In this document: piece by piece, positions 1 through 64,000 of the stretch
How the letters are laid out: the number at the start of each line of letters is the position of its first letter
Position numbering within the stretch: position 1 is the stretch's first letter
Translations under genes and position numbers: made by a program
Notes under the pieces: generated by a model
The model's input: the letters and a program-made list of their open reading frames with translations, nothing else
Told to the model about the DNA's origin: nothing
Database searches by the model: none
Source: Bryum argenteum
Taxonomy: Eukaryota > Streptophyta > Bryopsida > Bryales > Bryaceae
DNA: 64,000 nucleotides
Assembly (NCBI GenBank): GCA_037043015.1
Contig: CM073321.1
Location: 27,889,010 to 27,953,009 of the forward strand
Direction: 5' to 3'

Positions 1-454
1 TATGATCCTACGGGGTCTAGTGGAGTTGAAGTGAAGGGAGATAGCGATTATTAACACTCCTCTGATGTTGATGAGTAGTTGAATTTTGCTTTTTTATGTA
101 GTATAGGTTCATAGAACTTATCCTTATTATAGATATTCTAGTTATAGTTTTTTGTAGTACTTTATTGTTATACTCCAAATGCACTTGGAGTTTCTATTGT
201 CAACAAGACTATTTAATGTGTTGAAAAATTATATATATCTCTACATACTTGTCTCACATTGGTCTTGACTCTCAAGCATAGAGAAGAAATGCACATTAAA
301 CCAAAATAATTGCAACCCTCTACTTCAAAAATAATGCCCCATGAGTCAATGGTGTCATTTTCATCATTTTTAACCAACATCCACACAAACTAGAGAAAGC
401 CTCTCTTTATCTACCATGTTCTATTGAGTTCAAACTAAAGGTTCATCCGATTAA
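1..454. other. AT-rich sequence without a gene
   Basis: I see no coding stretch, repeat or RNA gene here. It is the 3' flank of the minus-strand RING/coiled-coil gene that ends near 455. Confidence 0.6.
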
Positions 455-3400
455 TTAGATTTGAGCTATACTACGAGTACGCAGTCTTTGGCTTGGATGG
501 GCAATTCTACCGCCCTCTTCATATTCCTCATCCACAGCTGCAATTTCGCGGCTCATCTCTACCTCCCAACTATTCTCGCCATCTTCACCATCTTGCCTCT
601 TCCGCTTTCTACTAGGATCTACTTGTTTGTTACGTAAGATTTCCATGGCCTTCTTGATTCGTGCAACGACATTGTGTACAATACCTTCGAAATCATCCAT
701 AAATATGAATGATCCTTCTTTTGGATATAAATACATGTCCTCCAAAACGAAATGGCGTCATCGATACGCTTATCAAACTTCTGCATCGCATCCCAATACG
801 AGACGTCCGCATCTTGAAAAGAATCTTCCGCTGTTAAAGTCCAGTATATCGCGGCTTCTTCCAATTTTGCAAGGACCAAAGCTCTTCTAATTGGAGTATG
901 ATTGTACTTCTTGTACTCGTCTCCTAAGCCGATTGAATCTGTTACTTTGTGCCACGAACCATCTTCTCCCTTTCCACTCTCTTCGGAGGAAATCGAAACA
1001 AACGGTTGTGTTTGATGCTCCAATGCCCTCCAAAATTACAACAAAACAACACTCGTTGCTCTTCATCTTTAATAATACTCGCCCTTATCTGTACTTCGTA
1101 ATCTTGTGTCATCCAAAATAAGGGATCTCTTTCCCTACCATATTAAATGCTTAGTTGGTGTTTTGATTTGGACGTACTTCACTCAAGTGCATTTCTCCAA
1201 TCACAATAGTGTAGAAATTTCTTTGGGAGTGATCCACTGGAAGATTCTATCGGTTGAACTTGTGCCCGGAGGGCATAAGATCTCGTATTCCCATCATCTC
1301 GTAGAATCTTGTGTTGAATGGAGAGCAACATACCAGACATACCAATTTTGTCATGGCATATCGGCATATGCAAGTAACATGAAAGTTATGGCCACATTGG
1401 CCCAACGTGTATGCTCCCTCTCGACCAAAATGATGTAGGCACACCGCACATTTGTACAAAAGTATTGCCGGAGGAGGGTTGCATGTGTTAATTAAAATGC
1501 AAGCTCACTCTTGTAGGTGCAATGCGAATCTGTTGTACGGCGCCCATCCTTCTTCTATCTCCAAAGTTCAATCAGTATCATTGTTTCTCTCCATCTTAGA
1601 GTAATTTGTATGCTCCATCATCTCTTCGGCATCACCCCAAAAAGTGACCTCTATAAGGTTATATTGCTGTTCGTACTGAGCTTATGAAACTTCTCCAATA
1701 AAGTATCTAGAACTTCACGTGAATCTTTTGATTTAGCTGCAATAGATTTGAGATCTCTTGTGTCTTCAAAACCAAGCTCTTCATGTCTTGAAGTTGATGA
1801 ACCCATTCCAACCATGGTAGTGTGCATTGTTGGAGTAGTGTAGAATCTACCGTTCTCAAGGTGTTCCGTAATGCCTCCAATTTCGCAACTGCATCATCTC
1901 TCTCCTTGTTCGTAGCCTCCAACTTCATTGACCATGCTTTTGCATCATCCTCCAAATTTGCAACCACATCATCTCTCTCCTTATTCGCAGCCTCCAACTT
2001 CATTGACCATGCTTTTGCATCATCCTCCAATTTCGCAACTGCAATATCCCTCTCCTTATTTGCAGTCTCAAACTTCATCGCCCGTGCTCGTGCATCTGCG
2101 AGTGCATTATCTCTCTCCTTATTTCCTATCTCCAACTTCAGCGCCCACGCTCTTTCATCATCGTTTATTTCCACAATTGTCTGTTCCTTATCTTCTTTAC
2201 CATCCTCTTCACCACCCGCGTCATGTTGTCAAAGAAAAAGATTCAATGAAGTCCCTTTAGTGTCCTTTTGTGATGCAACACAGTCTTCCGCTTCTTTTGA
2301 GTCTTTTGTACGAACCCAAGGTACACTGTGAAGTGCTTCTTCTATCTTCGCATCTAGGTCCAAAGAACGTTTGCCGTACCTCCGAAACTATTGCAATTCA
2401 TTCCTTAACTCTCCAATCAGTTTCTTCATACTTTTATATTCTGCCTATAGTTTCAGAATATACTCATTAACACGTTCAACATCCTTCATTAGAAGGTGAT
2501 ATCGATCTATGACAACCTCATAATTTATAGCACCATGTAGAACTCTAGGCATGATATTTGCAAAAGTATGACTCATTAACACTAAATCAGGAGCCATACT
2601 AGCAAGTGATTAGGACCCTATTTTCATATCGAAGGCTACACCACGCGTACGCAAAAACTGCTCCAAATTCTCCACCATTCCAAGATCGGGATCCGTCCCA
2701 ATGACATCTGCTACTAATTTGGTTTTCACAGGTTCACTTGGCCCGGCATCCTCTGATGTTGGTACCGGGATTATATGAGGTTCACCAACTACTTATGTAC
2801 CCTCAAGCCTATCAATTATTGTTGGTTCTAAGAGTGGAGCATCCATGGCAACCATGTTCCTTCTATCCTCCTTCAGTGTCATGGTTGTTGGAGGAGAATT
2901 CCTCACTGCCGTCTCATGAGTTTTCTTCCTCAAGTGCTGCAATAATGCCTTTGTAGAGTAGGATTATGGATCAAACATATCACAGATTTCCTTCTGATTT
3001 TTTCCAATTCAAAGAGGAAATGCACTACTCGCTGTGAATGTGCTCCACTTCACCTTATGCTTCAGTATTAGCTCAGCATACACCATGCACAAAAGCGTAT
3101 AGGAAAAGTAACCTTCGCTCTTGGGACGATCTCCAAACAATGCCACCCAAACTTCTTCAACACGATGAAGAAAGTGATCATCCTTGCAAGTTTGCAAGTT
3201 GCAAATAAGATTATTGGTATTAACTTTGTGATATTCCCTAGGCCAAAGTTTTCCAATGTGGTACATCTTCACATATTTCATGCAGGTCGCTAATCTCCAG
3301 TGTTCCTCCTTTTCTAGCTCCCAACCGCTCTCAGCTTTGATGGCCGCATTATCCAAGATCTCGTGATGCAACTCATGTCTTGCTCCTTTTGGTTTCACTC

Positions 3401-3530
3401 TCTTTGACGGTGTCTCATGTAAAACCAACTCCGTCTCCACCAATTCAGCCTTTGTGTTTTCTCTCGCAAGTGACCTCAAAGTCTCTTGAGAATCAACCTC
3501 CATCTTCTTGTTATCGGTCAAAATCGCCAT
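455..3530 (-). pseudogene. decayed coiled-coil and RING-H2 zinc-finger gene
   Basis: Minus-strand coding sequence runs in pieces from an ATG at 3530 to about 455. The N-terminal piece (3009-3530, 173 aa) is charged and holds a basic SKRVKPKG patch. Coding-like sequence with stops follows (about 2200-2960). Next comes a 155-aa coiled coil (1707-2174) built of four near repeats of about 23 residues around KxExxNKERDxAxAxLEDDAKAW. A RING-H2 finger lies at 1247-1459: C4, C7, C22, H24, H27, C30, C41, C44, with the signature QCGHNFHVTC, followed by FYEMMGIRDLMPSGHKFNR. Acidic and basic tails follow (619-1023; 455-745, with SRKRKRQDG as a possible nuclear signal). Frame changes and stops between the pieces suggest a decayed copy, although some gaps may be introns. 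RING-H2 domains usually act in E3 ubiquitin ligases; the role here is unknown. GC-rich DNA at 3664-3935 precedes the start. Confidence 0.55.
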
Positions 3531-3663
3531 GAAGAACGGGGATTATTTAAAATACCCCAAAAATCTCCCAAGTATGCAAGAATTTGATGAAGCAGTCGCA
3601 AGTATCGTGTAGAACGCCAACTTCTCCTCGCCAAGACAAATGCCACTAATGTGAAGCTAATGC

Positions 3664-3935
3664 TTACAATTGCAGCCCATTTGGGGTGGATAAACACGAG
3701 AAGAAGTGATGGGAACTGAGGGCCAAGGGCCCTTTATCCATCATAAATCCCAACAACCGGCCGCCCGAACTGGTCAGTCGATTCGGAAGGCCGACTCTAG
3801 TCGACCGATCTGGCCGACCGATGCCCACTGATCGATGTTGGCCAACCAATCTCGTGCTCCGTACAATGCTGACCTGCGAGTCTCGTGCCCCGACCTATGC
3901 TGGCCGCGCACCGATTGATGCTACGGACACTTTCT
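3664..3935. promoter_or_regulatory. GC-rich leader of the RING/coiled-coil gene
   Basis: A CpG-rich stretch with repeated GGCCGACC, CCGATC and TGATCGATG words stands out from the AT-rich surroundings just upstream of the minus-strand start at 3530. Similar islands lie ahead of most other genes in the window. No TATA box is obvious. Confidence 0.4.
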
Positions 3936-6480
3936 TTAATTTTTTATCTTTTTTCGCAAATCTTATAAATGAAATGGGATAAAATTTAATTGAAAAGTTT
4001 TTGAATCGTCAAGGATTTCTGTTATTAGATTCTCAATGATTATTACACAATGAAAATATAATCCTATATTAATTTCTGAAATGCTATATCTTCTTTGCTC
4101 ACAGATAGATCTTCACTTTAATTTTCGAGATCGAAACCATTTCAACCATACTCTATATAGTATAAATCTTGAAAAATTTGAAGATGTTTTATACATCAAG
4201 CATACATTTGAGTCCAAACGGTTTACTTCTTCTCTATTTCCTTTAGTAAATTATTTGGCAATTTTCATCATTCGAAGGCCATGCTTTCAACTAATAAGTT
4301 TCATTGAACATACTTTTTGGTACCAGGGTAACATTGAGATGAATTTGAATAACTTTGTAGTTGGAGATTCTATCATTGCATTAGCTTGTTAAAAGAATTA
4401 TCACTTTAATCTAAAAATGATGAAATTTTGTAAATTCTCTTAATATGTACTAATACATTATGATCTCGTAATCTATGAGGCGTCATGACTCAAACTTTGG
4501 GCCACATGACCCACAACAACTCTTTTACAAGATTGTACGGCTGAGATCAAATTGCGTATCCTCATTTTAATATAAGACCATTTTTTTGGAAATGTGCCAT
4601 TCGGCTAAAACTAGGCTGTGAGTTTGAGGAGTTTAGAATCTTAGATCCTATGTTGAATGTTGAAAATACTACCAATATATTTCTCGCAGTAAAAAGCAGA
4701 TTTCATTCCATGTCAATAACATCTTCAAACAAAAATGATAAATATAAAATAGATTTTTTTGCAAATAATAACTATGCAATGGCGAAAACTGCCATTATTA
4801 TCCATTAAAAATATAATTGAAAACTACACCATACGAACTAGAATCCATTAGTTTCCTTCCACACACAATTGAGTTTGCAAAGCTTTCCAACACTAAAACT
4901 AAAATTATAACTAAAATCTATTTCAAATCCTCAAGGCCCTAAACCCCAAACTCTTAACTCTAAACCCTAAACCCTAAACTCTAAACTCTAAATCCTAGAC
5001 CCTAATTTCTAAATTCTAAACCATAAACCCTAAATCCTATCCGCAAGTGATTTTATCCAAGAGATACTCCGCATGAAAAAGTGATGGCTCTTAAAAATAG
5101 TATATCTCCAAATGAATCAATTGAAGTATGTGTATAATCAATTTTTTTAACATAAAATCTTACCACTATAAGTTGATCATAAGTTGATGCCATTTGTTAA
5201 AAACTTATAGAGTGGGATATTTTCCTAAATTTATTTGTCTCCCTTTATATTTCTCTTTATTTATGATCGTGAAATAGAAAACAATAGGAACGTTTATCTA
5301 TTACCTTCGTAAAAGGTAAATTAATTTTTTTTCAAATCTATACAATAAGAAAAATGCTACAAATAAATATTTTTAAAAAAAATGTTAATTAAAGTACAAT
5401 TATTTATACTACATTTAAATATACTCCTATCTTAATTCAATGGTGTCAAACAAAAATAGTCAATAATAGAATGAGTTGTTTAAGCAAAGTGTTTTTAAAT
5501 ACTAAGTAATACTGAAATAGATACACAACGATGGAGTAATTTTGAAATGCACATCAAATAATATAGACCATAAAATGTGAACAAGTTAAGGCCTAAATAG
5601 GAAGTTTAAACATTGACTAATACGATAATACCAAAGTTATAAAACTGAATGCTAACACATGCTCACCTAGATTTGGTATGTACTTAGATCTCTCCAGTGA
5701 TAGAAATAACTATACTCTCATGAATGAATAGCTAAAATTCCTAGAACGTTCTATGAGAGGATTTAGGGCCACTTTACAGTTCACACTAGAGGTTAAGCCA
5801 TTGATAGGGCAAATACATGGCAAAATCCCGTTGTGAGTATGGACAAATTCTTGAAATTGGCCCGAACGGTTTACATGGGGCGTCAAGGCTGATATTATGA
5901 AATTATATTATAATGGGTGGGGGACAAGTTAGGACACGACCGACGCTCCAAAAGTTGGGAGTTACAAGAATGGAATGCCAATTCATGGCCTGGAGGCGTT
6001 TTCTTTATTCCAATTAAAAAATATTATTTTAATAATATAATTTAATGTGAACAAGTCAAAAGCATGGTATGTAGCTAATAATTAGAATTGGCCCAATGGC
6101 CTTGTTATTCCCTCTGGAAATCGGCCCCAAGGGCTTTACACATGGGGGAATTGGCTTGACTTTATTGATTTTTAAATGTCCAAGTGAAGCCAACTAGGCA
6201 TAAAAAGTCAAAATGTGAGTAAATTGGCATGGAGATTTGTTGGCCTTCACTCCCCTTGTAAAACGTCCCTTATTATAGAATTATTTAGAGTCCAAAGTAT
6301 CTTTGTCATAAAACATTCTCGTTTCTGACAAAGAGATCTTCTGGGCATTCCCATGTCCGAACATTCCCTGCCCTGATTTAGAGGCCATGCGGACCAGAGA
6401 CGGCTAAATATAGTAATTTTCAAATGCAAATGTACAATGTAGGGGAATAATAGAAGTTGTGCGAAGGGGGAGTTTTCGGG
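3936..6480. other. AT-rich intergenic sequence
   Basis: No supported gene. The short open frame near 4081-4392 has AT-driven composition and no recognisable motif. The stretch holds the telomere-like tract listed separately and otherwise unremarkable AT-rich DNA. Confidence 0.5.
4937..5038. repeat. interstitial telomere-like tract, (CCCTAAA)n, degenerate
   Basis: About 14 degenerate copies of CCCTAAA, the C-rich strand of the plant-type telomere repeat, with variants such as ACTCTAA and ATCCTAG. A counterpart in the opposite orientation lies at 62,615-62,706. Confidence 0.7.
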
Positions 6481-7100
6481 AGAGGCAAGAAGAGGAGGGG
6501 AAGGAAGCACGGGGGGCAACCGGCCAATAGTCTACCGGGGGCGCTGGAGCAGTTGCGTGAGGTACCAGTCGCCGGTCACCAGGCTGGTCACCAGTCGCCA
6601 GTCGCACTGATTGGTCGCCGATCGCTTTGATCGATCGGCTGGGCTGATGCGGCCTAGATCGACCGATCAGGTGGCCGCGATAGCCAATTGATCGTGCGGT
6701 CCCAATCGGTCGTACAATTCGACGAAAGCTGCTCGATCGATGAAGTGACCGCTGCTGTCCTGGATCCGGCGGACCGTGCTAGCTCGCCAATGGCATCTGA
6801 TTCCGCGGACGACATAAATAAGAGGAGAGGGCCCAGTCTCCCTCACCTAGGTGGACGGGCTGGACGTTGTGGCTTTTGTTAAAGCCTCATCGATTGCGTC
6901 CCTCTGGATCCTCTTGGGACACCCACGTCCATGTTGTACCACCTTGTTGCCGCTGAAAATGGCGCCCAAGTTTTCACAACCGAAGGGCGAGCCCGCAAAA
7001 TTGGATTGGGAAGCATAGAGTGACCCTAACTGCGTTGGAGAGAGGAGAGGGCGGAGATTTGGAATTGCACCATGAGAAAAAAGTACTTGAAGATGCATCA
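6480..7100. promoter_or_regulatory. GC-rich island without an assigned gene
   Basis: A CpG-rich patch with repeated CCAGTCGCC, GATCGATCGG and CGACCGATC words, similar in style to the leader at 3.7-3.9 kb. Short open frames cross it on both strands, but none has a motif I recognise. It may be the orphaned leader of a lost gene. Confidence 0.3.
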
Positions 7101-8186
7101 TATAATAAAGTTATGGCCGCTCCACGAAGCAGAGAGATATGGTCCTCGACGTGAAGGCCCAGTTAAGACTTGCAAAAGCCACCATTTGCGCACCGATATC
7201 ATGAAATCACAATTGCGGTTGGAATCAAGAATACGAGGCAAGAGCTGATGTTGTATTCTAACATGGCCATTGTTTGGGCATAAATAGTTTTTTACAAGGA
7301 TATTGACTGGACCACTGTGATAGGTTTACACGTGCATCTGTTGAATCGCAGCAACCAATTCATTCCAACGAACTGGATGGAACCAAGCGATTGCTATACA
7401 TGTTAATCACAACGTTACATTAATTTATTATGCTATTTGATTATTTCAAAGGATTTTATAGAGATTTCTTGTATTTTTACTATGAGTGCACATGGCGGTG
7501 ATAATTTCCTTTTTTTGGCTTTAAGCCTCTTTTCACGGTCCAACCTAACATATGCTAAGTTCATTAATTTACACAAAAACCGCCATAGTTAAAAAAAGTC
7601 ATTTTATGCTTGATTTGACTTTGGACAAACCATTAATAACGCAACTACGCAAGGTAGATATAATGAAGAAGTTTCATAGTTCATTATACATCCTCAGATG
7701 TTGGTCGTTAAAGTTTGAAGATATTTTTATTGAATGTATGCAGTTGGGTACATCTTTGGAATTGGGTACGTGTTGCGGTGATGAGATGTAAATTGTAGAC
7801 TCTTATGGCTTGAAAACTAATGACAAATTAACAACATACTTGTGAGAATTGTTAGATATGATTTTGTGCAATACAATAGGAAACCATGCATGTGTTTTAT
7901 AGAAATTATGGAAGAGAGATTTAGTAAGGAGGGAAAAACTAGATACTTTTAACTAATCAAACCGTAGGTTAATATATATAGCAAAATATCAGACAATGGA
8001 AAAGACATCATTCATTGCAAGGTATATAAAAACAAGAATGTACTTGAAGTGTGTACATATAAAAGGCATGTAATACATTTCACTCCAAAAAATTGGCTAC
8101 ATTTACATTAGGACTTCGATAAACAATCTAAGAAGCTAATAAAGTGGCAAGAACTACAACAAATGTGCAGTACTGATTTACTATTC
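7101..8186. other. intergenic sequence without a supported gene
   Basis: AT-rich DNA. A 79-aa open frame at 7552-7791 has no motif and is probably chance. Confidence 0.4.
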
Positions 8187-8498
8187 GTACTTGGTTTGAA
8201 AATGCTCATTGTGCACCGGCCAATAGTGTAATTCCATGAATCGGTTGACAACGTGGGACAACGTAAACCCTTTGTCTCCCACCATCTCCAAGTATGTGTC
8301 AAAAGTATTTGCAAAGTCTTGATTTGACCACCAGTCAGGCCCTATTGTATATTGCAAATTCTCGTAGGCCAAGGACATGGTCTTCTTGAGGATTTGCAAT
8401 GCAATGTGATTACCGTGCAAGCGGCGAGCACATTTGAATGAGCGGTGAGCAGATTTGAATGAGCGTTGAGCAGGTTTTTTTGGGAATATTCCTGCCAA
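8187..8498 (-). CDS. hypothetical protein or terminal exon
   Basis: Minus-strand open frame ending in a stop at about 8187. The last 75 or so residues (with DWWSNQDFANTFDTYLEM and VVNRFMELHYWPVHNEHF) have balanced, protein-like composition, rich in aromatic residues. The first 30 residues come from a local GAGCGGTGAGCAGATTTGAAT-type repeat and are probably leader rather than protein, so the true start may be an upstream exon. No family recognised. Confidence 0.35.
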
Positions 8499-9114
8499 AA
8501 GAGAATATTAACAAATTTTGATTGGAAAAGTCAGATGTTTTGGTACCCCTAAAACCGCTATAAAGTCGACAATGTACGACACTTTTGATCCTATGACCGT
8601 GGTGAATTAAATAAATACCATTATTTATCCTTGAAATGGTCTTAGAAACATGTGAAGAATAAAAGTGAAGCTAGGTTTAAGTCATCTAAAATGTAGAGTC
8701 TTGGGGTAGACATATCACATATTGTACGTGAGATATGTCCATCCTTGGCACGAGTGCACGTAGATTGCAAGATCATTACGTAGTAATAACAAAAACATCC
8801 AAAAATTGAAAACATCCAAAACTTAAAAACATCCAAAAATCGAGACAAGTTTGATTTGATGTGAACATGCTACGGTTTGGATTCGTGCAATGACTGAATC
8901 ACCTTCTACAAATATGTCACCATTATTCCAATAACCTCGTTTCTAGAAAATTATCAATAAAAAATTGTGATGGGTCAAATAATAGCCAGTAATGGTTAAA
9001 TTTGTCCACAAACGCCTCTAGGCTATACAATTCCAGCACGCAAGAGAGTGCCAGGCTTTGGTGCCACACAGCTGTCAGGTCATGTGCATCCCGTACATGA
9101 GTCAGGCCCAGCAT

Positions 9115-9570
9115 GTGGTCAGTCCCGGCATACCGTCCGCCTTGGCACGCGCCTTCTCGGCCAGTCTTAGCACATGCCGGACGCCATAAGAGTTTGGCAA
9201 TTTAGCAAGTGCCTCCACTGTTCCCCAATTCTCGACATTGCGACCGTCTGAAAACCCGGCAGTCTCGCACCTCTCCCCGACATCCGCAAAGTCCCGACAG
9301 TGGCTGTCAAAGGGGCCGCGCATCTACCGCCGGCACCCTCCAAATGAGCCCCGCAACAAGCCCTGGCACCTGCCGCCACTGAACGGGGGCCGGCAAAGTG
9401 CGGGGAGAACCCAAATGGGGCACCCCTGGCGGCGGCTTATCATCTGTTGCACTGGTGGACCCATTGCTTGCCCCGGCGAACCCCATGCTGGCCACGACTG
9501 GGACCGTCAGTGGGGCCGGCGCACAACGCGGTGGACCCAGCACGTGTTGGTGGAGCCGGCACACAATGCC
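9115..9570. promoter_or_regulatory. GC-rich leader upstream of the ADD gene
   Basis: A CpG-rich segment with repeated CCGGC, GGCACC and TGCCCC words lies just upstream of the plus-strand ADD-domain gene. Long overlapping open frames on both strands here follow from the composition and are not proposed as genes. Confidence 0.4.
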
Positions 9571-9750
9571 ATGGACCTAGCGCACTTGAAAATTGAAGAA
9601 ATCTTCGTGGGAGATCATTATCTTGTTCTGAAAAATAGATATTGTCAGACGAAGGAGTGGTTGAGAGATCATATTACATAAGTATATAGAGTGGCAACGG
9701 ATTGTTCATTTTTGTATGTTGTTGTTGCGAGAACGCTAGGATTCTTAAGT

Positions 9751-10334
9751 ATGGCTTCGGTCACTCTCAATGGTCCAACCTATGATTGTTCCGTCTGTGG
9801 AAATACCAGGTTTCAGATTTCCTTTACCAAGCAGCACCCGCGTCTCGCAGTTGGTCTTTGTTGTCAATGCGGTGCAGACTATGCAACGAAGAAGTGGACA
9901 AAGGTAGGAATGTTACAGATTGGAATGTGTTGTAGACGTCCTGCTGTCTGATGTTACAGTTTCCGTTCAAATCAATGAATGCTCACAACTGGTCTAATTC
10001 GTGTTCCACTTGTCTTCGGCAGAATGAGGCTCGGAAGGAAGAGTACTGCAGTTGGTGCTTCGACCATCACTACAATATGATCAGCTGTGGAACGTGCCCG
10101 AAGGTGTGGTGTACTAGTTGTATATCGAACAACAAAGGTGACGAGTACATACTAAAGATCCAACGCTCAGCAGATATTTGGAAGTGCTTCAATTGTGACA
10201 ACACCACGTACACCGAATTGACCAAGACATGGGAAGAGTTCCGTGACACAGCAAAGAACTACGACCCTCCACTATCACCATCTATTTGGGAAGATGCAGT
10301 AGAGGAATGTATTTACGATAACAGTATCCTTTAG
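9751..10334 (+). CDS. small ADD-domain (GATA-like plus PHD-like) zinc-finger protein
   Basis: Two exons are proposed, 9751-9903 and 9960-10334, with an AAG|GTAGGA donor and a GTTACAG acceptor in phase 0, giving about 175 aa. The intron would be only 56 nt, short for a plant. The N-terminal half has a GATA-like finger (C13, C16 and C37/C38, C40) with HP and GLCCQC spaced as in ADD domains. The second exon has CSTC, YCSWC, SCGTC, WCTSC and WKCFNC, the cysteine pattern of the ADD PHD part. ADD domains of DNMT3 and ATRX bind the unmodified N-terminus of histone H3; this protein has no catalytic domain and would be a stand-alone reader. It converges on the ParB/methyltransferase gene at 11.9-19.1 kb. 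The helical tail (TWEEFRDTAKNYDPP) is not recognised. An alternative is a divergent double PHD finger. Confidence 0.65.
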
Positions 10335-10399
10335 TGAGTACAATTTGGATGTAAATGTAGATGTGTGACGTATGTCAGTCAACATAAAATAGTATGGAT

Positions 10400-10401
<2 letters not shown>

Positions 10402-10461
<60 letters not shown>
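10402..10461. repeat. (TA)n microsatellite
   Basis: About 60 bp of uninterrupted TA dinucleotides just downstream of the ADD gene stop codon. Confidence 0.95.
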
Positions 10462-10464
<3 letters not shown>

Positions 10465-10910
10465 GTATAAGTGACTTGATATCAAAAGAGGCGCAACATT
10501 TTACTTTTAATGTGGAATGTTGTTTGAACGACAATATCAACTTAAAGCTCCCTATGATGTCGTACGTAATCTCTAGAAGAGCATCATGCGCATGGAACAC
10601 ATTGAACAATTCCTCCTAGGAGAAGTCGCTTGATCTCGTTGAAGCTAAGAGTCAGAGCATGGACAAACCGATGACTCTCTCGATCGAGACTACAAACAAC
10701 ACGGTAAATGTAGTACAGGTGCTTGCATTTAGCATAGGATCCACGCGACTTGAACTTGACGTACATGCTTGTAAAGCTAGGGCAAGTACACTCAAGAAAT
10801 GTACCAATGCTGACCTTGTATTTCTGAGCATTCTTCTAGGGACCCTTCTTGGAAATGAAATCAATGACGGCCCCGAGTCCCGGGCTTGGCACCAACATAA
10901 TCTGGGTTAG
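10462..10910. other. intergenic sequence without a supported gene
   Basis: Mixed composition. Short overlapping frames on both strands (10,584-10,910) have no motifs. I see nothing further. Confidence 0.4.
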
Positions 10911-11262
10911 CTAGACATCGAGTAGCATTGCCGATTCCCACTTGTTTAACTGCTCAGTCGCCACCCTCTTTGTAGCGTTGCGACGACAGGGACGAGAACT
11001 TCGTATGTTGAGGAACTTGTCGGGTTTCTCCGGTGCTGGAATACTTGCAATACTCGCGGCAATTGCCATGTCATCTCCAAACTGCCTCTCGCTCGGCATA
11101 GGTGGTCTCTGTTGCGGCTGGAATCCTGCCTCCTCCAAAGTCAAAATCTCGCGTGTCGCGAGGTTAGTTCCCTTTAACACCGGCCAGATACATGGAACCT
11201 TGGGCAAATCAGGGAACCACCTCCGCCGCTTCCCCGCTACGCACCCTGCGACACTATCTGCA
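10911..11262 (-). CDS. hypothetical exon, unknown protein
   Basis: A minus-strand open stretch starts after a good acceptor (TTTCTGTGCAG) and runs about 115 codons to a stop at 10,911. It reads through GKRRRWFPDLPKVPCIWP and PQQRPPMPSERQFGDDMA, with balanced composition and a basic patch (SSRPCRRNATKR). It may be the last exon of a gene whose leader is the GAGCGGT minisatellite at 11.4 kb, or a far 3' exon of the ParB/methyltransferase gene. No family recognised. Confidence 0.4.
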
Positions 11263-11390
11263 CAGAAATAGAAAAATTATGCATAATTCTTGTTCTTAGA
11301 GCGGACATGCTTCACGCCGTGGTATGCTGGAGCAGGATCACCATTTTGAAGCCCACGATTGCACTTTTGGTTGGGGGAATGCACGGGTGT

Positions 11391-11448
11391 GAGCGGAGAG
11401 CGGTGAGCGGTGAGCGGTGAGCGGTGAGCGGTGAGCGGTGAGCGGTGA
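11391..11448. repeat. GAGCGGT minisatellite
   Basis: About eight tandem copies of the 7-mer GAGCGGT with one variant (GAGCGGA), directly upstream, in the minus-strand sense, of the exon at 10.9-11.3 kb. Looser copies of the same word occur at 8430-8475. Confidence 0.9.
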
Positions 11449-11879
11449 TTGGCAGATTTTTTTTTTTTTTTCATGAAAGATTAAGACCCTATTACCACTC
11501 ATTGCAAGAAAAAAATTAAAAGTTAATAGCCCTATTACCATGGAATGGGTGGTTCTGAATTTTTGAAATGGTCACTTTTAGGCAAAAAAGTACCCAAAAC
11601 CGTGGATATAGGTCTTTTATCCATTTATTTTCATGGTATTGAGGTTATACAATATTTCATAAATTATCCACATTTGCAAGTTTAAATAAAAGTTTATTAA
11701 ATTATGGGTTGGCGTCATCATGTGTAACCAATTTAATTCAAATCATATACAAAATGTAAACCAAAATTTGGGATGGCCCTTTAGGTAATCAATAAGTTTA
11801 TTTTATCGATTTTAAGATTTAGAGAATAATTAGGGCTGACGTCATCAAATTCCTATTACACTTGTCAGAATTATTGGTC

Positions 11880-12353
11880 AATGCTGCGGATTATATAATC
11901 TGACCCCACGCACCGTGAACTTGGAGCCCTCTTGACCCCACAATGACAATTGTGCTCAAACGAAGTTCATATGTTCCGAGTGGAGGCTGGTCCCAGCACA
12001 TCGTTTCTAAAAAATCGATCTCGTCGATCAAACCGGCCAAATGTGCCCTTGTGAAACAGTTCGTCATGGTACACTTTTTATTTGTGTCAGTCGTAGCTTC
12101 CTCAAAAAGGATTCAATATCCTGATCATGTGGCCCAACGTTAGTGAATTCTCACTATCTAGAGATCCAGCAGCTGAGATTCCATTGATGGGATTCTCGGG
12201 GAACTCATTTAATTGCCGACCTTGTAATTCGTGGTTGCCTTCAAATACGATTCCAACTACGACTAGTTGATTGCTAGTTATAGTAGTTGTATGGCCACGA
12301 CTCACACTTGGATTGAGAGTTGGCTTGAATGTGCTTGAATTTTTTGAATACAA
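11880..12353 (-). CDS. possible further 3' exon(s) of the ParB/methyltransferase gene
   Basis: Coding-like minus-strand stretches follow the exon ending at about 12,488: one through SRGHTTTITSNQLVVVGIVF (12,102-12,353) and, in another frame, one through TRAHLAGLIDEIDFLETM (about 11,883-12,110). Composition is protein-like and no domain is recognised. They may be C-terminal exons of the upstream gene or a separate small gene. The frame change between them may be an intron or decay. Confidence 0.3.
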
Positions 12354-12487
12354 ATGACCGACTTATGAAAATATAAAACCGTATATATTAAAAAACACAT
12401 ATAGATAGTATATAAGTAATAGATCATGGAAAACTACAAATGTATGGCGCTACCATGTCCAGTACCTATCGGAAAACAAATCACACA

Positions 12488-15400
12488 CTAGGCAGACAGT
12501 GTAGTACCATTAAAGTGCTGATCACACTGATTAGCCTCAAAGTCTATAAACTTAAGCACACTATTGCTATAACGTCGACGTGGAGTGTCAGAGAGAATGG
12601 GAGATGGAGCTTGAACAAACTCTTGAGCAAGACGCTCAACGTACATTGGTAGGGTGAATTTTGATGGAGGGCTCTTGTAGAGATGAGCGTTGCGAGACAA
12701 TCGCTCTTTCAGACTTGCGATTCTAAAATTGCAAAGAAAGTCAAACCTACCAATATGTAAGTGGGTTTTTATAAATCGATAAAGAGAATACAAGATGGAA
12801 TTACGCACCAATGAATTTTCGTGGCTTCTTCACGACCGGTTCGTCAGAGTCATAATCTGTGGGAGGGGCCGATTCTCCACTTTCTTCATCACCGGGAGGA
12901 CCATTCTTGTAATTCGCGAGTACACCATCAAAGATTTCTTTGTCAGGTTCCATGGCGATGAGGTGTCGGATGGAGCGCGCGCAAGCAATCACAGATGCAC
13001 CTAACAAAATCGGAAGCCAACGTTAAAAATGCGAAATAAAGAAACGAATTCTAATGCAGTGTCTACGGAAACAATACCTGTACATGCGCTCCAGTCGAAG
13101 ACTATACCTCCCTCGTCCGTGAGACAATCGACGAAACATTGAATGAAGGAGGGGTCCTTCTCTCGCGAGCCTCGCCATGGTGTACCGTCCGGACAATAAC
13201 GCAATGTTTCCTTCTCTGCAAAGTTACAGAGGTGGTCTTCCTCATCCGGTACGATTGCCACACCCGCGTATGCATGTGCCACTTGCCGAATTTGGAACTT
13301 CGAAACATATTCTTTGCGAACATACACTTTGATATGGAAGCAGTGAGTCTGCAAAACAAAAGTATAGATACATTAATATAGATGCATAGAAGACAATTAC
13401 CATGAATTGTGAAATTGAAACAAGAATATGATTCGTACCTCTTTCGGTTTGGGTACGGTAGAGGCCATAGGGAGGGGATTATATCCCCACCAGTCTCGAA
13501 CAAGACGAAAACTATATGTATGGGACTCGGAATCAAGAGTACGCTCGATTCTACGACATTTTGGATGCATCAGAAGAATGGCTCCAACGTCTGTCAAATG
13601 ATACGCGGCAAACACGAAGAGGCTCTCAAAGTAGGTTTTGTCACGCCGGTTCCAGGATGGAATTTCTGTTGGAGACACACCCGGTACAGGCAAGTTCTCG
13701 GGAGCATCTGCAAAAATGAAATCAATCCCTAGATGCTTGGGTTCATACTCCATCGCCGAACACGGGTACTTACGGTCTTTGCCAATCTGAGGTACAGGTG
13801 AAAAATTAGAAAGTGGCTAATAGATTCACGAATACAAAACGTAATTAGGTAGATTATAAATGACAAATGTATGAAATAATACCTTCTTGATGTGCTCAAC
13901 GATATCTACGATTTGCGAATCCCATTTCGCTGTCTTTGATGACTGGTGAACCAAATCTCCAATATTGCCCTTCTCGAGATACATAGGCAGAGTGACTGTG
14001 ATTTTTGACGACGAGCTGCTACCAATGTGATTGGGGTTCGGAAGAGGGCGTTTGGCAAATTTTGACTGACTGAGACGGCGAGGAGACTGCGGAGAGTTGT
14101 GGTCAATGGTAAAGGACACGGGAGGGGATCCCGCATTCGTAAGTCCACCTCCGGAAACCTGAGTTAGACGTGCACCATGTCGAACGACATGGACTGTCGC
14201 ACCATGTGATGTTTGAGTAAGATCAGGGTCCTCGGGACCTTCCAGTTGGAGAGGAGCGATTTCTCCGGAATGTTGTTGAAGATCTTCTACCGGGTCTGCA
14301 CCAGCGTTACGTCGCTTCTTCTTTGCTCAAGCTTTAGGCAGTGCAGTTGGGCACGGTGGTGGAGAACTTGAGAGAGGTGCGCTCGGTAGAATTGAGAGGT
14401 CGTCGTCGTCGTCGTCATCATCATCGATCTCCATGGGTTCATCGGCAGCTCCAAGTAAGCCAAGATTTCGCACAAGTTCCTTCTCCTCCTTGTGCACAAA
14501 GTTAGCCTGGCACTCAAGGAACCAACCTCCCGTCAGTAACTGTGCGTTAGTAAATTCCCTTTGTTGGGATTCGGAGAAGATGCTCGAGGGATCGTTTGTG
14601 ACTGCAACGTCTTCCAACTCCAAAGGAATGGACCATGAAGCTAGAGCTCCCTTTGCAACAAGCTCTTGCTTCAAGTACCTACAAACAGAATAGTCAATTA
14701 GATCAACGGAATGAAATATGTAAAACAGACTTTGTTAGTAGATAATTAGGTAACAGTTAGCATACCTGAACAACAATCGTTTGATGATGATTTTGCCACC
14801 CGCAATCTTATAAATATCTGTGCCCTTGATGAATTTTGGGCTGGCATTTGGAGCAAGGTAGTTGGCGAATGCCTTCTCTCAGTATAGCAACCTCTATTTC
14901 TCGACATACGAGGATGGCTTCAGGACGGCGTCAGACCACTGAATGTTGAGATTCTCTTTCTTGATAAGCTTCTCCAATTCACTTTCAAGAGATTTCTCCA
15001 ACTGCACATACATAGAACACGATGAAAATTATATTAATCAAAAGGCAACAGAAATGTAAACATAGAAGTAGGGATCAAAGCACCTGTGCCCATAAAGAGG
15101 CTCGATGAAGAAATGTAATCAGACTTTTGTCCTTCATAGGGCGGTCCTCCGGGAAGTGAAGTGAACGTCGAACATCGTTTGGTGAGTTCCACCATTGCAA
15201 CCACTTTGCCTTGAAATCGAAGTGAACATTGGTAGTTGCTACCATGTGCAAGCGATCGATTGTCATATCCGGTTTGAGAGTTTTGCTATAGTGTGAATAA
15301 ATCTGCACAAAAGACATATTGTTATACATAATTTAGTGTTCGAAAGCAATCATATGTAAGCGCAGAAGTAACCTTAAAAAATAGACATACACACCTCTTT

Positions 15401-18400
15401 TGGGAATTGTCTCCCAAGATTGTAATTCGCCACAGCGACCATTTTGTCAAAATTTTTGCCACGGATTGCTTTTATTTTTGCTTTGATTGCATTATCCATG
15501 GCACTCCATACTCCTGGACCCGATTGCTTCTCTTTCGGGACAGTGGCATAGTAAGCAGTCACTGCATCGTCGGATGCTTTGGCTAACCTCCTCTACAGAA
15601 GACAACTGAAAGATAAGAAGATGTGACAAATTAGACACTATGTACAGAAGAGAAGCGCTTGTTTGGAGAACTTACCGAGTATAAGAACTTAACGAAAACG
15701 TCTAGGGTGACAGGGTACCAAGTTTCTTTCTTGGCCTTGGCGTTCTTGCAGATTCTGTAGTCTTCTGGACTTATGAGATCTTTGAAGTCGTGCAGTTTGA
15801 GCTTACCAAATTTCCGCATGCGTTGAAGCTTGGCACAAAGGCTGTCTTGAACATGGTCATGTTCAGTAGACCTACAAATTGTAATTAGAATTTAGGAACA
15901 TTGGGGGGAGATCAAATATAAAACAAATTTGAGTTAAAGAAAGAGATTTTCTCTTACCAGTTGATGTCATTCATAACGTCGAGGAGCAAACTGCTCTCCC
16001 CGCGAGCATCGAGGATGATGCAGTCAACCGAAATATGCCAGGAAGCATCGAGCTTATGGTACCTTTCGATGTGCCGCATCCACGCCGTAACACGATGGTT
16101 CCCTTCGTAAACGTAAAAGTACTTGCCGATGAGATGATGGAGATCCGGATCTGCGCGCAACGTCTTGTCAAACTCGTCATTCACCTCTCTCCAAAGCGTA
16201 TCCTTAAAGACATCATCTCCAGCATCCACAATTTTTTTTCTCTCTTTTCTATCAAAGGGAGAAACGTACATGACCCGGTCTCCCTCGCGATAGCCTTTGT
16301 TAAACTCGTTCTCCAATTTTCGGACGTCTTGTTCCGAAATTGGTCGAACCTTAGGATAACAAACAAGGCGACACAATGGAATCATCATGCGAGATTTTTT
16401 AACAGGTTTGAAACGCAACCTGTTGATGATCGCGATTGAATCACTCTTGTGAATCATTCGCATCTCGTTTGCACTCCAGTCTGGATCTTTGTTTTGGAGG
16501 TGAGGGGCATGTGAACGATCCCGACATTGACACCTCCTGGCAATGCAGGTTCCTCGTCATCGGAAAGAGAATCGTGTCCATCGTCCGCATCGAATGTTTG
16601 AGGGAGTTGGGCAATTTCGGACGGACTTTCGCCTGGAAACGCATCGCTCGAGGCTTGCTCAGGAACTAACTCGTCTTCACCAATGGTGTTTTTATTTTGG
16701 TCCGTAAGAAGAGGTTGGGCATCCACTTCTTCGTCCAACGGAGAAGGTGGTGATAATCTCATCTGATAAAAAAAACAACCAAGTAAAACAACGCACATAC
16801 ATAATAAGAATATCTCAAAAAAATAATGAAAGATGAATAGAATCATAAAATTGATATATGATAAAGTGTATAAATAAGTAACATATAATGAGGTCAATAA
16901 TCTATTTAGACTTGGACTTTGCTGCGAATTGAGGAGAACGTCGAGGGGCAAGTCTGGCCAATGCCTTGGCGGCAAGACGGCGTGCTCTTGCTTGTGCATG
17001 ATAGTTTCGCATGTAACTTGCCCGTGCAACCAGATCAACATCAATATTTAAAGTGTGACGGACAGGATAAGCGAGAGGGGGCGTTATTGGAACCGAAGGC
17101 AAAGATACTGCTAAACGCCGAAACTCAACGTATTTCTGGACATGAGATCTAATTTCTGATAAATCGCTATCCGTGTCTGAGTGTTCTTCGTCCACGACGG
17201 CAACTTTGGTCAGAACATTGTCAGGATCCTGCATTCCCACGTACCAAAACTTAGGAAAACAAATATCAACAAATATATTAAAACATCCTACAACACCAAC
17301 ACAATACAGGATCCAGAAACACCAAATCAGAACGATCGATCAGGAAGATCGGAAAGCATAATACAAAAACCGATGATTAGAAAAAATCGGACAAATAATA
17401 TGAGACGATAAATATCGATAATTAAAAAAAAACTATAAAATCGAAGGGATCCAAAAAAATATAAACAACTCCACCAAAGAACAAAGACCGTCAAAAAGCA
17501 CTAAGCATCTACGCATAGCATAGCTGGGGTCACCACCATCAAGACGGATCCATGATCTGGCCACGGATGTCCCTGAGGAGGACCAACAGGGTCGGCAGCT
17601 CTACTCACGCAATCAACAGAGACGCAGCGGCATCATACAGTCAGGCAATTCGGAGTCAAGAATCAAAAATTTTGAAAAAAAAAACAAGGAACACCATCCT
17701 CGCGGGTCAGCCTTGCGGGGACGCAAGGCTGACTCTTGTCACACAAATTCATAAAAAAAACCTTGACTCCTCGGCACATGCTCGGTCCATAGCATCCACG
17801 CCCGCATAGCTGGGGTCACCACCATCACGACGGATCCATGAGCTTGGGCGCGGACGTGCCCGAGGAGGACCAGCACGGTCAGAGCTCCACCCACACAATC
17901 AATATAGGCAAGCAGCGGCATCTTACAGTGAGGCAATTCGGATCAAAAAGCAAATATTATAGAAAAAAAATTGAGAACACCATCCTCGCGGGTCAGCCTT
18001 GCGTTGACGCAAGGCTGACTCTTGTCACACAAATCCAAGAAAAAAAATTGACTCCTCGGCTCATAGCCGGTCCATAGCATCCACGCCTGCATAGCTGGGG
18101 TCACCACCAGCACGACGGTTCCATGATCTTGGCCACGGATGTGCCTGAGGAGGACCAGCAGGGTCGGAGCTCCACCCACGCAATCAACAGAGACGCAGTG
18201 GCATCTTACAGACAACCAATTCGGGGTCAAGAATCAAAAATTTTGAGAAAAAAACATGGAACACCATCCTCGCGGGTCAGCCTTGCGTGGACGCAAGGCT
18301 GACTCTTGTCACACAAATCCAAGAAAAAAACTTGACTCCTCGGCACATGCTCGGTCCATAGCATCCCCGCCCGCATTGCTGGGGTTACCACTATCACGAC

Positions 18401-19100
18401 GGATCCATGAGCTTGGGCGCGGACGTGCCTAAGGAGGATCAGCAGGGTCGGGAGCTCCACCCACGCAATCGACAGAGACGCAGCGGCAACATACAGACAG
18501 CCAATTCGGATCAAAAAGCAAACATTATAGAAAAAAAAACAAGGAACACCATCCTCGCAGGTCAGCCTTGCGTGGACGCAAGGCTGACTCTTGTCACATG
18601 AATCCAGGAAAAAAATTGACTCCTCGGCTCATGGCCAGTCCATAGCATCCACGCCCGCATAGCTCGGGTCACCACCACCAAGACCGATCCATGATCTTGG
18701 CTGCGGATGTCTCTGAGGAGGACCAGCAGGGTCGGGATCTCCACCCACGCAATCAACAGAGACAACCAGACAGGCAATTCGGGGTGAAGAAGCGAAAGCA
18801 AGAAGCTAAAGTGAGATCCACGACAAAAATAACAGGAGATTCCGGGGGGAGATTCGTGATATCAAAACATACCTTGAATTTGCTTTTCTGCCAGTTCTCC
18901 AACCCCGCACCAGATTTCAACGATCCTTCAGGACCATGACGACGACTTCTATAGAACTCTCTCCAAACTCTCGATTCAGAACTTGTACTCACATTCTGCA
19001 GATTTGAATCAATGTTCTCCCTCTTGCTTCGCACCCCCTCCTCCTCCTCGATTCCAATCGCCATTTCTTCTTTCTCTAAGATCGCTACTTCGCCCTGCAA
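12488..19100 (-). CDS. ParB-like domain fused to beta-class N6/N4 DNA methyltransferase domain
   Basis: About 12 exons on the minus strand: near 19,100-18,872; 17,240-16,905; 16,763-15,957; 15,871-15,677; 15,590-15,397; 15,302-15,083; 15,001-14,766; 14,678-13,883; 13,786-13,439; 13,348-13,078; 13,000-12,808; 12,717-12,488. Most junctions are clean GT-AG with matching phase. An acidic N-terminus is followed by a ParB-like core (VRPISEQD ... YVYEGNHRVTAWMRHIE ... SSLLLDVMNDINW, about 16.4-15.96 kb; the G-N-H-R pattern matches the ParB/sulfiredoxin GxxR box). A helical segment follows, then an Asp-run linker with a KKKRR basic patch. The methyltransferase part has motif IV-like FADAPENLP (compare ADPPYNL) before motif I-like FDWSACTGAS and the acidic IAMEPD, the beta-class order. 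Such fusions are known from bacteria and phages; I know of no characterised plant member. A few reading-frame breaks suggest this copy is no longer intact. Confidence 0.6.
17495..18790. repeat. 285-bp tandem repeat in the first intron of the ParB/methyltransferase gene
   Basis: About 4.5 copies of a unit with a period of 283-286 bp; the TAGCTGGGGTCACCACC phase recurs near 17,521, 17,807, 18,092, 18,377 and 18,660. Each unit carries a near-perfect hairpin (GTCAGCCTTGCG ... CGCAAGGCTGAC, first at 17,706-17,733), an A-rich run and a conserved GAGGAGGACCA block. The array fills the intron between the first two proposed exons. Confidence 0.9.
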
Positions 19101-19255
19101 CTCGCTCTTCTAATCAATGAAGTATATGTAATCTCTCTCTCATAGATTCCACTACTAGACAAGAATTAAAATTCTCCATTCTATTTTTTGACGGCATCTT
19201 CTTCTGTCAGTGCAAATTCAACTATACTCCAAAATTATTATGGCGATCACGAGCA

Positions 19256-19555
19256 ATGTGCTGCTTTAAGTCAAGCGCTAGGGTTTCCACGCCGGCCAGC
19301 AACGCCCTGAAAGCTCGCCGGCCAGCAACGCCCTCAAAGCTCGCCGGCGTCATCGGCCTATCAGCCCGCCGAGTTCATACGTCGCCCAGGCCCCGTCATC
19401 GGACCGATCGCACGCCGAGTCTCCACGCCGGCGAGGCCTCGTCATCGGCTGATTGAATGCACCGACCTGTACACTGACCGGCCAGCGCACTTACCGGCCA
19501 GCGCACTCACCGGCCAGCATACTCACCGGCCAGCGCACTTACCGGCATTGGATTC
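19256..19555. promoter_or_regulatory. GC-rich leader of the ParB/methyltransferase gene
   Basis: A CpG-rich segment upstream of the minus-strand start near 19,100. It contains repeated GCCGGCCAGCAACGCCC blocks and about five tandem copies of a 16-bp unit (ACCGGCCAGCGCACTY, 19,475-19,548). Confidence 0.5.
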
Positions 19556-19999
19556 GATTTTCGAAATTCATAATTGTTTTTATTTTACTTATTCTCTATG
19601 CACACCTAAATATTTACAGGGTATAAGGCGAAAAGAAATGTTTAACAATAATTTAAGAAAACGACCATAATGAAAAATCAGTTATGAATGTCGTATTGAA
19701 ATCTTTCATGTAACCCCTGCCTGCCACGTAGGCAAGGGAAGGTGGAAAATCAGTGGCAATTTTGTTTTACTAGAAAATGATCATCAGACCCCCGGGTTCC
19801 ACGTATTTTAAGATAAGAGCGAAAATCAAATTAAAGGTTTGAAAAATTTAATTACGAATTTGTACCTTCAAGTGGATTTAACGGTATCAATTCGGCAATT
19901 TTGGCCACTTAAGGTGGTTAAAGAAGGCATCCGAGGCCATTGTATTGCATTTGAACGTTGAATAGAATAACGACAGAACATTGCGTCTAGACTAAGGAT
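19556..19999. other. AT-rich spacer
   Basis: No gene, RNA or repeat seen between the GC-rich leader and the small basic gene. Confidence 0.4.
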
Positions 20000-20418
20000 G
20001 TGAAGGCCAATATAGGCCCGGTTTCATTCATGACACTTAAGAAAAAGGACATATCAGTTACCTCCTCCTCTATAACTCGTTTAGTGTTGTCCTTTTCTTT
20101 CTCTGTCGCAGTGAGATCCTTCAATGGATTTAATCGCCCTTCGACGCCAAGGCTATCTTTACCATCCTCATCATCATCTCCACCGCTTACATTTCCATCC
20201 CATCATCTTCGTGAGTCTTACATGCATCATCCGAGTTTTCAAAAAATTATGTCAATTACCACAAAGTACACACTTTACGACATCCCAACTTTGAGCTATC
20301 AACGAACCTGTCTTTCGGAATCGACCGCAACACCATCATCACCAATGTTATAACTCAGAGACTCGCTTGATATTGAAGTCCGTCTCCCACGTTCTAGCTC
20401 ATCGACTATGCTCTTCCA

Positions 20419-20703
20419 CTACGACAGTCCGCGAGATTTCTCCGTCTCTGCGATCTCCACAACCGTGTCAAGATTGATAGACCGCATCTTCACACTCCGC
20501 CTAAACTGTGGCCCAACCTCTTCATCGTCTCCATCGATATCCGCAAGACCACGCTCGTCTCCACTTGATCTAGACACTCCCCCCTTACGCAAAGCGCTCC
20601 GCTTCAGCGCTTTCTTATTACTAAACCTTGTCCCACCCCTCCTTTTCTTTCTCTTAGGAATACTGTCATTCGATCTCACAGATCCCTGGCTCACAGCATC
20701 CAT
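20419..20703 (-). CDS. small basic, acidic-tailed hypothetical protein (fragment)
   Basis: ATG at 20,703; about 94 codons to a stop at 20,419. The N-terminal half is strongly basic with a probable nuclear signal (PKRKKRRGG, KKALKRSALRKGG); the second half has an acidic stretch (DIDGDDEEVGPQ). Coding-like sequence continues minus-strand to about 20,000 (IVDELERGRRTSISSES, GLTAT-type charged segments) with interruptions, so the gene was longer or is spliced. The ELERGR word also occurs in the last exon of the second ParB/methyltransferase gene (SELERGRYIYLARDD, 46.9 kb), which hints at a shared tail. Function unknown. Confidence 0.4.
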   Translation of the reverse strand: MDAVSQGSVRSNDSIPKRKKRRGGTRFSNKKALKRSALRKGGVSRSSGDERGLADIDGDDEEVGPQFRRSVKMRSINLDTVVEIAETEKSRGLS

Positions 20704-20759
20704 GACCTCTAGTCCTTGTAGAATCAAACACAACTAGAATGGACTCAAACCCTGAATCA

Positions 20760-21345
20760 CCAAAACACAATAGACAATGAAAGGGTCGATATCGTCGTTC
20801 TCCCTCTATTTGAACACTTTCCACTACTTTGCGAGATACGTAGTATCTTAATTAGAGCATTAATTATAGCAACTGCAATGACGGCCCACGAAGCGCCATA
20901 TATGACAGTATCTGACAGCTAATTTTAATCCGATTCTTAAAAATACATCCAGCTACTCTAACAAAGACGGCCGCCGTCACTTTTCCGAAATTAAAGACTG
21001 CACAATTTAATGATCTTGTTTAATCGTGCCCACTCACTGACATGATCTAATTTTATTAAACTAACCAACTAGATAATCAAAATCACTTTTATTCACTTCA
21101 TGGGCTGCCAAATGTGACAGTCCTTGACATGAGATGCTAATCACTTTTTTGAATTTAGATACAAATGCTCTGACAATGACGGCCGCCGTTGCTTTTCCAA
21201 ATCAGACACTGTCAACATTTGCGCATTGACGACACTAATTACAATTCCTAATACTACTCAACATTTACCCTTCAACATTGTAATTGTCAATTTTATCCGA
21301 TCTACTATACTTATTTACTTCAATACAACTTCCAGCAACCAATTT
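20760..21345. other. intergenic sequence with dispersed GACGGCCGCCGT repeats
   Basis: AT-rich DNA with three copies of a short GC-rich motif (AMWGACGGCC...CG, near 20,874, 20,962 and 21,175); two share the palindromic GACGGCCGCCGT followed by a CTTTTCC block. No gene supported. Confidence 0.5.
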
Positions 21346-21350
21346 CTTCT

Positions 21351-21356
21351 TATAAA
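21351..21356 (+). promoter_or_regulatory. TATA box candidate
   Basis: TATAAA lies 70 bp upstream of the ATG at 21,426, the expected place for a short 5' leader. Confidence 0.4.
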
Positions 21357-21425
21357 CTGCATCATACCTAGTCAGTATCCTTTTTTCACTTCCACTGTTG
21401 ATGCTCGTTGGTTCCCTCGCTCATC

Positions 21426-21974
21426 ATGGCTTCCTCCTCTTCTGAACCCTCTGCTGCAGACATTGTTGAGATTGTATCACAAGGAGCACTTGTTCCCATT
21501 TGTATGTCCGTAGGGCTTGAAGGTGTCGTAGAGATCACTGCATCGTGGCTTGGAATTCGATTTGGCTACGATGCATCTTCAACGTGGTTAGAGAGAGAAG
21601 TTCTAGAACCTGAAACTAATCATGTTCAGTACTCCATGGTCGTAGATCCAATCATCCTAGAGAATAATACTACAATCTGGAAGCTTAGAGCTGGAAAGTA
21701 TCGCCTCTATGGCTTGACAGAGTCCGTCATGAACGCCTCAAAAGTTCTCCTGACCCCACGAAGTTCCTCTACTATATCCACGGTAGCTCCAGGTCTTGCT
21801 CGTGTCAAGGTCGAACCAGGTCTCGAAGTCACCATTGACTTATCGGATTCATCAGAAGACGAGAAGAAGTTACCTCTGCAACCATGTCGTATATCGACTC
21901 AAATTCCGTTGCAACCTCCTATTAGGGATAACTATCTAAGAGCCACCCCTCCTTTACTTTCATCAGATTACTAG
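21426..21974 (+). CDS. 182-aa protein with adjacent SUMO-site and SUMO-interaction-like motifs
   Basis: Single-exon frame from ATG 21,426 to TAG 21,974. An in-frame ATG lies 18 bp upstream; I chose the second because it starts MASSSSEPS and fits the TATA spacing. Residues 1-115 form a compact, mixed-composition domain (IVEIVSQGALVPICMSVGLE; GYDASSTWLEREVLEPET; KYRLYGLTESVM) that I do not recognise. Residues 126-146 hold VKVE, a match to the psi-K-x-E sumoylation consensus (K128), then VTIDLSDSSEDE, a classic SUMO-interaction motif followed by Ser/acidic residues typical of CK2-tuned sites. The tail is Pro/Leu-rich. The gene is undisturbed and stands alone on the plus strand. Function unknown; a nuclear chromatin or SUMO-pathway partner is inference. 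Confidence 0.6.
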   Translation: MASSSSEPSAADIVEIVSQGALVPICMSVGLEGVVEITASWLGIRFGYDASSTWLEREVLEPETNHVQYSMVVDPIILENNTTIWKLRAGKYRLYGLTESVMNASKVLLTPRSSSTISTVAPGLARVKVEPGLEVTIDLSDSSEDEKKLPLQPCRISTQIPLQPPIRDNYLRATPPLLSSDY

Positions 21975-22359
21975 GACTGTTTTCAAATGCACTTTAGGGA
22001 CACCCAAGAACTGAATATGAATCCCAACTGATTCTCAAAATCTAATCTTATCATTTTATTTAAATTAGTGCATAGAACCAAAGTCCAATTAAATTTACAT
22101 ATAATCCGCTTATTTATGTTTAAATATTAAATTCAAAAGACAAATCCCAATGAAATCTTAGAAATCTAATTTCATGATTTTATCACAATTAGTGAATAGA
22201 ACCAAAGTTTAAACAAATAAGATCTTATTATTTATATTTTCATTCCTGTCGATCATAATTCAGGGGGAAAACTGTACGCCCAATGTAACGGGTGAGATTG
22301 TAAGATTCGAATCATACCAGAAGAACCACTTGCGCTTCTACTACATCGCTTTCTAGCTA
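21975..22359. other. AT-rich spacer with a short diverged duplication
   Basis: Two related stretches, AATCCCAACTGATTCTCAAAA... (about 22,020) and AATCCCAATGAAATCTTAGAA... (about 22,144), each followed by an ATTAGTG.ATAGAACCAAAGT block, indicate an old local duplication of about 120 bp. No gene. Confidence 0.5.
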
Positions 22360-22882
22360 CAGGAAAGGGGGGTGGGAACGAGGCTTTGTTTGAGAGAGGG
22401 GACGACTATGAACGTTGGGGCCCCAGCTGGAATAGTTGGAGCCCCCAGCTGCATCAGTTGGGCCCCAGCTGGAATAGTTGGGGTCCCCAGCTGCACTAGT
22501 TGGAGCCCCAACTGGAATAGTTGGGGCCCCCCAAGACATCGATTGGGGCCCAATTTGGAATAGTTGCCCCCCCCCATCTGCATCGGTTGGGGCCCCCATC
22601 TGCATCGGTTGGGGCCCCAGCTGGAATAGTTGGGGTCTCTAGCTGCACTAGTTGGGGCCCCCAGCTGCATCAGTTGGGGCCCCAGCTGGAATAGTTGGGG
22701 CCCCCAGCTGCATCAGTTGGGGCTCCAGCTGGAATAGTTGGGGCCCCCAGCTGGAATAGTTGGGGCCCCCAGCTGCACTAGTTGGGGCCCCAGCTGGAAT
22801 AGTTGGGGTCCCCAGCTGCACTTGTTGGGGCCCCCAGCTGCATCAGTTGGGGCCCTAGCTGGAGTTGTTGAAGCCCGAGGTA
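22360..22882. repeat. 21-22 bp GC-rich minisatellite, leader of the RING-like gene
   Basis: About 24 tandem units alternate between TTGGGGCCCCAGCTGGAATAG and a CAGCTGCATCAG/CAGCTGCACTAG form. GGGGCCCC and CAGCTG inside the unit are palindromes. Lying 270 bp upstream of the plus-strand gene at 23,155, it holds the same position as the GC-rich leaders of other genes here. Long frames across it on either strand are repeat artefacts. Confidence 0.9.
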
Positions 22883-23154
22883 TAGTTTGAATTTATACTT
22901 TTACATTTTTAAACTTATTTTAGAATTTTAGATTTTTAAAACTTATTATAGACTTTTACATTTTTTAAACTTACTATAGACTTTTACATTTTCTATTTTT
23001 AATTTGAAAAGCACATTAAAAGCTTGTTTAAGTAACTATATAATGTTAAGACTGTATATTATATTTATTATAATATATATATATAGATATTTTGTGCGTT
23101 AAACTTTATTGCCTCATATTTCATTAGTCTATAATTATCCACTTTATTGTAAAG

Positions 23155-24252
23155 ATGGATGAGCTTGTAGTACATGAGGCAAAAAAACCTAGAATTGCAC
23201 AAGTGACTGCCCTTAACTTCATAGAATCGCAAAATGTTTTAGAGTTAATATATGATTCTAAAACGAGAGGTTGTAAAGCTCCACAACACTCTCAAAAATT
23301 GTTCGATTGTTTGTATGTTCTTTCATGCAAAAAAACTTTAGAGTGCGAGTATTTCCATAAAATATTTATGGACCCAGCATCTAGAGTAGAATTGCCTATT
23401 CTTGCGAAACAACAATATTATGTTCATTATTGCCACAAAATTTGTGGTACTTGCCTTGAAAAGACATCACATTGTCCCATATGTGAAAATTTGTTGAACG
23501 TTGATTTCCAAAAGCACACAAAATATATCTTAGATACTTCGATCACTAAAGATATTGAAACAACTTCTTTACAAGATTTTCATGATACTTTTGATCGATT
23601 ACAAATCTTTTTACAAAAAAGGAGTGAAGAAAACAAAAAGAAGATGCCGCTTTCAAACAAGATACTTCAATGTGCATTGATGCAAAAAGGATATCTTGAA
23701 TTATTTATTCTCAAGAAATTTGATATAAAAACTGACATGAGAATTGTTATTAGCTACACAAGCATTCCAGCAGATAAAAGTAAAAAAGAAACACCATATT
23801 GGGAGAATATCAAATTTGAAAATGCATGGTAAGAAGTTTATGAAGACAATCATCTTATACCAACAACATCTATTGCTTCATTATTACTAGATGGTAATAA
23901 AATAATAAATGATAAAATATTAAATCCAAGCGATTTATCACTGAATCATGTTTTATTCATTTATATACCTGAAATATGGAATAATGATCTGGTTGCATAT
24001 CAAAGCACATTAGCTGAAGCAGATATATATTATGAAACTGCTCCGTACAAGGGGAGATCCAATCAAACAGACCCAAAAAGGGGTTATTATAAGTCCGTGG
24101 GCCATGGGTACATAGCTCATGGAGGAGTAGACTCAAGAGGAGATATGGTACCATATGATCGGAAAAACATGCCTCAAAACAAAAAACTTGCTTTCAGACG
24201 TATAGGAGATTCTGTTGCAACAAAAACTGAAACTACTTTATCTACATTGTAA
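23155..24252 (+). CDS. RING-like zinc-finger protein with possible ubiquitin-like C-terminal part
   Basis: The first open frame (23,155-23,832, 225 aa) starts MDELVVHEAKKPRIAQ. Residues 80-125 carry YCHKICGTCLEK...CPICENLL, the second half of a RING/TRAF-type finger (H/C-x2-C-x7-C-x2-C), with an unusual first half (CLYVLSCKKTLECEYFH). Coding-like sequence continues downstream to about 24,252 (SLLLDGNKIINDK, LNHVLFIYIPEIW, GHGYIAHGGVDSRGD), so the gene is longer than the first frame; whether the junction is spliced or broken is not clear. The GNKIINDK...LNHVLFIYIPE segment faintly recalls a ubiquitin-like fold. It is far more AT-rich than the methyltransferase genes, so it may have a different origin. 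RING proteins usually act with E2 enzymes in ubiquitin transfer; this is not shown here. Confidence 0.45.
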
Positions 24253-24529
24253 TAAGTCGTTTCTCTGAAATCGTTTAAAGTTGTTTTTCATTCTAACAAC
24301 AAAATCTGCATGGAGACCTGCTAATACGTAAACATTAACCAATTCAGGAATAGTACCATGCCATATTTACTTTACAACGAAATATGTATGCAGAATGGAT
24401 GACTTAGAAAATCCACTCAAATTTCCACAGAACCATCCAACACGAAGAAGTTACCGAACGAGTAACTTACTTGGCCAAAAAATGTATCAGGAAATCCCTA
24501 TGCCCGTCACACGCCACAGCCGTTCATGA

Positions 24530-24840
24530 ATATAGCGCTTCAGTAACGAGAAACCGCAACAAGTAACAAATTATGTCGATGACCTTTTATCGTGAATAAT
24601 GCAGGAACGGAGCAATGAACCGGGCAGCTTGTTTCACGGGTCTCAAGCAGATTCGAACCTGCGACACAGAAAAAGCGGATCCACCCGGCCCTGAATTCAT
24701 GGAAAACTTTACAGGTTCCAGTGGGCGAAGCCACCCATTGGTCCGAGGTTTTGATTGGCTGGATCGTAATCCCCACATGACGGATGGGTTCACGAACGTC
24801 GCCGCCCCCAAGTCGTTAAGGACAGCTTTCTACTAGTGTC
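24530..24840. other. moderately GC-rich unique segment with a tRNA-like B box
   Basis: The segment contains GCAGGTTCGAATCTGC on the minus strand, resembling a Pol III B box, and a GTGGGCGAAGCCACCCATTGG-type inverted repeat. The T-arm does not pair as a tRNA and no cloverleaf closes. It may be part of an old SINE or other dispersed repeat. Confidence 0.25.
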
Positions 24841-25205
24841 TGTTCCGATTGTTTACATTCCTTAAAAGAAATATGAGAGACGACACGGAACTTGTCTTAA
24901 GTTTCAATTTGGTGCGTAAAGTTTGAAGCATACACTCGAACGTTTTGCAGTCTACCATGTTCAAGAATGACGGCGCTGCTTTCTCATTGCTTAGGAGCTG
25001 TTAGATCCACAAAAGTACAACGCTTTTTGTTACAAAGTTTGCGATTTCGCTGTTGCCACAATAAATACACATAGGCAAACCTAAGATTCTCAAGATTGTA
25101 AGTTACAGAATTACGGTAAAACATTTTCGATTGTTCATACACAACTCTCTTTAGTAAAACATGCTCGATGTTTGATATACACCGTTGGTGATGTAATGAT
25201 TTTAT
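24841..25205 (+). repeat. dispersed repeat, copy A
   Basis: Diverged copy, in the same orientation, of the sequence at about 34,628-35,045. Shared blocks include GAGAGACGACAC, GTTTCAATTTGGTGCG, CAAAGTTTGC.ATT and TTTGATATACACCG. No coding potential. The two copies flank the DUF7869 gene, the left hairpin array and part of the AT-rich core. Confidence 0.6.
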
Positions 25206-25900
25206 AATTTACCTTTATTACATTATTATCTTCTATTATAACAAAATTTTATAAGATCCTAAATCTATTGTAAATGTTATAATATTGTAATTTATTGTTG
25301 ATAGAGTCTTGTCCACGATTGTATGGACCAAAAACACGTAATTCATTATAATGGGAATATTCAGATTATCATCAAATAACATATTTCGTTAAAGTGAGAA
25401 TATTTCTATTATCATCGACCTAAATCCCACAAAAAGGACTTCGGGTCAACCTAAAGTGCAAAACAAGAAACTCAGAACTCTCTAATATCAGCAAAACATC
25501 CCATTAAAACAAGAAACTCAACTATATTGAGAATATATATTAGGAATGGTCAAAACACATTCCATATCTAATCAAAAAAAGAATAGCACATCAAAACGGA
25601 AAACACATTAAAATGAGAAATCATAACAATGTAAAAAATTACATATTGTTATAAAAATATGATTCTATCTAAAATATCAATTACAATACAGTTCTACTAC
25701 AAAACAATTACAACAATCTACTTATCTGATTCTGCCTAGAACGAGAAAACTCTAATTAACTTCAACATTATTAAGCTTAAATCCAATTCGAGAAAAAATT
25801 ATGGACGAGCTCTTGCCCACTTTGTCCTCCATACTAGCTAAAGCCGCGATGAACTATTTAGGTCGACGTGACCTAAATACCAATGTCTTCAGTGATCAAA
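25206..25900. other. AT-rich 3' flank of the DUF7869 gene
   Basis: No gene or repeat recognised beyond AT-rich sequence. Confidence 0.4.
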
Positions 25901-25904
25901 AATC

Positions 25905-28833
25905 TTATTCCTCCTCGCCCTCAAAACGCAGAATACTTTGTTTGATGATAGTAACCTGTTGCTCAGATATTGAGATTGTTGGACGTTGAGCACCAGCCTT
26001 TGCACTCGATTTCCATGCTGTAAAAATAGCACCTGCATAAAGCCAGACCGGGTCATGGTTGTCATCAAAGACCCATTTAAAGTTCTTCTGTGTGTCCCAG
26101 CCAACATAGGTATCTTGAAAAATAGCACGCTTGCTAAAAGGCTTAAAAAATTGAATTTGAATACATCCCGGATTGTTGCGATCTACATCGAAATCAGTCA
26201 AAGCCCTCGCAATCCAAAAGGGTCGAGCATCTCCATCTGCAGGACGTAAAGCCAAAAAGTAGCCGGCAAATACATCTCGACCAACGCGAAATGACTCTCT
26301 TGGTTTATCACACAATCGGCCAATAAAATGGGGGTCTTGCCCATATTCCTCGCGTAATTCGCCAGTGTGCAGATATTCTCGAATCAATGGTACTCGAGAC
26401 AAAGGCCAACATCCATTCTTCAAAGTAGAAGAAACCTCCATGGGCGCCAACAATAAATCATTTACAGTACGCCAATATCGTAAAACGGAATCATGTCGTC
26501 GACAAAACTCTCCTGACAAGTCTTGGGCACATGAAGTTTCCCACAACTTAATGAAACCTGATATACCTTTCACAATTTCATCGAGATTCTTCATAGGAAT
26601 TGACGCTAGAGGTTTCATTTCTCCCATAGGCAATAGAGGCATACCAGTAATAGAATTCTCTTCCACAGTTTGATTCCTTTACTAGTGGATGGAAGCCACT
26701 CATTGTCAGAACATAACATCTTGTACTTCATCATGGGCCACCCCTTGTCATGTTTGAAAAATTTGAATTGTTGTCCTTCAGAATGACCAACAAGAACTTC
26801 ATCTTTAGAAGCAATGAAATCCTTGATATATCCTTTAAAATCGGGAATCTCCTCAATCAAATGCGGAATAACTGGGAGTGTCTCAGCATCCATGAACGAT
26901 TTCATCAGAAGAGGAATCGTCAAATAGTCATTCTCCTTTAAAATCATACTCCAACGTCCAAACAGAGCGTCAATATCTTCATGAGTATGCCCAACTAAAA
27001 GAAAATTGACGTAAATTTCACGGAAAACACCCATATGTACCAGAAGGGACCAAAAGCAAAACATGAATCGATTCTTGTTATTGGAGGCGGCGTTGTCAAG
27101 CTGCACATGTAAAACAGGAGGAAGCGACTCCATAGCACCTGATGCCTCACTCTCAGGCAAAAGAGAGTTCAAACATGCATCCTTTCCGATAAGCAATGCC
27201 TCAAACAAAGGATGCGTTCCAGATCCAGCAAACAATGACTTGGAATGTGATATCGGAACTCCTAAATCTCGGAGAAGCTTCAAAATAGATCCAACAGTGT
27301 GATTGCAATCACTCGGATAAATGTCAAGTCCATAGTGAGCATAACGAACATCGCAATGCCCGTGAGCAATCATTCCCGTCACAGCAATAGGAAGCTTCAT
27401 AAGCGCATCATTTGTTTTTGTTTTGTGAGAGAACAAAGGACAAGCCGTTTTCGCATGATCCATTTTGTCGTGGATAATGCAAAGAACATCTTTGGGCCTT
27501 TGAATAGATAAAGAGCGGTTTGTATAATAATACTCACGATGTGTTCGCTGATGGTCCAACTGCAGTTAAAGCTTTTTGATCCACATGTTTTCTTCACTTG
27601 ACTCTGGCACCATGGATTTGATCATGGTCTCAAGTTTATCACACGTTGCACATCGCGCAAAATTGTCTCCGGGTGCTTTCTTCGAATACTCGGAGAATAT
27701 TGTTCGCCTAATCTTGCTGAGAGTACTTTGAGCGATAAATTTCAGCCCCAACCTCTCGTTGATAAGATTGATATCTGGAATCGTATCTTTCCATTTGAAC
27801 GACACAGGCAATGACCGTGATACTACTTTGAGTCCATTACTCAGCATTTTCGCTTTGTGCGGCATATGATCAGCTGCGTTGTCGATCAACAGTTTCAGCG
27901 TTGCAGCAGCTTGCTTCACATGAAGTCGTGGTTTCTTTGAGCCAACATTTCCGTGATGCCGAGCTCGTAAGCCAGCAGCCGCCTCTGCTTTCTTCCTGTA
28001 GAACGTTGCAGGAGGAACTCCAGTAATATTCTGCCAAGGTCGAGCACAAATATCAATACCTTCCGTTGTAACCATCATACTTCCGTCAGCAGTTTTATGA
28101 AATCGATGATGTACATCAATCTTAAAGTGCGCCTTGAACTTAAAATCAGAAGACTCGTACATCTGCTTTCTCAAGGTCAGAATCTTCTGGCGATGGAATG
28201 GCTGACAGCAATTTTTACTGCAACACTTCATACTTGCGACCAAATTGACAGACTCTACGGTCAATAGTTGCTCTTCCCTCCTAGTTCTCTGGATCTTTGG
28301 ATGTCTTTCTCCCAAGGTATACGGACGAACTCCTTTCCTCTTCGGCTGATCTCGAGCATAAACCGCAATATTGTACTGCTCCCGATGCAAATGATCAAGT
28401 AAAGACCAACCGTCATGAATGGCGAGGCTGAGATCCCATTTTAATGACTGAAATATTGTATCAGAAGGCAGAAACTCTAAATCCAAGCACTTAACGATCT
28501 GAACAACGACTTGATCATCTCGCAAAGGCTCGTCATCGGAGCCCGAGACACAATCGGACCACACTTTGACAAATACCCCCGCAACAATGGCCCCTCCAGG
28601 ATTCAATAGTGTCACAAATTTGGTTATCCATTTGCATCTGGGGAGTCCAGGACAATCCTTCAAACGATCCGGCAGAACGAGCTCAACATCTTCCAAATCC
28701 TAATAACCAAAAAACAATTATGTTAAACAATGAACCACCTTACACGTTGATGGAAACAAAGCCGTGAAGATTCTAATACCTCAGAAGAAAGACCTCGATT
28801 GTCCTAGTCGTCATCGGACGCACTACTCGCCAT
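25905..28833 (-). CDS. DUF7869-type transposase-like protein (RNase H-like core)
   Basis: Minus strand. Exon 1 is proposed at 28,833-28,780 (ATG then an acidic/Ser start) and joins in phase 0, across a short intron with a TTATTAG acceptor, to a long exon from 28,699. The N-terminal 380 residues hold a Cys-rich segment (MKCCSKNCCQPFHRQK) and ARCATCDKLE. The core (26.6-27.56 kb) has IHDKMDHAKTACPLF, HVQLDNAASNNKNRFMF and FLLVGHTHEDIDALFG, the three acidic blocks typical of DUF7869 proteins, which look like an RNase H-fold transposase/integrase core. The C-terminal 250 residues (25,905-26,666) include YFLALRPADGD..PFWIARAL, an SH3/BAH-like strand set common at the end of this family. At least three breaks (two in-frame stops and one frame change) indicate that this copy is decayed. 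Its leader is the array and GC-rich block at 28.9-31.0 kb. Confidence 0.7.
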
Positions 28834-28936
28834 GTAGAGTGGTCACACCCTGATTATAGCTCCGTGAATAAGCTATAAAACATTACAAAAGATACAAATA
28901 ACCATTAGTGGAAGTGAAGACGCAAACATGGAACCT

Positions 28937-30391
28937 GTGCGTTTAGCAAAAAGAGACCTAACACTGCGTGCAGCTCAGAGAGTATTTACAACTGTGCGTT
29001 TAAGAGGCAGCAACCTAAACACTGCTTTAAACACGCAGAGACCAACACAATGCGCTTAGCAGGCAGGGACCTAGTCACTATTTGAATAGCAGGCAGTGAC
29101 CTGAACACTGATCTTTATAAGAGAGCGATGTAAACACTGCGATCGGTTGGTGGTGACATGACTAGTGCGTTTAGCAGGCAGCGACCTAAACACTCAAAGC
29201 TAAACAGGAACCGACCTATACACCGTGTGCTTACCACGTAGCAACACTCAGTTAAACAGGCATTGACATACACACCGTGTATTTACCAGGCACCGACCTA
29301 ATATCTGTGCGTTAAGCAGGGAGCGACCTAAACACGTTGCATTTAGCAGACATTGACCTAAACAATGTGCGTTTAGCAGACAGCGGCCTAAAAAATGTGC
29401 GCTTGGCAGACAGCGACCAAAACACACTGGGTTTAGAAGACATCGACCTATACAATGTGAGTTTAGCAGACAGCGACCTGAACACAATGTGTTTAGCTGA
29501 CATTGACCTACACAATTTGCATTTACCAAACAGCGAGCTAACACAACGTTAAGATGGGAGAGTCCTAACCACTGCGTTTATGAAGTAGCGACCTAACACG
29601 GTGTTAAACAGGCATCGACGTATACACCGTGTGATCAGCGGGTAGCGACCTTAAATCTGTGCGATTAGCAGGCAGCTACCTAAAGCTCTGCGTTTATCAG
29701 TCTGCGACCTAACGGTGTCTGAAAAAAGCGCTAGGACCTAAAATCAGGCGTTTAGCGGTGCGACCTAAAATCTACGCGTATAGCAAGCTGCGACCTAAAA
29801 TCTATGCGTATAGCAAGCTGCGACCTATAATCGGCGTTTAGCGGTGCGACCTAAAATGCGTTAAGCGGTGCGGCGTAGAATGCGTGCGTTTAGCGAGGCC
29901 CGACCTAACGTGTATGCGTTTAGAATCTGCGACCTTAAATCATGCGTTTTTATTTTGCGACCTAAAATCTATGCGTATAGCGGTCGCGACGTACAAACTG
30001 TGCGTTTAGCGGCTGCGACCCTACTGTTGTGCGTTTAGCGGTCGTGACCTAACTGTTGTGCGTTTAGCGGTGCGACCTAAATCTTTGGCGTTTAGCAGGA
30101 TGCGACCTAAATGCTGTGCGTTTAGCAGGCTGCGACCTAACAGCTGTGCGTTTAGCATGCTGCGACCTAAAAGTTGTGCGTTTAGGAGGCTGTGACCTAA
30201 CAGCTGTGCGTTTAGCAGGCTGCGACCTAAATGCTGAGCGTTTAGCAGGATGCGACCTAAATGCTGTGCGTTTAGCAGGATGCGATTTAAAAGCTGTGCG
30301 TTTAGCTCGTAAAATAGAAAATACCTGATTTTGGGACCTAAATGCACACCCATCGACCTAAATGCACACCCATCGACCTAAATGCACACTC
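28937..30391 (-). repeat. left hairpin-repeat array
   Basis: About 40 imperfect tandem units of 28-34 bp, best kept at 30,049-30,310, of the form GTGCGTTTAGCAGGCTGC followed by GACCTAAATGCT. Each unit has inverted ends (TTTAG ... CTAAA) and an inner GCAGGCTGC-like palindrome, so each could form a hairpin. The array lies between the GC-rich leader and the first exon of the DUF7869 gene and so would be 5'-UTR or first-intron sequence. In transcript orientation it matches the start of the right array (GATGGGTGTGCATTTAGGTC, then a CAAAATCAG block). Confidence 0.9.
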
Positions 30392-30429
30392 TGATTCTAG
30401 TATTTCTAGGAAGGTAAATTAGAATAGCG

Positions 30430-31025
30430 CGGGAAGGTTGCAAAGAGCAAGATAAAATGCAATTGCGCATGGAATTGCAATGGCGTATGAAAATGGCGAA
30501 CCTGATACACAGCGCCAAGAAACCCTTGCTTACTTACGAACACCGTGGAACACAGACGGAATGCAAGAGCAAACCCAAGCAATGTGCGAAGTGGTTTGAG
30601 CGTGGTTTGAGCAGGAAAACGATCAGGAGATTGCGCGCAACGACGAGGAGAGCGGGCGGCATGATGCGTGGCGGCTGCAAAGAGAGGGGCTACTAGCGAG
30701 GCGGACCAACGACGAGAGCGAGCGGAGTGCGGAGCGCCAGGTGAGCGGAGCGTGAAAGCAAGGCGGATGACTTCTTGTCGGGCGCTGGCCGGGCACAGAG
30801 CCGACTTGGGCCATGGCTGGCGAGAGCCGTTCAAATTCGAGCGGGAAGCTCGCGCCAGCAGCGGCGGGCGGCCGGCGCTCATGGCGCCCATTGCCTTGCC
30901 GCCTGCGGCGGCGGCGTGCGCGTGACATTTCGCGTAAGGGAAGCCCAAGGGTGCCCAGGGGTGCCCAAGGGTGCCCAAAGGTGCCCGGGGGTGCCCGAAG
31001 TTGCCCGAGGTGCCCGCTGCCGCAA
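30430..31025 (-). promoter_or_regulatory. GC-rich leader of the DUF7869 gene
   Basis: A CpG-rich block with tandem GGGCACC/TTGGGCACC words at its outer end (30,945-31,020) and GCGAGCGGAG-type words inside, then AATGCAATTGC words near the array. The order and words mirror the block at 37.9-38.66 kb ahead of the second ParB/methyltransferase gene. Long frames in all phases follow from the composition. Confidence 0.5.
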
Positions 31026-34000
31026 GTAAACACAATAGTCAAATTAAATTAATTACGATATATATTATAATTAGAAAATAATTTCGTAATGCAATTAACT
31101 ATTTGTTTCAAAATACATTGATTAAAATTTTAATTATACATAGGCTAATAAATAATTTATTACTTATAAATAATTTATTACTCTTTCTATCACAAATTCT
31201 AACGTTGTGCTAAATTATTCACTTTAGATCAATCTCAAAATAGATGAATATAAATAATTCATACCGAATCATACAATAACACATTCTAAATAACTAAATT
31301 ATCCCATATCTAGAATAGTATATATACTTTACGTGTTACTAAACTTCGAATATTAATCATCAAATAACTCAATTCAAATCTTAGAATATTTCTCTTACAA
31401 TATCTAGATTCGTATCGTAATAAACTTATTTTCAATGAAATTCTTATATATTATAGCTATCATATCAAACTTCAATTACGTAATATTTATTTTAGTATAC
31501 CAAAGCAAATCTAGTAAATAAATATATTAACAAGACAGAACATATTGTACGTAGATAATAAAATTTGAATATTGCAATTTCAACAATTTTAATCCTACAA
31601 TACCTCTATTAGAAATTATTAGTACTAATATATGTAGGTTACTGAACCATTATGTTATTTTTCATGTACTTAGATTAGAATATTTTAACACTTAAAATAA
31701 AAAAACAAATAAGTTAGAATACTACTTATAAAATGTTTGAATACTAATTATTCTTATATTACATCACCGAATTTAGTAAGAATTATGTTAATATAAGTGC
31801 ATACTTATTTACTAAATACTAACTTAAGTATACTTTACTCTAAATTTGATCAGACTATTATCTAAAATCGAAAAGCAAATAATTTAATATTAATTTCATA
31901 CCAAAAATGATGTAACAAATATTATATCTAAAGTTATTAGGATATAACGATTATTAAGGCTTAAAATAAAGTATAACTACTAATTTTTATAACTTTTTGT
32001 AAACTAAATCATTCATATAACTTATTAGAAAAAATTAATATTTTTCAGATAATAAATTCATCTAATATTATTAAGTTTAATATAGTCTTTAGCTTATTAC
32101 GTATCAATTGATATAAATTTTTTATAGATGTAACATTTTGCATGTTATATTTATCAATAACTTATTTACTCACAAAGATAATACTTATAATTCAATGTGT
32201 ATTATAAATACAGAAACCAGTTACAAATCATCAAACTGCAGTTTCTCTATAAAATCATTAAAATCAAACGAAAAAACAGAAATAAAAAATTAAATAACCA
32301 GAGTATTTTAATTTACATAAATTTAGGACTAAATTATAATATATTCTAATAGAGTAAAGTTATTCTTAAATTTTATAGAATTTTATAATATTCAAATATA
32401 AATGATAAATCAAATTTCCATAAATTTCCATACGTATACACAGTTTTCAACATAAATATTTATTTTATAATAAGTTAGATATACATGTCATTCGTATTAT
32501 ACGATCAACTTATTTTACGAAATAGTATTATGTTAATATATACTTATCTACCTGCGTCGGTTTTACCGTAGCAGTAACGGTAACTTTTTTACGACAACTT
32601 TAATATCCATACGAATACATCATCATTAAAATTTGTAACAAAATCAAACATACACCCGTTTCTTCTAAGTTATATTATAACTCGAAACTGTTGTTTGAAT
32701 GAAATCCGCGCTAAACGACCTCCACATAAAATTAGTATAATTCCGTTCAACTTACACTCGCGGTATTTCAAATATTAACTATTGTATAGACGCGACATAT
32801 GCAAACCCCATTTTGCAATGCAATCACTCTTTCATCTACAATGTTTAGATAAGTAGATTAAAGTAGTTTGATGCTTACAAATGAAAACATATATTTTCGA
32901 AAGATAAAAATATTAACAAAGATTGCTAAGTTGTATTGTAACTTAAAGAAAAAGTACATAAATACAAACGGAATACAAATTTATAATTATACAAGAGACA
33001 AAAATTGCTTTACACTGACAAATTTTAATTAATTAACCATTTTATTTTTATTTTTAATATTACTTATTTTACGACGTTATATTGGATTATAACTTTCATT
33101 TCCGAACATTGGATAACTAAATAATCATTAAAATATTGAATAAAATCTCAGTGTCAGAAATTAAAATTATTACATGCTTATGCTTAACATTATTTGATCT
33201 TGTGTAATCATAATATTAAGATTTATGAAAAGAAATTAAAGAAATAAATTTTTTTAGTACTGAACGTTCTTAAACTTAAACGTTAGATTAAAACACGTAC
33301 TTCGTTATAATGAGAATTCATATTATGAAATCAATAAAAATTGAGCTTCACTTGAGCCAAATGTATTGTGTGGAAGATCTAGTTCGATTCAAATGAAATC
33401 CACATTTAAACAAATATGAACTTTCGGCTTATTTATAGCTTGTTCTTAAAATTTACAAATTGAAAGAATATCTTCAGAGAATCTAGATTTTAGTAATCAA
33501 TTTCATACTATTGTTCTTAATTATAGAACGCGCATTCTACATATTTAGTCAATTATGTAATATTTTTCAATTAATGAATAAGATCATTATATTGATTTAC
33601 AACACCTTTCAGAATGAATAATATCAATATATCGAATTACAACACTTCTCTTTGTTGGTCTTGGAGAAGATGTAACTAGCGGTCATTTCTGACGTCCTTC
33701 CGGACAATTCACTCAACTACGGACTGACATCCTCTTTCGCGCTAACTACCTCATCAGCTATCCAGCTTACGATCTTTCACCATGTTGTACGGACGTACTG
33801 CCAAATTTTCTAAAAAATTACTTCAATAAACTCCCAAGCAGCAACAATGTACATATATCGACAAGATTCAATATAACACTTCTCACAGTGAGCGGTATTA
33901 ATACAAGTTGTTACATTTTTGTTCATGATGAACAATCGAGCTGCAAGAATCCGATTGGTATGAGTGCGAGCCGAGAAATTGAGTTCGATCACTCAGCTGC

Positions 34001-37000
34001 AGAGTACAGCTTTATAGAGGCGATGGACACTAACGACGTGAAAATGATGTGATTCAAAATTTCTGATTCAAAACTCGAAATGCTTCTCATGTTGCAAAAG
34101 AGCTTATACTTTAAGAAGACTTTCACACGGGCATGAACGACAAATTCAGCCTTACGTACGGGATCGATAAGTGATGCAATTATCTTCGCTGGCTGATAAC
34201 TAATTATTGCCAATCTACCTAGTAACTCAACACTCTATTGCCATAACTACTTGCTTTAGAAAGCTTTTTGCAAACTAAAAATGACTTAGCATCATTAAAT
34301 GTGTTTCATCCTTAGCAATGCTTTATGAACGTAATGTGTTCAACGTTTTAAACGCATTAGTGCCTACAACGATGTATTTGCTTGATGTCGTAGGACTGCT
34401 AACCACTTTCGAATTGTGTAGCAATAGTATTGAGTTTCTTGAGTTTTAAATGTGAGCAAGCAACGTCCATCACGGTATCCATTGTACTATTGATTACGAA
34501 TACATAAATCGATTGATTGATTATTGAAATCGAAACGAATGAAACTATTCGATCATAAATAATTTATTTAAGGTTTTATCAATATGGATAATTTTATCTC
34601 CCGGCGTGCACTTTGATACTTCCTTACCTTTCTTTGAGGAAGTGAGAGACGACACTCGACTGGTGTTGAGTTTCAATTTGGTGCGAAAAGACTGCAATAA
34701 GTCTTACATATTTTACATTCTTCTATGTTGAGGAGTGTTGAAACATTGCCACAGCTTTGATAAAAGGTTGTAGAATCGACAAATACAAAGTTCTTTCCTA
34801 CCAAGTTTGCAATTGTGTTTCCGTTACAACGAATGAACATAAGCGAATTTCAGTTCTGATACATACGAAAGATAAAGAATTTTGTTTCGTTTTTAATTTT
34901 AAATTGTGAAGTGTCATTACTTACACAATGTTTTTGTTTGATATACACTGTTACTCAATTGATATACACTGTTGCTTATTTGATATATATTGTTACAAAT
35001 ATGATATACACCGTTTCATGTTTGATATACACCGAGGTTTAAAAAATGGAAAAAAAAATCAATAAAGCATGTTAAGAAAAAGGAAAAATGTAATTTAACG
35101 GAATTTTTTTGATTTGAAACTTACTTTAATTGTAAATGCTTGCGAATATATTCTATATAAATTAAATGTTGATCAATTTTGCAATTAAATTTAATTAGCT
35201 AGTATCTTAGAAAATTGTAAAATTAAATATCCATACTTTTATGAAACAAGTAAACTATTTTATACTATTTATCTAAAAATAATAATAATTTGATACAAAT
35301 TCCAATAAAACAAGTTGAATAGCTAATTAAAAACTAACAAAAATTATAATTTTTGGTTAAACTGAAAATTAGCGTGTATAAATTATAGAATGTAATATAA
35401 ATAATTAAATCAGTATTACATGTATACGGTGTTTTCTGATTAATACTCTTCAAAATGATTAAAATATTAAAAAATAATGTAAACATAGATTAAAGAAACG
35501 AAGAGAAAAATTCCATTATTTGACTGGATAAGTATGATTTTATGATTATTATTAGAAGAAAATAAAGAAAATTGTAGAAATGCAAAGAAATATTATTGTC
35601 ATAATCGCATCTTTATGTAATGTTATGATTGCAATTTATATAACAAACAATAATAAATAAGGCAGGAATGAAAAAGTAGAATGTAAATGTAATAACAGTT
35701 TAAACATTCAAAATATACTAAAAAAATCGAATGAAAGTGTTATTTTTGTACATTTTTTATTTTTTTTTTTAATTTCATTTATGTTTCTTATTTTATAGCA
35801 AACAATTAAAATATTAAAGATAGAACTACAGTAGACGTGTAGTTACAAATATATTAATAACAGTTAAACAAGTTGAATTCGAGCTAATAATGACTATATA
35901 GGAATGATACAACTTTGGAAAAATCAAACGAATGAAGCAATTATATGTAATAATTTATATGAATTGAGGATGTTTTAATATTCTTAAAACTCGAGAAGTT
36001 AAAAGAAAAACCTAGATGTTTTATACAATATGAACAACATAATTATCTTCAAATATCGTTTTTAAAACTGTATAGTAAACGAAAATTTTGAAATGTATGT
36101 ATCCAAACAATGTTTGTAATTTAAGTATCATTTGTTTTATAGTTAATTAGGATGTGTATAATCTTTAAAATTAAACTAAAATGTTATTATTTTAGTTAGT
36201 ACATGTAAATAGTTATGATTGGCTAAAATTAAACAATATATGATTAAATCAAAATAAACTCGAAGTACTTAATAAAGAATATTCATATATACGTAAAATA
36301 GAACAAATTATTAAAATAATAAAACTTTGTTGTGTTAATGATTGAAAGGTAATCCGAACACTTAAGCAAATGAAATAGAGACTTGTAAATTGATATTTTG
36401 AACTTAACTTCTAAACGGAAGGGGCTATTTTTAAGAAAATAGCACATTTTCTTAGTAATCGTTTTAGATAAAAACCATTGGGAGCTATTAAAAGTTAAAT
36501 CGTACAAACTTGTAATAGTCCTATTGAAGATCTTGTGGACCGACCAATATTTGAGGTCATATATATTGGAAGAGCATACCATATTCATATTTAAACTAAA
36601 CAACAAAATTTTATTATTTGCACTTTGTGGTAAAATTGCTATTAATATACATATTGCAAAGAAATAATAACCAACGCGATAAAGTTGTTTCATTTATCAG
36701 TGTGAGTTTTTTATTGAAGTAAAATACTTAAAAAAAAATTCTTGGTTGAAATAAAAGTTATGCAATGGTAAAACTCCTGACTATTTTAACACATTGGAAA
36801 ATAATTTTTCTAGTTAGTAATTGGAAACAGTTATCCTTGACTAAAATAACATATTGTATGATAAAAAGTAATAAATAGAAAAAAATAATGAGAACTTATA
36901 ATATTTACAACGAATTCTTACAATAAATTTTTTTTGTCGTGTTTGTGATTGAAGGTTTATTCAGAAAATGTAGCAAATCAATCACAGTCCTATGAATTGA

Positions 37001-37884
37001 ATGGCGTTTATAACCTAACCCCTAACTCTCCTTGAAGCTCGAAATGGGTTTTTGCAATTCCGGGCAGCCTAGATGAAAGGGTTAGAAGTAATATTTTTGC
37101 CTAAGATTTTTATTGGATCCTCCTTATACTGCAAAGTATATGTGGTAAAATTTGCGAAGTCAAATTCCAATTTTTGAATATTCTAGGACAATCCTTGGGG
37201 TGCGAGCCGATATGGGGCAGCTTAAAAAAGTAACCTTTTTAAGATTTGTTTTTTGAAACATGTTCATTACTAAAGCACTACTTAGATTTCAAAATGACTC
37301 AAGTCAAAAGGTTTACCAATTTCAGAAGGGCAGTCTCCAAAAATTTGAAGACCAATCTTCGCAATGCACAAAAAAACTTGATAGACAAACTTTGGATGTT
37401 ATGATCTCTCAAATGGTAAACATCCAACGGTCAATTTTTTTAACAATAATCAAGCATATTCTTAGGTACAACATCTTACGGTTGGAAGATTTAAAAAAAA
37501 AAAAAGAAATTGGTTCACACTCCCATGAGTGCTTAGAGGTAGAGAATCGCAATTTTGAGGTTTCAAGCTTCCAAAACACACCAAGGAGATTTAGGGGTTA
37601 ACAAACTTGGAATATGTTACAAAATCAATAAAAAAGTAACTTTTATAATTTGCTGATTGTCCTTCAGCACTATCCGCTTGATTAGACTCTTTGGGGTTAA
37701 ATAAATCTCAAATAATGTTCTAAAGTGGTATGGAGAATATTATACGAATTAGAAAATTAATACGTGTGGACTTTTTGTAAATAATGAAAGTGCAAAAAAA
37801 AAACATACGAAAGTAGATAGTGTGAATTAGAGTGCTTGAATTTCACAAACTATAGCAATATAAACAAAAAACATTCTCAAAATT
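31026..37884. other. AT-rich core without genes
   Basis: About 6.9 kb of extreme AT content. The longest frame (36,283-36,693, minus, 136 aa) is rich in Ile/Tyr/Asn/Lys without a motif and is likely chance. A less AT-rich island lies at about 33,650-34,250, and 36,950-37,650 has mixed composition with a CCTAACCCCTAACTC word. The dispersed repeat copy B (34.6-35.0 kb) lies inside. The core separates two divergent genes with matching leaders. Confidence 0.55.
34628..35045 (+). repeat. dispersed repeat, copy B, with TGATATACACCGTT tail
   Basis: Direct diverged copy of 24,841-25,205. Its 3' end contains about five tandem or near-tandem copies of TTTGATATACACTGTT (34,940-35,033), where copy A has one, so the tail expanded after the copies separated or shrank in copy A. 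Confidence 0.6.
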
Positions 37885-38660
37885 TCAACAGCGGGCACTC
37901 GGGGCACACCGGGCATTCGGGGCACACCGGGCAGCGGTGCTCCATCTCGGAAAGGCAGCGGGCAGCACGGGGCAGCCTGGGCACCCCGGGCAGCGCTGCC
38001 CCATTAAGAACGGGCAGCGGGCACGCAGGGCAGCCGGGGCAGCCCGGGCAGCGGGCACGCGCCGCCAAAAACCCCCGGGGCAGCCCCCGCAGCCGCCACG
38101 CGGTTCAGGGCAGCCGGCGAGGTCGCCGACTGCTCCCGCGCGAAACCCCTGCCGACAGCCTCCTCTCCGCCATTGTTTTTTGCGCTCCTATTTGTTGTCG
38201 CTCTCTCCGCTTTCGATCGCTCGTTGTTGCCTTCGTCCTCCTCGTTCTTGCTAGGTGCTTGCTCCGCCGCCGCTATTGCTTCCGCCACTGCCGCCGTTCG
38301 TAGCTGCGTCGTTCGTTGCTGCTGCGGGATTGCTGCGCCGTTCTTACTTGCGGCATCGGCTTTTTTGCTGTTTTAGGTCTTGCTTGCGATCGATCGGCCT
38401 GGGTCTGAGCGCTTTGCTTGTTCCTAATCTCTCCATTCTCTTCAGGTACGCAAATTGCATTTGCGCTTGCTTTTCGATTTGCATTTTGCATTTCTTTTTG
38501 CTTTCAGATGTTGCATTTTGCAATGCAGTTGCTTTTCGATTTGTTTTCGCAGTTGCATTTCAAATTGATTGTTACGCAGTTGCATTTCAATTTGATTGTT
38601 ACGCAGCTGCATTTCAGTTTGAAGTTGCATTTTGCGAGCTCTCCGTTCGATTGATTTTAC
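37885..38660 (+). promoter_or_regulatory. GC-rich leader of the second ParB/methyltransferase gene
   Basis: Begins with tandem CGGGCACTCGGGGCACACC and GGGCAGCGG words (37,888-38,070), continues as CpG-rich sequence (38,080-38,400) and ends with repeats of GCAGTTGCATTTCAATTTG (38,520-38,640). The order matches the leader at 30.4-31.0 kb read on the opposite strand. Expected to hold the promoter; no TATA box is obvious. Confidence 0.5.
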
Positions 38661-38686
38661 AGAACTAAAATAACATTGTGCATTTA

Positions 38687-39930
38687 GGTCGATGGGTGTG
38701 CATTTAGGTCGCAAAATCAGATATTTCCTAATTCACGAGCTAAACGCACATCTTTTAGGTCGCAAAAACTGGTCTCTCCAATTTCACGAGCTAAACGCAC
38801 AGCATTTAGGTAGCTGCCTGCTAAAGGCACACTTTTTAGGTAGCCGTCTTTTTAACGCACACCACTTAGCTGCCTGCTTAACTTACTTTTTAGGTAGCTG
38901 CCTGCTTAACTTACTTTTTTAAGGTACTGGCTTTCTGGTACTGGCTTTCTGGTACTGGCTTTCTTGTACTGGCTTTTAGGTACTGTGCATTTAGGTAGCC
39001 GCCTGCTAATCGCACAACTTCAATGCACTTGCTTTCTTAACTAACAGCTAAGATAAAGCACCACGGTAAATGCACAATTTTAAGGTAGCTGCCTCTGTAA
39101 CGCACAGCCCGTACGTAGCTTTTCCTACAGCAATAATGTTAAGTGCATGCCTTAACGCATAGCTTTTAGGTACTTTTCTTTTTATTGCATATCTATTTAA
39201 TAGCTCCCTGCTTATCGCACATCTTTTAGGTCTGTGCTTGCTAAACACAAAGCTTTTAGGTAGCTCCCTCCTAAATGCACACTTTTAGGTAGTTGGCTGC
39301 TAAATGCACACTTTGCTAGCTCCTCCCTGATTGCACACCGCTTACGTAGCTGCCGCCTTATCATACTGCTGTTTGGTAGCTGCATTCGACGCGCACATCT
39401 GTTAAGTAGAGCTTTCATAACGCACATCTTTTAGGTAGGTGCCTGATAAACACCAGTTTTAGGTTGCTGCGTGCTAAACGCACATCTTTTAGGTAGCTGC
39501 CTGCTAAACGCACAGTTCTTTCGTAGATGCCTCCAAAACGCACAGCTGTTAGGTAGATGCCTGATATTGCTTTGCTTTTAGGTAGCTGCCTGCTGAACGA
39601 ACAGTTATTGTGCTGAATTGCAGACATGGCTCGCACCAAGCAGACCGCTACAATTGTCCCGCTCCCGTAGAGAGGGACATCCCTTTTGGGAGTCATGAAG
39701 AATCTCATGACAATCAGGTATGATTTTTTCTTGTACTTTAATGGTTTGTTTTAAAATTCTGATGGTTTGTTTTTAAATTCATATCTAGTGGATGTTAGGT
39801 AGATGACATCATAGCGCACATCTTTTAGGTAACTGCCTGCTAAAAACACCACTTTTAGGTAGATGCCTGCTAAACGCACATCTTTTAGGTAGATGCCTGC
39901 TACACGCACATCTCATTGCTTCTTTAAAAT
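38687..39930 (+). repeat. right hairpin-repeat array
   Basis: About 30 units of 28-34 bp (38,687-39,610) plus about four more at 39,795-39,912, of the form TTTTAGGTAGCTGCCTGC followed by TAAACGCACA. These are the inverted counterpart of the left array at 28.9-30.4 kb. The array straddles the first proposed exon of the second ParB/methyltransferase gene, so much of it would be transcribed leader or intron. Confidence 0.9.
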
Positions 39931-42900
39931 CAGGTACCGTTTGACCTCAGCACTATTGAAGGATACCTGGAGCCCCTTGTTGTCGAGGCCACTGATGTAC
40001 TTGCCTCTGCTGTCGCGGACGTCGAGAGTTACGGCATGTTGTGGACTCCTAAGCCAAATTCCATTCTGTCGTGGTCCTTGTACCCGAAGGAGAATGGAAT
40101 TTTCCACTTGTTTCAACAGTCTGGAACTAATCCTGCCCATCTTCCATTCTACAACGACACTTTCATTTACGCGGTGAACTATGAGGAGTCACACCTGTTC
40201 ATCACGCTGAAGGTGACGTACGTTCGTGGATTCGTCTTCACCATCGTCTTTCCCCCGAATGAAGTGCGATACTCGCACGACACTATCAAGGGTTACATGG
40301 TCGGGAAGACGGAGGCGGGGCTCCTGGACCACATCGTGAGTGGCATTCTGAATGTGAGCTCTCCGAAAAAGTTTGTGCAGACCTACCAGCAGTATTGCAT
40401 GCACATCTGGAGTGCTCTGAATGACTTCGAGAGAAGCAAGGCGAAAGGCAAAGCACCCGCAAGGAAGGCACTCATGCCTGCATTTGAGGAGGGTACTGGG
40501 TCAGGAACAGCGCGGTCTGGTATGGCCTCCATTGAGGTAACTCCTACGCCTTCGCGGAAACGCCGTAACTCGAACCCCTCGCCAGTGAAGCAGCCCAAGA
40601 GAATCAAGAGTAGTTTGGCAGGCAGTACGATTACGTATATGACTCCTTCCATCAAGCATGCCACAACCAAGAAGGACATCGACTACGAAGCTGCAAGCAA
40701 GACTCTTAAGGACTTCTGGGAGAAGTGCGAGCCTTGTTACGTTTTTGGCAAGGACTCGGCTCCTGTCAATGTGGACATCGATCTCCTGGAGAAAGCTGAT
40801 GCGCGGTTCATCGTCCGAAAGCTTGAGCCCGCAGGAGTTGTCCATTACAAGAATATCCTGACGAATTCTATCGATTTGAATTCAAGGCAGACCATCATCA
40901 TCATGCCCATCATCACTGTGGCTCCTCCGACTTGGGACTTGAATGCACTTCTTGAGTCAAAGTGCAACTTCCGTGTGATCGATGGGCAGCATCACGTCGA
41001 AGCTGCGAAGGAGCTTATTAAGGAGGCTCGAATCTCCGCGGAGAAGATTACCGCCTTGAAGACCTGGCGGGCTCATGTTGTTTGGCATTCAGACGCGAAG
41101 ATGATCATGGACGTGTCCATCATGGCGAACAAGACCAACAACGCGGGAACATTCACACCATCGTGGGCCACAAACATATTGGCCGCGAGAAGTGTTTGGA
41201 TTGAATACGGGTCGCCCGCGAAGTGTGGTGCAAAGCCCAAGTCTGGTCGGGAGACAATCGAGCAAGCTATCGCTCGAAAGAACTATGAGGTAAGTCTTGC
41301 ATTTTCTTATAATTTTCTCTGCTTGATTTGTGGCGTTTAGGTCGACGCCACCTAATTTTCAAGTGTTTAGGTCGATGTGAGCTAAATTCTGTGCTTTTAG
41401 GTAGACTCACCTAAATTCCGTGTGTTTAGCTGGACTCTAGCTAAATGATCATCTCGTCATGTTCTTGAATTGATGTCGACCTTTTGTTTTTAGGATTTTG
41501 AAGAGGCCATGGTGAAACGCTTCATGAGCATCAACACGAAATCCCTGGACAAGCTCTTGAAGCCAGCGGACCTCCTCAACGAACTAGAAATCATCACCGC
41601 TTCTGAGGAGGTGTACCAGCTGTGGTCCGAAGTTATCATTGCAGTCGGGATGGGCGAGTTGATAGACCCCGACACTTACGAGCCTTTCAACCGGAATCTT
41701 GACTGGGAGTCCAAATCCAAGGAAATGGTTTTGACTCGAGATACCTTCAGGCAGATGTCTGGATTTGAAGAGCACGACTTCAAGACACTAGCGCTTCATC
41801 TTCTGAATAGGACTTCGGACCGGGACCTTCCGTATCCCAAGGTGTCCTTGAAGAAACCGAAGCTGAACTACTGGGAGTGCGTTGCGATAAAGGTTTGGCT
41901 GGAGAAGCGCAAGAGGAAGAAATGCGTTGCAATAGAGTTCCACAACATCAAGCCATCACTGGGATTATTCGACAGTGCTGATAAGTTTGTGGTTGAAAAG
42001 TGGAAGCTTTTCAAGTTCGAATACAACGTAAATCGGCAGACCATGTCGATGCTTCTTTCCGTTCCCGGGGACGTGTTCTTCAGCGACTACCGGCAGAAGA
42101 GGACGAAGAACAAGAGTTCTGAAGAGATCTCCGAGTACGCTGCGGAGTTCTTTAAGAAGTTCTTGGATGTGAAAGGGGATTTTTCGCTGCCAACCCCGGA
42201 AGTTCATTCAAGAATGTTTGATGCTGAGGCGTTTCAGTTCGCTGGCTGGGATAATGGGTATGCTTGGGACGATGGAAGATGCGCGTTGGGCATCATCGAC
42301 CTGAGATGCGTCCCGGGCCATAGTAGCAGGGTGGATGACATTTCGAATGTGTACTTCAAGGACTTCCTGAATGCTTGGAAGGATTCTGTGTATGAACTCT
42401 CCATCAAGAATCCTGACGTCTGGCTTATCATAACGGAGACTACCGATCGTCATTGCCAGGCCGTCGTATATTTCAACGCATTCAAGGATATGTACAAGTC
42501 GAAGGCTGTTCAGTACGCACCCGCGAACAACGAGCGTCTCAACGGTATCTTGGAGGGGAAGGTCGTGGACAAACACCGCGTTCCGCTCTTGTTTCTCCTC
42601 AAGAGAACCTCCCAGGTATCGGAGGTATTCGATGAAATTCCGGAGGTATTCTATGCCCCGGAGTTGCCCCTGTATCATAAGCCAGGAGCTTACAGGGAGT
42701 TCGATTTCTGCATCAACGACAACGAGTTGCGTTTGGAATTTTACATTCGCGTACTGCGAATGTTTACAGCTCCAGGAAACAGATTTCTATCGATCATGGG
42801 TGGATCTAAGCCCATGCTTGCAGGAATTGTAAGTCTGTCATTCCTTTGGGCGTTTAGGTCGATGCCACCTAAATGCCTGTTTTGTCAAGTTCGCATTGTC

Positions 42901-45900
42901 TCTTCCGTTTTACTTGTCAATTTTATTCGTCTCTATCTAAAGTACACTTGATTTACTTGGCGTTCGTCAGACTTGACACTGATTTGGGGGTTTAGGTCGA
43001 TGCCACCTAAATGTCTGTTTATTCAAGTTCCCATCTGCTCTTCTGCTCTTCTTTGTGGACTAACTTTGTATTTTCATTTCGCAGATGCTTAATCTTCAAA
43101 CTCATATTGTCTACGAGGACAAAGATGAGTTGGAGAAGTACGAAGCCGTCCGTGACAGTAGTTTCAATCTGGATCCAAACGACTTCTGTGTGGACGCCTA
43201 TGTGAATCCAGATTGGGTTCATGGTCCTCGCCTTGGGTCCTCGCCTCAGGCTGGGGTTTCCGGAACTGCTCGTCGTGGTCGTGGCGAGGCATCGGCATCT
43301 GGTGGTCGTGCTCGTCGTGGTAAGGCATCCTCTCATACTGTGGCTCCTGAAGGGGAACCATCGTCTGCTGGTGGTGGGAATCCTTCGACTGCTGCTGGTA
43401 GTGATCCGTCCTCTGCTGGTGGTTGCGATCCGTCGTCTGCTGTTGGTGGCGATCCCTCGTCTGCTGGTGTTGCTCGTGGTGGTCGTACTTCGTTTGGTGG
43501 CCGTGCTCGTGGTAGTAATCGGTTGTCTGGTGGTCGTGCTCGTGGTAGTAACCCGTCGTCTGGTGGCGCTCCTTCATCCGGTGCTCGTGGTGGGCGTGGT
43601 CGTGGTTGTGGTCGCGGTCGGGCATCTACTGGGCCTTCCGGCGTGCGGGCTTTGAGTATTGAGCCCATACAGAGCATCGATCCTATTTACAGGAACCTGC
43701 TCATAGATATTGGCCCCGATGACGACGTTGATGAAGCTCTTCCATTGGTCAGGCGGCGCAGATCCTTGGCCCGCGGTGGGGATTTAGGTCGCGTCGACCT
43801 AAACCCCCCTACACTCCTCGAGGAGACACTCGCCTCCACGGGCCTCCCCGAAACTCTTAGCGACGATGACAATGAAGAAGACAACTCAGATCATCGTCGA
43901 GAGACCCGCACCAAGGCTGCAAATGACGTTTTCGGGTCTGATTCGGAGGAGGTCGTGATTCTTGGGCAAGAGAGGTTGCCCAGAGATGCGCCTACTTCCG
44001 ATAGTTCTGACGGGGAGAATGCCGAAGAGGGTGCCGAGGAGGGTACTGCAGCGTCTGATAACAATATCGATCCCTCTCCTATGAATTTGGGAGATGATGT
44101 CGTGTCCTCCCCGGCTCCTATGCAAGCCGGTTCGTCGGATCCAGCAGTTGCAAGAGAGCCATCCCCGCCTGCGCCACCTACAAGAGAATCATCCCCGCCT
44201 CCGCCGTCTCTCGTGCTTGCATTGCCTGCTCCTGCCCCTGTTCGCGGACAGTACCTCCCTTTCATGAAGAAGGGGGTTTGGAATAATCACGCCGACGACC
44301 CTGCTGAGAAGGTGGAGACTACATTTTTCGATTTCTCAGCCGAGCCCGATTCCCCCACGCCAGCGAAGGAGGCTGATGATCCTCTTATCAATCTTGGTCT
44401 CGGTCCGCAAGAGAAGGGTGAACCTTCACAGCCGCGAGTCAAGATTGAGGCGAACATTCCCGTTCCACTGCCAAAGGATGCCAAGCGTGCCCTGCGTGAG
44501 AAGGAAAAGGAAGAGAGAAGAGCAGCAAAACGAGCTGAAGAAGAAGCTGCGAACGCAAGACGGGAGGCGCAAAGACTTGCAGATCTTGCGAGGTTGGAAG
44601 AGCAACGGCGAGAAGATCAACAGCGCGTGGACTCGAAGTTTGCGAATTTGGAGAACTCAAATTCTAGAGTTCTTGGCGATTTGAGTGATTTGAGGGTCTT
44701 GTTGACGCAGATAGCACAGGTGGCTCAGTCCCTTGCCTCGTACAACCCCGTCAATCAGCCTACTTTGGCTATCTGTGGGCCTTCAACCTCCACCAGCCAA
44801 ACGCCACACCAACTCGCAGCACCTCCGAATCCGGCAGTTCCAGCCTGCATTCTTCCTGCTTTGTCGACGCCAGTACCCGACGTTGTTGTTGAGGAGATCA
44901 TCAGTGACGCATCTCGTTCGGAAGCTGATATCGCCAAGCAAGATGAGAACCATGGCGTTCATCCGCTCGAGACGCAAGACCAGCGAAACGACGTCGTGGA
45001 CTACGAGGCTAGCGACCACGGACGAACAGATGAAGATCTTCGTGATGGTGCTTCCTCACTCTTGGTGACCTCTGTTTCGGTTGATGCAACCTCCGTGCAA
45101 GAGGTTCCCTCGGGTAGTCATGACTTGCAGGAAGATGCAGAAAGAGCGGTACAGGGTGCCCCAATCTCCCCGAACAACAAACAACGAACTGTCTCTGCGA
45201 ATCTCGAACTGGACTCAGTACCTGCGACAAATCCCACGGTAAGCTTCTTATCAATGGTTGCAAATGTTATTTAGGTCGGGTCGACCTAAATTTCTGTTTA
45301 TCTTGTTGATGATCATCTGCTCAAATTATTTCTCTGCTTGTATCATTTTTCATATTGTAATAATTTTTAAGCCGGCGCTCCTTGTTTTACATGAGTCCGG
45401 CATTGAAGACGGCGAGTAGGTCTTGCGAGTTAGTCTTCGAATTATTGGATGGTGTGCCACGATTGTAGATATTACCATGTAGTGACTCCCCATTCAATAA
45501 AATGAAGACTTTTTTTTATTTATCACTTGCGTCTGCACTGCGTCCGCGTCGTTCTCCCTCATTCTTGGCGCTAAATATCGTCATTCTTCTATCAGGCCGC
45601 GCCTCTGAGTACCTTATTCCGTCCGCTTGCCACCAGATCCCCCACCGACCACCTTGACCTGTGCGTCGGTGCGGTGGTCCGGTCCTCAATCACTCCGAGC
45701 AGTCATTTGCATGCTTCCGCATTTCACAAGGTAACACTCTTGTTTTAATATCATCCACTATTGTCATTGGTCGTGCTGCAGGCTAGATTGCCCAAATCTT
45801 CAAGCAAGACTTTTCCTATAACCCTCAATCAACCCCTACCGCGTGTGCCATCAGTTAATCGGCACCGTTCCATGCCGAAGTGGTTGAACGTGGTGTTGGA

Positions 45901-48900
45901 GTTGAACGGCGTCCTTTGTTCTACTACCCCTATGTCTCAAGCCCCATCCCAGTACCTTATTTTTCCTGATCCCAAACACCCTCTTGTTCTGTCATCAACT
46001 ATCCCCACCGTAGTTGCTGACACGGTAGTATACTGTCGTCCTGGACTTACCCCATTCCTCAATGTGTTAGACCGTTTCTGCCACATCCACGTCTGGAGTA
46101 CCCTTCAACCTGAAGTAGTGGACGGTCTCTGCACCTTCCTTTTCTCTAGAACTGTTGCCGTTCCGCAGATCATACTGGCCTCAAACTCCTGCGATGGTCT
46201 CTTGTTGAAGAATTACACGACGGCCATGTACCCTGGCACGACTAATCCTATCTTACTTAAATATCCACGTCGACGTCTCTTGACTAGAAGGGATGCTAAT
46301 TTCAACGCCCAGAACTTTATTATGGTCGATAGCAATCCTGCGGCTTGTATGGTTGTTCCTCCACTGAACACTCTCTTTCCTGATCCTTAGGTCCATTCAC
46401 ATCTGGGTCCACCCTCTGACTCTTATCCACTGAAATTAATCCACGAGTTTTGTTTTGCCGTACATTTGAGAGGTCCGCAGAACTTCTGCCAAGTTATGAC
46501 TAGCAGACCCTCTCACAATGACTTGTCCAAGGTCTCGGAGTTGTACGGCATTATGTCTCGGAATTTGCCCTATGCGTGGAACCAGCTCCTACTAAATGGA
46601 AGAACTATGTCGTGATTACTTTCATTTACGGTATTGGTTAAAATTTGTTTTTTTGCTTTTTCCTTGACTCACTGTTCTTTTGTAGTCATGGATTTGCAAA
46701 TTGTCACTTTCGATTGTTCTTGTGAATCTACTATTAGAATGCCTTTTAAAGATTTAGTGTTTGTTTTTATTATTCTCAGGTTTTCAGCGATGGACAACAA
46801 AGTGGCTCCGTGGATGATATTCCTCCAATGGGTCTCTCTACGATGTCAGATCCCTCTTACAATAGTGAGGGGTCGAGGACACTCTCGGAGTTGGAGCGAG
46901 GGCGGTACATTTATCTTGCTCGAGATGACGCATCCACTATAAAAAAACCATCGAATTTGGGATGTCTTAAGATTAGGGAAGATCACTTTTAAGATGTCTT
47001 GCTGTCTTGCAAAATGTCTTGTGACATGAGAAGATATCTTGTCGTTTTGAAGATGTCTTCAACTAGGAGTGCTGGATGACTTGAAGACATCGAAAGACAC
47101 GTGGATGTTTTATAAGATGTCTATTAAGACATCGCATTAGACATGAAACTGCCACGTTGGCAAGAAATTCCGGTTTCACTAAGTGAAAAAAACTCAAAGT
47201 TACGGGTAGTGGGGTAGAAAGTAGCCCGGTTGTAAAAAAACATGATAATGGGCGGTTTGTATGAGGACAAAAAGGAACTTCATCCTTTTAAATACTCTTT
47301 TCGTTATTTGTGCATTATAATTTTATTTTGTACAACTAAAAATATTAAAATATGATTTTTATAATATAAAACTTGTAATCTTGGATTTTTTCATTGGACC
47401 AATTTTTTTATTAATATTTAAAAATTATAATTTAATTTAAAAAATATATAAATATATATATATATATATGAGAATATTTTAATAATAAATAATAATAAAA
47501 TAGTTTAATAAAACCAAAAAATTGTAAAATATTTATTATTAAATATTAAAATATCATTCAATTATTATTCAATTATTATTCAAATAGTACACTAACTTAG
47601 TTCGCAAAAATAGTAATTTTAATATATACGGCAAGTTTCGCATATTTATGAAAGAAATTATACGTGGATATTTCATTAATTTCATAATTTACAGCTGTTT
47701 ATCTACGTGGTAAACAACAGTCCACGTCGGACGAGAGTACTTGTCATACAATGTCTATGGCAGTGTCTTCATAGACATTTAAACAGATGTCTTATAAGAC
47801 ATCTTAGAAGACATTGTGTTAGACGTCTAGTACTGCAACTTCTACATTGAAAAACTTGTCTTTGAAAACATCTTCAAAGACATCTATCCAGACGTCCACT
47901 ACTGCAAGCAGTCACTATACAAAGATAAATATGAGTAATAAGAAGCTCATATATCAGTACTCCTCTTCGATTTCAGTATGATTGATTGTGTCTGTTGCGG
48001 GTGCAACATAGAACCCTCCTGTAGCAGATGCTCTTCGAATTGCCTCTGTCTCCAAAATCTGCGGTTGTAAGCCTTGGAAGTCCGTGTCCTCACCGATTGC
48101 GATTCCAGTCGGCACTGGCAGTTGATGTTGAAGTGTTGTGCGCCTACCGCGGACATCAGTTCGGCACACAACCTTCCATCCGCGTCTCGTGGGGTCATCG
48201 GAGAAAAATACCTGCTGACAATGCAAAGGGAATGCAAATGAATCCGGATGCACTGTACTGTCCATGTGGTTGAAGTTCGCCACGCTGAAACCATACATAT
48301 CACGCTCAATACTGGGCACTCACACATCCCGTGAGGGTCGTACCCATTCGCATAGCAAGACCGTCGTGCAGTGATTACGATAATCCAACTCGAGTATTTC
48401 CTGGATGTATCCTACATGCTCCGCGGTATGGTCAATCGGCTTCCCATTCCGAATCCCCCAACGTAGTTGTTGCGTGTAGGTTGCGACTACACATGAGTCT
48501 CGTGTAACAAGGCCGCCCTCGGAAGTCCGAACACGCAAATGCATCCCGTATGCATTCATATGCCGATGTGAGATTGCAAATCGCTCCGGAGGACATGAAT
48601 ACTGTACCACGTCTTCTTCTAGACGCTGACCGGCATGTTCTGCCTCCACGACGCGTGCCTTTAGCCAATCTGCAAAGCATGGCAAATCTCGAAGTTCGAC
48701 GGGGTACGTCACAACTCTAGAAGGTCGATGCCGCCTTGACTGTACTCGATATGCCTCTCGCTCCTCCCACCGGCGTCCCTTTGCGATGATATATTCCCTA
48801 TACAACACCCCCCCCGTCTATTGTTAGATACTGCAAATTCATGCTTCATACTTAGAGGGTTAGAGCACGTCTATTCATCGCGGATTTGTCTTCTTAGACG

Positions 48901-51900
48901 TCTACAAAGACAATGTAGTGTCTATTCTGATGAAATATAAGACATCTGCAAATACTTCAGCAAGACATGTACGAAAATATTTGAATGTCTAAAAGTATGT
49001 CCTTACAGACATGTTCTTAGTTATTACACATCCACGTTTTAGCAAAATTAATTGAAACATTGATAAGAACTTAGCATGCTACTATAGCTACATATTGAAG
49101 GCATTATACTCCCATGGTCATATACTGGTATGGGAACTCACTCTCGCCACGGTTCCAAGCACGGTGCGTTGTCGATGACGAATGCATGTGCGTATCCTCG
49201 TACCTCATCGGACATACGGCGTTTCGTGGATGCATTTTGCCGCAATATCTCGTCATTCATGTTGGCTTCTTCATTCGCGTCCCATATGCGAGAAGTTGTT
49301 GCTTGATGTTGTTTCATGTACTCTGTACAAAACCCGAGTGTTTCGTCCAAACGATACCCTTCCGCAATGCTCCCTTCAGGATGTGCGTACGTTCTCACGT
49401 AATCTTTAAGCGTCTTCAAGTATCTTTCAATTGGGTACATCCATCGCAGTGAACGGTGGTCCAGAGATGAACAGTTGTTCAACAAGGTGAATCGGAAGAT
49501 GGGCCATCACGTTTAAGAACGTCGGAGGAAACTCCTTCTCGAAGACACAGGTTGCCATTACTACATCCCGCATCACAGTATCGCGCGTGTCTTCTCGTAC
49601 TTCTTTCTCACATATGCTTATTTGGAAAACTCGCACATTTTAATGATAGCAACCCGCACCTCTTCATCCAACAAGTTTCGAATGGCCACCGGAAGTATCT
49701 ACATCCACCAATACAATCATTATCTTTACATGCATGGCCAACTGAAATAACCTTGGCTTTGGAATAAGCATGCCTTCTATACTCGACCATGTCTTAGATA
49801 ATGTTTTTTCAAACATCTCTAAATGTTGCAGGAAGTCTTCTACCTCTAACGACGTCTACAAAAACATCAATACTATCTTCATAATTACCACAATGTCTTT
49901 GAAGACGTTAACATTTTTTACAACAATCAATTCCCTTCTTTGGCATTTGGGAACTCTTATACCTACTTCTTTTTATGAGTATTTCATTCGAGAATGTACT
50001 GCTTACCTGCTGCATGAGGACATGGTAGTCGTGCGTCTTCATGTACTGCAGTTTACCGTCTCGCAGCCGCTTGTGAATTGCCCCCACGTACTTCGTTGGA
50101 GTGCGTATATTAGAAACTATGTGAACAAATTCTTCTTTCTCCTCTGGATTGAAAATATACGGGGCCCGCGGCATGTAGTACTCGTCACCTCGGCGTCGTG
50201 GGGGCTGCAACCATATCTCCTCCCGTATGTTCAAGTCCTGCAAATCTTGACGACTTCCTGGGCTATCGTTCATTCCGAACAGAGTCTTCAAAATATTTTC
50301 GCAAATATTTTTCTCACAGTGCATGACGTCCAATATGTGTCGAATCTTAAGATGCTGTTACAATGTACCACTTCAAATTATTAAAGTTATTTTGCTAATT
50401 CTAATTATGACACAATTTTGTCATTCCTTGCAGACAATGTCTACCTCTATTTAGTTTTGTATACATAAACATCTACAAGGAATTTTTACATGTCTAACCA
50501 GACATGGTCAAACAATTTTGTACTCTATTAAATGTCTGCAAAGACGTTTTAAATGTGCAAATTTAATCAATTACAAGAGCGCAGAGAATATATTTTTACC
50601 TGCCAGTATGGTAGTTCAAAAGAATGCACTGAGACGCTTCACTCCCGTGCTATGAACAGGGTCACTTGGAGCCCCTTCTCGGCCACCAAGGTCAAGGTAT
50701 GATTGTCGCCATGCAGCATATTTGATGACATCCACTCCAGAGACAGTTGTTGGTGCCTTCCGACTCTCACGCTCGCCATTAAACCGACTGTATCTACGAT
50801 ATGGATGATGGCGACTAAGGTATCGACGTACTCCCCCGTACACAATCTTTGAACCCCTCGCCGTACGGTCTGCACGTAGATCCCCTGTCTTTGCCATACG
50901 AGCATCCGTCTCTGGGCCACAACAAGGACAACCTTTATATCCCTTGCATGATAGGCCAGAGATCAGGCCGTACGCTGGAAAATCTGATATAGTCCACATA
51001 AGCAACCCGCGTAGCGTGAATTGTCGAGACCCCACAGGTTGGCTGAAATCCTGTGCTGGTACACCTTTCCAAAGTGTATGTAGCTCATTCAATAGTGGGC
51101 GTAAATATACATCAATATTTGTCGCTTTTCGTGACCGCTTCCCGATATCAATATGGACAAAGATATGAAAAACTTCTTTGTCACAAACCAGGGCTCCAAA
51201 TTATATATCAATATTAGCACTCGCCACGTTGACCAATTCGTGTTGCTCAACTTGAATGGATTCACACCATCTAGTGCTAATGCGAGCCGCATGTTTCTGC
51301 TGTCACGTCCGAAGATGTCAAAAGCAGTGTCTGTGTTGATGTGCTTCCAAGCAGGGCTGTCAACCACAGAGCGCATTATGCCGTCCTCACTAACGTGCTT
51401 TGTGTGACCCGTCAGCATGCCGGCAATCTCTGGCGATCTCCACATCCGTTTCAATCGGGGAATAAGAGGGAAGTGACGGATCACCTTGGCTGGGATGGAT
51501 GTCGTGCCCTCCAACCATCGCGATTTCGAACACTTCGGGCATGTCTCCAACTCCGCATGATCATCCTCGTACAATACACATCCATCTGGACAGGCATGGA
51601 TGTTGTTGTACTCCAAACCCAATCTCCGGATGCTCTTTGCAGCAGCATAATGACTTTTGGGCAACTTGTTCCCCTCCGGTAATAAGTCTTCCGCCAAGTA
51701 CCGCAATAATTCGGTCCTGAAAGTGTTGCTCACCCCAAACACAACACACATGTTCATAAGAACAATCGTGGCGGATACAACGCTCGTTTTCGATCCCGGA
51801 TACAACGGTGTCTTAGCTTCCTCATACAAGTGCTGTAGGCCATCCACCGTGTCACTATCAAAGTCATCGTTGTCAACCCCAGTGGGTTCTCCGCCGACAT

Positions 51901-53479
51901 CCATATGGAGTGCATCACCGCGATCCAGAGCATCCATGACCTGCCGCTGCACGTCGTGATACTCATCTACTGGAGTTGCAACATTAGGAATATCATTATG
52001 TCCAGAGACGTCTTCGACGACATCAGCAGTCGCAGCGTTCGGAACATCTTCTAAGAGGTCGTTGTCGTACGCAACATCCTCCACCCATATTCCGTCGGGC
52101 GGATATCCTTGTGGTGGGTCACCACCCAGGATTGACTTCGTCAAATATGGATCCCTTCCGGGTGACGCGTGGTGCTGTCGTATGACGCTAATTTTCTGTC
52201 GTCGACCTCCACGACAGTTGTAGCACGGACAGTAGTATGCTGTTAAGTTCTGGGTAGTCGCCACTCGGAGCTCTCTTTGGAGGATAAGGTCAGCCACTGG
52301 GATGTGACGCATTGTCCGTCCATCAGCATCGATTCGTATCCTTGCGCCGCATTGAACCCTGTGCGAACTCATTGCACCAACTACGCTGCAAACACTCACA
52401 ATATGTATTAGGCAGTGTCAAAAACTCTGATTGTTTTGAAGGGCTGAAAGGAAAAAGTATTTAAAGGATTCAAAATTTTATATAAATGTTATATGAGTTA
52501 CTGACGTGTACGTTAGAAAATTTTTAAATGCATGTAGCATAGACATTTACGACGACATCCGTGAAGACATCTCCACAGACATCCATGAAGACATCTCCAG
52601 AGGACATCCGTGAAGACATCTCCATAGACATCCGTGAAGAGTGAAGACATCTCCAGAGACATCCGTGAAGACATCTTTACAGACATTCATCATACCCATA
52701 ACTGCACACATTTTCACAAACTCAAGTGACAAATCAACATGCAGTCATGCATGTCTGCATCTCATATAACCATGTGTTAATGTTCAAATAAATAAACACG
52801 ATACATGTAAATCACAATCTTTATTGTATGTACAAACTGTATTGACATTCTCATACCTAGTTGAATGCTCTTAAGGAGTACCTTTAAATACTCTACTGCG
52901 ATCACTCTGCATTCAAAGTGACGCTGCAAACTATTCAGAAACCATTGCAAGATTGACTTGGTCATACAACCACTGATCATAGTTGTCCTCCCATGTGTCA
53001 AATGGATAATCACCCTCATAGAACCATGAAATGGTGAACATGTTTTTGTTATAAGCATCGTCCACAGTCTCTGGTACAAAATCCTTTGTGTTCAACAAAC
53101 AATGCTCCAACAAATCTACATGCTCAGCATGTAGTATTGCTAGCCTCTCCAAGTATTCTGCATGGCGTACATCATATTCTTCAAATGGATACTCTCCGTA
53201 TGGGTGATTACACTCTCCCACAGATTCCACATCGGACATTGCTTTCCCATTGAACGCCATGTGGATGTCCCAAAGACTACTAAAAATACCAAGAAAAAAC
53301 TTTTATGAGTCATGTTGTACAAGCGGAGTTATCCAATATCTGTGTTTATAAAGAAAAAAAAATACTACTCCGCATCTATCGGAACAATGTCTACATAGAT
53401 GTTTAAATGGATGTCTTTGTAAATGTCTACAATAATGTCTAGAGATATCTTCTTGGATGTCTTAAAAATTATCTACAAT

Positions 53480-53516
<37 letters not shown>

Positions 53517-56500
53517 CACTTAGAAGAATCCCTAATCCACGTGGCACACGAAGCTCCTATAAACACTGTAACAATAGGTACAGTACACACTTAGTACTCC
53601 AACTTTTTGTTAGGGTTTCTCCAAATCCTATCATATTGCTTGTCATTGCATTCAAAGATGGGAGTCATTACACAATTTCTTGATCACGATACGGTACAAG
53701 GATCTAGATACACTTTACCAGAGGAAGTGCGAGGATCGGAGGTAACTGACGCAGCTCTCCACGTTTTCAGCAACTTCCTTGAAGAAATTGCGAGAGTCAC
53801 TCCACGTTCTGCAACAATGAAGGAGAGAACAGCATCTTCCACCACTGAATTGCGGCGGAGCGCACGGTTCATGGACCGAAGTGACTCACTTCGTCAAGCT
53901 CAAATCTCTACTCCTCCACCAATCGTCACCACAATTCCTAGCAAATCGAATGCGCAGAAGGTATGAACTCTGAACCTATCATCATGACCTAAAATTTCTT
54001 ACTTGCTCTGATTAGATTGAAATTTCACTCCATGTCTATATTTCCTATTCGAATGCCATCTCCATAATCCGTACTAGAAGGCAAAATTTTGTGAAACGAA
54101 CAATTCGCAAATTGCATTTGTTGTTTCCGGCGCCTCGCGAGGAGCAATACGGGAAACACATTGATGGGGGCACGGCATTGGAAGCCGGCGATCGGGGGGG
54201 GGCGCAGCAGTGGGTGCCGGCGGGGAGTGTGCGGCGTTAGGTCCATGGGGGGCCAGTCACAGGGGGCCAATCACAGAAATCGGGGGACCCGTCAAAGAGA
54301 TTGGGGGGGGGTTGCCGTCAGAGAAATTGGGGGGGGGTGTGTAGTCAGAGAATTTGGGGGGGGCCAAGCAGTTAGAGAATTCGGGGGGGGCAGAGGGGCT
54401 AGATTATTGATGGGAGGGGGGCTCATTAATGAGAGCATGGGGGCGCAGTGGGTGCCACTGCTTGCCACCGGTTGCCCATCGAGGGAGGGCGGCCTAGTGG
54501 CTGCCCACTGCCTGCCAGTGGGTGCCCCCGCCATTGGGTGCCCCGGCAGTGGGTGCCCCCGGCAGTGGGTGACCTTCGGGGTGCCCGGCTGCGGCTATAG
54601 GTCCCGCCTACGGGCATGGGCCAAGTCTGCCCCCCGCATACAACCTCTGCCGCTCCGCCATTACTGCCAGTGCGGCGGTACTTTGTAATCTCCTCCTTCT
54701 ATCACTTTTGTAATCTTCGAAGATGTCTTCTTGCAATTTGATTCTACAACTTCTTCTGTTGATAGTATTTGTGTTTGTGTTGATAGTAGTTGTTGTACGA
54801 GCTTACTTCTCTACTTGTTCCAAATGGACCAAAATTATCTGCATTGAATGTTTCTACGTGTTATTGATCGCTAAGTTTTTGAAAGAAGTGAGTTTGCTCT
54901 TCTTTTAGAGGTGAAGGTCCTAGAGTTCTTGTGTGAAGCTAGGACATTAATGCTTGATAAGTTAGATGTCTGAAAAGATTTCTTCATAGATGTTAAATTT
55001 GTGTTAGTTCAAAATTGTGATAGAATTTGTTTTCTTTTAGAATCAAAGTTTGGGTAGTGCTCAGTTATAGGTGGTATCTATTGGAGGAGGTGTTTTTCAA
55101 ATGCATTAATCCCACTCGATTTTGTAAGGAATGGATAGATTTTATTCCTTGGAAATGTCACCTACATGTCTTGGTAGACATCTAATTAGATGTTTTAGGC
55201 AATGTTTAACTAAATGTCTAAGTAGATGTCTAAGTAGATGTCTGAGTAGATGTTTAAGTAGATGTTTAAGTAGATGTCTAAGTAGATGTCTAAGTAGATG
55301 TCTAAGTAGATGTCTAAGTAGATGTCTAAGTAGATGTCTAAGTAGATGTCTAAGTAGATGTCTAAGTAGATGTCTAAGTAGATGTCTAAGTAGATGTCTA
55401 AGTAGATGTCTAAGTAGATGTCTAAGTAGATGTCTAAGTAGATGTCTAAGTAGATGTCTAAGTAGATGTCTAAGTAGATGTCTAAGTAGATGTCTAAGTA
55501 GATGTCTAAGTAGATGTCTAAGTAGATGTCTAAGTAGATGTCTAAGTAGATGTCTAAGTAGATGTCTAAGTAGATGTCTAAGTAGATGTCTAAGTAGATG
55601 TCTAAGTAGATGTCTAAGTAGATGTCTAAGTAGATGTCTAAGTAGATGTCTAAGTAGATGTCTAAGTAGATGTCTAAGTAGATGTCTAAGTAGATGTCTA
55701 AGTAGATGTCTAAGTAGATGTCTAAGTAGATGTCTAAGTAGATGTCTAAGTAGATGTCTAAGTAGATGTCTAAGTAGATGTCTAAGTAGATGTCTAAGTA
55801 GATGTCTAAGTAGATGTCTAAGTAGATGTCTAAGTAGATGTCTAAGTAAATGTCTAAGTAGATGTCTAAGTTTATATCGAAGTTTATGTTATGGGTGTTT
55901 GCATATTGTGGGTTGCAAATGTAATGATTATTTTTATTTCCAGATGGTTGCATCATTTTGTACATAGTTTACATGGCAATTTGCATGGATGTGAATGTAG
56001 TTGTGTAATTTGGTTTTTGTAAATGTGTCAGAAACATTTGGAGGCATTTGTGGAGTGGCCAGCCCGTTGCGTGAGGATGACGAAGAATAGCGGAAGCAAG
56101 AGGCAGAGGTCGCCCCGTAGGGTACAAGATATCAGTGATGCAGATGACGGTAGTGCGTGGCAAGTTCGTGAGCGCCGCACCAAGCACAGACAAGACTTGC
56201 AACCTATTATATTATGGGCAAGGGGAAACAAAAGCTACAAGACGTACGACCCACATCGACAAAGCGCACGAACAAGCTGCAAATGCAGCAAAACATCTCG
56301 TGAGTTTGTTGTTTATAGTTGAAGTAATGAACAGGTACAATTTGTGAAATAATTGTGTGGTTCCAATTGTCGCTTAAAAATGTTTAAACAATGTCTAGTA
56401 AGACATCTGAGAATGTCTTCTCTAATGTTTTTGGAGACATCTTTTAATGTCTTCTGTAATATCTTGTAATAAATCTTTTACTGTTTTATGTAATGTCTTT

Positions 56501-59500
56501 AAAGACATCTGCTAAGGTCTATTGTAATATCTTCTCAAACATCTTTCTTTCTATTTTTCATTGTCTTGTAAGACATCTTCAAATGTCTTATGTAATATTA
56601 TCTAATACATTTTCAAATGTTTAAAAACACTGCTACAGAGACATGGTTAAATCTGTGCTGTAATATTTGGCCAAACATTATTATATGTTTATGAAAACGT
56701 TTGTTGAACACTTCTGAGATGTTACATGTATATTAGATTTCCAGCAAGCCAGGGATCTTTATTTTTTTGCACATTCTCGTATGCTCTATGATATGGATTA
56801 GTTTCAGAAGGTTTCAGGCTTATCATGCAGTTACATATTTTGTGCTATTGAATTTTTTATAAGCAAGGTTCTTTGTTGTACAGTCGAGGATATGTGACAC
56901 CGGAGGAGGATGCGGAGGAAGATGAGGAGCAGGAAGATGCCGACACCAATAATGTAGACGAGTCTGAAGAAGAGGCACCGATGCAGATGGCAGCTAAACT
57001 CGAGGTGATCAGGCCCCGCTTGAAGAAGCCCCTCCAAGTGGATGAGCACGGCACACCATACGGGCCTTTGAGAAAGGCGTTCGAAGCGGATGTGAGACTA
57101 CTCACAAAAAATTGGATCCGGCCCGAGCTATAAGGAGCGGGGAAGAAGAGGCGAGAGAGAGTTTTGAACCGACTTTTTGAAGGTATGTATCCTTCAGAGG
57201 TCTGTAGAGGTTTAAAAAGATATCTACATTTGTGAAAAGATGTCTACTTAGATGTTTGAAAAGATGTCTACTTAAATGTCTGAAAAGATGTCTACTTAGA
57301 TGTCTGAAAAGATGTCTACTTAGATGTTTGAAAAGATGAAAAGATGTCTACTTAGATGTCTTAAAAGATGAAAAGATGTCTACTTAGATGTCTTAAAAGA
57401 TGTCTACTAAGATGTCTGAAAACATGTCTACTTGGATGTCTATTTAGATGTCTAAAAAGATGTCTACTAAGATGTTTACTAAGATGTCTGAAAAGATGTC
57501 TACTTAGATGTCTAAAAAGATGTCTACTTAGATGTTGAATTTGTGAGAAATTGGTTTTGGCAGGGTGGCGGTGATGGGGTACATCGCAATAAACAGTGAA
57601 GTGGACGAGAATTGGATTGCGATGAGGGTGAACAAGTCTCTCACAAATCAGCGATTTCGGTTTAACAAGATGATTGACAATGGGGAGCCGAAACCTTAAC
57701 ACCTTTTTGACGAGTCTTCGGAACAAGATGGTCATGATCAGGAGGATGAAGCGGCAAAGCATAAGTCCAAGAAGATGCGAGAAGTCGTGCTACGGAAGGG
57801 AGACAAGGCAGCTGTGATGGCAACGCTGCGAGACGGTGCGGTAGTGAGGCTGGTACGATCAAAGTCCGCACTTTTAGTTGATAACCAAATATATTTACAT
57901 GTTTGAGAATGTCTTTTAAGATGTCTTTACATGTCTTATGTAATGTTTAACAAAACATACTTAATTGTCTAAAGTAATGTCTTGATAGTCATCTAAATGA
58001 ATATAAAAAATGTCTTTCAAGACATCTTATAATGTTTGCGGTAATGTCCAACACAGTGTCTTCAGAACATCTTCAAATGTTTTAAGTATTGTTTAACACA
58101 ACATGTTTCGATATATGAAACAATGAAGGTGCTGACGTCTTCACATGTATCATATTTTCAAAGATAATTACATATGTCATTTATGTAATTGGCACGTATT
58201 AAGGTTAATCCCAGTTATGATTTATTGCACTGTTCTAGAGTATCCGCCACGGTAGGGAACCTTATGAGTCCGAGATCCAAGAAGAGATGGAGAAGGAATA
58301 TGAGAGACTGCATCCAACCCGAGAGAGTGATGACGATGAGAAGGAGTCACTTGAGACAAGGATGACAGACCTTGAGGTTTTCATGAAATCAACAGCGGAC
58401 CAACTACATGGGAAGATCGACTCATCTTATAACCGGTTGGAGGCTATGTTGCGTCAGATGCTAGGCGTAAAGGCCTCCTACACGGATTCAACTGTGCCAG
58501 ATGCAATGGATGCGGGCGTAACTACAACCCCAATGGTACTCCAAGTCACCCAGACGCCCACAACTACTATAGAGAAGGCAAAGGCACCGTCTGCAACCCA
58601 TGGTGCATCGGGCGTCTCTGATGGGAGCGGTGAAGACGAAGGTAATATAGAAGCTCAGAAGAAGCAGGAGAGAGGCACCTCGACGGAGGAGGTAGAAGGA
58701 GAGGGTGAAGAGGAGGGCGAGGCACCTCCACTAAATGCAACAATTGATGAGGTTGAAGAGGAGGTTCCAGATGTGGAAACGCTGGCGAGTGTAGCAGCGA
58801 TTGCCGAAAGCGATGGGCGCGAAGCGGTAAACGTGCGATAGCTCTCGTTTGATCAAAGTTTAGGTGTAACAATGTTGTGCATGTAAATCTGCAAACATCT
58901 AAAGATTTCTGCGAAGACATCTCGCAAAGATATCCATGAGATGTCTATAAAGACATCTACAAATGTCTGCAAAAATATATAAAGATGACTGTGAAAACAT
59001 TCAAAAATGTTGGCATAAACGTCTGCAAAGACATCTACAAATGTCTTCAAAAATGTTTGATGTCACATTTACAGATGTCTTAATAGACGTCAGCGAAGAA
59101 ATCTATAATTTGCACACACAGTGTTAGGAACAAACTCGTGTCTAAGGGGACATCAAACATATATTTGTGTAGACATGAATATGTTTGAGGCATTTCTGTA
59201 TTTGCAAATCAAGCATGTTAAATTTAATAAAAGTATTTGCTTTCGTTGTATGTGTGATGTTTTCTTATAGTCAACCTATGTTTTATGTATCATTGTACTA
59301 GAATGTGTTTTTTGCTTTCAAAAAATGGAAATTGCATATGTAGTGAATTATTGAATGTGCAGGAGGTGTTGGATACCCCGGTGGAGGCCACGGCGTGCGT
59401 GAAGAATATTACAAACCCAATAACCGTAACACACGCAGCGTCGAAGGCACCAAAGCCTGCAGGATTGTCAAAGCCTGCGAGGAAAGACACACCTGAAGGC

Positions 59501-61411
59501 AATAGGCACTCCGAAAGTGACCACTGTGGAGGCAACAAACGACGTAGCAAAGCCAAAATCAACGAAAGTGGATCCGAAGGTTGTGCAGAAACGGACCTCC
59601 ACAAGAGCAGAGGCCTCTAAGACCAAATGAAGAAGAAGGCGTTGCAGCAGGTCAGTGATTACACTCTTTAGCATGTAGAAGCTAGAAAGTAAACCATATA
59701 TATGTAGTACATGAAATGAAATGAGGTCAATTTTGATTTTTTCTTGCAAACCTTCTATAACAAGAGTCATTGTTGGCTTGAGAACCATGTGCAGGATCTG
59801 ACATGTGTGCTACTGTACAAGAGTACTGACAACCTGAGGTGACACTGGAGCGACACACAGTTCTGGGTGCGTACGTAGGACATCACTGTTGTGTGATGAA
59901 GTAGATTTTCAATGACTTTTGTGGTTTGGTTTTTGAGGTTATACACTATATGAGTATGAACCTTGAAATTTATATGTGATAGTGTGTGAATGATATGGAT
60001 TGGAAGTACGTACTTGTATGAGTATGTTGAACGTTTTTAACAGTGTGGAATTTCACATTTTAATGCGTATATTGCGATGTTGAAAGGCATGTACGAGTGG
60101 TTTGTGCTATCAGACATTCTGGAAGACTTTGTATAAAACATCTATTTAAACATTGATAAAAACATCCATATAGACGTTTGAGGAGATATTTTGTAAAACA
60201 TCGTGCAAGACCTCCTAAAAAAGGCCTAGAAGATTTTTCTAAACATCACAACAAGCAGCTTAGAAGACATTGTGTCAAACATCTTCTAAACATCTTTAAA
60301 GACATCCTATAAAACATTTTGTGAAACATCACAAAAAACACCTCCAAAACATCATCGCAGACATTTTCAAAACATCATATAAGACATTTTATGAAACATT
60401 TTGTAAGATCACTAGAAAACATCATATACACATCTTGCAAGGCATCCTTTAAGACATCGTGCAATATAAAAAGTAATCTCTACAATGTTTAAGTGGATGA
60501 CTCCGACGACGCGATTAGACTACTAAACATATCATCGTAGACATTAGCAAATACATTGTGAAATGTCTCATAAGAGATTGTAAAATGTGATATTAGACAT
60601 CCTTAAATGTCTCGTAAGAAATCCTTAGATGTTTCAAAAGACATCCTCAAATGTCTTCCAATGTCTTTTACAACCATTATTTCAATATAAAAGCGATCAA
60701 AACTATCTTTGGCGTGGCATGCCACGTCAAGTTTTCCCGCGTGCCACGTCAGATTTTCCCGGGTCCACGTTGGATTTTGGCGCCGCCACGTCACGATTTC
60801 TTTGACCACGCAAAACTCCACATCAGGATGAAATTCATCGCCATGTGGCACTGCCCGTCCACATGGTGCTGATGTGTCCTCCACGTGATCCACTTCTTAC
60901 CCTCCCAAGTTTACCTTGACACGTCATATTTTCCAAGACATCTTCCTGCATTTTAAATGTCTTTTTGATGTCTTCTTAGACATTAACCCAACTTTTAGTC
61001 TAAAAGTAATTTTTAAGACATCTAATCGACTTTAGATGTCTTATTTAAGACATCCAAAATTCGATGGTTTTCTTATAGTGATCTGCTGTGGACTACACCA
61101 AAGACGTCTTGGATGATGATGATGATGATGTTGTTGATAGTTACGTCAGTGTACCGAGTCGAATTGTGGCGGCTTCTCGTGAGAACATCCCGGCTACGGC
61201 GACAGGCACCGTGGCACGGATTACTAATACCTCTAGTCGTTCTACGGCCCTTGGTGTTCCCTGCGATTTAGCTCCCGTCAACCTAAATCATCCTTTGCGA
61301 ACCACAATGGCCCGTGTGGGACTATCTTTTGAAGGAGACTATCCCCGAGTTGTTGGGAAGCGTGACAGAAATGAGGCTTTTGGTGATGCACGTCCACGTA
61401 GTACTATGTAG
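39624..61411 (+). CDS. second ParB-like/methyltransferase protein with C-terminal HAD-like domain, split by a CACTA element
   Basis: Proposed exons: 39,624-39,717; 39,934-41,289; 41,494-42,828; 43,085-45,238; 45,596-45,730; 45,782-46,390; 46,780-46,934 continuing at 61,084-61,411. Junctions are GT-AG and mostly phase 0. The true start is uncertain. Domains in order: an unrecognised N-terminal domain; a basic nuclear-signal region (SRKRRNSNPSPVKQPKRIK); a ParB-like core (about 40.79-41.17 kb: FIVRKLEPAGVVHYKN, FRVIDGQHHVEAAKEL, DVSIMANKTNN); a beta-class methyltransferase fold (41.9-43.16 kb) with motif IV-like GIIDLRCVPG and motif I-like FLSIMGGSKPMLAGI, then HIVYEDKDE; a Gly/Ser/Arg-rich segment; an acidic region; a coiled coil (44.49-44.72 kb); and an FCP1-like HAD segment (45.88-46.38 kb). 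Both methyltransferase motifs depart from the active consensus. The coding path has at least one break near the HAD exon end. AATAAA at 61,480 follows the stop. Confidence 0.6.
41336..41445. repeat. cluster of four solo palindromes in an intron
   Basis: Four short inverted repeats of the array family (TTTAGGTCGACGCCACCTAA at 41,336; related forms at 41,366, 41,396 and 41,425) sit head to tail in the intron after the ParB-like exon. The arms pair even where the sequence differs (TTTAGCTGGA ... TCTAGCTAAA), so the pairing appears to be kept. Confidence 0.8.
42853..43011. repeat. two solo palindromes in the next intron
   Basis: TTTAGGTCGATGCCACCTAA at 42,853 and again at 42,991, identical in the core, each followed by a TGYCTGTTT...TCAAGTTC block. 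The surrounding 130 bp looks duplicated. Confidence 0.8.
43778..43807. repeat. solo palindrome inside a coding exon
   Basis: GGGG-A-TTTAGGTCG, three bases, then CGACCTAAA-CCCC form an almost perfect 13-bp-arm hairpin inside the long exon and encode GDLGRVDLNPP in frame. Confidence 0.85.
45269..45291. repeat. solo palindrome just after a donor site
   Basis: ATTTAGGTCG-GG-TCGACCTAAAT (written in two arms), about 30 bp into the intron that follows the coiled-coil exon. An AATAAA at 45,499 further down the intron could serve as an early polyadenylation signal. Confidence 0.8.
46935..46970 (+). repeat. CACTA left terminal inverted repeat
   Basis: Starts CACTATAAAAAAACCATCG and runs into the first GATGTCTTAA subterminal word. 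It pairs with 61,045-61,080 with two mismatches. Confidence 0.95.
46981..47940. other. left subterminal region of the CACTA element
   Basis: GATGTCTT words (46,970-47,140 and 47,750-47,900) flank an AT-rich stretch (47,240-47,690) without genes. Confidence 0.7.
47947..52372 (-). pseudogene. TNP2-type CACTA transposase (with DUF4218/DUF4216-like parts), damaged
   Basis: Minus-strand gene starting at ATG 52,372. The first exon (to about 51,125) holds an N-terminal region with YCPCYNCRGG and CPDGCVLYEDDHAELETCPKC, then SPAWKHINTD..FDIFGRDSRNMRLALALDGVNPF. Next (51,119-50,617) comes FTLRGLLMWTISDFPAYGLISG and KGCPCCGPET; then (50,354-50,009) ILDVMHCEKNICENILKTLFG. All three are hallmark TNP2 blocks. 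A DUF4218-like part (FPPTFLNVMAHLPIHLVEQL; YPIERYLKTLKDYVRTYAHP; GSIAEGYRLDETLGFCTEY) and a DUF4216-like end (48.8-47.95 kb, with RRGWKVVCRTD) follow. Single-base frame disruptions near 51.12, 50.62 and 49.45 kb, and a stop between the last two parts, suggest it no longer makes a whole protein. TNP2 cuts at the CACTA ends. Confidence 0.85.
52545..52690. repeat. 22-bp repeat of the CACTA subterminal motif
   Basis: About six imperfect copies of GACATCCGTGAAGACATCTC upstream of the transposase start. Both halves are the AGACATC word found throughout the element. Confidence 0.85.
52931..53260 (-). CDS. CACTA-encoded hypothetical protein
   Basis: A 109-aa minus-strand frame (MAFNGKAMSDVESVGE start) lies upstream of the transposase gene inside the element. 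It is acidic and rich in Tyr, Asp and Glu (ECNHPYGEYPFEEYDVRH; FYEGDYPFDTWEDNYDQW). No domain is recognised. It may be an upstream exon of the transposase gene or an accessory gene. Confidence 0.45.
   Translation of the reverse strand: MAFNGKAMSDVESVGECNHPYGEYPFEEYDVRHAEYLERLAILHAEHVDLLEHCLLNTKDFVPETVDDAYNKNMFTISWFYEGDYPFDTWEDNYDQWLYDQVNLAMVSE
53479..53516. repeat. poly(T) tract
   Basis: About 38 uninterrupted T residues inside the CACTA element, between the divergent genes. Confidence 0.95.
53658..59620 (+). CDS. CACTA second gene, TNPA/Transposase_24-like, multi-exon
   Basis: Plus strand. Exon 1 at 53,658-53,960 (MGVITQFLDHDTVQGSRYT; RRSARFMDRSD) ends at AAG|GTATGA. Further coding islands lie at about 56,080-56,300 (SKRQRSPRRVQDISDADD), 56,873-57,133 (acidic run, then DEHGTPYGPLRKAFEADVRL), 57,560-57,850 (FDESSEQDGHDQEDEAAKHK), 58,240-58,841 (EKEYERLHPTRES, then a coiled coil and an acidic tail) and 59,360-59,620 (basic, Ala/Lys-rich). 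The pattern of a short conserved block, a G-r-x-P-Y-type segment and a C-terminal coiled coil fits the plant CACTA second protein that binds subterminal motifs; the family match is by pattern only. Exon borders after the first are not settled, and the introns are full of GATGTCT repeats. Confidence 0.5.
54165..54690 (+). other. G-run and GC-rich block inside the CACTA element
   Basis: Six or more runs of 7-9 G alternate with short AT words (ATTGGGGGGGG type, 54,190-54,420), followed by a GGGTGCCCC/CAGTGGGTG minisatellite-like part (54,430-54,600). The G runs could form quadruplexes. Overlapping open frames here are due to composition. It lies just after exon 1 of the plus-strand CACTA gene. 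Confidence 0.7.
55211..55870. repeat. 12-bp minisatellite TAAGTAGATGTC
   Basis: About 55 tandem copies; the central roughly 570 bp are identical copies. The unit contains AGATGTCT, the subterminal word of the CACTA element. The (CLSR)n and (YLDI)n open frames on the two strands are by-products of the 12-bp period and are not genes. Confidence 0.98.
56360..56640. repeat. dispersed GATGTCTT/AAGACATC words in an intron of the CACTA second gene
   Basis: Irregular copies of AATGTCTT and AAGACATCT every 15-30 bp. Similar stretches occur at 57,900-58,100, 58,900-59,110 and 60,110-61,040. Confidence 0.7.
57235..57535. repeat. degenerate GATGTCTACTTAGATGTCTG repeat
   Basis: About a dozen imperfect 20-24 bp units built from the AGATGTCT word, in an intron of the plus-strand CACTA gene. 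Less uniform than the 12-bp array, so probably older. Confidence 0.9.
60110..61044. repeat. right subterminal repeat region of the CACTA element
   Basis: Dense AAGACATC and AAACATC words in both orientations, plus a CCACGTCA-rich patch (60,710-60,890). Subterminal arrays of short words are where the CACTA accessory protein binds in known elements. Confidence 0.75.
61045..61080 (-). repeat. CACTA right terminal inverted repeat
   Basis: Ends ...GGTTTTCTTATAGTG; on the minus strand it reads CACTATAAGAAAACCATCG. Confidence 0.95.
61266..61288. repeat. solo palindrome inside the last coding exon
   Basis: ATTTAGCTCCCGTCAACCTAAAT encodes CDLAPVNLNHP in frame, in the same frame and almost the same peptide as the exonic copy at 43,778 (DLGRVDLN). 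Confidence 0.75.
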
Positions 61412-61479
61412 ATTTTTCTGGGCTTTACTTTAGAAGGTCTACAATTACACCAATAATTTGTTTTCTGGATTTTTCAATC

Positions 61480-61485
61480 AATAAA
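61480..61485 (+). terminator. polyadenylation signal AATAAA
   Basis: AATAAA about 70 bp after the stop codon at 61,411 of the second ParB/methyltransferase gene, in a T-rich context. Confidence 0.55.
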
Positions 61486-61499
61486 CCTTTCTCCTTTAG

Positions 61500-64000
61500 T
61501 AAATTTGTGTTAATCATTGATTGTATTTTGAATGTATTCTTCTTTTTGATTAAGTATAGTTTGTATATTCATTACTATGTCTTTTTATTTTGAGAATATT
61601 CTACTATATTGATAAAACATGCTCTTTATTTTGAGAATACTTCTCTCTATATTGATAAACTTACATTATTTGGTAATGTATTTGGCTTGGTGCAGTCTAA
61701 GTGCGATTGTATTACCGTAAATCGTATTTACCATTTTGTGTATATATTCCCATAATAATGAATTACGTGTTCAAACATGATTTAGGTATATTTAATATAT
61801 GATGGTTTAATATCACATAATTTAACATGATATGATATAATAATTTTTAATTTAATACAATGTAATAAAGTAAAATAGAATATATAAACATTTTCCGTAA
61901 TATTTAATATACATTTATAAGAAATATATTTTCAAATAGTATAATATAGTAAAATAAAACATATTAGAATATTGAATAAAAATTAATATAGTTTAATATA
62001 ATAGAATAATTAATTTGATTTGATATAGGTTAAAAAACTATAAAACTTTGTGTAAAGTAAACCGACCATTTGAAAAACTCATAGTAATTATTCAAATTCA
62101 GTACTGCAAAAAAAGGGTTTCCAATGTTACAAACAATTCTTACTTGGATATTCAATGTTTCATTGCATCATTGCAAACCCCCCTCTTTGTGAGTAGTGAA
62201 TGCAATACTGAAACATGAAATCTGATTAATCAAATATTGTTGTAAATTTGAGAAAATACTCGCATTCTTTCGTATACCAGAACTCGTAATATACGCCTAA
62301 CATTATAATAATTTTAACATAGTTTATTAAGTGATAATTTTTTATTTAAACTTGGTTTAATTTATTTTTTTTATTTGGTTTTAATTATTTATTGTATAAA
62401 ACAATTTAATCTTGAGATTCTTAAAAAATTTGCGTAATACTAATAAATACCTTTGACTAGTTTTCCTCAAAAATTATGTAGTGTTCGACGGAAGAATTCT
62501 AAAATTTATGTTTTTCGATATTTTTCCATTGATACAGATTGGAATTCAAAGTAACTACCACACAAGTTTATAATCTTTTATAGTGTTAGCTGTAGTTATG
62601 ATTCAAATTTAAGTGTTTAGGGATAAGGGTTTAGTCTAGAATTTAAGGTTTAGAGTTTACAAATTAAGATTTAGGTTATAGTGTATAGGGTTGAGGATTA
62701 AAGGTTAATTAATTTTAAAGATCATGATTTAGGATTGCAATGTAAAGACAAGCTAGATAGCAACTTTGTGGAAGAAAGCGTAGATGCGGATACATTCTAA
62801 ACTTTTGAAAACAAGTTAAGAATACCATTGATACTAAAAAAATCATCTTAGCATAAGAATTGAAGTAAAACTAAATATTATTAAGTTTGAATATCACACA
62901 TAGAATATGAAACCAGTAAAATATATTTAGTCACTGAATGTTAATAAGACTTAATTCTAAACCAATAATTATATATTTCAAATATCATATATGGTAATAA
63001 TACACTTGAAAAAGCTAAGTATTAAACTTATAATTCCTCAACTTATTCACTGTCTAAATACTTATATAATAGTATCTCACATAAATTTATTGAATATTGT
63101 ATTTACAATATGCATTTGTAAAATAATACATTCAACCCATTGAATATCATACTTAATATAGCAGACCTAATTAGGTAGAAACTAATCTTATAGAATCACA
63201 TTTTAAAAAACTCAATATTATATTTACTATAACTGTTGTAAAGTGCAAGATATTAGTCATTTAATATTACACATATTTTAGTAAGTGCGAATGTTACTAT
63301 ACCTCACATCACCTGTCGGTACCTTATTGCTTTAATTTAGTATGAAATAAAATTAAGTCATTTAAGACTACATGAATCCAAGGTACACGACGAGAACAAT
63401 TTGTGTTCCATCTAAACATTTGATAAGTTAGTATAAATTTCAGGTAATTTAATCATTTTCTATTATTTTCCCTATACTCTATTTAAGGTAATCTTGTAAA
63501 CTATGTAAACTATAATCTTGTAACAAATGACACTCTCTTTAACAACTAGATAGAAGTTTTTTTTTTTTTTCTCGTTGTGTAGTCGGATGAATTGTGGTAA
63601 ACAATATTTGCAACAATGGTAAAACTATTGATATTAAAGTTATTGATTTATGAAATATCAAAGGTTAAGTTAATTATGGACTAGGGACTAGAGTTTTTCA
63701 TTATGGTTTGATGTAAACTTGACTAATTTCCAATAAAATAGAAGAGGTGTCTTCACTAAAGTGCATTCCATTGATTCACACTTTATTGCAAGGTTTTGAA
63801 TACAAACTAGACTTGATTTGGAACAATACCCAAGTGATTTCATCCAAAACGGACCTCGGATGAAGAAGATATGGCTATTCAAAGTACTGCCTTCTATCCA
63901 AAATATCGTTTTTTGACATTCGGCGCATTTAGGGGTTAACATTCTAGTGCCCAATATGAAATTATTTTGTTAATTTGAGTTTGGGTTATCCATTTTCCTT
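61500..64000. other. AT-rich intergenic sequence
   Basis: No supported gene. A short minus-strand frame at 63,688-63,954 lies in less AT-rich sequence but has no motif I recognise. Confidence 0.5.
62615..62706. repeat. interstitial telomere-like tract, (TTTAGGG)n, degenerate
   Basis: Degenerate copies of TTTAGGG with variants (GTTTAGTC, TTTAAGG, TTTAGAG, TATAGGG), in the opposite orientation to the tract at 4937-5038. Confidence 0.6.

Follow-up and report, generated by a model that had tools for sequence, protein, structure and literature searches.

A putative TIR-type transposon of Bryum argenteum with divergent genes, mirrored heads and arrays of a 21-bp dyad

In a 64,000-nucleotide stretch of the Bryum argenteum genome (the window), two divergent genes with similar leaders face away from each other across an AT-rich core. 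The locus raises the question whether both genes belong to a single mobile element, and what the arrays of repeats before each of them could be for. The reading we favour, with evenly balanced confidence and on sequence evidence, is that of one TIR-type DNA transposon, read from a single, broken copy, whose own protein would bind the dyads of its arrays (Table 1).

Ends and extent of the element

A sequence-only reading of this locus had proposed a single element that has a bidirectional head and carries a transposase-like gene. This is backed by outer inverted repeats, which match at 27 of 28 positions as in TIR DNA transposons, place the putative termini at 25333 and 61771, and bound the two divergent genes. 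The ends of the element read AACACG. The best inverted score of the outer repeat was 25, against a mean of 12.4 and a maximum of 16 in 200 shuffles, and over the full window the pair has an E-value of 4.5e-5. When the window was searched for inverted pairs, with those between the left and right arrays and those whose two arms both lie past 47000 set aside, the outer repeat and the TIR of a nested CACTA transposon were the only long-distance pairs among the rows retained. A degenerate second copy of the outer repeat (8 mismatches in 28) follows the left one at 25376. The CAAA outside both ends is a possible target duplication, and weak evidence because of its shortness.

The extent first suggested, 25905-46390, has to be corrected at its right limit. 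Position 46390 is an in-frame stop inside the NIF-like domain of the right gene, and the limit set by the putative right terminus is 15 kb beyond it, the nested CACTA element accounting for the difference. This EnSpm-type transposon has TIRs of 36 bp (94%) and two Transposase_21 matches (E 6.1e-32 and 3.2e-23). It interrupts the last exon of the right gene and, once subtracted, leaves about 22.3 kb for the focal element; when the flanks are joined without it, the frame of this exon stays open.

The AT-rich core was recovered as described, with 21-38% GC per kb between 31.0 and 38.0 kb. Within it the outer repeat occurs a third time, at 33292 on the forward strand, with 5 mismatches in 28. This poorer copy makes a nested or two-element reading possible, in which a ParB-like element (33292-61771) was inserted into or beside a related DUF7869 element starting at 25333, whose other end may lie beyond 64 kb. 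The copy begins with the same bases, AACACGTA, as the outer repeat, its match to 25333 extends over 39 columns (84.6%), and the left and right heads are homologous. However, it matches the right end at 22 of 26 bases, compared to 27 of 28 for 25333; it is preceded by TTAA, whereas CAAA both follows the right end and precedes 25333; and the core holds no inverted copy of the repeat at up to 8 mismatches. We consider two elements unlikely; in that case the mirror would be an accident of insertion, and the heads would be one module in two family members.

Table 1. Coordinates of the features of the putative transposon in the window.
Feature	Position	Strand	Remarks
Left outer inverted repeat (putative TIR)	25333-25360	+	Starts AACACGTAATTC; 27/28 vs 61744-61771 inverted
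Right outer inverted repeat (putative TIR)	61744-61771	-	27/28 vs 25333-25360
CAAA, possible 4-bp target duplication	25329-25332; 61772-61775		Directly outside both ends
Perfect-arm dyad TTTAGGTCGACGTGACCTAAA	25857-25877		Just 3' of left gene
Left gene with DUF7869 domain	25905-28833	-	Inferred exon 2 28833-28780, exon 3 from 28699
Left array, about 30-bp units with 21-bp dyads	28939-30401	-	Inferred intron 1; includes shared leader start; TRF 29307-29546 and 29645-30306; 7 dyads; inverted match to right side
Left head	30502-31015	-	GGGCA block 30943-31015; CpG-rich inferred exon 1; inferred donor 30502/30501
AT-rich core	31016-37887		No recognised coding content; contains third outer-repeat copy
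Right head	37888-38445	+	GGGCA block 37888-38053; CpG-rich inferred exon 1; inferred donor 38445/38446
Right array	38446-39623	+	Inferred intron 1; TTGCATT words, shared leader start, 6/8 right-array dyads; TRF 38700-38869 and 39201-39603
Right gene	39626-61408	+	Inferred exons 39626-39717, 39934-41289, 41494-42828, 43085-45238, 45782-46387 and last exon resumed after CACTA
Inferred intron 2, last right-array units	39718-39933	+	Dyads 39824, 39854; TRF 39815-39913
Dispersed dyads and near-dyads	41336, 41366, 41396, 41425, 42853, 42991, 45270 (introns); 43783 (coding)		Span 41336-45290
Nested CACTA (EnSpm-type) transposon, 14146 bp	46935-61080		TSD ATC 46932-46934 / 61081-61083
Dyad TTTAGCTCCCGTCAACCTAAA	61267-61287		Last exon of right gene

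Mirrored heads and dyad arrays

The mirror layout reported for the locus is real and beyond chance, with inverted leader modules common to both genes around the AT-rich core. Two inverted pairs align at 73.8% of 240 columns (30150-30368 with 38677-38910, E 9e-42) and 91.7% of 48 columns (30354-30401 with 38664-38711), and the alignment places the shared start GTGCATTTAGGTC..CAAAATCAG on both sides. Reading outward, both sides also show the expected order of GGGCA block, CpG-rich DNA, TTGCATT words (two on the left, seven on the right), shared start, 30-bp arrays and gene. The GGGCA blocks align modestly with each other (E 2.6e-4). The CpG-rich DNA of the left and right heads has a GC content of 0.67 and 0.61 and a CpG observed/expected ratio of 1.26 and 1.23; the core, too, has a ratio of 1.19, so that the heads stand out by their GC content. 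The alignment from which exon 1 of the left gene was derived is weak (E 0.011).

The arrays are built from a 21-bp DNA dyad, TTTAG-N11-CTAAA, which recurs beyond them. In the right gene it lies in five inferred introns, one coding exon and the last exon, and it is also present 3' of the left gene. Of the 24 dyads in the window (shuffles: mean 0.13, maximum 2, n = 100), 23 belong to the element, which further supports a single element; the sole dyad outside the element sits in the nested CACTA. The motif TTTAGGTCG has 26 matches in the window, all within 25416-45290 (mean 0.48 and maximum 2 in 50 shuffles). Two shorter words, TTTAGGT and ACCTAAA, are less confined, with 6 of 61 matches outside the element or in the CACTA. 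The dyad pattern was not found in viral_contigs.

Subterminal repeats in En/Spm or Ac act as transposase sites. By analogy, the DUF7869 protein of a single element might bind the dyads and so pair both halves during transposition, which would suit a dense repeated motif in mirror orientation on the two sides. The arrays are internal, however: the distance to the left end is about 3.6 kb and that to the right end, with the CACTA subtracted, 7.7 kb. They lie in inferred introns, and several more sites fall in additional introns of the right gene; such a role appears doubtful.

The sequence-only reading spoke of hairpin arrays. Arrays of a paired motif do exist on both sides, but they show no unusual folding as sense RNA: compared to shuffles, four array stretches gave z-scores of 0.06, -0.38, 0.6 and 0.9 in sense and 2.62, -0.04, -1.87 and 0.11 in antisense orientation, with sense values of -2.23 and 0.41 for two coding controls. 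In Rfam no match was obtained at the gathering threshold. A function of the arrays as RNA hairpins in transcripts, for splicing or as a source of small RNA, is very improbable, even though they are probably transcribed as parts of introns and the -1.87 comes from the antisense of a left array stretch. For the intron 41290-41493 the folding exceeds that of shuffles, with z-scores of -3.1 in sense and -3.6 in antisense orientation; the sense value is not far outside, since a coding control reached -2.23, and the intron 42829-43084 has a z-score of -0.72. Moreover, the array dyads on both sides keep a non-complementary position (GGT vs TGC), which suits DNA half-sites. That there is no element, and that the arrays are just common tandem repeats or general promoters in this genome, is scarcely credible: tandem repeats do abound in the window (67 TRF rows), but the outer inverted repeats are present and the motifs keep to the element as described above.

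The two genes

The DUF7869 domain assigned to the left gene was confirmed (PF25273, E 4.6e-43, 147.5 bits against a curated cut-off of 26). A single-sequence structure model of the DUF7869 ORF reached a pLDDT of 34.8 only, and the ORF had no match among solved structures. In searches that reach close relatives only, none was confirmed in viral_contigs (1 pattern hit) or genome_contigs (11 pattern hits), and none was found in plasmids or phages; the same holds for the ORF 27566-28699 in phages. The GHTHEDID pattern was not found in viral_contigs, and a literature search on DUF7869 found no paper.

The right gene has 1816 codons open across four inferred exons, a NIF-like domain (E 8.1e-7) and a weak ParB-like motif, IDGQHH. 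It had been labelled ParB/methyltransferase. The ParB part rests on a marginal match to phrog_1033 (E 0.043), with DndB below cut-off (E 0.15) and no NCBIfam match, whereas the methyltransferase part found no support: Pfam, NCBIfam and PHROGs, searched to an E-value of 1, and PADLOC, searched to 5, gave no match. A Pfam scan of seven focal ORFs returned DUF7869, DndB (weak) and NIF only. The structure model of the right protein has a pLDDT of 31.4, and its ORF gave two chance-level matches to solved structures (E 0.81 and 0.87). With the same reach, no relatives of the right-gene ORFs were found in viral_contigs, nor of exon 41494-42828 in genome_contigs. The sequence MARTKQTA at 39626 may be a histone H3-like N terminus of the protein; among the matches listed in literature searches, no title was on a transposon-encoded H3 mimic or, for ParB, on such an element, and a search for ParB with charophyte and transposase found nothing.

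Elsewhere in the window, at 13-19 kb, there is a second weakly ParB-like gene with a palindrome array in its inferred 5' intron (dyad GTCAGCCTTGCGTNNACGCAAGGCTGAC) and an internal TGA. The focal right protein compared by BLASTP with ten pieces of this gene gave a best E-value of 4.1.

Both genes of the focal copy contain stops. The left gene has an in-frame TAG in exon 2, a TAA at 27566-27568 and a frame change between 26615 and 26678; the right gene has an in-frame TAG at 46388-46390, after which coding resumes and reaches 61408 around the CACTA insertion. The stops (TAG, TAA, TAG) would fit an altered code in which both codons are read as an amino acid, but we prefer decay because of the frame change in the left gene and the internal TGA in the gene at 13-19 kb.

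A possible self-recognition system and its relation to known elements

In the favoured single transposon, the DUF7869 protein would be the transposase. The paired-motif arrays before both genes suggest that the element makes a protein recognising its own DNA. The candidate binder is a DNA-binding protein encoded by the element, with the right-hand product as the likelier of the two; no dyad-binding domain was recognised, and the right protein has no matched DNA-binding domain. Binding might occur at the 5' introns and the scattered sites. Such dense, multi-site binding would mark the element's own DNA, drive both promoters together and, by analogy with VANC proteins on VANDAL21, oppose host silencing, and the duplicated head would put both genes under the same control. 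It is a remoter prospect, and one we think quite unlikely, that a whole group of eukaryotic transposons uses a ParB-like protein with parS-like dyad arrays in the protein's own 5' intron for self-recognition and anti-silencing, the dyad varying (TTTAG-N11-CTAAA in the focal element, GTCAGCCTTGCGTNNACGCAAGGCTGAC in the gene at 13-19 kb) and the layout remaining constant, perhaps with the histone H3-like N terminus on the protein.

In ParB-parS partition systems, the ParB protein is encoded beside clusters of parS DNA dyads. Similarly, a weakly ParB-like protein is encoded here beside dyad clusters, but the match is marginal, the gene has introns and no ParA was found among the ORFs scanned. CACTA/EnSpm transposons are large TIR elements with repeated motif arrays, and the focal element resembles them in both respects. 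In contrast to these, its ends do not read CACTA and its ORFs lack Transposase_21, Tnp2 being present in the nested element only.

In VANDAL21, a MuDR-type element of Arabidopsis, the VANC21 motif is short and dense and forms tandem repeats in non-coding parts, among them the introns of the element's genes and the regions upstream of them (PMC5735166). Dense motif arrays in inferred introns and upstream regions are likewise found here. The motif differs, however (a 21-bp dyad instead of YAGTATTAY), as does the transposase candidate, with DUF7869 and no MULE domain listed by Pfam in the seven focal ORFs, and the dyads here are candidate sites for such binding and demethylation. Fungal DNA transposons carrying KDZ and TET/JBP genes have an accessory chromatin-related gene beside the transposase (PMC12730594), a position comparable to that of the focal right gene, but neither TET/JBP nor KDZ was among the Pfam matches of the focal ORFs. 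Zisupton elements make 8-bp duplications, in contrast to at most 4 bp in the focal element (PMC12730594).

New in our analysis are the 28-bp outer repeats, the nested CACTA, the 21-bp dyad and the location of the arrays in inferred 5' introns. With the dyad, the two proteins and the putative ends now defined, binding, copy number and empty sites are open to direct tests. If the favoured reading is true, DUF7869 would be recognised as a transposase serving a large TIR element, and self-recognition through motif arrays would have a second case beside VANC, via a DNA dyad and a different protein.

Outer ends and the nested CACTA transposon

The interval 25333-61771 is bounded by a 28-bp inverted repeat with 27 of 28 positions identical (25333-25360 and 61744-61771), the ungapped score of which (25) exceeds the maximum of 16 in 200 shuffles of both flanks. 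CAAA lies immediately outside the repeat on the left and right. In an inverted search of the whole window, once matches between the left and right arrays and matches lying wholly beyond 47000 had been set aside, the only other long-distance pair was the terminal inverted repeat (TIR) pair of a CACTA element, the remainder being local pairs inside two other arrays.

The CACTA TIRs, the ATC that adjoins the element at both ends and two Transposase_21 matches (E 6.1e-32 and 3.2e-23) delimit a CACTA transposon of 14146 bp. When its flanks are joined, a frame that is already open ahead of 46934 reaches its stop only beyond 61408, so the insertion site is probably the last exon of the rightward gene. 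The 36439-bp interval comes to 22290 bp net once the CACTA element and one of the two ATC copies are subtracted. The CACTA transposon also carries an array of 12-bp ATGTCTAAGTAG (about 56 copies, 55202-55871).

Two further copies of the outer repeat are present (see table). The copy in the AT-rich core (31.0-38.0 kb) is the main ground on which a reading as two elements, not one, is kept alive. The single-element reading is better than its rivals, as judged from one broken copy.

Coordinates of repeats, dyads and an additional gene in the window
Feature	Position	Remarks
Second weakly ParB-like gene	about 13.0-19.06 kb (13000-19065)	minus strand
Degenerate second copy of left end	25376	8/28 mismatches
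Third copy of outer repeat, in core	starts 33292	5/28 mismatches
Scattered dyads inside interval	25857, 41366, 41425, 42853, 42991, 43783, 45270, 61267	n=8
Single dyad in nested CACTA element	55194	
CACTA TIRs	46935-46970 and 61045-61080	94% identity

Several other features were observed in the window. An array of 22-bp units (GTTGGGGCCCCAGCTGG...; 22414-22870) with many short palindromes adjoins an ORF at 21402-21974, and at 23128-24252 (plus strand) a single TAA splits two ORFs in the same frame, the first of which encodes a Cys/His-rich stretch and matched no Pfam family above cut-off. A direct repeat links 24874-25046, outside the left end, to 34643-34814 in the core (85% over 48 in the best block; a second one, 76% over 42, is not significant by itself), with shared GTTTGATATACACCG words nearby. 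Degenerate CCCTAAA/TTTAGGG-like tracts (4937-5039 and 62600-62700) resemble plant-type telomere repeats.

Mirror-image layout and the two divergent genes

The mirror-image arrangement around the core, proposed in the sequence-only reading, is real and larger than described there. When the window is compared with itself, the two leaders align as inverted copies (73.8% across 240 columns, E 9e-42), with a second inverted block of 91.7% across 48 columns. From the core outward both sides have the same order of parts: a GGGCA block, CpG-rich DNA, TTGCATT words (two left, seven right), the start common to both leaders, an array of 30-bp units and, last, the gene. The case is stronger for the leaders and arrays than for the GGGCA and TTGCATT components. 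Both heads (GGGCA block and CpG-rich putative exon 1) contain a donor-like CAGGT at matching places (30502 and 38445), within a weak alignment (70.5% of 61, E 0.011). Both genes start in the context ACATGGC, and an acceptor-like CAG precedes the A of the ATG, by 2 bases in the right gene and by 16 in the left. From these donors, starts and acceptors we infer the order exon 1, intron 1 containing the array, and ATG exon.

The left gene (minus strand, ATG at 28833) matches DUF7869 (E 4.6e-43) and carries two in-frame stops (TAG and TAA) as well as a frame change. The right gene (plus strand) is open for 1816 codons across four inferred exons joined by GT-AG introns, with an in-frame TAG at 46388 inside a NIF-like phosphatase match (E 8.1e-7). 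Such intron-split open frames, together with the CACTA transposon, are the grounds for taking the window as eukaryotic. The catalytic motif of NIF-type phosphatases is DxDx(T/V); as the region reads LELNGVL instead, phosphatase activity is doubtful. This gene had been labeled ParB/methyltransferase: the first label corresponds to a marginal match only (phrog_1033, E 0.043), and the second was not borne out, with no methylase domain matched in Pfam, NCBIfam, PHROGs or PADLOC. The ATG of its inferred exon 2 opens MARTKQTA (39626-39670, plus strand), the N-terminal sequence of histone H3. This frame ends after 14 codons, while a neighboring one stays open through to the next exon; the resemblance may reflect chance, capture of a gene or mimicry of the histone tail.

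The second weakly ParB-like gene matches phrog_1033 (E 0.003) at profile positions 82-117, the right gene covering 83-103; it has an internal TGA, and its frame changes. A putative 5' intron, flanked by two inferred exons, holds a 284-bp tandem array (17518-18763) in which a 28-bp palindrome occurs four times, against 0 of 100 shuffles. The layout is that of the right gene with a different dyad, but the parallel is only suggestive, since BLASTP found no match between the two proteins (best E 4.1) and the exons were read by eye.

The dyad motif and its arrays

The repeat unit of the left and right arrays contains a 21-bp dyad, TTTAG-N11-CTAAA. The window has 24 such dyads, whereas 100 shuffles give a mean of 0.13 and a maximum of 2 (mean 0.23 in a separate set of 30); 15 of the 24 lie in the arrays (7 left, 8 right). 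With arms of seven and two mismatches allowed, 30 of 33 matches fall in the interval outside CACTA (10 shuffles: mean 1.5, maximum 3). The word TTTAGGTCG was found 26 times in the window, always within 25416-45290. Of 61 matches to the shorter words TTTAGGT and ACCTAAA, 6 are outside the element or in CACTA.

Nearly every dyad in both arrays has TTTAGGT on one side and TGCTAAA on the other, and both arrays agree in how these half-sites are oriented with respect to their gene, the outer five bases per arm being preset by the search pattern. The arms are thus not fully complementary, and sense RNA of four array stretches folds no better than shuffles (z 0.06, -0.38, 0.6 and 0.9); on these grounds we take the motif to be a DNA site. 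That the dyads act as folded RNA instead could be argued from the intron at 41290-41493, which holds several of them and folds better than shuffles (z -3.1), but a coding control in the same test already reached z -2.23.

A proposed transposon with possible self-control

Taken as a DNA site, the dyad would most likely be bound by a protein of the element, and the DUF7869 protein would perform cutting and joining. The layout is the same in kind as that of the system described in PMC10398659, although the proteins differ. PMC12730594 describes fungal DNA transposons in which an accessory, chromatin-related gene accompanies the transposase. According to PMC10853773, DndB was placed in the ParB superfamily. 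The interval most likely represents one TIR DNA transposon with two genes, each under a copy of a duplicated head, which may control itself through its motif arrays.
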